The position numbers were made by a program, and so were the translations under genes. This document shows positions 1 through 64,000 of a DNA stretch of 64,000 nucleotides, one piece after another (the stretch's first letter is position 1; each line of letters starts with the position of its first letter). The DNA is taken from NCBI GenBank assembly GCA_030144725.1, contig JASKMD010000010.1, forward strand, positions 1,312,666 through 1,376,665, written 5' to 3'. The DNA comes from Haematococcus lacustris (Eukaryota; Chlorophyta; Chlorophyceae; Chlamydomonadales; Haematococcaceae). Below the pieces are notes generated by a model that worked only from the letters and a program-made list of their open reading frames with translations, was not told where the DNA came from and did no database searches.

Positions 1-2
1 CG

Positions 3-465
3 GCTCGTAAACGTCAAAAGGCCTATTATGACCTCATGCACAGGGACGAAAACGAGATTGTCGTGGGCAGTGAAGTGCTACTTCGAACGAAGGTCCCCGA
101 AGCTATTACCCCTGTACATTGGGCCCTTCCAAGTCACACAGAAAGTGAATGACGTGGCCTTCAGGATAAAGCTCCCCGAGACGTTCAAAATACATGACGT
201 ATTCCATGTATCCAAGCTCAAGCCATTCTTGGCAGGACCTGGGATGATGGTGCCCCCTCCTCCTATTGAAGAAGGCGACGGCCTCTACTTCACGGTGAAT
301 CACCTGTTGCAGCACCGAAAGAACAAGCAAGGCAAGGATGAGTACTTGGTTAGATGGTCCGGCTACGGCCCAGAGCACGACACGTGGGAACCAGCAAGTA
401 ACCTCAAAAAGGCAACCATCCAGGAATACAAGGACAGCCTCAAACCTCTCCCCGAGTTTGTGTAA
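3..465 (+). pseudogene. Ty3/gypsy chromovirus integrase C-terminus with chromodomain (frameshifted)
   Basis: This is the 3' end of a retrotransposon pol gene. The frame starting at base 3 reads an integrase-tail segment (ARKRQKAYYD, then VGSEVLLRTK). At about 95-105 the reading passes to frame 1, which gives the conserved IGPFQV and VFHVSKLKPF segments of gypsy integrases, then a chromodomain (EYLVRWSGYGPEHDTWEP) and a TAA stop at 463-465. The change of frame inside one conserved domain shows a one-base indel, so the copy is broken. The chromodomain normally steers integration to modified histones. Upstream pol lies outside the window. The chromovirus assignment is firm; the exact frameshift base is not. 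Confidence 0.85.
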
Positions 466-538
466 AAGTCCTACTGCTCACCTTGGCCCGGTGGCAGCCG
501 ACACCTAATTGGTGTTGAAGCATCGGAAGTCAGCACAC

Positions 539-883
539 CACCCCTACAATTTAGTCCCTGCGTTTGTCCCTGCGTTCTACCGACCTTGTCCGATCGGGCT
601 GAAAATTTGATAGATGGCAGTTTTCAGAAAATAAAACATATTTTTCAAGAAAAATATTTGGAAAAATTCAAAAGCTGTTGCGCTGTGGCCCGCAACCTAT
701 CCCTGCACTTATCCCTGCACCTACGCCCCAGGGCCACAGCGCAGCCGCTTTTGATTTTTTCAAAATACTTTTTCTGAAAAATATGTTTTATTTTGTGCAA
801 ACTACCATCTATCAAAATTTCAGCCCGATCGGACAAGGTCGGTAGAACGCAGGGACAAACGCAGGGACTAAATTGTAGGAGTG
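539..883. mobile_element. Foldback MITE, copy 1 (345 bp, CACT termini)
   Basis: The element is a near-complete palindrome. The left arm begins CACCCCTACAATTTAGTCCC and the right arm is its inverse, ending GGGACTAAATTGTAGGAGTG. The arms stay complementary for most of the length, including AT-rich centre-flanking stretches and a GCGCTGTGGCC/GGGCCACAGCGC pair. A second copy at 36897-37241 has exactly the same length. Flanking dinucleotides are AC on both sides, consistent with a 2-bp target duplication. It has no coding capacity and is inserted in the gypsy noncoding tail. Confidence 0.85.
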
Positions 884-1450
884 ACGGTGAACGTGTCCTG
901 CTCCTTTGAATATCCCATGACGTTTGCATAGTCTTGATGATGGTCTGTATGGCTCAAGCACACGACGTGTGATGAGAGCAGCATCTCTCGACGCTGTATG
1001 CAACGCATGCGGAAGTCCATTGCCCGGCACCTGCATAGTCGGAGAGACCGTCTGTCTGGCCCACATGTGTCATGTGCACAAGTGTGGTGCAGGGTCTTCT
1101 CTGGCGCTGTATGTAGATCCCGACAAGTACACGCAGAACCAAAGGTCGTCTGTATGGCCCACTAAGCTTACAAAAGGCTGAGTGTGGTGCGGGACCTCAG
1201 GACGCTGCCTCAAGTACTGGCGATCGGCGAGTGCCCCTCGCGTACGCATGCTCAAACGCGCAGACACCCGTTGTCTGGATGCCCTCAAGTCACCTCGTCT
1301 GTATGGGGTGTTGGAGTCATGAACCAACACTCGCAGGAGCTTTCTTGTGTAAGAGCATTGGCACTCGGAGCCTCCCAGGCGTAGCTAACCTGTGGACAAT
1401 GCTCCCCTAGTCTTTTTCCCGAGGACGGGTTTTGGCCAGGTCGGGGGGGA
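884..1450 (+). other. Noncoding tail of the gypsy element
   Basis: No gene is visible. The stretch carries a degenerate repeat built on GTCTGTATGG (about 940, 1146 and 1300; variant near 1050) and on GTGTGGTGCRGGR (about 1081 and 1184), with spacing near 100 bp. It ends in the purine-rich run that precedes the putative LTR. Confidence 0.4.
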
Positions 1451-1624
1451 TGTAACGAAGCGAGGTTCTTCCTAGGGGAAATAACCGAGCAGTTGCATGA
1501 GATCCCACCGTCATATCTCCTAGAAGGGTGACGGTGGCGTGTGACGGCTGGCCGCTGGCCTATTTAGCCGAGGGCCGCTAGAGAGTTGGGAATTCTCGTT
1601 ATCAGAGGCATTGTGTAACACACA
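1451..1624 (+). repeat. Putative 3' LTR of the gypsy element
   Basis: The sequence begins TGTAACGAAG immediately after a polypurine tract and ends in ACACACA, giving the TG...CA termini of an LTR. It contains a TATA-like CTATTTAG near 1559. At about 174 bp it is short for an LTR. The 3' boundary is a guess, because the partner LTR is not in the window. Confidence 0.4.
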
Positions 1625-1679
1625 TTGCCACCCAACCGGAAGTAGCGGATTGTGGAGCGCGAGGCAGGAGCGCTCTCAC

Positions 1680-3848
1680 TCACACGGAAGACATACAAGG
1701 TGAGGCAGAGCAGCAGTTCTGCCACCCCTTTGTTACAGTAGGGCTATGCAGCGTCTGCTGCTGCTGAGCACCATGGGCGCTTTGCGCCACCTGGGCCCCC
1801 TCATCCCCAGCTGTGCCACCCCCATCTGAGGTGCGCTGGAGGGGGGGGGCAGCAGCTGAGGCAGGGTTAGGGTCCCGGGAGGTAGGGCTGTGCTGCTGCC
1901 GCTGCTGGACCACCTGGGCACCCTGCACCACCCGGGCCCCCTCATCCCCAGCTGTGCCACCCCCATCTGAGGTGCGCTGGAGGGGGGCGGCAGCAGCTGA
2001 GGCAGGGTTAGGGTCCCGGGAGGTAGGGCTGTGCTGCTGCCGCTGTTGGACCACCTGGGCGCCCTGCACCACCCGGGCCCCCTCATCCCCAGCCGTGCCA
2101 CCCCCAACTGAGGTGCGCTGGAGGGGGGCGGCACCAGCTGAGGCAGGGTCAGGGTCCCGGGAGGTAGGGATGTGCTGCTGCTGCTGCTGCTCAGCCACTT
2201 CGGCCCTCTGCGCCACCCGGGCTTCCCCATCTCCAAGGGTGCTACCCTTAAGAGGTGAGATGTGTAGATGCTGTTGCCACTGAACTCCGAGCACCTCCCG
2301 AAGAGACCATTCACCTGTCGTGCCCTTGCCTGTTACCTGCCCCTCTGCGACTTGTAGGGCAGGGGAAGCACATGGTGGCTGGGCGAGGGGCTGAGCAGAG
2401 GGTGGTGGGGGAGCTTGCGCAGGGGAAGCACATGGTGGCTGGGCATGGGGCTGGGCAGAGGGAGGTGGGGGAAGTTGAGCAGGGGGAGGCGGTGGAGGTA
2501 GAGCCGGGGAGTCACCAGCAGGCTGGGCAGGGGGCTGGACCGGGGGGTGGGGAGGAGGATGGGCTGGGGGTGGAAGGGGAGGTAGAGCTGGGGGGTCACC
2601 TTGTGACTAGGTCGGGGGCTGAGCAGGGTGTGGTGGGGTAGGTTGAGCAGGGGGGGGCGGGGGAGGTAGAGCAAGGGGGTCACCAGGAGGCTGGGAAGGG
2701 AGTTGGGCAGGGGGCTGAGGAGGAGGATGGGAAGGGGGAGGAGGGGGAGGTTCAGCAAGGGTGTCACCTGGTGGCTGGGTATGGGGCTGGGCAGGGGTTG
2801 GAGGGGGAGATCGAGCAGGGGGGTCACCTGGTGGCTGGGCACGGGGCTGGGCAGGGGGTGGTGGGGGAGGTTGAGCAGGGGGAGGCGGGGGAGGATGAAC
2901 GGGGGGTCCACCAGAAGGCTGGGCAGGGGGTTGGTGAGGAGGATGGGCAGGGGGAGGCGGGGGAGGTTGAGCAGGGGGGTCACCTGGTGGCTGGGCAGGA
3001 GCCTGGGCAGGGGGGGGTCCTTGGTCGAGCAGAGGCTGTGTGTCCCCCCACAGCTGCAGGATCTGCAGCTTGCCCCAGCCAGCAGGGGTGGCATACACCT
3101 CAGGCAGCAGGGCTAGCTTCGGGTCCCCTAGAGGGGGCACCACGACAGCCTCCACTATGGCCCCGTTACCCCCCGGCGACCCCCAAAAACTGCTGGTGCG
3201 GGAATGGGCACCCAGCCGTTCACTGAGCACAACTGCTGTGTGCAGGTCCAGGGCCTCCGGCAAGCCCGCTGTTGGGGCCGGGCTGACCTTGTACCCCACT
3301 GCCTTGAGCACCCCCTCTACCAGACCCTCCCTAGACGCCAGGGGGTAGTGGTGGTGGAAGACCAGCTTGACTGCACCTGGGGGGGGGCCATGGTCCATGG
3401 GCTCCAAGGGCACTCGCACGCTCCGGCCATAGAGTGGCACCTCCAACCACGGCTGGGAGATGAATTGGGAGTCCAAGGCCCTGCCCTCCATGCTGGCAGC
3501 ATCATGCACGACCACCAAACTGTAGTGGGGGTGGCCTGCAGTGTGGAGGGTGGAGAGGGAGGCAACAGCGCTGCCATGCAACTGTTTGTGAGGCAGCAGA
3601 GCTGTGCTGCAAGCCTCTGCGAGAGCCCAGGCATCTTCATAAGGGGCAGGCAGCAGGGGGCTAAGCTGCTGGAGCCGCTGCAGCTCCTTGCTGGCGACGC
3701 GCCCGATGGGCATGAGCCACGCCATGGGCCCGCCGACCAGGGGCTCAAAAAGGGGAGGGCATGGGTCCCGGGACAAGAGAGGGGCCCGGGACCACGCCAA
3801 GTGCCGAAAGACAGGCACAAGCTGCTGCGATCTGCAGCTGGCCTCCAT
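1680..3848 (-). pseudogene. LINE ORF1-like protein, proline-rich, one in-frame stop
   Basis: One minus-strand frame stays open from the ATG at 3848 to 1680 (about 723 codons) except for a single TAG at 2607-2609. The N-terminal about 250 residues look globular. A segment (VPLEPMDHGPPPGAVKLVFH, then REGLVEGVLKAVGYKV) resembles the RNA-binding part of algal LINE ORF1 proteins. A long run of PPPPPAQP-type repeats follows, then a Gln/Arg-rich 47-residue repeat. It has the same strand and repeat-rich company as the LINE array, so ORF1 of that LINE is the best guess. No endonuclease/RT follows, because the gypsy LTR abuts the 3' side. The TAG could be a real inactivating mutation or a sequencing error. 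Family assignment is an inference. Confidence 0.5.
1793..2215 (-). repeat. 141-bp tandem repeat (three copies) in the ORF1-like frame
   Basis: The segment GGGCCCCCTCATCCCCAG recurs at 1793, 1934 and 2075, a period of 141 bp. It encodes a 47-residue repeat on the minus strand (ARVVQGAQVVQQRQQHSP and so on). The period is a multiple of three and the copies differ by only a few bases. Confidence 0.85.
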
Positions 3849-4733
3849 GACGCGCTAAGCCGAAGCAACCTGGAGGGCCACAGGCGCAGGCAACACGCGA
3901 GCTTGAGACGGGCACAAACTAAGGGTCAAGCGCACTGGTTGAGCACTTTACTCAGCCTTCCCCCATTGACCCGGGGGATAGGCTTGGTTCTCAGGTACGC
4001 CGGCTCGCACTGAATTCAGTGGAGCACACCCCGGCGGTGGGCCTCCGACCGTAGTCGTCTCCTTTGCAGTGATGCGACAGGCGGCGGCAGAAGGCGAGGC
4101 ACGCGGGGGGAGGAGGAAGGGGGGGAGAAGGAGAAGAGGGTGGGGGAAGGGCAGCTGGGCGGAAGCTGCGGCGGTTGAGGCGGTTGCCTCAGGAAACCGA
4201 TAGCGCTGTAGGCTCCCGCGAGCTGCTGGCTGTGGTACGCACAAGAAGCAACAGCAGCTGCACACAGCGATAGCAGGAAAGGACCTGCGGCTGGAAAGGC
4301 TGCTAGAGGCGGTTGGAGCGGTTACACCTGCGGCAGCTGCGAGGTAGCGGCGGCTGGGATGAGGCGCTCAGGTGGCGGCGCCTGAGAGAAATGGCTGCGG
4401 CTGGCGCAACCTGACAGACGTTAGGTAGCGGAAAGCCGAAAAGAGCAAAAGCGCTGCTGGCGGCTGCTGGCGGCTGGTGGCGGCTGGTGGCGGCTGGCTG
4501 CGGCTGAGAGCAGACAGACAAAGACGACCACACCACCTTAACGCAGCTCCTGCTCCTTGCTATTCGGCTGCTCCGCAAGCTGAAACTCGCGACTTGCTGC
4601 CTTAGCAACAAAAACTGCGAAACAACGCTCCTCCGGCTGCTCCTGCTGCGAAAACGCTAGCTGTGCTAACGGGAGGCGCTAACTCGCGACCCACGCGAAA
4701 CGGCAGGCTGCGAAAAGTGCGGGAGGCGAAAAG
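3849..4733 (-). other. Leader of the ORF1-like frame; no gene seen
   Basis: The region is rich in GGCTGCTGGC/GGCTGGTGGC microrepeats (notably 4450-4510) and purine runs (4090-4150). Short open frames in it have no recognisable domain. Its place upstream of the ORF1-like start suggests a LINE 5' UTR or promoter, but nothing proves this. Confidence 0.3.
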
Positions 4734-5369
4734 CGACCATGGTAGCCTCTGACCCACAGCCTGCTGGCAGACCCCTCCCACGGCCTCAGCACGTGGGTCA
4801 TCACCGACCCCACCGCCCCCCCCTCGCGAGGCATGTGCCCGCGGCTGCAAGCTCACGTGGCGGCCCTGGCTGAGCTCAAGCTGTTCCGTGCGGTGCCCCC
4901 CGCTAGCCAGTCCTTCTTCACGGTGCTGGCGGAGCCGCTGTGGTACAACGCGCAAGTCCGCTTGAACCCGGCAGCAAGGGAGGCGGCAGCTGAGCAGGGC
5001 TGGTCCAGCGTCCGCCACGTGCGGGAGGCCCTTTACCGCCCCCAACTAGAGGGAGAGGCTCGTTGCACCGCTGACCTGGTTGGGCCAGGGGTTGGGCCAG
5101 GGGTGGGTTTTGTGATGCGGCGCACCCCCATGCTTCAGCCCTCCCACTTGGTGGGACCCAACGGCCGCCTCTACCCCCTAGACCCCACAGGGCATGGGCC
5201 CCACGGGGTATTCCGGGCATGGGAGCCAGCTGCGGTGGCCCGGCTCAACAAGCCCAGCTACAGGCTGACCCCGGAGGAGCGAGCTACCCATCTCCGCCTT
5301 CTACCCGCCCAGCGTCACGGGGCGCAAGGTCAGGCTCAAGGGCAAGAGCAGAGAGGGGCCAGAGGGGTG
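4734..5369 (+). mobile_element. Inverted LINE fragment (post-RT region, short form)
   Basis: This stretch is the reverse complement of the post-RT region of the neighbouring units (for example about 9370-10005) and is translated on the plus strand (LAEPLWYNAQVRLNPAAREA, then LNKPSYRLTPEERATHLRLL). It ends at about 5369, where the text switches abruptly to minus-strand LINE sequence of unit A, so the two lie head to head. The short-form version of the Gly/Arg linker shows it came from a short unit, not from unit A. Confidence 0.85.
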
Positions 5370-8300
5370 CTGCGCGCTAGCCTCCCACTTGAGCTCCAGC
5401 TCCCTCAAGGCTCCATCAGCCACCGCTGCCACCTCCGGGTCACCCGCTGCCCGGGGGGGGCGTACACCCCACAGCGCAGGCCACAGGCCCCCATTGGGTG
5501 GGTAGAGGGGGTCGGCACTGACGCGCTGGAGCTGGTGGAGGCGCACCCTGGCATGCTTGACCGAGAAGTCCAGCAGGGTGGTGGTGCCCATGCCCCACAC
5601 CTGAGGGTCCAGCTGCAGGTGAGCCCAGGGGCCCAAGAGCCACTCCTCCTTAGACCAGGTGCCAGGCCCCTCGTCAGCTGGGCCGACAGCAAGGTCTCCC
5701 GCCCCGCCCCCTGCTCCCCTACGCCCTGCACCTCCTCCACGCCCTCCCCCCCTGCCCCCGCCCCGCCCCCTTGCCCGCCCCCCTCCCCTGCCCGCCCCCC
5801 TGGCCCCTCCTAGCTCCTGCCCCTGAGCCTGCTCCTGCGCCATGTGACGCTGGGCGGGTAGAGGTCGGAGGTGGGTGGCTCGCTCCTCCGGGGTCAGCCT
5901 GTAGCTGGGCTTGTTGAGCCGGGCCACCGCTGCTGGCTCCCAGGCCGCCCCCTCCTCCGCCCAGAAAGCCCCGTGGGGACCCTGCCCTGTGGGGTCTAGG
6001 GGGTAGAGGCGGCCGTTGGGGCCCACCCAGTGGGAGGGCTGGAGCATGGGGGTGCGCCGCATCACAAACCCCACCCCTGGCCCAACACTCAGGCACTCCC
6101 ACTCCGGCCGTGGAGGCTGCAAGCGGTCCACCATGCCCTGCCAGGCTCGGGGAGGCAAGCCCTGACCAGATCCGCAGCCCAGCGGGCCTCCCCCTCCAGC
6201 TGGTGGCTGTGGAGGGCCTCCCTCACGTGGCGGACGTGGGTCCAACCCTGCTCAGCTGCTGCCTCCCTAGCTGCTGGGTTCAAGCGGACTTGCGCGTTGT
6301 ACCACAGCGGCTCCGCCAGCACCGAGAAGAAGGACTGGCTAGCGGGGGGCACCGCACGGAACAGCTTGAGCTCAGCCAGGGCCGCCACGTGAGCTTGCAG
6401 CCGCGGGCTGATGCCTCGCGAGGGGGGGGCGGTGGGGTCGGTGATGACCCACGTGCTGAGGCCGTGGGAGGGGTCTGCCAGCAGGCAGTGGGTCAGAGGC
6501 TGCCAGGGTCGAACCCTGGGCGACCAGAGCTGGGCCAGCATCTTCGCCAGCATGGCCGTGCTGGTGACCCCCAGGTCGGGAAGCCCCACCCCTCCCTCCC
6601 CCCGGGGCATCACGCAGATGGCCTTGCTAGGGTAGAGGCGGCTGCTGTTGGGGCTGCGCTCCTGGGGCAAGTCTGAGGCTGCCACGAAGCGGTTGACAGC
6701 CAAGGCCATGGCCTGCGCCAGAGCAGCGGAGGGTTGCACGAAGGCCATCTGGTAGATGGACTTGGAGGCCAGGCACTGTTGTGCCACCTGCACCCGCCCC
6801 AGGACGTTGAGGCCTTGGGGCCGCCAAGGCAGGGAGGCTGCCATCATGGCCGCGGCCGCCCCCCCGAGGGCGGCCTCGCTGGTGGCATCGTAGGAGGCCG
6901 CCCCAAGAGGGACCCCAGGTGGCGCACGGGCACCCCCACTCGGACAGCTGGGATGACCACCTCCGGCTCCTGCTCCCCACCCTGCTCCCGCCCGCCCTGC
7001 TGCTGCCCTTGCCCGCCACCTTCCCCCGGCCCACCCCCTAGCCCCTGCTCGCCCACCTGCCCCTGCCCGCCCCCTTCCCCCCCGTCACCCCCCCTTCCTC
7101 CCCTCCCCGCCCCCTCGGGGCCCGAGCCCTCCTGGTTACCCGGCTCAGGCTCTGGCTGGGCGCACGGCAGGGCTGAGCTCTTGCTCACGCTCAGCGCAGG
7201 GCCCCCAGCGGCGCGGAACAGGCCCAGGGCCTCCACTACCACCTTCCCGTCTCTGACCCGATCGAGCACCACGATGGTGAGGTCGTCCGCATACTCCTTG
7301 GAAGGGAGCGCGGGGGTTAGGACGGCCCTGTGCATGGCCAGAGGGCTGGAGGGAATGATGGGGGTGCTGATGCGGCCTGCCATCTGGAGCGAGCTGAGGT
7401 AGCTGACCAGCGGCTGGAGGACGATGCACCAGTAGAGCGGGGAGGCCCCGCTGCCCTGCGGCACCCCTGATGCAAGAGGGAAGTTGTCGTTGAGGTGGCC
7501 GTTGACCAGCACCTGGCTTGTGGCCCCCCGGTGCAGCAGCTAAGCCCAGCGCACATGCCCCTCCCGGCAGAACCCCATGGCCTCCATCGTGTCCATCGTC
7601 TGGCAAGCCCCGGGACACGTTGTCACAGGCCCCCGCTAGGTCCAGCAATAACAACCAGGCTGGGCTGCCCCGCTACTGCAGGTACTCTAACAGGTCTAGG
7701 TGGAACTGCATGCTGTCGCTGATGTCCTTGCCCAGGATGAAAGCGGACTGGGAGGGGGACACCAGCAGGGCCAACGGCAGCTGCAACCGGTCCTCCACTG
7801 CCATGGCCACCAGGCACACAGCGCAGTTGAGGAGCATGATGGGGCGGTAGCCGGCCACCTGTCCCTCGGCTTGCCAGCCTTGGGCACGAGGGTGATGATG
7901 CCGGTCAGAAACTCAGCCATGGGGGCAGGGTCAGCGGTGTCTGCCAAGGCCTCTTGCAACATGGAATGCAGCGGCCGCCCCAGCTCCAGCCACAGCCGGT
8001 CATAGACCTCCATGGGCAGCCCCTCTAACCCAAGGGCCTTGGTGTGAGAGCAGCCCTGCAGAGCTCGGCCCAGCTCCTCCTTTGACAGCATAGGGCTGCC
8101 ATCGGGGCCCTCGGGAGCCCTAGCCTGGGTGGCGTGGCTGCGTAGACTCCAGCGGGCTCTGCGGCTGAGCAGTGGTGCTGGAAAGCCGTGCACGCTGCCT
8201 TCATCCCGGCCGGCGTGGTGAGGTCTGCAGGTCACGCTGCGCGCGACGCTGGGCCCGTAAGAACTGCTGGGCGCGCATGGCCAGGCCCTGCTTGAGGCGG

Positions 8301-9090
8301 GCCCACCTGGCCCTGTGCCCATCCCTAGCCAACCCCAGCTGACTCGCAGCCTCGTGGTGCTGTGCCTCCGCCCGAAGGAAGTCCTTGAGACAGTCCAGGA
8401 GGTCAGGGTTGTCCAAAGTGGGATCTCTCTTGGAGGAGTGCAGATGGCGCCACGGGTCCACCAGCCCCCACCAGCTACCGCAGCTGGTGCGCCCCCTGGC
8501 CCCGGCTGCCAGCCCAGGCATCCCCATGCTGCGAGCACTGCGGGATGCCCACTCTATCCACTAGGGCCAGGATGCAGTTGAAGTCGCCACCCATGAAGAG
8601 GAGGCGGCGGTCGGCGTTTGGCGGCAGGCAAGCAGGGAGGCACTCGGAGTAAAACGCTGGCCGCTCTGCCTTCTGCGCCGGGGCGTACACGCACACTAGG
8701 GACACTGGCATGCCTGCGAGCTCCCCGTCCACCCGCAGCACTCGCCCCTGGGCCCCTCTGCCTGCAGCTGCACTTGGGTGCACCCCTTGAGGATGGTGGG
8801 GGACTTGACCAACACCACGCAGCCCTGGGAGCTGCCGGTGCCAGGGGTATAACATGACTGACGTCGCCACGCAGGCTTGGCCTTTGAGAGGGCTTCGGCC
8901 CACTGCCACACGCTCTCCGCCCTATGACACGTTTGGGGAAAGATCCCTGCGCCGGGCTGTCAGCGGCTCAGTCTAGCAGGGCCTGCAGCTTGTGCGGCTG
9001 GGCTAGGCCCTGCACATTGAGGTCGACCGCCATGAACCTGGCGGCAACACCTGGGCGCTGCATGGCTAAGTCCTGACGCCCCCGCGCGGG
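5370..9090 (-). mobile_element. LINE unit A (long form, 3'-truncated)
   Basis: On the minus strand it runs from leader (9090-8912) through endonuclease (8911-8475; GGDFNC motif) and RT (about 8300-6850; YADD motif near 7290) to the post-RT region. It contains the long-form linker and the segment after it (DLAVGPADEGPGTW) that short units lack. It stops before the zinc knuckle, at the inversion breakpoint. A one-base deletion near 6145, relative to unit C, adds a frameshift to those shared by all units. It is a pseudogene copy. Confidence 0.85.
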
Positions 9091-10549
9091 CTACGCGTAT
9101 GTAGAGGAGGGTGGGTGGGTTATGAAGGGGAGGCGGACCTGGCAAAGGGGTGGGGCCGGGGGGAGGGGCCGGTATGGGCTCAATGCAGGCCATCTAGGCC
9201 CCAAGATGCCGAAGGCGGAGGCAGGTGGAGGGCACTGCGCAGGTGGAGGGCACTGCGCCGCACAGGCCCACTCGGATGTCCCTCCCCAACCGATGCCCCT
9301 CCACGCTCTCTCCCCCGGCGCCTGCACCGCCCCCGCCCCATTGCCCGCCCCCCTCCCTTGCCCACCCCTCTGGCCCCTCTCTGCTCCTGCCCTTGAGCCT
9401 GACCCTGCGCCCCGTGACGCTGGGCGGGTAGAAGGCGGAGATGGGTAGCTCGCTCCTCCGGGGTCAGCCTGTAGCTGGGCTTGTTGAGCCGGGCCACCGC
9501 AGCTGGCTCCCATGCCCGGAATACCCCGTGGGGCCCATGCCCTGTGGGGTCTAGGGGGTAGAGGCGGCCGTTGGGTCCCACCAAGTGGGAGGGCTGAAGC
9601 ATGGGGGTGCGCCGCATCACAAAACCCACCCCTGGCCCAGCCCCTGGCCCAACCACGTCAGCAGTGCAACGAGCCTCTCCCTCTAGTTGGGGGCGGTAAA
9701 GGGCCTCCCGCACGTGGCGGACGCTAGACCAGCCCTGCTCAGCTGCCGCCTCCCTTGCTGCCGGGTTCAAGCGGACTTGCGCGTTGTACCACAGCGGCTC
9801 CGCCAGCACCGTGAGGAAGGACTGGCTAGCGGGGGGCACCGCACGGAACAGCTTGAGCTCAGCCAGGGCCGCCACGTGAGCTTGCAGCCGCGGGCTGATG
9901 CCTCGCGAGGGGGGGGCGGTGGGGTCGGTGATGACCCACGTGCTGAGGCCGTGGGAGGGTCTGCCAGCAGGCAGTGGGTCAGAGGCTGCCATGGTCGAAC
10001 CCTGGGCGACCAGAGCTGGGCCAGCATCTTCGCCAGCATGGCCGTGCTGGTGACCCCCAGGTCGGGAAGCCCCACCCCTCCCTCCCCCCGGGGCATCACG
10101 CAGATGGCCTTGTTAGGGTAGGGGCGGCTGCTGTTGGGGCTGCGCTCCTGGGGCAGGTCTGAGGCTGCCACAAAGCGGTTGACAGCCAAGGCCATGGCCA
10201 CCGCCAGAGCAGCGGAGGGTTGCACGAAGGCCATTTGGTAGATGGACTTGGAGGCCAGGCACTGTTGTGCCACCTGCACCCGCCCCAGGACGTTGAGGCC
10301 TTGGGGCCGCCAAGGCAGGGAGGCTGCCATCATGGCCGCGGCCGCCCCCCCGAGGGCGGCCTCGCTGGTGGCATCGTAGGAGGCCGCCCCAAGAGGGACC
10401 CCAGGTGGTGCACGGGCACCCCCACTCGGACAGCTGGGATGACCACCTCCGGCTCCTGCTCCCCACCCTGCTCCCGCCCGCACTGCTACTGCCCTTGCCC
10501 GCCACCTTCCCCCGGCCCACCCCCTAGCCCCTGCTCGCCCACCTGCCCC
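9091..10549 (-). mobile_element. LINE unit B (short-form 3' part)
   Basis: This is only the 3' portion of a short unit: the end of the RT-downstream Gly/Gln-rich linker, the post-RT region, and the short tail. It is cut at 10549/10550 by the oligo(A) end of unit C. Minus-strand frames include MAASDPLPAGRPSHGLSTWV (9992-9180). A one-base deletion relative to units E-I (GAGGGTCTG near 9957 versus GAGGGGTCTG) splits the 434-codon frame seen there. Confidence 0.8.
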
Positions 10550-10557
10550 TTTTTTTT

Positions 10558-10975
10558 AAGGAGGAGCATTACAGGAGAGTGAGAATGACTAAAGAATAGA
10601 AGAAAAGAAAGACTACAACAAACAAGGTTTCCCCATACACGAACCCCAAGCACCCCAACCAAACACAGCGGTCCACACACCCCAAGCAAGGGTCCACACC
10701 CCACAAGCAACCCCCTCCCAAGGACAACGTCAAGACACTCCCCCACACCACCGCCCTCCCCCCTAACTCTGCACACCTCCCCAGGCCCTCCCCACAGAAC
10801 TACCCACACGAGCCTAAGCCCCTTGAACCTAGAACCCTACCCCCAACGCTCAAACCAAGACAACGTCCAAGCCAAGACCACCTAAGCCCCCGTTCCCTGA
10901 CACCCAGACAGCCCCCCGAAGCCTACCTAACCCCACCCACAGAACTCACTAAGCCCCCACCAGCAACCCTGCAGC
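10558..10975 (-). other. LINE 3' UTR (unit C)
   Basis: Noncoding sequence between the ORF2 stop and the oligo(A) end. On the element strand it is G/T-rich, with degenerate repeats of GTGTGGACC and GCTTGGGGT. It is nearly identical to 17444-17865 in unit D, which defines the true 3' end of this LINE family. Confidence 0.75.
10569..10573 (-). terminator. Poly(A) signal TGTAA of LINE unit C
   Basis: TGTAA on the minus strand lies about 12 bases before the oligo(A). TGTAA is the poly(A) signal of Chlamydomonadales genes. The same motif is at 17459-17463 in unit D. Confidence 0.7.
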
Positions 10976-13609
10976 TCAGGCTGGCTCGACGGGGAAGGGG
11001 ACGGGCCACTGCAAGGAGAGGCGAACCACTAGCTCTCCCGCCCCCTGCGCCCTGCCCTCCCCCTGCCTAGGCCTCCCTGCTGCCCTCTCCTCTTCCACTC
11101 CTCCTGCCCCAACCCTCCCCGCTGCCCCCTCCTGCCCTCCCCTCCGCTCCCTCCTAGGCTGCGTGGCAAACCAGCCCCCCGACGCCTCGGGCCACAGCTG
11201 GTCGAAGTGGGCAGCGTCCAGCTCCGGGTCCTTGCCCTTGAACCAGGTGGAGGGCACAGCGCCGCAGAGGCCCACGCGGATGTCCCTCCCCACCCGATGC
11301 CAGTCACGCTTGACGGCCGTGGTGAGGGTGGAGATGACCTCCTCCACGACCCGCCTCGCCACCTGCCGTGGCTGCAGGGCTGCAGCGGCTCCTGAGCTGC
11401 GGAGGCGCCACACTGCGCCCAGGTAGGCAACGCGCAGCCGCAGCCACAGAAGGCTGTCAGGGGGCAGGAAGGGTGGGCCCTCGCCGCGGGTGGGGCGCCC
11501 ACTGAGGAGCAGCATGGCGTCACCCGAGGGGGGGCGGGTGCCTGTGAGGCGGCCGTACACGTCCAGCACCCACTCCCAGGCTGGGACCACGGCGGGGCAG
11601 GTCATGAAGGCGTGGGTTAGCGTCTCCAGGGGCCCCGGCTGGCAGAAGCGGCAGGCGGACGAGCCCGGGGCAGCCGTACCCTTGAGGATGTGGCTCCACA
11701 AAGCCCCGACCATGAGGCTGGCGTGAAGAACCCGCCAGGCCACGATGACATGCTCCCGGCGGAGGGTGGGGTCTAGCAGCTCCTTCCACACCTTCGCACA
11801 CGGCTGGCCCGCCTGAGCACCCACAGCCAGCTGGTCCACCGTGTCGGCCCGCGGGGCGGGCTGAGCAACTGGCTGCCTGCCCCCACGCCGCTGGTGGGCC
11901 TCCAGCTGCCGCTCAGCCCGCTGGGCCGCCCTCATCTGCGGCGAGGGTCGCTGGTGCGCCCTGGCGGAGGTGTCCAGCCAGCGAGGCGGTTGGCTGCCCT
12001 GCACCTCCTCGGGGAGCCGCTCCTCCGCATCCCTGCCCTGCTGTTCCCGCTCCCCCGCTGCCCCCTGGTCTGCCACCTGTTGCGCGCTAGCCTCCCACTT
12101 GAGCTCCAGCTCCCTCAAGGCTCCATCAGCCACCGCTGCCACCTCCGGGTCACCCGCTGCCCGGGGGGGGCGCACACCCCACAGCGCAGGCCACAGGCCC
12201 CCATTGGGTGGGTAGAGGGGGTCGGCACTGACGCGCTGGAGCTGGTGGAGGCGCACCCTGGCATGCTTGACCGAGAAGTCCAGCAGGGTGGTGGTGCCCA
12301 TGCCCCACACCTGAGGGTCCAGCTGCAGGTGAGCCCAGGGGCCCAAGAGCCACTCCTCCTTAGGCCAGGTGCCAGGCCCCTCGTCAGCTGGGCCGACAGC
12401 AAGGTCTCCCGCCCCGCCCCCTGCTCCCCTACGCCCTGCACCTCCTCCACGCCCTCCCCCCCTGCCCCCGCCCCGCCCCCTTGCCCGCCCCCCTCCCCTG
12501 CCCGCCCCCCTGGCCCCTCCTAGCTCCTGCCCCTGAGCCTGCTCCTGCGCCATGTGACGCTGGGCGGGTAGAGGTAGGAGGTGGGTGGCTCGCTCCTCCG
12601 GGGTCAGCCTGTAGCTGGGCTTGTTGAGCCGGGCCACCGCTGCTGGCTCCCAGGCCGCCCCCTCCTCCGCCCAGAAAGCCCCAAGGGGACCCTGCCCTGT
12701 GGGGTCTAGAGGGTAGAGGCGGCCGTTGGGGCCCACCCAGTGGGAGGGCTGGAGCATGGGGGTGCGCCGCATCACAAACCCCACCCCTGGCCCAACACTC
12801 AGGCACTCCCACTCCGGCCGTGGAGGCTGCAAGCGGTCCACCATGCCCTGCCAGGGCTCGGGGAGGCAAGCCCTGACCAGATCCGCAGCCCAGCGGGCCT
12901 CCCCCTCCAGCTGGTGGCTGTGGAGGGCCTCCCTCACGTGGCGGACGTGGGTCCAACCCTGCTCAGCTGCTGCCTCCCTAGCTGCTGGGTTCAAGCGGAC
13001 TTGCGCGTTGTACCACAGCGGCTCCGCCAGCACCGAGAAGAAGGACTGGCTAGCGGGGGGCACCACACGGAACAGCTTGAGCTCAGCCAGGGCCGCCACG
13101 TGAGCTTGCAGCCGCGGGCTGATGCCTCGCGAGGGGGGGGCGGTGGGGTCAGTGATGACCCAGGTGCTGAGGCCGTGGGAGGGATCTGCCAGCAGGCTGT
13201 GGGTCAGAGGCTGCCAGGGTCGAACCCTGGGCGCCCAGAGCTGGGCCAGCATCTTCGCCAGCATGGCCGTGCTGGTGACCCCCAGGTCGGGAAGCCCCAC
13301 CCCTCCCTCCCCCCGGGGCATCACGCAGATGGCCTTGCTAGGGTAGAGGCGGCTGCTGTTGGGGCTGCGCTCCTGGGGCAAGTCTGAGGCTGCCACGAAG
13401 CGGTTGACAGCCAAGGCCATGGCCTGCGCCAGAGCAGCGGAGGGTTGCACGAAGGCCATCTGGTAGATGGACTTGGAGGCCAGGCACTGTTGTGCCACCT
13501 GCACCCGCCCCAGGAGGTTGAGGCCTTGGGGCCGCCAAGGGAGGGAGGCTGCCATCATGGCCGCCGCCGCCCCACCGAAGGCGGCCTCGCTGGTGGTAGC
13601 TGCTCCCAC
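10976..13609 (-). pseudogene. LINE ORF2 C-terminal half: post-RT region, Gly/Arg linker, zinc-knuckle domain
   Basis: A continuous open frame of about 877 codons. Order from the N-terminus: RT thumb/post-RT (PWRPQGLNLLGRVQVAQQCL); a conserved W/Y-rich segment (AEPLWYNAQVRLNP); a Gly/Arg-rich linker (GRGGGRARGRGGGRGGG); and a zf-RVT type zinc knuckle with CRFCQPG...THAFMTC, preceded by the WKELLDPTLRREHVIVAW motif. It ends in a basic tail. The RT catalytic core is in another frame upstream because of a roughly 110-bp deletion near 13598, so the frame cannot make a full ORF2 protein. The zf-RVT family is a common C-terminus of L1-like LINEs in algae and plants. Confidence 0.8.
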
Positions 13610-15708
13610 CCGCCCTGCTGCTGCCCTTGCCCGCCACCTTCCCCCGGCCCACCCCCTAGCCCCTGCTCGCCTACCTGCCCCTGCCCGCCCCCTTCCCCCC
13701 CGTCACCCCCCCATGCTCCCCTCCCCGCCCCCTCGGGGCCCGAGCCCTCCTTGTTACCCGGCCCAGGCTCTGGCTGGGCGCACGGCAGGGCTGAGCTCTT
13801 GCTCGCGCTAAGCGCAGGGCCCCCAGCGGCGCGGAACAGGCCCAGGGCCTCCACTACCACCTTCCCGTCTCTGACCCGATCGAGCACCACGATGGTGAGG
13901 TCGTCCGCATACTCCTTGGAAGGGAGCGCGGGGGTTAGGACGGCCCTGTGCATGGCCAGAGGGCTGGAGGGAATGATGGGGGTGCTGATGCGGCCTGCCA
14001 TCTGGAGCGAGCTGAGGTAGCTGACCAGCGGCTGGAGGACGATGCACCAGTAGAGCGGGGAGGCCCCGCTGCCCTGCGGCACCCCTGATGCAAGAGGGAA
14101 GTTGTCGTTGAGGTGGCCGTTGACCAGCACCTGGCTTGTGGCCCCCCGGTGCAGCAGCTAAGCCCAGCGCACATGCCCCTCCCGGCAGAACCCCATGGCC
14201 TCCATCGTGTCCATCGTCTGGCAAGCCCCGGGACACGTTGTCACAGGCCCCCGCTAGGTCCAGCAATAACAACCAGGCTGGGCTGCCCCGCTACTGCAGG
14301 TACTCTAACAGGTCTAGGTGGAACTGCATGCTGTCGCTGATGTCCTTGCCCAGGATGAAAGCGGACTGGGAGGGGGACACCAGCAGGGCCAACGGCAGCT
14401 GCAACCGGTCCTCCACTGCCATGGCCACCAGGCACACAGCGCAGTTGAGGAGCATGATGGGGCGGTAGCCGGCCACCTGTCCCTCGGCTTGCCAGCCTTG
14501 GGCACGAGGGTGATGATGCCGGTCAGGAACTCAGCCATGGGGGCAGGGTCAGCGGTGTCTGCCAAGGCCTCTTGCAACATGGAATGCAGCGGCCGCCCCA
14601 GCTCCAGCCACAGCCGGTCATAGACCTCCATGGGCAGCCCCTCTAACCCAAGGGCCTTGGTGTGAGAGCAGCCCTGCAGAGCTCGGCCCAGCTCCTCCTT
14701 TGACAGCATAGGGCTGCCATCGGGGCCCTCGGGAGCCCTAGCCTGGGTGGCGTGGCTGCGTAGACTCCAGCGGGCTCTGCGGCTGAGCAGTGGTGCTGGA
14801 AAGCCGTGCACGCTGCCTTCATCCCGGCCGGCGTGGTGAGGTCTGCAGGTCACGCTGCGCGCGACGCTGGGCCCGTAAGAACTGCTGGGCGCGCATGGCC
14901 AGGCCCTGCTTGAGGCGGGCCCACCTGGCCCTGTGCCCATCCCTAGCCAACCCCAGCTGACTCGCAGCCTCGTGGTGCTGTGCCTCCGCCCGAAGGAAGT
15001 CCTTGAGACAGTCCAGGAGGTCAGGGTTGTCCAAAGTGGGATCTCTCTTGGAGGAGTGCAGATGGCGCCACGGGTCCACCAGCCCCCACCAGCTACCGCA
15101 GCTGGTGCGCCCCCTGGCCCCGGCTGCCAGCCCAAGCATCCCCATGCTGCGAGCACTGCGGGATGCCCACTCTATCCACTAGGGCCAGGATGCAGTTGAA
15201 GTCGCCACCCATGAAGAGGAGGCGGCGGTCGGCGTTTGGCGGCAGGCAAGCAGGGAGGCACTCGGAGTTGAACGCTGGCCGCTCTGCCTTCTGCGCCGGG
15301 GCGTACACGCACACTAGGGACACTGGCATGCCTGCGAGCTCCCCGTCCACCCGCAGCACTCGCCCCTGGGCCCCTCTGCCTGCAGCTGCACTTGGGTGCA
15401 CCCCTTGAGGATGGTGGGGGACTTGACCAACACCACGCAGCCCTGGGAGCTGCCGGTGCCAGGGGTATAACATGACTGACGTCGCCACGCAGGCTTGGCC
15501 TTTGAGAGGGCTTCGGCCCACTGCCACACGCTCTCCGCCCTATGACACGTTTGGGGAAAGATCCCTGCGCCGGGCTGTCAGCGGCTCAGTCTAGCAGGGC
15601 CTGCAGCTTGTGCGGCTGGGCTAGGCCCTGCACATTGAGGTCGACCGCCATGAACCTGGCGGCAACACCTGGGCGCTGCATGGCTAAGTCCTGACGCCCC
15701 CGCGCGGG

Positions 15709-17443
15709 CTACACGTATGTAGAGGAGGGTGGGTGGGTTATGAAGGGGAGGCGGACCTGGCAAAGGGGTGGGGCCGGGGGGAGGGGCCGGTATGGGCTCA
15801 ATGCAGGCCATCTAGGCCCCAAGATGCCGAAGGCGGAGGCAGTTGGAGGGCACTGCGCAGGTGGAGGGCACTGCGCCGCACAGGCCCACTCGGATGTCCC
15901 TCCCCAACCGATGCCCCTCCACGCTCTCTCCCCCGGCGCCCGCACCGCCCCCGCCCCATTGCCCGCCCCCCTCCCTTGCCCACCCCTCTGGCCCCTCTCT
16001 GCTCCTGCCCTTGAGCCTGACCCTGCGCCCCGTGACGCTGGGCGGGTAGAAGGCGGAGATGGGTAGCTCGCTCCTCCGGGGTCAGCCTGTAGCTGGGCTT
16101 GTTGAGCCGGGCCACCGCAGCTGGCTCCCATGCCCGGAATACCCCGTGGGGCCCATGCCCTGTGGGGTCTAGGGGGTAGAGGCGGCCGTTGGGTCCCACC
16201 AAGTGGGAGGGCTGAAGCATGGGGGTGCGCCGCATCACAAAACCCACCCCTGGCCCAACCCCTGGCCCAACCACGTCAGCAGTGCAACGAGCCTCTCCCT
16301 CTAGTTGGGGGCGGTAAAGGGCCTCCCGCACGTGGCGGACGCTAGACCAGCCCTGCTCAGCTGCCGCCTCCCTTGCTGCCGGGTTCAAGCGGACTTGCGC
16401 GTTGTACCACAGCGGCTCCGCCAGCACCGTGAAGAAGGACTGGCTAGCGGGGGGCACCGCACGGAACAGCTTGAGCTCAGCCAGGGCCGCCACGTGAGCT
16501 TGCAGCCGCGGGCTGATGCCTCGCGAGGGGGGGGCGGTGGGGTCGGTGATGACCCACGTGCTGAGGCCGTGGGAGGGTCTGCCAGCAGGCAGTGGGTCAG
16601 AGGCTGCCATGGTCGAACCCTGGGCGACCAGAGCTGGGCCAGCATCTTCGCCAGCATGGCCGTGCTGGTGACCCCCAGGTTGGGAAGCCCCACCCCTCCC
16701 TCCCCCCGGGGCATCACGCAGATGGCCTTGTTAGGGTAGAGGCGGCTGCTGTTGGGGCTGCGCTCCTGGGGCAGGTCTGAGGCTGCCACAAAGCGGTTGA
16801 CAGCCAAGGCCATGGCCACCGCCAGAGCAGCGGAGGGTTGCACGAAGGCCATTTGGTAGATGGACTTGGAGGCCAGGCACTGTTGTGCCACCTGCACCCG
16901 CCCCAGGACGTTGAGGCCTTGGGGCCGCCAAGGCAGGGAGGCTGCCATCATGGCCGCGGCCGCCCCCCCGAGGGCGGCCTCGCTGGTGGCATCGTAGGAG
17001 GCCGCCCCAAGAGGGACCCCAGGTGGTGCACGGGCACCCCCACTCGGACAGCTGGGATGACCACCTCCGGCTCCTGCTCCCCACCCTGCTCCCGCCCGCA
17101 CTGCTACTGCCCTTGCCCGCCACCTTCCCCCGGCCCACCCCCTAGCCCCTGCTCGCCCACCTGCCCCTGCCCGCCCCCGTCCCCCCCGTCACCCCCCCTT
17201 ACTCCCCTCCCCGCCCCCTCGGGGCCCGAGCCCTCCTGGTTACCCGGCTCAGGCTCTGGCTGGGCGCACGGCAGGGCTGAGCTCTTGCTCACGCTCAGCG
17301 CAGGGCCCCCAGCGGCGCGGAACAGGCCTAGGGCCTCCACTACCACCTTCCCGTCTCTGACCCGATCGAGCACCACGATGGTGAGGTCGTCCGCATACTC
17401 CTTGGAAGGGAGCGCGGGGGTTAGGACGGCCCTGTGCATGGCC
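15709..17443 (-). mobile_element. LINE unit B' (short-form 3' part)
   Basis: This is a duplicate of unit B that extends about 275 bp further into the RT, including the YADD palm motif (frame 17439-17104). It is joined at 17443/17444 directly to the 3' UTR end of unit D without an oligo(A). Like B, it carries the GAGGGTCTG one-base deletion (near 16575), so B and B' share a recent ancestor distinct from E-I. Confidence 0.8.
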
Positions 17444-17865
17444 TGAGGAGGAGGAGCATTACAGGAGAGTGAGAATGACTAAAGAATAGAAGAAAAGAAA
17501 GACTACAACAAACAAGGTTTCCCCATACACGAACCCCAAGCACCCCAACCAAACACAACGGTCCACACACCCCAAGCAAGGGTCCACACCCCACAAGCAA
17601 CCCCCTCCCAAGGACAACGTCAAGACACTCCCCCACACCACCGCCCTCCCCCCTAACTCTGCACACCTCCCCAGGCCCTCCCCACAGAACTACCCACACG
17701 AGCCTAAGCCCCTTGAACCTAGAACCCTACCCCCAACGCTCAAACCAAGACAACGTCCAAGCCAAGACCACCTAAGCCCCCGTTCCCTGACACCCAGACA
17801 GCCCCCCGAAGCCTACCTAACCCCACCCACAGAACTCACTAAGCCCCCACCAGCAACCCTGCAGC

Positions 17866-18693
17866 TCAGGCTGGCTCGACGGGGAAGGGGACGGGCCACT
17901 GCAAGGAGAGGCGAACCACTAGCTCTCCCGCCCCCTGCGCCCTGCCCTCCCCCTGCCTAGGCCTCCCTGCTGCCCTCTCCTCTTCCACTCCTCCTGCCCC
18001 AACCCTCCCCGCTGCCCCCTCCTGCCCTCCCCTCCGCTCCCTCCTAGGCTGCGTGGCAAACCAGCCCCCCGACGCCTCGGGCCACAGTTGGTCGAAGTGG
18101 GCAGCGTCCAGCTCCGGGTCCTTGCCCTTGAACCAGGTGGAGGGCACAGCGCCGCAGAGGCCCACGCGGATGTCCCTCCCCACCCGATGCCAGTCACGCT
18201 TGACGGCCGTGGTGAGGGTGGAGATGACCTCCTCCACGACCCGCCTCGCCACCTGCCGTGGCTGCAGGGCTGCAGCGGCTCCTGAGCTGCGGAGGCGCCA
18301 CACTGCGCCCAGGTAGGCAACGCGCAGCCGCAGCCACAGAAGGCTGTCAGGGGGCAGGAAGGGTGGGCCCTCGCCGCGGGTGGGGCGCCCACTGAGGAGC
18401 AGCATGGCGTCACCCGAGGGGGGGCGGGTGCCTGTGAGGCGGCCGTACACGTCCAGCACCCACTCCCAGGCTGGGACCACGGCGGGGCAGGTCATGAAGG
18501 CGTGGGTTAGCGTCTCCAGGGGCCCCGGCTGGCAGAAGCGGCTGGCGGACGAGCCCGGGGCAGCCGTACCCTTGAGGATGTGGCTCCACAAAGCCCCGAC
18601 CATGAGGCTGGCGTGAAGAACCCGCCAGGCCACGATGACATGCTCCCGGCGGAGGGTGGGGTCTAGCAGCTCCTTCCACAACAGACTAGACAC
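17866..18693 (-). pseudogene. LINE ORF2 C-terminal zinc-knuckle part (unit D)
   Basis: This frame encodes WKELLDPTLRREHVIVAW, the zinc-knuckle region and the basic C-terminus. The knuckle reads SRFCQPG...THAFMTC, whereas unit C has CRFCQPG, so one zinc ligand is missing. The N-terminal few residues come from the adjacent LTR-like insert (upstream of base 18680 on the minus strand). Confidence 0.75.
18654..18680 (-). repeat. 27-bp direct duplication flanking the LTR-like insert (left)
   Basis: GGGTGGGGTCTAGCAGCTCC plus seven bases is identical to 23329-23355. In the uninterrupted unit C it occurs once (11764-11790). It therefore marks the insertion point in the zinc-knuckle coding region. Confidence 0.9.
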
Positions 18694-20764
18694 TCAGCTA
18701 GGATGAATGGTATGTTACTGTTTCTTTTCTCAAATGCAGGATCCCATGAGGTGTGATTTGCTTTCTACTTATGATGAGATCCTGCAGTGTTCGAGGCTTA
18801 GGGAGGCTTGGTTACGAGACCTCTGTGGACTGCTGATCGAATGACTGGCTCAGTGACTTAAGACTGGGAAGCGAGTTGTTTTGAGGATGAGCTGATTCTC
18901 GTCGATGTAAGTACATTGCACTACCACAGCGCGAGTCGGAGGCTGTCGAACAGTATGTAGACAGTCGCAGCGGCAACAATAGCCGCATAACTCAGCATGC
19001 CTGGCGGCTGCAGCCGACATTTATCTCTCAGCCGACCATGCATCCTGACCGCACAAACACTACTGTTACACTTGGTTTCCGCAATTGTTCGATCGTATGG
19101 ACCTGTGCGCAGTGACACCCGAGCCAATTGATTCGTAGGCTTGCTTTACCCGTTTACACGGAGAGCTTAGCTAGTCCTTGCTTTGTCCCGCTGACGCGGA
19201 GGATTGCTTAGCTTGCGTTGCACATTTACACGTGCGTTGCTTGCCACCATCATCCCCGCCACCACCCCAGCTAACGGGAGCTTAGCGAACTAGTTATCAC
19301 TAAACCTGTGAATCTGCAGCCAAACTGCAGGTCTAAGCAGAGTTACACCACAGCCAGCACTAGGCAGAGAGCATAGCCTTGCAGAGCACCAGCTTGCAAG
19401 AGTCGTGTTGCAAACCTGTAACATTGCAGCCAATCCTACACATACAACCTGCTCCTAGCAGAGTCTCAACATAGCCTGCCCCACGCAGAGCATCATCACT
19501 ATCAACCATACATCCAGCACCTTGCTGAGACCATACATCCAGCACCTTGCTGAGACCCAATAAGTCAGGCCTACCAGAGTTTCATTAACACAATCAACCT
19601 GTCCAAGCAGAGAACACAACTCCCAGCCTAGAAGCATGGAACAAACTTAGGTGCACTCCTGCTCTAGATGCATTGCACCGCCAACAAGCGTACCTGGCCA
19701 CTTATAGGCACAGAGCACACCATCACCACCAACATCAGCCTGCACAAGCAGAGATCAGTACCTTAAAGTGCACCAGCCTGCAGAGAGTGATAACATGCAG
19801 TTGGCAGTAGCACCCAGCCTACCAGGCATAGTCTCAAGCTGATAGACACGACAAGCAGGGCAAAGTGGCATGGGGGCCAGCCTAGTAGTCATATCTTGAC
19901 GTTTCTAGGCATGCACCCTCAGCTCAGCCCAGCACCAATCACGCCACACATAGCTGCTTCTCTAGCGCACAGTTCTTCTGTCGACATCGCTCTTGTTAGG
20001 CTCGGTCGACTCATTTGCAGCCCAACCCACAGCACAAGTGGAGCCCCACAGCGGAGAGCTCGGATGCTTTTTCTAGGAGGCGAAGACGCAGTAAGCTGTC
20101 CTCGCACCACACCTGCAGCACAGTCGCATCGTTGCACATCCCGCATCAGGCGAGACCTCACAGCACAGTCGCAGTCCCATTACACAACCTGCTGGCTTTA
20201 GCCACAGAGACATCACCTACAGCCTACACTCCTTGCTTCAGCCTCACAACGTCTGCAGTTACAGCCTAAACACCTGCTTTCCTTGCAGAGATTAGGGCAC
20301 TTTCTTACACCATGGCAGCTCACCCAGCAGCCTGCCAAAACAGTCAAGCCGCATAGTTGCACGACATGCGCACACAATCAAGCAGCCCAGGTGTCCCCTG
20401 AGGTAGCGCACATCAAGCAACCCAGGTGTCCCCTGAGGTAGCGCACATCAAGCAGCCCAGGTGTCCCCTAAGGCAGCGCACAATCAAGCAGCCCAGGTGT
20501 CCCCTGAGGTAGCGCACAATCAAGCAGCCCAGGTGTCACCCTGAGGTAGCGCACAACGGCACGGGGCAAAGCGATCATGCATTTGCCTAGGGTTGCAGTT
20601 GCCGTACTGCTTCTCTCATGTTAACTAATGCATGGGCCACACACTATGCAGTCAGGCACACACACCTCTGCATCCAATCGATCGGGCACATACGCCTAGG
20701 CTCTTGAGCTTCGCAGCCTTGCACCTCAAGTGACCTCAAAGTGCACAGTACCAGCGTTTCCTCA
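18681..20764. repeat. Long direct repeat, copy 1 (putative LTR)
   Basis: It starts ACAGACTAGACACTCAGC and ends GTTTCCTCA. It is full of short degenerate blocks of the type AGCCTGC...GCAGAG every 30-60 bp (19310-19860). It contains a five-copy 38-bp minisatellite (20372-20560). Open frames are short and unconvincing. Confidence 0.55.
20372..20560. repeat. 38-bp minisatellite, five copies
   Basis: The unit is AATCAAGCAGCCCAGGTGTC followed by CCCTGAGGTAGCGCAC. Five imperfect copies are present here and only two in the second long repeat (23047-23120), which accounts for about 110 bp of the length difference between the two long repeats. Confidence 0.85.
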
Positions 20765-21279
20765 CGGCTGCACTGGCTGGCTAACATGCCAGTTACTACA
20801 GCAGAGCCGGGGGAGTCAGAGCATTCCCATGCGCACCGACCTGCATCACATGGGCATGACTGCAACCAAGCACATGACCCCACTATATTTCCACTCTGGT
20901 TAGGGACAAGGCATAAAGTCTGTCTATATCCCACCAACTCTGTTCTAGCATTATGCAGCCGGCATGGACCGATCACCCATTGCAACCTGCGCTGAACATA
21001 GCTACCACATCTTCTGTTTCTTTGTTTCTGTCACGATGGTTTCTTTGGTCAGCTTTGGAGGAGGAGGAGGAGAACGAGACACCGGTCAGCTCAAGACTCT
21101 GATTTCATAGTTCTAGCATGGTTTGCATGGAGCTCATGCATTTGCTTGTCTGTTGCATGAAGCCTGAAGCATGTTTCTGCCTGCCTGTCCGTGCATGCCT
21201 GTTTTGCCTGTTGTCGCAAGATTCTGACTGATATCAAAACTGCAAGCTCCGGGACGTAGCTTTTCGGAGTGGGGGAGAG
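20765..21279. other. Interior between the two long repeats; no gene seen
   Basis: About 515 bp without a convincing frame. It contains a GGA run (21057-21072) and ends with the purine tract GGAGTGGGGGAGAG next to the second long repeat. Confidence 0.4.
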
Positions 21280-23328
21280 TGCAACAGACTAGACACTCAG
21301 CTAGGATGAATGGTATGTTACTGTTTCTTTTCTCAAATGCAGGATCCCATGAGGTGTGACTTGCTTTTTACTTATGATGAGATCCTGCAGTGTTCGAGGC
21401 TTAGGGAGGCTTGGTTACGAGACCTCTGTGGACTGCTGATCGAATGACTGGCTCAGTGACTTAAGACTGGGAAGCGAGTTGTTTTGAGGATGAGCTAATT
21501 CTCGACGATGTAAGTACATTGCACTACCACAGCGCGAGTCGGAGGCTGTCGAACAGTATGTAGACAGTCGCAGCGGCAACAATAGCCGCATAACTCAGCA
21601 TGCCTGGCGGTTGCAGCCGACTTTTATCTCTCAGCCGACCATGCATCCTGACCGCACAAACACTACTGTTACACTTGGTTTCCGCACTTGGTTTCCGCAA
21701 CATGTTCGATCGTTTGGACCTGTGCGCAGTGACACCCGAGCCAACTGATTCGGAGGTGCCAACGGAGTCGTTTGTCACTCGGCCTACTGCTGCAGAGTCT
21801 CCTGCTGATTCTGCAGAGGTGTTGCACTGCTGTTTCGCAGGCTTGCTTTACCCGTTTACACGGAGAGCTTAGCTAGTCCCGCTGACGCGGAGGATTGCTT
21901 AGCTTGCGTTGCACATTTACACGTGCGTTGCTTGCCACCATCATCCCCGCCACCCCATTTAACGGGAGCTTAGCGAACTAGTTATCACCAAACCTGTGAA
22001 TCTGCAGCCAAACTGCAGGTCTAAGCAGAGTTACACCACAGCCTGCACTAGGCAGAGAGCATAGCCTTGCAGAGCACCAGCTTGCAAGAGTCGTGTTGCA
22101 AACCTGTAAAAATGCAGCCAACCCTACACATACAACCTGCTCCTAGCAGAGTCTCAACATAGCCTGCCCCACGCAGAGCATCATCACTATCAACCATGCA
22201 TCCAGCACCTTGTTGAGACCCAATCAGTCAGGCCTACCAAAGTTTCATTAACACAATCAACCTGTCCAAGCAGAGAACACAACTGCCAGCCAAGAAGCAT
22301 GGAACAAACTTAGGTGCACTCCTGCTCTAGATGCATTGCACCGCCAACAAACGTACCTGGCCACTTACAGGCACAGAGCACACCATCACCACCAACATCA
22401 GCTTGCACCTTGCAGTACCTTGCAGTGCACCAGCCTGCAGAGAGTCATGCAGTTGGCAGTAGCACCCAGCCTACCAGGCATAGTCTTAAGCTGATAGACC
22501 CGACAAGCAGGGCAAAGTGGCATGGGGGCCAGTCCAGTAGTCATATCTTGGCGTCTTTAGGCATGCACTCTCAGCTCAGCCCAGCACCGCTCACGCCACA
22601 CATAGCTGCTTCTCTAGCGCACGTTCTTCACGTTCTCGACATCGCTCTTGTTAGACTCGGTCGACGCATTTGCAGCCCAACCCACAGCACAAGTGGAGCC
22701 CCACAGCGGAGAGCTCGGATGCTTTTTCTAGGAGGCGAAGACGCAGTAAGCTGTCCTCGCACCGCACCTGCAGCACAGTCGCATCGTTGCACATCCCGCA
22801 TCAGGCGAGACCTCACAGCACAGTCGCAGTCCCATTACACAACCTGTTGGCATCAGCCACAGAGACGGCACATAGCACAGCTCTAGCTTCATGCATCCTG
22901 CTGGCTTCAGCCACAGAGACATCACCTACAGCCTACACTCCTGTATTCCTTGCAGAGATTAGGTAGCATCCACACATCATGGCAGCAAAGCACCCTAGCC
23001 AGCAGCCTACCATTACAAACAAGTCGTTAGCCGCACAGCCGACGCACAATCAAGCAGCCCAGGTGTCCCCTGAGGTAGCGCACAATCGAGCAGCCCAGGT
23101 GTCCCCTGAGGTGGCGCACAACGGCACGGGGCAAAGCGATCATGCATTTGCCTAGGGTCGCAGTTGCCATACTGCTTCTCTCATGTTCACTCATGCATGG
23201 GCCACACACTGTGCAGTCAGGCACACACACCTCTGCATCCAATCGATCGGGCACATACGCCTAGGCTCTTGAGCTTCGCAGCCTTGCACCTCAAGTGACC
23301 TCAAAGTGCACAGTACCAGCGTCTCCTT
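21280..23328. repeat. Long direct repeat, copy 2 (putative LTR)
   Basis: It is colinear with copy 1, with small indels (an extra TTGGTTTCCGCA duplication and an added stretch near 21755-21840; fewer minisatellite units). It ends at CAGCGTCTCCTT, a few bases short of the copy-1 end, directly against the 27-bp duplicate of LINE sequence. Confidence 0.55.
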
Positions 23329-25789
23329 GGGTGGGGTCTAGCAGCTCCTTCCACACCTTCGCACACGGCTGGCCCGCCTGAGCACCCACAGCCAGCTGGT
23401 CCACCGTGTCGGCCCGCGGGGCGGGCTGAGCAACTGGCTGCCTGCCCCCACGCCGCTGGTGGGCCTCCAGCTGCCGCTCAGCCCGCTGGGCCGCCCTCAT
23501 CTGCGGCGAGGGTCGCTGGTGCGCCCTGGCGGAGGTGTCCAGCCAGCGAGGCGGTTGGCTGCCCTGCACCTCCTCGGGGAGCCGCTCCTCCGCATCCCTG
23601 CCCTGCTGTTCCCGCTCCCCCGCTGCCCCCTGGTCTGCCACCTGTTGCGCGCTAGCCTCCCACTTGAGCTCCAGCTCCCTCAAGGCTCCATCAGCCACCG
23701 CTGCCACCTCCGGGTCACCCGCTGCCCGGGGGGGGCGCACACCCCACAGCGCAGGCCACAGGCCCCCATTGGGTGGGTAGAGGGGGTCGGCACTGACGCG
23801 CTGGAGCTGGTGGAGGCGCACCCTGGCATGCTTGACCGAGAAGTCCAGCAGGGTGGTGGTGCCCATGCCCCACACCTGAGGGTCCAGCTGCAGGTGAGCC
23901 CAGGGGCCCAAGAGCCACTCCTCCTTAGGCCAGGTGCCAGGCCCCTCGTCAGCTGGGCCGACAGCAAGGTCTCCCGCCCCGCCCCCTGCTCCCCTACGCC
24001 CTGCACCTCCTCCACGCCCTCCCCCCCTGCCCCCGCCCCGCCCCCTTGCCCGCCCCCCTCCCCTGCCCGCCCCCCTGGCCCCTCCTAGCTCCTGCCCCTG
24101 AGCCTGCTCCTGCGCCATGTGACGCTGGGCGGGTAGAGGTAGGAGGTGGGTGGCTCGCTCCTCCGGGGTCAGCCTGTAGCTGGGCTTGTTGAGCCGGGCC
24201 ACCGCTGCTGGCTCCCAGGCCGCCCCCTCCTCCGCCCAGAAAGCCCCAAGGGGACCCTGCCCTGTGGGGTCTAGAGGGTAGAGGCGGCCGTTGGGGCCCA
24301 CCCAGTGGGAGGGCTGGAGCATGGGGGTGCGCCGCATCACAAACCCCACCCCTGGCCCAACACTCAGGCACTCCCACTCCGGCCGTGGAGGCTGCAAGCG
24401 GTCCACCATGCCCTGCCAGGGCTCGGGGAGGCAAGCCCTGACCAGATCCGCAGCCCAGCGGGCCTCCCCCTCCAGCTGGTGGCTGTGGAGGGCCTCCCTC
24501 ACGTGGCGGACGTGGGTCCAACCCTGCTCAGCTGCTGCCTCCCTAGCTGCTGGGTTCAAGCGGACTTGCGCGTTGTACCACAGCGGCTCCGCCAGCACCG
24601 AGAAGAAGGACTGGCTAGCGGGGGGCACCACACGGAACAGCTTGAGCTCAGCAAGGGCCGCCACGTGAGCTTGCAGCCGCGGGCTGATGCCTCGCGAGGG
24701 GGGGGCGGTGGGGTCAGTGATGACCCAGGTGCTGAGGCCGTGGGAGGGATCTGCCAGCAGGCTGTGGGTCAGAGGCTGCCAGGGTCGAACCCTGGGCGCC
24801 CAGAGCTGGGCCAGCATCTTCGCCAGCATGGCCGTGCTGGGGACCCCCAGGTCGGGAAGCCCCACCCCTCCCTCCCCCCGGGGCATCACGCAGATGGCCT
24901 TGCTAGGGTAGAGGCGGCTGCTGTTGGGGCTGCGCTCCTGGGGCAAGTCTGAGGCTGCCACGAAGCGGTTGACAGCCAAGGCCATGGCCTGCGCCAGAGC
25001 AGCGGAGGGTTGCACGAAGGCCATCTGGTAGATGGACTTGGAGGCCAGGCACTGTTGTGCCACCTGCACCCGCCCCAGGAGGTTGAGGCCTTGGGGCCGC
25101 CAAGGGAGGGAGGCTGCCATCATGGCCGCCGCCGCCCCACCGAAGGCGGCCTCGCTGGTGGCAGCGTAGGAGGCCGCCCCAAGAGGGACCCCCAGGTGGC
25201 GCACGGGCACCCCCACTCGCACAGCTGGGATGACCACCTCCGGCTCCTGCTCCCCACCCTGCTCCCACCCGCCCTGCTGCTGCCCTTGCCCGCCACCTTC
25301 CCCCGGCCCACCCCCTAGCCCCTGCTCGCCTACCTGCCCCTGCCCGCCCCCTTCCCCCCCGTCACCCCCCCATGCTCCCCTCCCCGCCCCCTCGGGGCCC
25401 GAGCCCTCCTGGTTACCCGGCCCAGGCTCTGGCTGGGCGCACGGCAGGGCTGAGCTCTTGCTCGCGCTAAGCGCAGGGCCCCCAGCGGCGCGGAACAGGC
25501 CCAGGGCCTCCACTACCACCTTCCCGTCTCTGACCCGATCGAGCACCACGATGGTGAGGTCGTCCGCATACTCCTTGGAAGGGAGCGCGGGGGTTAGGAC
25601 GGCCCTGTGCATGGCCAGAGGGCTGGAGGGAATGATTGGGGTGCTGATGCGGCCTGCCATCTGGAGCGAGCTGAGGTAGCTGACCAGCGGCTGGAGGACG
25701 ATGCACCAGTAGAGCGGGGAGGCCCCGCTGCCCTGCGGCACCCCTGATGCAAGAGGGAAGTTGTCGTTGAGGTGGCCGTTGACCAGCAC
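23291..25789 (-). pseudogene. LINE reverse transcriptase palm to linker, unit D (about 832 codons)
   Basis: The frame enters in the RT palm (FPLASGVPQGSGASPLYWC), continues to the catalytic EYADDLTIVV (about 25559-25573) and the KS-containing motif, then a Gly/Gln-rich insertion, the post-RT region and the Gly/Arg linker. It is truncated at WKELLDPT by the insert. The last residues (QGDAGTVHFEVT) are insert-derived. The upstream fingers of the RT (YRPIMLLNCAVC) lie in another frame. Both RT motifs needed for catalysis (VPQG and YADD) are intact in this copy. Confidence 0.75.
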
Positions 25790-27455
25790 CTGGCTTGTGG
25801 CCCCCCGGTGCAGCAGCTAAGCCCAGCGCACATGCCCCTCCCGGCAGAACCCCATGGCCTCCATCGTGTCCATCGTCTGGCAAGCCCCGGGACACGTTGT
25901 CACAGGCCCCCGCTAGGTCCAGCAATAACAACCAGGCTGGGCTGCCCCGCTACTGCAGGTACTCTAACAGGTCTAGGTGGAACTGCATGCTGTCGCTGAT
26001 GTCCCTGCCCAGGATGAAAGCGGACTGGGAGGGGGACACCAGCAGGGCCAACGGCAGCTGCAACCGGTCCTCCACTGCCATGGCCACCAGGCACACAGCG
26101 CAGTTGAGGAGCATGATGGGGCGGTAGCCGGCCACCTGTCCCTCGGCTTGCCAGCCTTGGGCACGAGGGTGATGATGCCGGTCAGAAACTCAGCCATGGG
26201 GGCAGGGTCAGCGGTGTCTGCCAAGGCCTCTTGCAACATGGAATGCAGCGGCCGCCCCAGCTCCAGCCACAGCCGGTCATAGACCTCCATGGGCAGCCCC
26301 TCTAACCCAAGGGCCTTGGTGTGAGAGCAGCCCTGCAGAGCTCGGCCCAGCTCCTCCTTTGACAGCATAGGGCTGCCATCGGGGCCCTCGGGAGCCCTAG
26401 CCTGGGTGGCGTGGCTGCGTAGACTCCAGCGGGCTCTGCGGCTGAGCAGTGGTGCTGGAAAGCCGTGCACGCTGCCTTCATCCCGGCCGGCGTGGTGAGG
26501 TCTGCAGGTCACGCTGCGCGCGACGCTGGGCCCGTAAGAACTGCTGGGCGCGCATGGCCAGGCCCTGCTTGAGGCGGGCCCACCTGGCCCTGTGCCCATC
26601 CCTAGCCAACCCCAGCTGACTCGCAGCCTCGTGGTGCTGTGCCTCCGCCCGAAGGAAGTCCTTGAGACAGTCCAGGAGGTCAGGGTGTCCAAAGTGGGAT
26701 CTCTCTTGGAGGAGTGCAGATGGCGCCACGGGTCCACCAGCCCCCACCAGCTACCGCAGCTGGTGCGCCCCCTGGCCCCGGCTGCCAGCCCAGGCATCCC
26801 CATGCTGCGAGCACTGCGGGATGCCCACTCTATCCACTAGGGCCAGGATGCAGTTGAAGTCGCCACCCATGAAGAGGAGGCGGCGGTCGGCGTTTGGCGG
26901 CAGGCAAGCAGGGAGGCACTCGGAGTAAAACGCTGGCCGCTCTGCCTTCTGCGCCGGGGCGTACACGCACACTAGGGACACTGGCATGCCTGCGAGCTCC
27001 CCGTCCACCCGCAGCACTCGCCCCTGGGCCCCTCTGCCTGCAGCTGCACTTGGGTGCACCCCTTGAGGATGGTGGGGGACTTGACCAACACCACGCAGCC
27101 CTGGGAGCTGCCGGTGCCAGGGGTATAACATGACTGACGTCGCCACGCAGGCTTGGCCTTTGAGAGGGCTTCGGCCCACTGCCACACGCTCTCCGCCCTA
27201 TGACACGTTTGGGGAAAGATCCCTGCGCCGGGCTGTCAGCGGCTCAGTCTAGCAGGGCCTGCAGCTTGTGCGGCTGGGCTAGGCCCTGCACATTGAGGTC
27301 GACCGCCATGAACCTGGCGGCAACACCTGGGCGCTGCATGGCTAAGTCCTGACGCCCCCGCGCGGGCTACACGTATGTAGAGGAGGGTGGGTGGGTTATG
27401 AAGGGGAGGCGGACCTGGCAAAGGGGTGGGGCCGGGGGGAGGGGCCGGTATGGGC

Positions 27456-28760
27456 TCAATGCAGGCCATCTAGGCCCCAAGATGCCGAAGGCGGAGGCAG
27501 GTGGAGGGCACTGCGCAGGTGGAGGGCACTGCGCCGCACAGGCCCACTCGGATGTCCCTCCCCAACCGATGCCCCTCCACGCTCTCTCCCCCGGCGCCCG
27601 CACCGCCCCCGCCCCATTGCCCGCCCCCCTCCCTTGCCCACCCCTCTGGCCCCTCTCTGCTCCTGCCCTTGAGCCTGACCCTGCGCCCCGTGACGCTGGG
27701 CGGGTAGAAGGCGGAGATGGGTAGCTCGCTCCTCCGGGGTCAGCCTGTAGCTGGGCTTGTTGAGCCGGGCCACCGCAGCTGGCTCCCATGCCCGGAATAC
27801 CCCGTGGGGCCCATGCCCTGTGGGGTCTAGGGGATAGAGGCGGCCGTTGGGTCCCACCAAGTGGGAGGGCTGAAGCATGGGGGTGCGCCGCATCACAAAA
27901 CCCACCCCTGGCCCAGCCCCTGGCCCAACCACGTCAGCAGTGCAACGAGCCTCTCCCTCTAGTTGGGGGCGGTAAAGGGCCTCCCGCACGTGGCGGACGC
28001 TAGACCAGCCCTGCTCAGCTGCCGCCTCCCTTGCTGCCGGGTTCAAGCGGACTTGCGCGTTGTACCACAGCGGCTCCGCCAGCACCGTGAGGAAGGACTG
28101 GCTAGCGGGGGGCACCGCACGGAACAGCTTGAGCTCAGCCAGGGCCGCCACGTGAGCTTGCAGCCGCGGGCTGATGCCTCGCGAGGGGGGGGCGGTGGGG
28201 TCGGTGATGACCCACGTGCTGAGGCCGTGGGAGGGGTCTGCCAGCAGGCAGTGGGTCAGAGGCTGCCATGGTCGAACCCTGGGCGACCAGAGCTGGGCCA
28301 GCATCTTCGCCAGCATGGCCGTGCTGGTGACCCCCAGGTCGGGAAGCCCCACCCCTCCCTCCCCCCGGGGCATCACGCAGATGGCCTTGTTAGGGTAGAG
28401 GCGGCTGCTGTTGGGGCTGCGCTCCTGGGGCAGGTCTGAGGCTGCCACAAAGCGGTTGACAGCCAAGGCCATGGCCACCGCCAGAGCAGCGGAGGGTTGC
28501 ACGAAGGCCATTTGGTAGATGGACTTGGAGGCCAGGCACTGTTGTGCCACCTGCACCCGCCCCAGGACGTTGAGGCCTTGGGGCCGCCAAGGCAGGGAGG
28601 CTGCCATCATGGCCGCGGCCGCCCCCCCGAGGGCGGCCTCGCTGGTGGCATCGTAGGAGGCCGCCCCAAGAGGGACCCCAGGTGGTGCACGGGCACCCCC
28701 ACTCGGACAGCTGGGATGACCACCTCCGGCTCCTGCTCCCCACCCTGCTCCCGCCCGCAC
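27456..28760 (-). pseudogene. LINE post-RT reading frame, short form (434 codons)
   Basis: This open frame covers the post-RT region, the W/Y-rich segment and a shortened Gly/Arg linker. An internal deletion then joins the linker to the codons that in long units read HRVGRDIRVGLCGAVPST, now out of frame, so the protein ends ASWGLDGLH. Equivalent frames lie at 30943-32247, 55398-56702, 58885-60189 and 62372-63676. The zinc knuckle is absent from all of them. Confidence 0.75.
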
Positions 28761-30080
28761 TGCTGCTGCCCTTGCCCGCCACCTTCCCCCGGCCCACCCC
28801 CTAGCCCCTGCTCGCCCACCTGCCCCTGCCCGCCCCCTTCCCCCCCGTCACCCCCCCTTCCTCCCCTCCCCGCCCCCTCGGGGCCCGAGCCCTCCTGGTT
28901 ACCCGGCTCAGGCTCTGGCTGGGCGCACGGCAGGGCTGAGCTCTTGCTCACGCTCAGCGCAGGGCCCCCAGCGGCGCGGAACAGGCCCAGGGCCTCCACT
29001 ACCACCTTCCCGTCTCTGACCCGATCGAGCACCACGATGGTGAGGTCGTCCGCATACTCCTTGGAAGGGAGCGCGGGGGTTAGGACGGCCCTGTGCATGG
29101 CCAGAGGGCTGGAGGGAATGATGGGGGTGCTGATGCGGCCTGCCATCTGGAGCGAGCTGAGGTAGCTGACCAGCGGCTGGAGGACGATGCACCAGTAGAG
29201 CGGGGAGGCCCCGCTGCCCTGCGGCACCCCTGACGCAAGAGGGAAGCTGTCGTTGAGGTGGCCGTTGACCAGCACCTGGCTTGTGGCCCCCCGGTGCAGC
29301 AGCTAAGCCCAGCGCACATGCCCCTCCCGGCAGAACCCCATGGCCTCCATCGTGTCCATCGTCTGGCAAGCCCCGGGACACGTTGTCACAGGCCCCCGCT
29401 AGGTCCAGCAATAACAACCAGGCTGGGCTGCCCCGCTACTGCAGGTACTCTAACAGGTCTAGGTGGAACTGCATGCTGTCGCTGATGTCCCTGCCCAGGA
29501 TGAAAGCGGACTGGGAGGGGGACACCAGCAGGGCCAACGGCAGCTGCAACCGGTCCTCCACTGCCATGGCCACCAGGCACACAGCGCAGTTGAGGAGCAT
29601 GATGGGGCGGTAGCCGGCCACCTGTCCCTCGGCTTGCCAGCCTTGGGCACGAGGGTGATGATGCCGGTCAGAAACTCAGCCATGGGGGCAGGGTCAGCGG
29701 TGTCTGCCAAGGCCTCTTGCAACATGGAATGCAGCGGCCGCCCCAGCTCCAGCCACAGCCGGTCATAGACCTCCATGGGCAGCCCCTCTAACCCAAGGGC
29801 CTTGGTGTGAGAGCAGCCCTGCAGAGCTCGGCCCAGCTCCTCCTTTGACAGCATAGGGCTGCCATCGGGGCCCTCGGGAGCCCTAGCCTGGGTGGCGTGG
29901 CTGCGTAGACTCCAGCGGGCTCTGCGGCTGAGCAGTGGTGCTGGAAAGCCGTGCACGCTGCCTTCACCCCGGCCGGCGTGGTGAGGTCTGCAGGTCACGC
30001 TGCGCGCGACGCTGGGCCCGTAAGAACTGCTGGGCGCGCATGGCCAGGCCCTGCTTGAGGCGGGCACACTTGGCCCTGTG
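28607..30080 (-). pseudogene. LINE reverse transcriptase remnant, unit E
   Basis: The RT motifs occur in order but in changing frames: GLEGLPMEVYDRLWLELGRP and LTGIITLVPKAGKPRD (about 29810-29640), then GYRPIMLLNCAVCLVAMAV and SAFILGRDISD (29621-29436), LLLLDLAGACDNVSRG (about 29415), VLVNGHLNDSFPLASGVPQG (about 29275) and EYADDLTIVVLD (about 29058). At least two frame changes and an in-frame TGA/TAG separate the blocks. The RT family is certain; the copy is dead. Confidence 0.8.
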
Positions 30081-30237
30081 CCCATCCCTAGCCAACCCCA
30101 GCTGACTCGCAGCCTCGTGGTGCTGTGCCTCCGCCCGAAGGAAGTCCTTGAGACAGTCCAGGAGGTCAGGGTTGTCCAAAGTGGGATCTCTCTTGGAGGA
30201 GTGCAGATGGCGCCACGGGTCCACCAGCCCCCACCAG

Positions 30238-30674
30238 CTACCGCAGCTGGTGCGCCCCCTGGCCCCGGCTGCCAGCCCTGGCATCCCCATGCTGCGAGCA
30301 CTGCGGGATGCCCACTCTATCCACTAGGGCCAGGATGCAGTTGAAGTCGCCACCCATGAGGAGGAGGCGGCGGTCGGCGTTTGGCGGCAGGCAAGCAAGG
30401 AGGCACTCGGAGTTGAACGCTGGCCGCTCTGCCTTCTGCGCCGGGGCGTACACGCACACTAGGGACACTGGCATGCCTGCGAGCTCCCCGTCCACCCGCA
30501 GCACTCGCCCCTGGGCCCCTCTGCCTGCAGCTGCACTTGGGTGCACCCCTTGAGGATGGTGGGGGACTTGACCAACACCACGCAGCCCTGGGAGCTGCCG
30601 GTGCCAGGGGTATAACATGACTGACGTCGCCACGCAGGCTTGGCCTTTGAGAGGGCTTCGGCCCACTGCCACAC
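30238..30674 (-). pseudogene. LINE endonuclease (EEP/APE-like) remnant, unit E
   Basis: The N-terminal strand (VDLNVQGLAQPHKLQALL) lies upstream at about 30800-30730 and is followed by a stop. The middle part is split over two frames: CYTPGTGSSQGCVVLVK, then VSLVCVYAPAQKAERPAF. The catalytic GGDFNC motif near 30352 is followed by LVDRVG, and LVDPWRHLHSSKRD sits in yet another frame near 30220. These are the motifs of apurinic-type LINE endonucleases. The three frame changes are shared by every unit, and the C-terminal SRID-type motif is missing. Confidence 0.75.
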
Positions 30675-32665
30675 GCTCTCCGCCCTATGACACGTTTGGG
30701 GAAAGATCCCTGCGCCGGGCTGTCAGCGGCTCAGTCTAGCAGGGCCTGCAGCTTGTGCGGCTGGGCTAGGCCCTGCACACTGAGGTCGACCGCCATGAAC
30801 CTGGCGGCAACACCTGGGCGCTGCATGGCTAAGTCCTGACGCCCCCGCACGGGCTACGCGTATGTAGAGGAGGGTGGGTGGGTTATGAAGGGGAGGCGGA
30901 CCTGGCAAAGGGGTGGGGCCGGGGGGAGGGGCCGGTATGGGCTCAATGCAGGCCATCTAGGCCCCAAGATGCCGAAGGCGGAGGCAGGTGGAGGGCACTG
31001 CGCAGGTGGAGGGCACTGCGCCGCACAGGCCCACTCGGATGTCCCTCCCCAACCGATGCCCCTCCACGCTCTCTCCCCCGGCGCCCGCACCGCCCCCGCC
31101 CCATTGCCCGCCCCCCTCCCTTGCCCACCCCTCTGACCCCTCTCTGCTCCTGCCCTTGAGCCTGACCCTGCGCCCCGTGACGCTGGGCGGGTAGAAGGCG
31201 GAGATGGGTAGCTCGCTCCTCCGGGGTCAGCCTGTAGCTGGGCTTGTTGAGCCGGGCCACCGCAGCTGGCTCCCATGCCCGGAATACCCCGTGGGGCCCA
31301 TGCCCTGTGGGGTCTAGGGGGTAGAGGCGGCCGTTGCGTCCCACCAAGTGGGAGGGCTGAAGCATGGGGGTGCGCCGCATCACAAAACCCACCCCTGGCC
31401 CAACCCCTGGCCCAACCAGGTCAGCAGTGCAACGAGCCTCTCCCTCTAGTTGGGGGCGGTAAAGGGCCTCCCGCACGTGGCGGACGCTAGACCAGCCCTG
31501 CTCAGCTGCCGCCTCCCTTGCTGCCGGGTTCAAGCGGACTTGCGCGTTGTACCACAGCGGCTCCGCCAGCACCGTGAAGAAGGACTGGCTAGCGGGGGGC
31601 ACCGCACGGAACAGCTTGAGCTCAGCCAGGGCCGCCACGTGAGCTTGCAGCCGCGGGCTGATGCCTCGCGAGGGGGGGGCGGTGGGGTCGGTGATGACCC
31701 ACGTGCTGAGGCCGTGGGAGGGGTCTGCCAGCAGGCAGTGGGTCAGAGGCTGCCATGGTCGAACCCTGGGCGACCAGAGCTGGGCCAGCATCTTCGCCAG
31801 CATGGCCGTGCTGGTGACCCCCAGGTCGGGAAGCCCTACCCCTCCCTCCCCCCGGGGCATCACGCAGATGGCCTTGTTAGGGTAGAGGCGGCTGCTGTTG
31901 GGGCTGCGCTCCTGGGGCAGGTCTGAGGCTGCCACAAAGCGGTTGACAGCCAAGGCCATGGCCACCGCCAGAGCAGCGGAGGGTTGCACGAAGGCCATTT
32001 GGTAGATGGACTTGGAGGCCAGGCACTGTTGTGCCACCTGCACCCGCCCCAGGACGTTGAGGCCTTGGGGCCGCCAAGGCAGGGAGGCTGCCATCATGGC
32101 CGCGGCCGCCCCCCCGAGGGCGGCCTCGCTGGTGGCATCGTAGGAGGCCGCCCCAAGAGGGACCCCAGGTGGTGCACGGGCATCCCCACTCGGACAGCTG
32201 GGATGACCACCTCCGGCTCCTGCTCCCCACCCTGCTCCCGCCCGCACTGCTGCTGCCCTTGCCCGCCACCTTCCCCCGGCCCACCCCCTAGCCCCTGCTC
32301 GCCCACCTGCCCCTGCCCGCCCCCTTCCCCCCCGTCACCCCCCCTTCCTCCCCTCCCCGCCCCCTCGGGGCCCGAGCCCTCCTGGTTACCCGGCTCAGGC
32401 TCTGGCTGGGCGCACGGCAGGGCTGAGCTCTTGCTCACGCTCAGGGCAGGGCCCCCAGCGGCGCGGAACAGGCCCAGGGCCTCCACTACCACCTTCCCGT
32501 CTCTGACCCGATCGAGCACTACGATGGTGAGGTCGTCCGCATACTCCTTGGAAGGGAGCGCGGGGGTTAGGACGGCCCTGTGCATGGCCAGAGGGCTGGA
32601 GGGAATAATGGGGGTGCTGATGCGGCCTGCCATCTGGAGCGAGCTGAGGTAGCTGACCAGCGGCT

Positions 32666-32799
32666 CACTCGTAGGAATTAGCAGCCAGGCCCCTAGACCG
32701 ACTTTGGCCTTTTGGGCTGAAACTTTGCACATTGGTAGCTTGTAATGTAAGCAAGTCAAACCCCGAAAAATCAGGCCAAAAAAATCAAAGGTTGGGGCT
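32666..32799 (+). repeat. Left terminal inverted repeat of the giant element
   Basis: It starts CACTCGTAGGAATTAGCAGC and contains GACCGACTTTGGCC, GGGCTGAAACTTTGC, TGTAATGTAAGCAAGTCAA and CAGGCCAAAAAA. All of these are matched in inverse orientation at the right end. Confidence 0.9.
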
Positions 32800-32818
32800 C
32801 AGTGATCCGTGGCGTTTT

Positions 32819-34280
32819 GTTCAGTGTATTCAGTGCTAGGGTTCAGTGTGTTCAGTGCATGGTTCAGTGCATTCAGTGCATGGTTCAGTGGATTCAGTGC
32901 TAGGGTTCAGTGTGTTTAGTGCATGGTTCAGTGTTTTCAGTGTATGGTTCAGTGTTTCAGTGCATGGTTCAGTGTTTTCAGTGCATGGTTCAGTGTGTTC
33001 AGTGCTAGGGTTCAGTGTGTTCAGTGCATGGTTCAGTGTTTTCAGTGCATGGTTCAGTGTGTTCAGTGCATGGTTCAGTGTTTTCAGTGCATATTCAGTG
33101 TGTTCAGTGCTAGGGTTCAGTGTGTTCAGTGCTAGAGTTCAGTGCGTTCAGTGCATTGTTCAGTGTGTTCAGTGCATGGTTCAGTGCATTCAGTGCATGG
33201 TTCAGTGCATTCAGTGCTAGGGTTCAGTGTGTTCAGTGCATGGTTCAGTGTTTTCAGTGTATAGTTCAGTGTTTTCAGTGCATGGTTCAGTGTGTTCAGT
33301 GCATGGTTCAGTGTGTTCAGTGCATGGTTCAGTGCATCCAGTGCATGGTTCAGTGTGTTCAGTGCTTGGTTCAGTGCATTCAGTGCTAGGGTTCAGTGTG
33401 TTCAGTGCATGGTTCAGTGCATTCAGTGCATGGTTCAGTGTGTTCAGTGCATGGTTCAGTGCATCCAGTGCATGGTTCAGTGTGTTCAGTGCTTGGTTCA
33501 GTGCATTCAGTGCTAGGGTTCAGTGTGTTCAGTGCATGGTTCAGTGTTTTCAGTGCTAGGGTTCAGTGTGTTCAGTGCTTGATTCAGTGCATTCAGTGTT
33601 CGGGGTCAGTGTGTTCAGTGCAGGGTTCAGTGCATTCAGTGCTAGGGTACAGTGTGTTCAGTGCATGGTTCAGTGTGTTCAGTGCTAGTGTTCAGTGTGT
33701 TCAGTGCTTGATTCAGTGCATCCAGTGCTCGGGGTCAGTGTGTTCAGTGCAGGGTTCAGTGCATTCAGTGCTAGGGTTCAGTGTGTTCAGTGCAGGGTTC
33801 AGTGTGTTCAGTGCTAGGGTTCAGTGTGTTCAGTGCATGGTTCAGTGTGTTCAGTGCATTGGTTCAGTGCGTTCAGTGCTATGTTCAGTGTGTTCAGTGC
33901 TAAGGTTCAGTGCGTTCAGTGCTATGTTCAGTGTGTTCAGTGCTGATATTCAGTGTTTTCAGTGCATGGTTCAGTGTGTTCAGTGCATGGGTTCAGTGCA
34001 TTCAGTGCTGATATTCAGTGTTTTCAGTGCTGATGTTCAGTGTGTTGAGTGCATGGTTCAGTGCGTTCAGTGTGTGTGTTCAGTGTGTTCAGTGCCTTTA
34101 TTCAGTGCATTCAGTGCTAGGGTTCAGTGTGTTCAGTGCCATGTTCAGTGTGTTCAGTGCATGGTTCAGTGCGTTCAGTGCTATGTTCAGTGTGTTCAGT
34201 GCTGATATTCAGTGTTCTCATTGCTGATGTTCAGTGTGTTCAGTGCATGTGTTCAGTGTGTTCAGTGCTAGGGTTCAGTG
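32819..34280 (+). repeat. Left subterminal heptamer array (TTCAGTG)
   Basis: About 1.46 kb of TTCAGTG repeated roughly every 9-11 bases, mostly as GTTCAGTGTGTTCAGTGCAT-type pairs with a period of about 19-21 bp and spacers such as GCTAGG and GCATGG. Long frames across it (VQCVQC, FSVFSAW) are artefacts of the repeat. Arrays of short motifs next to TIRs are typical transposase-binding regions of CACTA-like elements. Confidence 0.9.
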
Positions 34281-34440
34281 CTTCTATTTAGCATGCTCTG
34301 GCCTATTGTCTAGAACATTCAGCACAATGGTCATAATGTCCATGCATACATCAACTGTCCATGCCTGGAAGTAACCTAGTGCGTATGCGGAAGTATAGGC
34401 TGCATTCATGCAACTATAATGCTCCAAGAGCTGGGGGCCT
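34281..34440 (-). other. 3' flank of the transposase gene
   Basis: A unique sequence between the left subterminal array and the transposase stop codon. It presumably holds the 3' UTR. No TGTAA signal in the sense direction was found here. Confidence 0.4.
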
Positions 34441-36896
34441 TCATGGCTGCTTGCTGAGGCTGTTGTAAGGCGTGAAGTACATGTCCCCTCGACCCTCCCC
34501 TGCTGGGAAGAATGCTACTAACAGAGTGTGCAGCGTCTCGCCATTCACAGCAAACCACTCTGAAGGACCTGCACCTGCCTCCTTCGTCTTGAACTTGGCA
34601 CGCTTGGGGATCCTGCATGCTTGGGGTTGCTCCTGCGGGGTGGCAGTAGCTGGTCTCTTTGCCACACGGTTTGAGCGGCGCTGTTGGCTGACTATCCCAC
34701 CATTGGGGGGGGGCGGAATAGAGGGTCCAGCAGCTGCTGCTGTTGCTTCATCTGCTGTTTCTGCTGCTGCCTCTGCTGCTGCTGCTGCCCGCCGCTTGGC
34801 CGCTGTGTCCTGTGGGGCTGCCCGCTTGCCTGCTGCACGCCCGACCCCTGTTGCTGCTGGTGCAGCAGCCGCTTGAGGCTCTGGGTCCAGGCCCATGCCA
34901 TGAAGCAAGTGGGGCATGCCACCCCCAGGGAAGAGGGGGTAGAGTCTCGTGATGGCCACACGCAGGAAGCGGTCTGGGATGAAGGGATGCTGGAGGCGCA
35001 CCCAGAATTGGATGTAGGCAGCATACTTGTTGATGGTCTGGGTACTGGCCTTGTTGAAATACTGGGCCAACACCCAGCTGTTGTTGCGTTTGTCTGCAAG
35101 CTTGTACGCCACACTGAACATCATCTGCTGCGTGCATTCTGCCCGAGTAAAGTACCATACCCGCCCTGGCTCAACAGGGGGCTGGGCTGGCTCACCAGAG
35201 GAGAACAGGTCTTTGACGTCCTGCTCACACCAGCCACTGGGCTCGCCTCCCAACCCAGCGTTCATCTCCTGCACCAGGGTGCAGATCGCCCGGCATACCC
35301 ACTCCTCACCACACGGAACTGGGCACGTCCTCTTGCCCACCCCAACCAGCTGGCAGTTTCCCCCCGGCAGCGGCTGAGGGTCCTTCACACTGGCAGTGAC
35401 CTTGCGCGGTGCACCCACCAGTTCACCCCCCACACCCTGCTGCGCTGTGCCGGGCTGCTCCCCCTGCTCCCCCCCCTCACCCTGCTGCGCTGGGCTGGGC
35501 TGCTCCCCCTGGTCACCCCCCACACCCTGCTGCGCTTGACTGGGCTGCTCCTCCTGCTCACCCTCCCCACCATGCTGCGCTCTGTATTTGTCAAGGAACC
35601 GCTGAGCCTGGCGGACCACCATCTCACGCTTGCATGCTGTCAGGGCTACGGTAGCACCTGATGCATGCTTGCCACAGCATCGCTTCATGTACTGCATGGC
35701 GCGCTCCAACCAAAACTCAGCGTCACGGAAGCTGCGGCCACGCTGCAGCTCTTGATACAGCAGCCTGCGCCCACAATGAAGCAATGAAATTGGTAGTGGC
35801 CATGGATGAAGTGCTGAACCGGCGCCTTTGGTTGTGGGAGAGTGTTTGGTCTCGGAGGTGGTGGTCTGCTGGAAGTAAACCCCAACGGATGACCCACCGG
35901 CAAACACACATGTGGAGATTGGGAGAGAACATGGAGGTCGGGACATGTAGGGTGTCCTCATGCTTATCCAGCATTTTGGCGTATTTCAGCAGGTCCTCAT
36001 AGCCCTCTCGGATGTTGGCCACCACAGTGTCAGGTTTGTCAGCACCTAGCAAACAAAACACAAGCACGTGTTCCAGTGTACCCCTGCTTATGACAGGTTG
36101 CACCTATCTATCCCTTGACTATTGCTAGAGATATTCACCTGGTGTCAGGTAGTGAAGCGCAGCTCTGACCAGGCATTTCCACATCTTAAAGTGCAGCTTG
36201 CGCTTGCGTGTGGGCTTGTTCAGGATGTCCAGGAACACGTACTGCCACTCGTGCTTGATGAAGTTCATGTAGTGGTCCATGATCCAGCCACTGCATTTCA
36301 TTCTCATATCACCAAGTGAATCACTATTCCAACAGCTTGGCTGTGTTTAGCTAGGTAAGGTGGCTTGTGCTATATCTGCCTCCATGGCTAAAGGAGGCTT
36401 GATCATGTACCTGCACTTGGGATGGTGGAAGGGGTCGCGGCCGTAGTCAGAAGGCACATGCATGTGCTTGAAGCGTTGCAGAATGACCTTGCGCTCCTTG
36501 CTCGACAAGGGGCTCTTCTTCTTGGTGGAGAGCAGCCACAGCAGGTGGTGGTGCACCAGCCCAAACAGCAGGCTGTGGGCTATTGGTACGACATGGACCC
36601 ACAGGGCCTCCACGTACTTGAGGAACCTCGTGATGATAGCGGGGCCATGGCACCCCACAGCGTTAGGAGTCAGCTTGCCCTTCTTCACCAGTCTGCCACG
36701 CTTTCTGAACTCTGGCTCCGTCAGCCGCATTGCTTCCTCCATCATAAGCATAAGGGCGGGCGGCACCTCGTCTGGCACTGGTCGTCTGACTTTGCGGGGG
36801 ATCACAGGTGCTGGGACAGGGTGGAAGTAGCCTCTGGGATGGACACCACCCTTGCTTGACTGTTTGGTATTTAGCCAGCACCACATGCAGTTCATA

Positions 36897-37241
36897 CACT
36901 CCTACAATTTAGTCCCTGCGTTTGTCCCTGCGTTCTACCGACCTTGTCCGATCGGGCTGAAAATTTGATAGATGGCAGTTTTCAGAAAATAAAACATATT
37001 TTCCAAGAAAAATATTTGAAAAAATCTAAAAGCTGTTGCGCTGTGGCCCGAAACCTATCCCTGCACTTATCCCTGCACCTACGCCCCAGGGCCACAGCGC
37101 AGCCGCCTTTGATTTTTTCAAAATATTTTATCTGAAAAATATGTTTTATTTTCTGCAAACTACCATCTATCAAAATTTCAGCCCGATCGGACAAGGTCGG
37201 TAGAACGCAGGGACAAACGCAGGGACTAATTTGTAGGAGTG
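36897..37241. mobile_element. Foldback MITE, copy 2, in a transposase exon
   Basis: 345 bp, starting CACTCCTACAATTTAGTCCC and ending in its inverse complement GTAGGAGTG. It is flanked by TA on both sides (36895-36896 and 37242-37243), a 2-bp target duplication. Removing it with one TA rejoins the exon in frame (GCC AAT ATG AAC TGC on the minus strand). It differs from copy 1 at only a few positions. Confidence 0.92.
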
Positions 37242-37294
37242 TATTGGCGCCCTGGCCCATGCCATTAGACCAAGCAGCCCTGCATGCAAAAGGT

Positions 37295-37827
37295 ATAGGG
37301 TTAGGACTAGGGCTAGGGCTAGGGCTAGGGCTAGGGCTAGGGCTAGGGCTAGGGCTAGGGCTAGGGCTAGGGCTAGGGGTGGAAGAGGGGATGGGATTGG
37401 GTTAGGGTTAGTGCTAGGGCTAGGGCTAGGGCTAGGGATATGGATAGGGATAGGGATAGGGATAGGGATAGGGCTAGGGCTAGGGCTAGGGCTAGGGCTA
37501 TGCTTAGACGTGGGGATGGGTTTGGGTTTGGGTTCGGGTTAGGGCTAGGGCTAGGGCTAGGGCTAGGGCTAGGGCTAGGGCTAGGGCTAGGGCTAGGGCT
37601 AGGGCTAGGGCTAGGGCTAGGGCTAGGGCTAGGGCTAGGGCTAGGGCTAGGGCTAGGGCTAGGGCTAGGGCTAGGGCTAGGGCTAGGGCTAGGGCTAGGG
37701 CTAGGGCTAGGGCTAGGGCTAGGGCTAGGGCTAGGGCTAGGGCTAGGGCTAGGGCTAGGGCTAGGGATAGGGATAGGGCTAGGGCTAGTCATGGACGTGG
37801 GGATGGGTTGGGTTAGGGTTAGGGCCC
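37295..37827 (-). repeat. Telomere-like hexamer array in a transposase intron
   Basis: About 530 bp of TAGGGC (CCCTAG on the gene strand) with some TAGGGA and TAGGGT units. It is interrupted by a distinctive segment, GGGGATGGGTTTGGGTTTGG (near 37513). It lies wholly inside the GC-AG intron between exons ending at 37852 and starting at 37279. The reciprocal array at 50201-50717 shares the interruption. Confidence 0.9.
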
Positions 37828-39284
37828 TTTTGGTTTCTGCTTTCTGCTTGCCTGGCCGGAGTGTCCGCCACCAAGCTGACCACAATAGGGTACAGCCGCG
37901 GTCCCACAGTGGGACGATCGCCTAAGCCTCCGTGATTGTGCAGGTAGATGTGCTGGGAGGCATCGTGTCCCAAGGCGCCTTTGAGAGCTTCATAGATGGG
38001 CTTCATGTAGCCTGTGACGTGCGATGCGGTTCCCGGGGTGAGGATGACGCCAAGAATTGCCCAGGTTTTGCTTTTGCCTCGCACATGGTCAGGTACATCC
38101 ACCACCTGAAGCTCATCATCATTCAAGGCTAAAGGGCTCATTAGTGTAAGGCCATCATGATGCAACACAAGGTCTGTCTGAGAAGAATGCAATACATGGT
38201 GTTATGTTGGTGGCATTGTGATGATGCATGAAGAATGTGTTGATGACTGCTCACCTGCATGCCCACCACTCCCACTGATGTGCCGTTGATGCTCACCCAG
38301 TCCAGACCCAAGCTGACCCTCACAGCGTATTGGTTATCATACACATCAGGCGTAACATGCTCCCGGATGTGGGCAGCAGCAGGGCCTACATGTGATACAA
38401 CACACACAAACTGAGAATCAAGACTTATTGATGATTGGCTCTGATGCGAATAACACCTTCCTTTCATAGTCTTACTTGCAGCAAACGAGCCTGGTTCTGG
38501 ATGCTCTGGGCGCTGGGCCAACCACTCCTTCATCTCCTCACTGTCGAAAAGGTGGTTCAGCGTGTCCTCAACGCCATGAATGAAGATGCAGTAGCGTGGC
38601 TCAAGGGATTCGCCCACTGCTAATACCAACACAACACATCACACCACGTCTATATAACTATTGTATGTTGTATGACATGTTGTGTAACGGAACACCATTA
38701 CGCTGTGTAATAAAACATGGGATATTGATAGGCTAGGAGGTGGTGGTGTTAAGCACAATGGCCTCAGGTGGCTGTGACCTCACCCTTCATAAAGCGGGGT
38801 GTCTGACATCTGGGGCACACTTCATCTTTGTGATCCTTCCATTTGTCCCTGTGATAAGGACACATAAGACGGTTGACACTTGTCAAGCGATATCACATTC
38901 ACCATCACATATGACCTACCGAGGAAGGTACTCGTAGGCATGGCCTCCACACCCCTTGTTGTTGCAGACGTGTACTCGTTGTCCCTCTTGCTCCTCTGCT
39001 CCAAGCACACCATATAACTGATGTGGGGTCGCAGGATGCCATGTCTTGCCTGGGCCCAAGCTGTTGTTCATGAGCTTCAACACCCTCATGACGTCCTGTT
39101 CTGACGGGCAGGCGGTGACGAGGTACTCACAGATCGATGCCAGGTGACCACTCAAAGACGTGTCTGGAGGACTGTGGAACAAGGGCGCGCCCTCTGCCAA
39201 TTGCTGCTGGATGGTGGACACCTTGCTCTTGCGACGATGGACCACACCGCCACCTAAGGCGGCTGCCCTTACAGCCGCCCCTCC

Positions 39285-39420
39285 CACGCCCCCTCCTCCT
39301 CCCCCACCACCACCGCCACCTCCTCCACCTCCACCGCCGCCTCCGCCCCCCCCCCCCATCACCTCCTCCGCCACCTCCCCCTCCACCTCCCCCGCCACCC
39401 CCGCCTCCCCTCCCGCCGTC
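39285..39420 (-). repeat. GGN trinucleotide run encoding poly-Gly in the transposase
   Basis: CCACCACC/CCTCC repeats on the plus strand encode about 23 consecutive Gly on the minus strand, upstream of the zinc ribbon. The run is open in two minus-strand frames. The acceptor at 39633 selects the frame that continues into the zinc ribbon. Confidence 0.8.
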
Positions 39421-40245
39421 AACGTCCTCGCCCGCTCCCCCAGCGCTCTCACTGTAATCCCCATCACCGGCTCCCCTGAGAACCTCATCGCCTCCCTCAC
39501 CACCATGGCCCCCACCCCCAACGCCTTGACCCGATCCTTCCCCCCTCCTTTGGGTGCTGTGGCGTTCTCCCTCCTCATCTGCCCCACCCACAGCCACACC
39601 ACGTAGCCTAACATCCCGACCTTTCCCTCCGCCTGCACCCCTCACTCCCACATACTCATCAACCCCTTCCCTGCTGCAGCTGCCCAGAGACACCTGAGGA
39701 ACATCAACACTCATGCAATTTAGACACACATACACACAAACATGATTGATGTCACAACTCTGTGCACGCTGTGAGTTCACTCCATACCTTTGTCCTCTTG
39801 GGGACTGACTGATGTGGTGTTGAGCAACCTCTTTTGGGCATGTCAGAGGATGCTGCTGCCTGTATCACACATGTGCACAGCATAACAATGTGTTTCCTTC
39901 ACCAGTACCAATTTAGCAAGCTTGCACACATGTGTCACCTTGAGGGGTGGTACTTGCAATGGTGTTGACGGCCCAGGCATGTTTTTTGGTTCAGTACCAG
40001 CCACACTCTTGTGCAGCTTGTCTCCGTAATATGCCTGCATTCAAGGATACAATAGTGTCATGCCGACTTGCAAGATGGTGTACATTTACAAGTGTCCCCC
40101 TCACATCGACCCATTTCACAAACTCGTACATGTGCTGATTATACGATTGACCCGGTTGCCGAACCTGCGTACATTGAGACATGTTGTCGAGAGCTCCCAG
40201 GCAAGGGCCCATCCCCATAGCACTGTCCAGCATGCCGTCCAGCAT

Positions 40246-40573
40246 ACCGGCACTGGCAACAGCGGAGGCGGGGGCGATCGCTTGCACGCTTCCCCTCTGC
40301 CGTCTGATGCCGTCTTCGCCGTCTGATGCTTGTCATCGGGCAGGGCCGTCATCGCACTAGTACAAACCCAAGCGACGTCGATGTATCAATCAGCAACCGG
40401 ACATCGCTTGTATCGCCGTCCCATCCTCCTCCTTCGCGACACACTGTTGATGCTGCTGCTTACCGACTCCTACCTAGCCTCCTCAATATCCCCTCAAGTC
40501 CTGTGGGGCTTCAATCATCTCACATTTTTGCTGAACGGACAATTTGCTGAACGGACAACACGGACGCTGCAAC
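40246..40573. promoter_or_regulatory. Divergent promoter region, transposase / 606-aa gene
   Basis: 328 bp lie between the two start codons, which point away from each other, so both promoters and 5' UTRs should lie here. The interval contains an inexact direct duplication around GCTGAACGGACAA (40530-40558) just before the plus-strand start. No clear TATA box was found. Confidence 0.4.
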
Positions 40574-43291
40574 ATGTCTCTAGATGTTGTTGTGCGTGAT
40601 TTGCATAACCAGGAAATAACTCGTTTCGCAGCAAACAAATTCCTTGATGCAAAGTCTCTAAAGAATGCACTTGAGGAGCACAAACTGTACAAGGTCGAAA
40701 TCAACGTCGATGGCATCGTCCGCCTCTTACAAAAGTTTGCTGATGTTGACTACATCCGGTTAGCTCGAGTACTCTGGCGCAACCGCTACGACAAGGCCTG
40801 GGAGGCTTCCGGCGCACAAAACAATTGGGGCATGTTCTCCACAGCGGGCGAGGTTGTGGAGGCCGTCATCTACTCCCATGCCCATGATGAGGTACAGTAT
40901 GTGGTCCTGTAGTAACTGCTGACTCATGTTTAGACACTGTTGTGCCCGTATACACACAGGCACCATCTCAGACACCACCTGCCAGCCTGGAATTGCTTCC
41001 ACCCCTGCAGCAAAGTGGAGACAAGAAGCAGGCCAAGGTATGTTGCCGTCATGCAACCCACTTGTCCATGCACACCCGAGCTGCTGATAGCCACTGTAAA
41101 GTACATGTGCACGTTGACATGACCAGGGCTTGATACGCAAGCGAGTTGCCAGCCCCTCACCCTCCAGTTCAGAAGATGAGGGGGAAGAGGAGGAGGAGGG
41201 GGAGGATGAGGAGGAGGGGGAGGAAGATGAGGACCACATCGAGGAGGAGGGGGCGGAGGACAACCATCTTCTCCCATCACTGGTAGGACTCACCATGCTA
41301 TTAACTAGGCTGATGTTTGCCACTGTCATGGGTCCAATCTTCCTCAAAAGTCTGCTTTGTTGTGCGTGTGCATGGATGCAGTTGCTATCAGAAGTTGCAG
41401 GTCATCCAGCTGCCACCCCAAGCAGGCCCAACAAACAGGTGCGCCTATCGGTTGCATGGACCACTCCATTAAGACAATGTGACATGTTTCTCAAAGTGGC
41501 TGCCCGTATCCTCACAGGCCAAGCGCACTCTTGACAGCGGTGCCAAGAGCAAAGGCAGGACCAAGAAAGAGGCTCTGGTCAAGCCCAAGCCAAGGCCAAA
41601 GCCCAAGGCTAAGAGTCAGCCAGCTAGGTCTCATAACCCTTTTGGTGAAGAGAACGTGGATGTGGGTGCATGCAACAGATTCCTTGTCATGACCCACGCA
41701 AGTACTATCTGCACACCGTCACCTACTTTGCAGGTATATGACACAGCGCACAAGGCCGCTTATTCGGCTGCCAGCATGTTCGCCTTTCGATCCGTCAAGC
41801 CTGTGAGTGCTGATGTTGTAGACAATGTGCCTATACTGTGTTGCATCTGACAACAGGATGAGCTTATTGCATGCAGCTCTTTCCCATTGGCAAGGAGCCT
41901 CATGGGAAGTACTGCGCCTGGAAGACGAAGGATCCCAATGCCAAGTGGGAAGCTGCAGAGATCACGGCAGTGGGGGCTGTGGCCTTGGCCATCCAGGCTA
42001 AACATGGTGGCATCCTGCCCAAGTGTGTGACGTATGGGGGCTTGGAGGCCGTCTTATGCCGGTGAGTGTCCATCTCAGTGCTAGGTAGGGATGCTATGCA
42101 TTCACTTGTGCTATGTACCAAAACCCTCATGTTTTGTCCTGAATTTTGCAGTGTCGTTCTTACTGCTCGCACCACTCACAAAACCTACATCAAAAAGAAC
42201 ACAGGCAAGGAGTGCGGCCCAAAATATGCTGAAGAGGCCGGAATCTACGAGCAATACGCCAAACTCAGGAAAGAACATGGCACCCTCCACGTTCCTCCTG
42301 GATGGAAAGATGAGCATGCTCGTGGTTTGGCTTTGAAGAATCTGACCGGTGAGCAGGCTGGTCAAGGAGGAGTGGGCACACGTGGGAGATCACATCCAAT
42401 GCAGTGACTTAACCTATTGTGCAACGTGACATGCAGGGGGAACGCCCGTGAAGCGCAGCCCTGCAGCCAAGACACGTGACCAGCCCAGCAATGCGCCAGG
42501 CACCCAGCCATCTGTGACCACCTGCATTGAGCATTTGTTGAGCGCCCAAGCAGCTGAAGTGGCGTGGAAGCATGGTGTATCGGTGAGCGTGGGCTACAAT
42601 TGGCTAAACATGGAGCACCACGTCATGTACACACCTATTATGAGCTCAAATAGTACATCAAACATCCTATATTATTTGAGGTAAAGGCGTCAATATCATG
42701 TATCCTATCGTGTGAGATGTTGTTTGCCTTACAGGTGTCCACCGTCAGCAATGCCATTCCTAGGGTATTGGCAGCGAAGCTCCCCAAGCTTGAGGTGTGT
42801 GACCTGGTCACCTTGTTCTACGGCCCATCCCTGACCATCGTGCTTATAATGGTCATAATACCCCCAATTCATTGTTGTAGGCCTTCATTGCCACGTTCAT
42901 CTCTGAGGCGGTGACCTCATTGCATGAGATCGTGGAGAGGCAGACAATCGTGGGCGTGGGGCTTGCTCCACAGCCTGCCAACCAGCAGGCCATCCAGTGT
43001 GCCCCCCAGCATGCCCACCAGCCGGCAGATGAGGGGGTGCCAAGCGCCATGGGTGGATCCCAGCAGCTGCTACCAGCGGAGCCGCCGGCGTCCGGGACGG
43101 AGAAGAAGATGGAGGGGAAGGAGATGGACAAAGAAGATAAAGATGAGGGGGAGGACGAGGTTGGGGAGGGGGAGGACGAGGTTGGGGAAGGGGAGGCTGG
43201 GGACGAGGATCCTTTTGCAGCGATCAACGAAGCTGTGCAAGGCACCCAGGCCCATGGCATGATTCACCCGGCCTCGTCCCCAGAAATCTGA
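40574..43291 (+). CDS. Unknown 606-aa protein of the giant transposon, 11 exons
   Basis: Predicted exons: 40574-40891, 40960-41037, 41127-41282, 41382-41438, 41518-41661, 41734-41802, 41877-42061, 42152-42348, 42437-42582, 42735-42794 and 42881-43291. All introns are GT-AG and all phases agree, so the gene looks intact. The N-terminal about 106 residues (MSLDVVVRDLHNQEITRF...) look folded but are not recognised. They are followed by an acidic Glu/Asp run (exon 3), a Lys/Pro basic stretch (KPKPRPKPKAK, exon 5), a W- and K-rich central part (GKYCAWKTKDPNAKWEAAEI), and a Glu/Asp-rich tail. The charge pattern and the place opposite the transposase suggest a DNA-binding accessory factor like TnpA of CACTA elements. 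That is inference only; no known domain was identified. Confidence 0.75.
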
Positions 43292-43562
43292 TCCAATGTG
43301 GCGTGTGTGAGACCAGCAGAGACATGGGCCTTGCATGACCTGCAGATCTTACATGGCTTGCATGTGACATGTGCATCCAAGTTCGCAGCACATGTATAGA
43401 ACAGGGTTAGGGTCTCAACATACCTATGAACTTATGAATGGTTGACACTGAAACTCATTACCTAATGATGCCAATGATGGTGACGTTGAGGGACTATGTT
43501 CACCCTGAGTAACGTCCATCCCAATGCAAAGCACACCACATCACAAGAAGGGCCCCTCCAGG
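43292..43562. other. Convergent 3' ends, no gene seen
   Basis: 271 bp between the stop codons of two convergent genes. TGTAA on the minus strand (43349-43353) is a plausible poly(A) signal for the F-box-like gene. No TGTAA was seen on the plus strand. Confidence 0.5.
43349..43353 (-). terminator. Poly(A) signal TGTAA, F-box-like gene
   Basis: TGTAA on the minus strand, about 210 bp after the stop codon; the algal poly(A) signal type. Confidence 0.4.
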
Positions 43563-44687
43563 TCACCAGAACCGTTGTCCCACCTGCAGCCCCGGGGCCA
43601 TCCCTGACAAGACCTGCTCACACCGGCTGGAAAGCGGACCTGAGAGCCTTATGAACTGGACAGCTGCACACCCCTGCAATAGTGGTGCCACAGACAGCGC
43701 CACCTGCTCATCCCTCAACCTGCCATTAGCATTGCGCACCCCAAGCTCCACCTGGACCTTCTTATAGCACCCTACCAGAGGCAATAGGGCTGCTATTGAC
43801 GCCTCTCCTGCTCCTTCCAGGCTGGTGAAGGACAGCTGCAGCTGCCCAATGTGCAGCTTCTCAAACCACCCATCCCTGACCGCTTCAATCCCAGTAGCCA
43901 ATTCCGCCTGATCCCGCTCTGGGAGGATGGCACAGAGGTCAGAGATATGCAGCTCTGTGATGGACTGGGGGAGCTTCCAGACATCTTTCACTAGCACCTC
44001 TGTGACGTTGACCACCTTGAGGTTGCTGGGTTGTTCTCGTAGGGAGTGGGGCAAGGGACCCAACTTGAAGGCGTGCAAGGTAGTCAGGAACAAAGCATAA
44101 CCATCCCAAGCAATGCCTCCCTCATACGTCATGCAGTGGCGGCCTCCATTCCGAATGTCCAGGTGCTTGATGTGCTTCACAACCAGGCTGTCGCTCAGGA
44201 AATTCACCAGCTCTGCTGAGTAGCAGACAAAACCGCTGAAACGGAGCGTCTCACAAAAGGGGAAGTTGGGCAGCAGCCTGTCCGCCAACCATGCCCCCAC
44301 CGGCAAATGCTCATAGCTCGCCGCCGGCTGCCTGTTGACGTATCGGAACTCCACGCTTCTGATTGCCTCACAGTAGCCCAGAATCGCTATCACGCCCTCC
44401 ACCATGCACCGATTCTTGTATGCACTGCGTTGCTTGTCTTGGGTCAGCCTAAGCGCCATAGGCAGGGTACGCCGACGCAATGCGGTCTGGATGCGAGTGG
44501 AGAGGTGGGCGTTGATGGCTTTGGTGTTGATGTTCAGCGTGAGGGATTCGCACGAGGCGAGGCACGCCTCGTGGCACTTCCTGCTGACCAGGCTGAATTT
44601 ACGACCCTGACGGTACCGGACGAGGTAACCAGCGATTGAAGCTAACGCATTGTCGGGGAGGCTGAGAAGGCGTGACTCGTGAGCCAT
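43563..44687 (-). CDS. F-box-like protein with leucine-rich C-terminal region, 374 aa
   Basis: A single-exon gene. The start is the first ATG (44685-44687), chosen because upstream in-frame codons are only TTG-type. Residues 6-50 (LLSLPDNALASIAGYLVRYR, then FSLVSRKCHEACL) fit an F-box: LPD near the start, a hydrophobic helix, then LVSRKCH. The remainder has irregular leucine-rich segments (IKHLDIRNGG, LKVVNVTEVLV, ITELHISDLC), like F-box/LRR proteins. F-box proteins recruit substrates to SCF ubiquitin ligases. On a transposon this could be captured host cargo that acts on transposase or host-factor stability. The F-box call is from pattern only. Confidence 0.65.
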   Translation of the reverse strand: MAHESRLLSLPDNALASIAGYLVRYRQGRKFSLVSRKCHEACLASCESLTLNINTKAINAHLSTRIQTALRRRTLPMALRLTQDKQRSAYKNRCMVEGVIAILGYCEAIRSVEFRYVNRQPAASYEHLPVGAWLADRLLPNFPFCETLRFSGFVCYSAELVNFLSDSLVVKHIKHLDIRNGGRHCMTYEGGIAWDGYALFLTTLHAFKLGPLPHSLREQPSNLKVVNVTEVLVKDVWKLPQSITELHISDLCAILPERDQAELATGIEAVRDGWFEKLHIGQLQLSFTSLEGAGEASIAALLPLVGCYKKVQVELGVRNANGRLRDEQVALSVAPLLQGCAAVQFIRLSGPLSSRCEQVLSGMAPGLQVGQRFW

Positions 44688-44971
44688 TGTAGTTTTCTGT
44701 GGCGGTACGGCAGTCCTGGCGCCTACTCGTGCGCTTGCACCATGCACTTGCACACACAAAACATATGAAGCATAAGGGATGAGGGTTCCCGCATCCGTTG
44801 TATACAGTTATAATCCCGGCTCTTGTAGTGTAGTGGACCACTACAGGTGGAGGATACAGTATTCGTGTTTTGTATTAGACTTGCATGGTGGTTCCACAGT
44901 TTCGAACTTCAGGCCTGCTACTATCACCATCGAGTAGCGCTCACCATCGAACATAAACGGCATCGCTGCAA
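44688..44971. promoter_or_regulatory. Divergent promoter region, F-box-like / Ulp1-dioxygenase genes
   Basis: 284 bp between outward-facing start codons. It includes TATACAGTTATAATCC (44799-44816) and an AT-richer composition than the surrounding genes. The exact start sites are unknown. Confidence 0.4.
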
Positions 44972-47900
44972 ATGTCTCAATCGAAGGCACCATCATTTCC
45001 GGCAAAGTTCACCACCGGGGATATGACCGGAATCAGTGCGTCAGGCGCTACGGTCCCGTTAGCGTCGGTGGCGGAGACAATGGTGAAGAGAATAATTGAC
45101 ATGAAGGTGAAAGAAGTTCCATTAGGTTGCATCAATGTTGGACTAAGGAGCACTGAGACCCACTACCTGCCTCTTGCAATGCAGAATCCAGCACAGGACC
45201 AGGAGAGGATCAAATACATAGTGGCTCTCATGGCTGGCTGCATGGACCTAGCTAACAGCAACAACCCGCCCAGCAAGGAAATGATGGCTAAGGAGGTGTT
45301 AAGGTGTGGCGTACATGGCAGAGTACAGCATACAAGGGGCTGCAGTATCCACAACCATGCATGAGACTTTTACACAGGCAAGTTTTAAAGGCACGAGCAA
45401 CCTGGACCCAGCTGACAGACGAGGGCAAGAAGGAATACTCCAAGGGATATGTCGCGGCCACCAAACACTATCCAGGCCTGTCTGCCGTGGGAGTGTATGG
45501 GGCAGGCGTCCCTGAGGGCATGGAGTGCTTGATGCAGCTGTATGACATTTACTCAAACTCCAGTGGGTGATAGCATCAGGGGGTGTAAGTCACCTAATCA
45601 CACAGCAACCAAGCCACTCAGCCACCCATCTACCGCATGTTGTGGTGATTGCAGAGAAGCCCATTCAGAGCACACCCGAGCTGTTGGCCACAGTGAGGGC
45701 TGTCACAGCTGTGTCATGCAGCTTGGTGACTGGAAACACACCAAAGAGAAAGACACAACCTGCGACACAGGTATTCATTACCTGTCCATGCAGGTGTACC
45801 AGATGCATGCACCAACAACATGTAATGATATGATGTAGTTGTGCAAATGCAGACAACCAAGCGCCCAAGGAACTCAGCATCCCCCGCAACACAGACATCA
45901 ACCCCAGTGGTGTGTGTGTCTGGCACGTTACAAGTGTCACATGTGTGATGCGGTCAGAATGAAGCGTAACCCTGTTCTAACGCAGGTCGTTGAGGGTGTC
46001 CAATACACTCCACAGTCAAGAGACTGTGTCGCAGCGATCCTGAATGGACAGGAGGACAAGGTGAAGCACACATACAGAGCTTATAGCAATGCAAGTTGTG
46101 ATAGAACAATTGATCAACTACCCTGACCGGTATTCTACATGTGTGCAGTTCAGAGCGACAATTGAGCAGAAGGACTTGGATGACATGGGCAGAGATGGGT
46201 TGGTGTCATGCGGAGTATTGGATGTGTGCTGCGCCGCCATGAAGGTGACATGCACAGCATCCTGATGCATGCATGCAAATGTCTCATTAGCACTGTAGTG
46301 AAGGACGAATTAGGTTGTTTGTGCGCTTACAGATCGAAGGGGGACTGGACCCAGCACTGGAGTTTGTCACCATCCTCCGTACCCAAGCCTTTGATAAACT
46401 GACGCGCACCTGGGAGTCATCAACTGCCCCACCCATGACACAGGAGGATTGGGTGGCGTACAGCACGTATTGCAGCACATATGACAGATTGGCTGAGCGC
46501 AAGGTGATCTTGGCGCCTATGTTTGTGACGAATCACTTCTTCCTGTTTGCCTTCTTCCCAGACACCATGCAGGTGGTGTACTTCAACTCCATGCTTAAGG
46601 GTTCACCGGTACGTGACCCTCACCTAAGCTGTCATACACAGCATCCACCTCACCGTATGAAGGAAGGATTGCAAACAAGATACAACCCTTGTTTAAATGC
46701 AGGACAAACAGCAAGTGGCCTTGATCACGGAGTTGGCAGCTAGGTGCATCAAGGCTGGCCCATGGAGGTTTGAGGTGGGCATCGTGGAGCAGCAGTCGGA
46801 CGGTATCAACTGCGCACACTATGTCCTGGCCATGGTGTACGCTTTTGTCAACCAGCTGGACATGTAAGGGAGGAGATGGACACATTAGGCACAGGTTATG
46901 AAGATCAGGCAAATGCATGGCACAATTGAACCCACATGTGTTGTGAGTCACGCAGGGGCTATGCCAACAAGGTTGACCTGTCTCGTGTGAACATCACAAA
47001 ACAGCGCCAAGACGTGACGGCGAGCATCAATGCTGCAATGGCGGTCATTGGGTCAGAGGCGGCAATGTTCCCAACAGCACCGGTGGCCTCCCCTCCACAG
47101 TACAAGGACGTGCTGCGAGGTACGCAGCATGCTATGGTGTTGTTTCATTCATGCAAGTTGTATCTCCCCAAGACATGTCACCTTCGTGTACTGAGCACCT
47201 TGCATGGTTGACCTTGCATGATTTTAGACCGCAACCCGTACACAGGGTCTCCAGCTGCTGCCTCAACGACCCAACAACAGCCCTCAGCCTCCTCCCCTGC
47301 CAGGGCATCGCCACGTACACCCACCCCTGCCCATTCCTCGCAGCATGCCCCAGCCCCTACCACCGCATGCTCCCAGCCTCCTGCAACCGCCCTGCCCCTG
47401 GCCAATACCTCAGCCTGCACCCCTGGCCCTAACTCGGCGCCTGCCCCTGCCCTTACCCTTGCCCCCACAAGCCTCCCAGCGACACCAGCCCCTACCCCGG
47501 CACCAGCACCAGCTCTTGTCCTGGAGGCATGCCCATCTCCGCCACTTGCTCCCAGCAGGCAGCCAGCAACACCAGCCCAAGACCTGAACCCTGCAACAGT
47601 TCCCGCCCCTGACACTTCCCTTGCCACTACCACTGGAGCTGTGTCACCCATGGGCAGCGGCCGGATGATTGGTGCTAAGCACAGTGGCAGTGGAGGTAGG
47701 ACATGGGTGGTGCTAGAAGCAGCAACAAATTGCTTGTTGTTATGTAGGCCATGGACGTTGCAAGTTGAACATGCGGGCGTGTGTGGCAGTAGCATGATGC
47801 CTTGTTCCAATAATTCATGAGACGTTAGCCATTATCTGCATTTGACCACAGGTCCTCCTGCACCAAGACGGCCCAGAAAGGAAATACGCCATGCGAATGG

Positions 47901-50900
47901 TACACATGTGAGTACCTAGCCATTGGAAGCTCATTTGTTACTCAATACTCTTGGCAGAGGAATGTTTTTATGCTATTGCAGAAAATCGCAAGGGAATACT
48001 GCCCTGATGACAAGTTCCATGACCCCATTACCCAGAATCCTGTGTGGCTGTCATGTGGAACAATGGATCTAGCCCTGGAACTGATTCATGTGGGTAAATG
48101 TGTGGCCTTTGGCATGACGGGTTAGTTGAGCACTATAATTAGTACACATTGATGGCCTGGATTCATGTATAACATGCCTAGTGCACTGCCTTTCCAGGCG
48201 ACTTGCTATGATCCACAGCTCAAGAACTTTGCGTTGTTCAAGTTCGAGATGGGTTTGGCAATAAGGAACAGCCAGGCAGAGGTGGCCTGCAAGGCTAACC
48301 AATTTTGCTTGACAGGTGGCCGCCGCTTGGTTGGCCAAGGAGCGTCAGGAGTGCAGGGTGCGTCGATTGTCCTAATCCCTTTCAACTTCTCAGGGAATCA
48401 CTGGACGCTGGCAGCTGCTTATCCCAGCACACAGAAGGTCGTGTACTGGGACCCAATGGGGGTAAGAACATCAGATGTGCTATTGCAACACATATATAAT
48501 ACCCACTCACAGATGCTAATCGCCGCATACCTGTGCATGCATGTAGGATGGTAAACTCAAGGCTGAGCAGTGGGATAAGGTGCACTCCTTTCTGCAGCAG
48601 TATGTCAGCGCAGGAGATTGGAGTTGGGAGTGCGGCACTTGCCCCCGCCAGCACGATGGCTGGAGCTGCGGCGACCGCATGCTCCTGCACATAGACTACA
48701 TAACTGAGCACATGAAGAGGCATGTACTTGTTTGAAATTGTGTGCTGCTGCAATCATGTGGATGGCTTGTGCAGGTATGCATGTCAGCATGTATGCATGG
48801 ACATATGTGGTGCATGTGCATGTGAATGTGCAGTGAGATGCATGTGACCGTGCCTCAACATCACTTGGCATGATGTGAGGTACATAGTAAGTGGTATCTT
48901 GATTAATGCATGATGTGCAGAGACGCGTCCATGGTCACCAACATCAACTACGATGACAAATCGTGGCTGGCAAGGCGTATGTGCTTGAAGGACGCGGTTC
49001 AGGGTCTGGCGGCAATGAGTGACTCCGATGACAAGTACATCTGGCCTGGTCTGGTAAGAGCAACATCATCAGCTAGAGGCACATGCAACTAAAAATCACA
49101 AGGCAGCAACAACCATGTTGTAAGATGTGATGCTCGCAGGTCAAGGTTGACCTGCGTTGGAAAACAGCTGCGGCCTCAAGGGTGTTGGAAGGCGCCTACA
49201 AAAGAAAGCACGGAGGAAAACCTGTGGTGGGTGGCCCGGCAACTAACTATGTATAGAACATGAGGCAACAACACATCACGGCATGACCATGCATGGGGTA
49301 ACCCTTGTCACAATGCACATTGAACAATTGAGACTAACAGAGTATGTCCGCATGCTTGATCACAGGCTAAGAAGGCTGAGCCCCAACAGGATGCGTCAGC
49401 GAAAGTGTACGTAGATCTAACAGTGAGTATGAGTGACGAGTTAGATAACCATGACCACAAGCAGCAGCTCACCATCAACTGATGGTTAACATTGATAATT
49501 TATTTGCAGGTAGCCAGCCAAGAGGTTGGCATGCAGGAGCAGATTCAAACGTTGGCCAAGGACATTGCTGTGAGTTATCAGATGGAAATATATACTTGCA
49601 TCTCAATATTGTAAGTAATATATAATTGATGAGGATGTTACATCATTGTTTGAATTACAGGACATCAAGAATCAGGGAACCGTGAACACAGCTAAACTGG
49701 ACCTGGTGTGTGACAGACTGCAGCAACTGTGGGACATAGTGCGAGGCAAAGAGGGGGAGAAGAAGGAGGAGAGCCAGGTTCCTAAGGTTGGTAAGCAAGC
49801 ATGAAAACCATCCCACAATAACATTTATGGGCAAAGGTATTGATGGTACTGTTTGGCCTTCATGGTGCTTCAGTGTATGCCATTGGTGCAGGTTGACGAC
49901 CCAACACTAAAGAAGGGCCCTGACACCGAGTGGCAGCTGCCTAAGTTTCAGGATAAAGCTGTTCATGTGTGGCAACCTGGGCAGGAGAAGGAGTTCAAGG
50001 CCACTGTCCTCAGCGATGGCTATGCTGTGATGAAAGTGGGGGAGGAGTTCATGCCTAGCCGCATGGAGCTGTGGGCCTTGTTGGAGCTGACCATGAGCTA
50101 TGCAGACATCATCTTCAAGGAGGGCGCCATCAACCGCGAGGGGGAGGTACGGACCCAGAAGCGCAAGACCAGCAATGTGAGTATAGGTAGCGTCCATGAC
50201 TAGCCCTAGCCCTAGCCCTAGCCCTAGCCCTATCCCTAGCCCTAGCCCTAGCCCTAGCCCTAGCCCTAGCCCTAGCCCTAGCCCTAGCCCTAGCCCTAGC
50301 CCTAGCCCTAGCCCTAGCCCTAGCCCTAGCCCTAGCCCTAGCCCTAGCCCTAGCCCTAGCCCTAGCCCTAACCCTAACCCAAACCCAAACCCATCCCCAC
50401 GTCTAAGCATAGCCCTAGCCCTAGCCCTAGCCCTAGCCCTAGCCCTAGCCCTAGCCCTAGCCCTAGCCCTAGCCCTAGCCCTAGCCCTAGACCTAGCCCT
50501 AGCCCTATCCCTAGCCCTAGCCCTAGCCCTAGCCCTAGCCCTATCCCTATCCCTAGCCCTATCCCTAGCCCTATCCCTAGCCCTATCCCTAGCCCTATCC
50601 CTAGCCCTAGCCCTAGCCCTAGCCCTAGCCCTAGCCCTAGCCCTAGCCCTAGCCCTAGCCCTAGCCCTAGCCCTAGCCATAATCCTAGCCATAACCCTAA
50701 CCCTAACCCTAACCCAACAGAACTTCTATATGTTGACATGCTTCCAGGTGGTGGTCACGGAGTATGGAACTGGGCAACGCAAGCAGCTGCTGTTCACTAG
50801 CCCACAGCAGGATGGCAGCCTTGCTGACGAGGTGTCCATGGCAGGGGTGATGGGTGTGAGGCAGCTGGAGCTGTTCAAGAGCAAGCCGGCACACATCAAG

Positions 50901-52100
50901 GCACGCCACCTGGCTGCCAAGTTGTGGGCAAAGGCCTGCTTGCAGCGACTCCAGGCCAGGGCCAGGCAGCTAGTCTCCACTCCTCTCCGGGGTGGCACGA
51001 TCCTATGCAATGACCCATACACACAGAGAATCAAGGTCCCAAAGCAGCCGGGGCTGACAGAGGTACCAGCAGAGTGTTTGGTGCCGCCTCAGTGCTTGCA
51101 TGTGGATGTGCGGCCAGAGCTCACGGATGCGGAGGAGGCAGCCCTTGCAGCCCAGCAAGACAACCATGCTGCAGCCCAGGCGCCCCCCCCGCCCACCATG
51201 TCAGCCCCCCCCCCCTCAAGCCCACAGAACCAGCCCCACACACCTGTCCCAACAGCTGCTGCCACACCTCACCCCCAAGCCCCCTCCTCAGCAGCATGCA
51301 GCAGCCCATCAGCACCAGGTGCTGGACACAGCCAGCTGCCCCCCCCCCAGCTGTCCACCAATGACCGGGATGGCATGGTCCTCATCATGGCCATGCAGTT
51401 GGTGAGCATACTGCTCATCCCCAAGAGTCACGAGTGGGTGCAGCTGGTTGAGCGGATCTGGAATGGGCCTGGGAAGAATGGCGAGATAGATGCAGCGCTT
51501 GACCTTGCGCTGAAGGCCATGCCTCCCCAGGAGGTGGTGAGGGTGACCTTGCAGCCAGGTCAGGTGTTGGGGATGCGTGGGTATACGATCCACGCTGGGG
51601 ATGTGGGCAGAGAGGGGACAGGCTCTGTGCGTGTGCACTTCTATGCCTCCCGTGGCTTTGTGTCCAACACCACCACCTTCGTGCATGAGTTTGGCACCAG
51701 GTTTGACAGCCTGTGCCAGCCCACTACTGAGCCCAAGCGAGACAGCAACCCCAAGGTGTCAGCCTGGCTTAAGCCAGAAGCAGGTGGCGAGTATGTGCCA
51801 AGGCGCCCCTACCATCCCCCCACTAGGCTGGAGACAGATGAACTCTGGGAGGTTGGGTGGGAGTCACGCTTGCCTAACAGCAATGACGTGGTGTTGCTGG
51901 AAAAGAAATGGGAGACAGCACTAATGGCAGAGGCTGCTTCTCAAGCTGCTGAAGCTGCAATGGCAAGGGCTGAACAGTTGCAAGCTAAGTCAGAGGAAGC
52001 TGAGTCCACGAAGGGGGCAAAGGCAGCAGCAAGGGCAGCAAAGGCTGCATCATCGAAAGCAGCAGCAGCAACAGCAGCAGAAGCAGCGGCAGCAGCAGCT

Positions 52101-52138
<38 letters not shown>

Positions 52139-52166
52139 GGCTATGCTGGAGAAGGGGAAGGCATAG
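44972..52166 (+). CDS. Ulp1-Ulp1-2OG/Fe(II) dioxygenase-like fusion protein, 21 exons, about 1,565 aa
   Basis: Exons: 44972-45303, 45378-45562, 45655-45770, 45853-45909, 45986-46060, 46149-46244, 46333-46608, 46703-46863, 46956-47119, 47228-47695, 47852-47907, 47982-48089, 48198-48461, 48547-48719 (GC donor), 48921-49053, 49140-49226, 49366-49422, 49510-49569, 49661-49786, 49892-50176 and 50748-52166. Every junction keeps phase. Domains: N-terminal region with KRK/KRPR basic patches; Ulp1 module 1 (H355, N372, Q410, C416); Pro/Ala/Thr linker; Ulp1 module 2 (H766, D783, Q821, C827); helical spacer; dioxygenase-like domain (H1211, D1213, H1375, R1388); Ala/Glu coiled tail. Ulp1 proteases cleave SUMO or related modifiers; the oxygenase class hydroxylates proteins or nucleic acids. 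Splitting into two genes is possible, but no stop or poly(A) signal was found between them. Confidence 0.7.
46501..46842 (+). other. Ulp1 (C48-type) protease module 1, probably degenerate
   Basis: The first module reads [20 protein letters not shown] and, across an intron, [12 protein letters not shown]. His (46534-46536) and Cys (46811-46813) are present. The usual catalytic Asp is Asn (46585-46587), and the Gly after the Cys is Ala, so activity is doubtful. Confidence 0.65.
48198..48719 (+). other. Ulp1 (C48-type) protease module 2, complete catalytic set
   Basis: It reads [20 protein letters not shown], then after an intron [13 protein letters not shown]. The His (48399-48401), Asp (48450-48452), Gln (48649-48651) and Cys (48667-48669) follow the H-D-Q-C order of Ulp1/SENP proteases. 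The exon layout mirrors module 1. Confidence 0.8.
50201..50717 (+). repeat. Telomere-like hexamer array in an intron of the Ulp1/dioxygenase gene
   Basis: About 515 bp of CCCTAG with CCCTAT and CCCTAA variants. It contains the same interruption as the left array (CCAAACCCAAACCCATCCCC near 50378). It starts after GTCCATGACTAGCCC, as the left array does on its gene strand, and ends CCCTAACCCAACAG. It lies within the intron 50177-50747. Confidence 0.9.
51060..51690 (+). other. 2-oxoglutarate/Fe(II) dioxygenase-like double-stranded beta-helix
   Basis: [11 protein letters not shown] gives an HxD pair (His 51099-51101). After a Pro/Gln-rich insertion come [20 protein letters not shown] and [19 protein letters not shown] (His 51591-51593), then [10 protein letters not shown] (Arg 51630-51632). 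The order HxD...RGxxxHAG...VRxHxY matches oxygenase-like domains common in algae. Substrate unknown. The low-complexity insertion between the two halves is unusual. Confidence 0.55.
52030..52140 (+). repeat. GCA trinucleotide run encoding poly-Ala
   Basis: A GCA microsatellite-like run encodes an Ala-rich helix near the C-terminus of the Ulp1/dioxygenase protein. Confidence 0.8.
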
Positions 52167-52280
52167 GTGATGTATGCATGATCATGCAATATGTCTGACA
52201 AGCGTGTGAAGTGGGTTAGGGGAGTTGAAGATAGAGCAAAATGATGCAATGCTGAACAACATGGCAATGACTTGGTGTTA

Positions 52281-52285
52281 TGTAA
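52281..52285 (+). terminator. Poly(A) signal TGTAA, Ulp1/dioxygenase gene
   Basis: TGTAA about 115 bp downstream of the stop codon at 52166, before the right subterminal array. Confidence 0.55.
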
Positions 52286-52373
52286 TGTTCTTGACATGAA
52301 TTCATGAACACATGACACTGATATTTTGTGTTTGATGAGCACAGAATACCTAAACAGGAAGCACAGGACACTT

Positions 52374-53487
52374 ACACTGAACACTCTGAATCTAGCACTG
52401 AACGCACTGAACTCTAGCACTGAACGCACTGAACATTGAACTGAACACACTGAACATTGCACTGAACGCACTGAACACCAACAATGAACACACTGAACCA
52501 TGCACTGAACACACTGAACCTTAGCACTGAATGCACTGAACCAAACACTGAATGCACTGAACAATGCACTGAACGCCCTGAACTGTGCACTGAACACACT
52601 GAACCATGCACTGAGCACACTGAACCATGCACTGAACGCACTGAAAACATGCACTGAACGCACTGAACACTGCACTAAACGCACTGAACCTAGCACCGAA
52701 CGCACTGAACATTGCACTGAACGCACTGAACATAGCACTGAACGCACTGAAACTTGGACTGCACGCACTGAACCTTGGACTAAACGCACTGAATATTGCA
52801 CTGAACGCACTGAAAATTGGACTGAACGCACTGAACCTCGGACTGAACGCACTGAACATTGCACTGAACGCACTGAACATTGAACTGAACGCACTGAACC
52901 TAGCACTGAACGCACTGAACCTAGCACTGAACGCACTGAACCTAGCACTGAACGCACTGAACCTAGCACTGAACGCACTGAATTGTGCACTGAACGCACT
53001 GAACATTGCACTGAACGCACTGAACCTAGCACTGAACGCACTGAACTTAGCACTGAACGCACTGAACCTAGCACTGAACGCACTGAACCTAGCACTGAAC
53101 GCACTGAACCTAGCACTGAACGCACTGAACCTAGCACTGAACGCACTGAATTGTGCACTGAACGCACTGAACATTGCACTGAACGCACTGAACCTAGCAC
53201 TGAAAGCACTGAACAATGCACTGAACGCACTGAATAGTGCACTGAACGCACTGAACATTGCACTGAACGCACTGAATAGTGCACTGAACGCACTGAACCT
53301 TGGACTGAACGCACTGAATAGTGCACTGAACGCACTGAAAATTGCACTGAACGCACTGAAACTTGGACTGAACGCACTGAACCTTGGACTGAACGCACTG
53401 AATATTGCACTGAACGCACTGAAAATTGGACTGAACGCACTGAACCTCGGACTGAACGCACTGAACATTGCACTGAACGCACTGAAT
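52374..53487 (-). repeat. Right subterminal heptamer array (CACTGAA)
   Basis: About 1.1 kb of CACTGAAC repeated every 9-10 bases (GCACTGAACGCACTGAACCTA). It is the same heptamer as the left array, in inverse orientation. It is more regular than the left array, with runs of near-identical 19-bp units (for example 52905-53000 and 53030-53150). Confidence 0.9.
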
Positions 53488-53496
53488 CATACCCCC

Positions 53497-53631
53497 CAGC
53501 CCCAGCCTTTGACTTTTTTGGCCTGTTTTATTTGGGGTTGACTTGCTTACATTACAAACTGCAAGTGGGCAAAGTTTCAGCCCAAACGGCCAAAGTCGGT
53601 CCAGGGGCCTGGCTGCTAATTCCTACGAGTG
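53497..53631 (-). repeat. Right terminal inverted repeat of the giant element
   Basis: The reverse complement of this segment matches the left TIR: identical for the first 29 bases, then with scattered substitutions. It ends TTCCTACGAGTG, followed by the CT duplicate. Confidence 0.9.
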
Positions 53632-55308
53632 CTGGAGGACGATGCACCAGTAGAGCGGGGAGGCCCCGCTGCCCTGCAGCACCCCTTACGCAAGAGGGAA
53701 GCTGTCGTTGAGGTGGCCGTTGACCAGCACCCGGCTTGTGGCCCCCCGGTGCAGCAGCTAAGCCCAGCGCACATGCCCCTCCCGGCAGAACCCCATGGCC
53801 TCCATCGTGTCCATCGTCTGGCAAGCCCCGGGACACGTTGTCACAGGCCCCCGCTAGGTCCAGCAATAACAACCAGGCTGGGCTGCCCCGCTACTGCAGG
53901 TACTCTAACAGGTCTAGGTGGAACTGCATGCTGTCGCTGATGTCCCTGCCCAGGATGAAAGCGGACTGGGAGGGGGACACCAGCAGGGCCAACGGCAGCT
54001 GCAACCGGTCCTCCACTGCCATGGCCACCAGGCACACAGCGCAGTTGAGGAGCATGATGGGGCGGTAGCCGGCCACCTGTCCCTCGGCTTGCCAGCCTTG
54101 GGCACGAGGGTGATGATGCCGGTCAGAAACTCAGCCATGGGGGCAGGGTCAGCGGTGTCTGCCAAGGCCTCTTGCAACATGGAATGCAGCGGCCGCCCCA
54201 GCTCCAGCCACAGCCGGTCATAGACCTCCATGGGCAGCCCCTCTAACCCAAGGGCCTTGGTGTGAGAGCAGCCCTGCAGAGCTCGGCCCAGCTCCTCCTT
54301 TGACAGCATAGGGCTGCCATCGGGGCCCTCGGGAGCCCTAGCCTGGGTGGCGTGGCTGCGTAGACTCCAGCGGGCTCTGCGGCTGAGCAGTGGTGCTGGA
54401 AAGCCGTGCACGCTGCCTTCACCCCGGCCGGCGTGGTGAGGTCTGCAGGTCACGCTGCGCGCGACGCTGGGCCCGTAAGAACTGCTGGGCGCGCATGGCC
54501 AGGCCCTGCTTGAGGCGGGCACACTTGGCCCTGTGCCCATCCCTAGCCAACCCCAGCTGACTCGCAGCCTCGTGGTGCTGTGCCTCCGCCCGAAGGAAGT
54601 CCTTGAGACAGTCCAGGAGGTCAGGGTTGTCCAAAGTGGGATCTCTCTTGGAGGAGTGCAGATGGCGCCACGGGTCCACCAGCCCCCACCAGCTACCGCA
54701 GCTGGTGCGCCCCCTGGCCCCGGCTGCCAGCCCTGGCATCCCCATGCTGCGAGCACTGCGGGATGCCCACTCTATCCACTAGGGCCAGGATGCAGTTGAA
54801 GTCGCCACCCATGAAGAGGAGGCGGCGGTCGGCGTTTGGCGGCAGGCAAGCAGGGAGGCACTCGGAGTTGAACGCTGGCCGCTCTGCCTTCTGCGCCGGG
54901 GCGTACACGCACACTAGGGACACTGGCATGCCTGCGAGCTCCCCGTCCACCCGCAGCACTCGCCCCTGGGCCCCTCTGCCTGCAGCTGCACTTGGGTGCA
55001 CCCCTTGAGGATGGTGGGGGACTTGACCAACACCACGCAGCCCTGGGAGCTGCCGGTGCCAGGGGTATAACATGACTGACGTCGCCACGCAGGCTTGGCC
55101 TTTGAGAGGGCTTCGGCCCACTGCCACACGCTCTCCGGCCTATGACACGTTTGGGGAAAGATCCCTGCGCCGGGCTGTCAGCGGCTCAGTCTAGCAGGGC
55201 CTGCAGCTTGTGCGGCTGGGCTAGGCCCTGCACACTGAGGTCGACCGCCATGAACCTGGCGGCAACACCTGGGCGCTGCATGGCTAAGTCCTGACGCCCC
55301 CGCACGGG

Positions 55309-58300
55309 CTACGCGTATGTAGAGGAGGGTGGGTGGGTTATGAAGGGGAGGCGGACCTGGCAAAGGGGTGGGGCCGGGGGGAGGGGCCGGTATGGGCTCA
55401 ATGCAGGCCATCTAGGCCCCAAGATGCCGAAGGCGGAGGCAGGTGGAGGGCACTGCGCAGGTGGAGGGCACTGCGCCGCACAGGCCCACTCGGATGTCCC
55501 TCCCCAACCGATGCCCCTCCACGCTCTCTCCCCCGGCGCCCGCACCGCCCCCGCCCCATTGCCCGCCCCCCTCCCTTGCCCACCCCTCTGGCCCCTCTCT
55601 GCTCCTGCCCTTGAGCCTGACCCTGCGCCCCGTGACGCTGGGCGGGTAGAAGGCGGAGATGGGTAGCTCGCTCCTCCGGGGTCAGCCTGTAGCTGGGCTT
55701 GTTGAGCCGGGCCACCGCAGCTGGCTCCCATGCCCGGAATACCCCGTGGGGCCCATGCCCTGTGGGGTCTAGGGGGTAGAGGCGGCCGTTGCGTCCCACC
55801 AAGTGGGAGGGCTGAAGCATGGGGGTGCGCCGCATCACAAAACCCACCCCTGGCCCAACCCCTGGCCCAACCAGGTCAGCGGTGCAACGAGCCTCTCCCT
55901 CTAGTTGGGGGCGGTAAAGGGCCTCCCGCACGTGGCGGACGCTAGACCAGCCCTGCTCAGCTGCCGCCTCCCTTGCTGCCGGGTTCAAGCGGACTTGCGC
56001 GTTGTACCACAGCGGCTCCGCCAGCACCGTGAAGAAGGACTGGCTAGCGGGGGGCACCGCACGGAACAGCTTGAGCTCAGCCAGGGCCGCCACGTGAGCT
56101 TGCAGCCGCGGGCTGATGCCTCGCGAGGGGGGGGCGGTGGGGTCGGTGATGACCCACGTGCTGAGGCCGTGGGAGGGGTCTGCCAGCAGGCAGTGGGTCA
56201 GAGGCTGCCATGGTCGAACCCTGGGCGACCAGAGCTGGGCCAGCATCTTCGCCAGCATGGCCGTGCTGGTGACCCCCAGGTCGGGAAGCCCTACCCCTCC
56301 CTCCCCCCGGGGCATCACGCAGATGGCCTTGTTAGGGTAGAGGCGGCTGCTGTTGGGGCTGCGCTCCTGGGGCAGGTCTGAGGCTGCCACAAAGCGGTTG
56401 ACAGCCAAGGCCATGGCCACCGCCAGAGCAGCGGAGGGTTGCACGAAGGCCATTTGGTAGATGGACTTGGAGGCCAGGCACTGTTGTGCCACCTGCACCC
56501 GCCCCAGGACGTTGAGGCCTTGGGGCCGCCAAGGCAGGGAGGCTGCCATCATGGCCGCGGCCGCCCCCCCGAGGGCGGCCTCGCTGGTGGCATCGTAGGA
56601 GGCCGCCCCAAGAGGGACCCCAGGTGGTGCACGGGCATCCCCACTCGGACAGCTGGGATGACCACCTCCGGCTCCTGCTCCCCACCCTGCTCCCGCCCGC
56701 ACTGCTGCTGCCCTTGCCCGCCACCTTCCCCCGGCCCACCCCCTAGCCCCTGCTCGCCCACCTGCCCCTGCCCGCCCCCTTCCCCCCCGTCACCCCCCCT
56801 TCCTCCCCTCCCCGCCCCCTCGGGGCCCGAGCCCTCCTGGTTACCCGGCTCAGGCTCTGGCTGGGCGCACGGCAGGGCTGAGCTCTTGCTCACGCTCAGG
56901 GCAGGGCCCCCAGCGGCGCGGAACAGGCCCAGGGCCTCCACTACCACCTTCCCGTCTCTGACCCGATCGAGCACCACGATGGTGAGGTCGTCCGCATACT
57001 CCTTGGAAGGGAGCGCGGGGGTTAGGACGGCCCTGTGCATGGCCAGAGGGCTGGAGGGAATGATGGGGGTGCTGATGCGGCCTGCCATCTGGAGCGAGCT
57101 GAGGTAGCTGACCAGCGGCTGGAGGACGATGCACCAGTAGAGCGGGGAGGCCCCGCTGCCCTGCAGCACCCCTTACGCAAGAGGGAAGCTGTCGTTGAGG
57201 TGGCCGTTGACCAGCACCCGGCTTGTGGCCCCCCGGTGCAGCAGCTAAGCCCAGCGCACATGCCCCTCCCGGCAGAACCCCATGGCCTCCATCGTGTCCA
57301 TCGTCTGGCAAGCCCCGGGACACGTTGTCACAGGCCCCCGCTAGGTCCAGCAATAACAACCAGGCTGGGCTGCCCCGCTACTGCAGGTACTCTAACAGGT
57401 CTAGGTGGAACTGCATGCTGTCGCTGATGTCCCTGCCCAGGATGAAAGCGGACTGGGAGGGGGACACCAGCAGGGCCAACGGCAGCTGCAACCGGTCCTC
57501 CACTGCCATGGCCACCAGGCACACAGCGCAGTTGAGGAGCATGATGGGGCGGTAGCCGGCCACCTGTCCCTCGGCTTGCCAGCCTTGGGCACGAGGGTGA
57601 TGATGCCGGTCAGAAACTCAGCCATGGGGGCAGGGTCAGCGGTGTCTGCCAAGGCCTCTTGCAACATGGAATGCAGCGGCCGCCCCAGCTCCAGCCACAG
57701 CCGGTCATAGACCTCCATGGGCAGCCCCTCTAACCCAAGGGCCTTGGTGTGAGAGCAGCCCTGCAGAGCTCGGCCCAGCTCCTCCTTTGACAGCATAGGG
57801 CTGCCATCGGGGCCCTCGGGAGCCCTAGCCTGGGTGGCGTGGCTGCGTAGACTCCAGCGGGCTCTGCGGCTGAGCAGTGGTGCTGGAAAGCCGTGCACGC
57901 TGCCTTCACCCCGGCCGGCGTGGTGAGGTCTGCAGGTCACGCTGCGCGCGACGCTGGGCCCGTAAGAACTGCTGGGCGCGCATGGCCAGGCCCTGCTTGA
58001 GGCGGGCACACTTGGCCCTGTGCCCATCCCTAGCCAACCCCAGCTGACTCGCAGCCTCGTGGTGCTGTGCCTCCGCCCGAAGGAAGTCCTTGAGACAGTC
58101 CAGGAGGTCAGGGTTGTCCAAAGTGGGATCTCTCTTGGAGGAGTGCAGATGGCGCCACGGGTCCACCAGCCCCCACCAGCTACCGCAGCTGGTGCGCCCC
58201 CTGGCCCCGGCTGCCAGCCCAGGCATCCCCATGCTGCGAGCACTGCGGGATGCCCACTCTATCCACTAGGGCCAGGATGCAGTTGAAGTCGCCACCCATG

Positions 58301-58795
58301 AAGAGGAGGCGGCGGTCGGCGTTTGGCGGCAGGCAAGCAGGGAGGCACTCGGAGTTGAACGCTGGCCGCTCTGCCTTCTGCGCCGGGGCGTACACGCACA
58401 CTAGGGACACTGGCATGCCTGCGAGCTCCCCGTCCACCCGCAGCACTCGCCCCTGGGCCCCTCTGCCTGCAGCTGCACTTGGGTGCACCCCTTGAGGATG
58501 GTGGGGGACTTGACCAACACCACGCAGCCCTGGGAGCTGCCGGTGCCAGGGGTATAACATGACTGACGTCGCCACGCAGGCTTGGCCTTTGAGAGGGCTT
58601 CGGCCCACTGCCACACGCTCTCCGCCCTATGACACGTTTGGGGAAAGATCCCTGCGCCGGGCTGTCAGCGGCTCAGTCTAGCAGGGCCTGCAGCTTGTGC
58701 GGCTGGGCTAGGCCCTGCACACTGAGGTCGACCGCCATGAACCTGGCGGCAACACCTGGGCGCTGCATGGCTAAGTCCTGACGCCCCCGCACGGG
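55309..58795 (-). mobile_element. LINE unit G (3,487-bp short form)
   Basis: A complete short unit, nearly identical to H. It carries the derived RT variant in which the codons before VPQG become a TAA stop and VPQG becomes VLQG (near 57160-57175), which adds another lesion to the shared frameshifts. Confidence 0.9.
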
Positions 58796-61700
58796 CTACG
58801 CGTATGTAGAGGAGGGTGGGTGGGTTATGAAGGGGAGGCGGACCTGGCAAAGGGGTGGGGCCGGGGGGAGGGGCCGGTATGGGCTCAATGCAGGCCATCT
58901 AGGCCCCAAGATGCCGAAGGCGGAGGCAGGTGGAGGGCACTGCGCAGGTGGAGGGCACTGCGCCGCACAGGCCCACTCGGATGTCCCTCCCCAACCGATG
59001 CCCCTCCACGCTCTCTCCCCCGGCGCCCGCACCGCCCCCGCCCCATTGCCCGCCCCCCTCCCTTGCCCACCCCTCTGGCCCCTCTCTGCTCCTGCCCTTG
59101 AGCCTGACCCTGCGCCCCGTGACGCTGGGCGGGTAGAAGGCGGAGATGGGTAGCTCGCTCCTCCGGGGTCAGCCTGTAGCTGGGCTTGTTGAGCCGGGCC
59201 ACCGCAGCTGGCTCCCATGCCCGGAATACCCCGTGGGGCCCATGCCCTGTGGGGTCTAGGGGGTAGAGGCGGCCGTTGCGTCCCACCAAGTGGGAGGGCT
59301 GAAGCATGGGGGTGCGCCGCATCACAAAACCCACCCCTGGCCCAACCCCTGGCCCAACCAGGTCAGCAGTGCAACGAGCCTCTCCCTCTAGTTGGGGGCG
59401 GTAAAGGGCCTCCCGCACGTGGCGGACGCTAGACCAGCCCTGCTCAGCTGCCGCCTCCCTTGCTGCCGGGTTCAAGCGGACTTGCGCGTTGTACCACAGC
59501 GGCTCCGCCAGCACCGTGAAGAAGGACTGGCTAGCGGGGGGCACCGCACGGAACAGCTTGAGCTCAGCCAGGGCCGCCACGTGAGCTTGCAGCCGCGGGC
59601 TGATGCCTCGCGAGGGGGGGGCGGTGGGGTCGGTGATGACCCACGTGCTGAGGCCGTGGGAGGGGTCTGCCAGCAGGCAGTGGGTCAGAGGCTGCCATGG
59701 TCGAACCCTGGGCGACCAGAGCTGGGCCAGCATCTTCGCCAGCATGGCCGTGCTGGTGACCCCCAGGTCGGGAAGCCCCACCCCTCCCTCCCCCCGGGGC
59801 ATCACGCAGATGGCCTTGTTAGGGTAGAGGCGGCTGCTGTTGGGGCTGCGCTCCTGGGGCAGGTCTGAGGCTGCCACAAAGCGGTTGACAGCCAAGGCCA
59901 TGGCCACCGCCAGAGCAGCGGAGGGTTGCACGAAGGCCATTTGGTAGATGGACTTGGAGGCCAGGCACTGTTGTGCCACCTGCACCCGCCCCAGGACGTT
60001 GAGGCCTTGGGGCCGCCAAGGCAGGGAGGCTGCCATCATGGCCGCGGCCGCCCCCCCGAGGGCGGCCTCGCTGGTGGCATCGTAGGAGGCCGCCCCAAGA
60101 GGGACCCCAGGTGGTGCACGGGCATCCCCACTCGGACAGCTGGGATGACCACCTCCGGCTCCTGCTCCCCACCCTGCTCCCGCCCGCACTGCTACTGCCC
60201 TTGCCCGCCACCTTCCCCCGGCCCACCCCCTAGCCCCTGCTCGCCCACCTGCCCCTGCCCGCCCCCTTCCCCCCCGTCACCCCCCCTTCCTCCCCTCCCC
60301 GCCCCCTCGGGGCCCGAGCCCTCCTGGTTACCCGGCTCAGGCTCTGGCTGGGCGCACGGCAGGGCTGAGCTCTTGCTCACGCTCAGGGCAGGGCCCCCAG
60401 CGGCGCGGAACAGGCCCAGGGCCTCCACTACCACCTTCCCGTCTCTGACCCGATCGAGCACCACGATGGTGAGGTCGTCCGCATACTCCTTGGAAGGGAG
60501 CGCGGGGGTTAGGACGGCCCTGTGCATGGCCAGAGGGCTGGAGGGAATGATGGGGGTGCTGATGCGGCCTGCCATCTGGAGCGAGCTGAGGTAGCTGACC
60601 AGCGGCTGGAGGACGATGCACCAGTAGAGCGGGGAGGCCCCGCTGCCCTGCAGCACCCCTTACGCAAGAGGGAAGCTGTCGTTGAGGTGGCCGTTGACCA
60701 GCACCCGGCTTGTGGCCCCCCGGTGCAGCAGCTAAGCCCAGCGCACATGCCCCTCCCGGCAGAACCCCATGGCCTCCATCGTGTCCATCGTCTGGCAAGC
60801 CCCGGGACACGTTGTCACAGGCCCCCGCTAGGTCCAGCAATAACAACCAGGCTGGGCTGCCCCGCTACTGCAGGTACTCTAACAGGTCTAGGTGGAACTG
60901 CATGCTGTCGCTGATGTCCCTGCCCAGGATGAAAGCGGACTGGGAGGGGGACACCAGCAGGGCCAACGGCAGCTGCAACCGGTCCTCCACTGCCATGGCC
61001 ACCAGGCACACAGCGCAGTTGAGGAGCATGATGGGGCGGTAGCCGGCCACCTGTCCCTCGGCTTGCCAGCCTTGGGCACGAGGGTGATGATGCCGGTCAG
61101 AAACTCAGCCATGGGGGCAGGGTCAGCGGTGTCTGCCAAGGCCTCTTGCAACATGGAATGCAGCGGCCGCCCCAGCTCCAGCCACAGCCGGTCATAGACC
61201 TCCATGGGCAGCCCCTCTAACCCAAGGGCCTTGGTGTGAGAGCAGCCCTGCAGAGCTCGGCCCAGCTCCTCCTTTGACAGCATAGGGCTGCCATCGGGGC
61301 CCTCGGGAGCCCTAGCCTGGGTGGCGTGGCTGCGTAGACTCCAGCGGGCTCTGCGGCTGAGCAGTGGTGCTGGAAAGCCGTGCACGCTGCCTTCACCCCG
61401 GCCGGCGTGGTGAGGTCTGCAGGTCACGCTGCGCGCGACGCTGGGCCCGTAAGAACTGCTGGGCGCGCATGGCCAGGCCCTGCTTGAGGCGGGCACACTT
61501 GGCCCTGTGCCCATCCCTAGCCAACCCCAGCTGACTCGCAGCCTCGTGGTGCTGTGCCTCCGCCCGAAGGAAGTCCTTGAGACAGTCCAGGAGGTCAGGG
61601 TTGTCCAAAGTGGGATCTCTCTTGGAGGAGTGCAGATGGCGCCACGGGTCCACCAGCCCCCACCAGCTACCGCAGCTGGTGCGCCCCCTGGCCCCGGCTG

Positions 61701-62282
61701 CCAGCCCAGGCATCCCCATGCTGCGAGCACTGCGGGATGCCCACTCTATCCACTAGGGCCAGGATGCAGTTGAAGTCGCCACCCATGAAGAGGAGGCGGC
61801 GGTCGGCGTTTGGCGGCAGGCAAGCAGGGAGGCACTCGGAGTTGAACGCTGGCCGCTCTGCCTTCTGCGCCGGGGCGTACACGCACACTAGGGACACTGG
61901 CATGCCTGCGAGCTCCCCGTCCACCCGCAGCACTCGCCCCTGGGCCCCTCTGCCTGCAGCTGCACTTGGGTGCACCCCTTGAGGATGGTGGGGGACTTGA
62001 CCAACACCACGCAGCCCTGGGAGCTGCCGGTGCCAGGGGTATAACATGACTGACGTCGCCACGCAGGCTTGGCCTTTGAGAGGGCTTCGGCCCACTGCCA
62101 CACGCTCTCCGCCCTATGACACGTTTGGGGAAAGATCCCTGCGCCGGGCTGTCAGCGGCTCAGTCTAGCAGGGCCTGCAGCTTGTGCGGCTGGGCTAGGC
62201 CCTGCACACTGAGGTCGACCGCCATGAACCTGGCGGCAACACCTGGGCGCTGCATGGCTAAGTCCTGACGCCCCCGCACGGG
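58796..62282 (-). mobile_element. LINE unit H (3,487-bp short form)
   Basis: A complete short unit with the same derived TAA/VLQG lesion (near 60650). It differs from G at only scattered bases (for example TACTGCC versus TGCTGCC near 60192). Confidence 0.9.
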
Positions 62283-64000
62283 CTACGCGTATGTAGAGGA
62301 GGGTGGGTGGGTTATGAAGGGGAGGCGGACCTGGCAAAGGGGTGGGGCCGGGGGGAGGGGCCGGTATGGGCTCAATGCAGGCCATCTAGGCCCCAAGATG
62401 CCGAAGGCGGAGGCAGGTGGAGGGCACTGCGCAGGTGGAGGGCACTGCGCCGCACAGGCCCACTCGGATGTCCCTCCCCAACCGATGCCCCTCCACGCTC
62501 TCTCCCCCGGCGCCCGCACCGCCCCCGCCCCATTGCCCGCCCCCCTCCCTTGCCCACCCCTCTGGCCCCTCTCTGCTCCTGCCCTTGAGCCTGACCCTGC
62601 GCCCCGTGACGCTGGGCGGGTAGAAGGCGGAGATGGGTAGCTCGCTCCTCCGGGGTCAGCCTGTAGCTGGGCTTGTTGAGCCGGGCCACCGCAGCTGGCT
62701 CCCATGCCCGGAATACCCCGTGGGGCCCATGCCCTGTGGGGTCTAGGGGGTAGAGGCGGCCGTTGCGTCCCACCAAGTGGGAGGGCTGAAGCATGGGGGT
62801 GCGCCGCATCACAAAACCCACCCCTGGCCCAACCCCTGGCCCAACCAGGTCAGCAGTGCAACGAGCCTCTCCCTCTAGTTGGGGGCGGTAAAGGGCCTCC
62901 CGCACGTGGCGGACGCTAGACCAGCCCTGCTCAGCTGCCGCCTCCCTTGCTGCCGGGTTCAAGCGGACTTGCGCGTTGTACCACAGCGGCTCCGCCAGCA
63001 CCGTGAAGAAGGACTGGCTAGCGGGGGGCACCGCACGGAACAGCTTGAGCTCAGCCAGGGCCGCCACGTGAGCTTGCAGCCGCGGGCTGATGCCTCGCGA
63101 GGGGGGGGCGGTGGGGTCGGTGATGACCCACGTGCTGAGGCCGTGGGAGGGGTCTGCCAGCAGGCAGTGGGTCAGAGGCTGCCATGGTCGAACCCTGGGC
63201 GACCAGAGCTGGGCCAGCATCTTCGCCAGCATGGCCGTGCTGGTGACCCCCAGGTCGGGAAGCCCTACCCCTCCCTCCCCCCGGGGCATCACGCAGATGG
63301 CCTTGTTAGGGTAGAGGCGGCTGCTGTTGGGGCTGCGCTCCTGGGGCAGGTCTGAGGCTGCCACAAAGCGGTTGACAGCCAAGGCCATGGCCACCGCCAG
63401 AGCAGCGGAGGGTTGCACGAAGGCCATTTGGTAGATGGACTTGGAGGCCAGGCACTGTTGTGCCACCTGCACCCGCCCCAGGACGTTGAGGCCTTGGGGC
63501 CGCCAAGGCAGGGAGGCTGCCATCATGGCCGCGGCCGCCCCCCCGAGGGCGGCCTCGCTGGTGGCATCGTAGGAGGCCGCCCCAAGAGGGACCCCAGGTG
63601 GTGCACGGGCATCCCCACTCGGACAGCTGGGATGACCACCTCCGGCTCCTGCTCCCCACCCTGCTCCCGCCCGCACTGCTGCTGCCCTTGCCCGCCACCT
63701 TCCCCCGGCCCACCCCCTAGCCCCTGCTCGCCCACCTGCCCCTGCCCGCCCCCTTCCCCCCCGTCACCCCCCCTTCCTCCCCTCCCCGCCCCCTCGGGGC
63801 CCGAGCCCTCCTGGTTACCCGGCTCAGGCTCTGGCTGGGCGCACGGCAGGGCTGAGCTCTTGCTCACGCTCAGGGCAGGGCCCCCAGCGGCGCGGAACAG
63901 GCCCAGGGCCTCCACTACCACCTTCCCGTCTCTGACCCGATCGAGCACCACGATGGTGAGGTCGTCCGCATACTCCTTGGAAGGGAGCGCGGGGGTTAGG
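62283..64000 (-). mobile_element. LINE unit I (short form, runs off the window)
   Basis: The 3' half of another short unit, in perfect register with the 3,487-bp period. It includes the 434-codon frame (63676-62372) and reaches the RT palm near YADD at the window edge. Confidence 0.9.

Follow-up and report, generated by a model that had tools for sequence, protein, structure and literature searches.

A 20,966-bp insertion of a multicopy DNA transposon family with terminal inverted repeats and 2-bp target site duplications in Haematococcus lacustris

Introduction

CACTA-type (CMCT) DNA transposons are reported to share a signature of C(2)C and H(3-4)H between the second D and the last E of the transposase, mostly together with CA..TG ends and target site duplications (TSDs) of 2-5 bp (Kojima, PMC12730594). 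EnSpm/CACTA elements have CAC..GTG ends, structured subterminal repeats, deletion derivatives, and a spliced transposase of the D-D-E type in which C(2)C and a histidine ligand precede the last E, and may carry an optional ULP cargo such as the CACTA-ULPs known in grapevine and rice (PMC2528002). The Haematococcus lacustris element described here is alike in these respects, by motif in the case of the transposase, and differs in its 2-bp TSD compared to the 3 bp reported for fungal EnSpm (PMC12730594) and soybean Tgmt* (PMC2613891), and in its CACTCG ends, H(3)C motif, absence of a Pfam transposase match, and far more numerous subterminal sites. Tgmt*, a 20.5-kb soybean CACTA element, resembles it in size, CACT ends, subterminal repeats, and one large spliced gene with transposase domains, whereas its TIR measures 13 bp and no such cargo is mentioned in the examined parts of its description (PMC2613891). 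EnSpm families of Chondrus crispus (16-20 kb, 4-5 ORFs) also come from an alga and combine similar size with several ORFs, but the host is a red alga and the likeness is one of description, not of sequence (cited in PMC6431247). A preliminary description of the present locus had held that few elements so large have clean boundaries; this was overstated, and size was dropped as a novelty because CACTA elements of 16-20.5 kb with defined ends are published (PMC2613891, PMC6431247).

The fungal Plavaka and ESTA elements share the CMCT signature and 2-bp TSDs (PlavakaA 2, PlavakaB 2-3, ESTA TA), with Plavaka termini differing as TGT..ACA and CATCA..TGATG (PMC12730594). Some carry a TET/JBP dioxygenase, a transposon cargo known from fungi (PMC12730594), whereas the present element encodes a protein recognized as 2OG-dioxygenase-like. 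Jozin CACTA elements of Chenopodium likewise have short subterminal motifs at both ends, numbering 19-23 sites per element (83-100% motif matches) versus 217 exact sites here, counts obtained by different methods (PMC8978399). The H. lacustris genome paper reported 47.3% repeats with tandem, complex patterns, and the examined parts of its main text name no DNA transposon family (PMC7617258). The family was not the subject of any title listed in the literature surveyed, which took in few subscription papers and no Repbase, and is apparently undescribed.

Boundaries and insertion site

The window, i.e., the whole stretch of 64,000 nucleotides that was analyzed, corresponds to contig C2:1312666-1376665 of a 308-Mb, 597-contig assembly. 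A sequence check placed the element at positions 32666-53631 (20,966 bp), delimited by the following features:

32664..32665, no strand: target site duplication CT, left copy
32666..32799, plus strand: left TIR of about 134 bp, starting CACTCGTAGG
53498..53631, minus strand: right TIR, ending CCTACGAGTG
53632..53633, no strand: target site duplication CT, right copy

Within the window, CACTCGTAGG had a single occurrence, at 32666, as did its reverse complement, which ended at 53631. The TIRs were longer than the preliminary description stated, with the first 29 bases perfect and 91 of the first 101 identical. The base-exact ends proposed there from the phase of the host array were confirmed, as the distance between its anchors (55398 - 30943 = 24,455) less the element and a 2-bp duplication (24,455 - 20,966 - 2) is exactly 3,487. 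Removal of the element and one CT restored an uninterrupted 3,487-bp unit, supporting the claimed CT duplication, and the flanks joined in this way (3,997 bp) gave gapless matches at three places in the array, with seven mismatches each against 55122-59118 and 58609-62605 and 21 against 27180-31176. The earlier reading of the locus as a DNA transposon insertion agreed with the base-exact ends, the 2-bp target duplication, and the recurrence of the same ends in other copies.

The split unit differed from its three in-register neighbours at 17, 6, and 7 of 3,487 bases, while a fourth stretch from 23969 was not comparable ungapped (1,456 ungapped mismatches; 98.2% identity with gaps from 24441 on). 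The array is likely older than the insertion; the preliminary description had presented this order as shown, which fits the data and is not strictly proven because later unequal exchange within the array is possible. It had also called the host repeat a LINE, to which RVT_1 (E = 0.0014 and 0.022) and zf-RVT (E = 0.0007) matches, all below the Pfam cut-offs, point weakly. An inverted piece of the array unit lay at the array edge (window 4734-5369).

A family with 2-bp target duplications

The stretch 32666-53631 is one insertion of a multicopy TIR DNA transposon family of H. lacustris with 2-bp target duplications, and the family includes shorter, internally deleted, and miniature members. A search for other copies with the same ends, suggested in the preliminary description, found them, and as far as tested these did not have different ends. 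The left 101 bp gave at least 41 matches in the assembly, the present element among them, a lower bound from the scoring of 40 of 313 candidates. Twenty stretches (L021-L040) around a subset of these matches yielded 15 pairs of facing family ends, leaving out unpaired ends (e.g., L029, L031, L034, L035, L039, and single outer ends in L022 and L038). Identical 2-bp flanks were present in ten pairs (CT, AT, CC, TT, AG, TC, TG, TG, TA, and GG), for a binomial tail at 1/16 of 2e-9 that treats dinucleotides as equally likely, and absent from the remaining five (L023/L024, L027, L030, L032, and L038). The 3-bp TSD of EnSpm/CACTA in the narrow sense was rejected, with identical 3-bp flanks in none of the 15 pairs. 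TSD-bearing pairs spanned from 235 bp (L028) to 20,966 bp, and base-exact empty sites were recovered for three insertions: that in the host array, a 345-bp element described below, and a 335-bp member (TSD AG, one of the ten) lying within a transposase exon of the C22 copy, for which the window copy is the empty site.

Longer relatives kept different portions of the element, namely 45839-52010 with the transposase missing (L022), 34273-39738 plus 49657-52390 in pieces (L039), and parts of the transposase region plus 48615-52390 (L025). These are deletion derivatives or rearranged copies, and the derivatives retained ends and arrays. None of the 20 loci showed the stretch 39738-45838; a nested element within it was considered and rejected, as the 11-bp inverted pairs look like chance. 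In L022 (174-201), a family member with TSD CC was inserted inside the terminal repeat of another member.

Left ends were predicted for three other transposase copies, and the TIR was found in one (C2:947066). On C147 (L062, 300201-301400), a TTCAGTG array stood directly beside transposase-like sequence with no TIR within five substitutions, the layout of a rearranged copy. A close transposase on C182 (L064, 4077951-4079150) was accompanied by a subterminal array rich in TTCAGGG rather than TTCAGTG. The C127 copy was rejected as a full-length second copy, since its right array runs into other sequence with no right TIR within the next 1.5 kb, and it reads as a rearranged copy or a mis-join. 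By eye, the sequence entered by that array (L061, C127:265080-266579) resembled the transposase gene in its 5' part.

Subterminal arrays

Inward of each TIR lay a dense array of a 7-base motif in a single orientation:

32819..34280, plus strand: left subterminal array with a 21-22-bp period (128 TTCAGTG, 0 CACTGAA)
52371..53486, minus strand: right subterminal array (89 CACTGAA, 0 TTCAGTG)

The arrays thus total 217 exact sites, compared to three in the 18 kb between them. The commonest spacings were 9 and 12 or 13, which fits a 21-bp period (Tandem Repeats Finder) of about two helical turns. The TTCAGTG sites are candidate transposase binding sites because the TNPA protein of CACTA elements is described as binding subterminal repeats (PMC2613891).

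The transposase gene

On the minus strand, the left part of the element reads as a spliced gene, with splice sites set by eye and conservation:

34444..39641, minus strand: transposase gene region, spliced, coding pieces by eye and conservation
38919-39218, 38785-38847, 38477-38617, 38255-38383, and 37854-38105, minus strand: first five coding pieces
36413-36895 (interrupted exon), 36140-36289, 35900-36043, and 35554-35763, minus strand: later coding pieces
34921-35385, minus strand: C-terminal part

The joined exons encoded D197 (GLDWV), D293 (VADTPAR), C312/C315, H566/C570, and E591 (FWLER), and the same D, D, C(2)C, H(3)C, E pattern was found in relatives, so that by motif the product would be a transposase of the D-D-E type in which C(2)C and H(3)C are present. 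TNP2 proteins presumably resemble it in the stretch with VADTPAR and C(2)C. Against the protein collection, the 652-aa exon join gave six matches among 7,279 candidates from 5.8 billion and a profile of six sequences gave nine, all from H. lacustris, in searches that depend on shared 5-residue words. A 440-aa part gave at least 141 exon-level matches in the assembly (96 of 1111 candidates scored), which, the window's own aside, comprised close copies at 86-96% identity and larger groups near 60 and 47%. A distant relative with 28-46% identity in pieces (L035, 4899-9871) hints at further lineages in the genome. Between copies, transposase dN/dS was 0.08-0.40, in a list where several loci represent one and the same copy, no value exists for L047 and L057 (the window itself), some alignments are gapped, and the relative L055 has a stop.

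Neither the transposase nor its six relatives matched a Pfam transposase family (Transposase_21 or similar) at E up to 1. The PDB profile search returned 12 sequences at E 0.034-2.4, of which 11 were TAF1 bromodomains and one Intersectin, and these were taken as chance. Viral relatives were rejected following an IMG/VR scan with 19 pattern matches and none confirmed.

Affiliation of the transposase

Motifs, termini, and TSD together place the family as a likely divergent CACTA-type (CMCT) lineage. The window copy and other copies had CA..TG (CAC..GTG) TIRs, the 2-bp TSD (10 of 15 pairs) fell within the 2-5-bp range, and three acidic residues with C(2)C between the second D and E were recognizable by motif. 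The H(3-4)H motif was replaced by H(3)C in the window copy and its relatives. This substitution would also suit a transposase from another superfamily (e.g., KDZ or a separate lineage) with short TSDs and CAC..GTG ends arrived at by convergence, as would the lack of a sequence match to known transposase families in the Pfam, protein, and PDB searches and the report of the KDZ elements Zisupton and Kyakuja in Chlamydomonas and relatives (PMC8226300). We regard such convergence as unlikely, given that the order D, D, C(2)C, H(3)C, E fits CMCT along with the ends and the 2-bp TSD, compared to the 8-bp TSDs of Zisupton (PMC12730594).

A nested miniature element and the autonomy of the window copy

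The transposase exon of the window copy was interrupted just ahead of the C(2)C motif by a second, smaller insertion:

36897..37241, no strand: nested 345-bp miniature element, TIR CACTCCTAC, TSD TA, with the C127 copy (L039) as empty site

This element reads as a member of a family related to the host element. The start of the exon piece 36413-36895 lies beyond it, and the C(2)C-bearing exon (E6) was uninterrupted in all eight distinct copies spanned by a match, from 14 loci of which L034 matched at the exon end only and five had no match. Because its transposase exon is split, the window copy has probably lost its own transposase, and as a non-autonomous element would need that of another copy. 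Inserted elements are sometimes removed as introns, and the remaining listed coding pieces are open frames in the window, so the copy might still make transposase with the 345-bp insert spliced out or avoided. We consider this decidedly unlikely, since the insert lies within an exon, immediately ahead of C(2)C, and lengthens this exon by 347 bp, a number not divisible by three. Another end of the CACTCCTAC family (GTAGGAGTG) was present near the window start (875-883).

Cargo genes and other internal features

The element further contained putative cargo genes, a long open frame, and two telomere-like arrays:

47982..48717, plus strand: spliced Ulp1-family cysteine protease domain (Pfam Peptidase_C48, E = 4.4e-8, above the cut-off)
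46333..46864, plus strand: second segment, resembling Ulp1 (H and Q...C motif recognized by eye; unmatched in Pfam)
50748..51914, plus strand: 2OG-Fe(II) dioxygenase-like protein (HxD and IHAGD...SVRVHF by eye; PhyH E = 0.011, below the cut-off)
43566..44807, minus strand: 414-codon frame between stops (F-box-like by eye; unsupported by Pfam; not found in L021-L040)
37296..37788, minus strand: telomere-like (TAGGGC)n array, also in the C127 copy
50200..50715, plus strand: another telomere-like hexamer array, opposite in orientation to the first

In the dioxygenase-like protein, HxD, the second H, and R were recognized by eye; in Pfam, PhyH was the one profile reported, below the cut-off and for the C-terminal piece, with nothing for the N-terminal piece and no TET/JBP match. 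A PDB search gave nothing, and the protein search found two H. lacustris proteins among 8000 candidates scored, with query words from low-complexity stretches. One annotated protein (P0008) joined a dioxygenase-like segment to an integrase-core (PF00665) protein and may be a chimaeric gene model. Two ORFs had been read as HMG-box and F-box, readings that were dropped as unsupported by Pfam.

Between copies, dN/dS was 0.23 and 0.31 for Ulp1 and 0.10-0.29 for the dioxygenase-like protein, for which one fragment with 37 synonymous sites reached 0.55. Values were therefore below 1 for both, as for the transposase, which argues that Ulp1 and the dioxygenase-like protein were useful to past elements.

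The transposase gene would carry the array at 37296-37788 within a GC-AG intron. At the matching place in the C127 copy (L039, 4600-5380) there was also a hexamer array, and the arrays consist of TAGGGC and variants. The telomere motif of H. lacustris is reported as AACCCT (PMC7617258).

Proposed mechanism

The explanation that we favor, and hold with good though incomplete confidence, is a family insertion moved by a CMCT-type transposase, equipped with accessory cargo and, in its transposase exon, split by the 345-bp element. The element would move by cut-and-paste, with the CMCT-type D-D-E transposase from the minus strand at 34.4-39.6 kb binding the dense TTCAGTG arrays, pairing both ends, cutting at CAC...GTG, and joining the element to the target with a 2-bp stagger. 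The Ulp1-like protease and the dioxygenase-like protein may serve accessory functions, kept because they help the element, e.g., against SUMO- or methylation-based silencing. A single unit of a young 3,487-bp array would have received the window copy, whose transposase exon was split by a miniature of a related family. Although near-identical tandem arrays are places where mis-joins occur and the C127 copy appears rearranged at its right end, it is scarcely credible that misassembly of two array fragments around a separate copy produced the element with its clean boundaries, as the flanks are in register with a matching TSD, nine other members have matching TSDs of varied sequence, and a mis-join is not expected to yield both the CT duplication and the exact 3,487-bp phase.

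A bolder extension of the favored explanation is speculative and, in our view, rather unlikely. The family would represent a deep, so far alga-only CMCT lineage with a changed zinc site (C2-H(3)C), in which end complexes form on more than 200 binding sites and the dioxygenase and SUMO-type protease make up a counter-silencing kit acquired independently of the fungal TET/JBP transposons.

Significance

For Haematococcus, a commercial alga with a highly repetitive genome, the element provides a transposon family that has base-exact ends and includes members that are clearly non-autonomous, and the 2-bp TSD rule together with three base-exact empty sites makes the chemistry of this family testable. 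The cargo under purifying selection bears on the question of whether anti-silencing enzymes are transposon-borne in hosts other than fungi. The large subterminal arrays, whose motif varies between copies (TTCAGTG here and TTCAGGG in L064), offer a case of transposase-site co-evolution.
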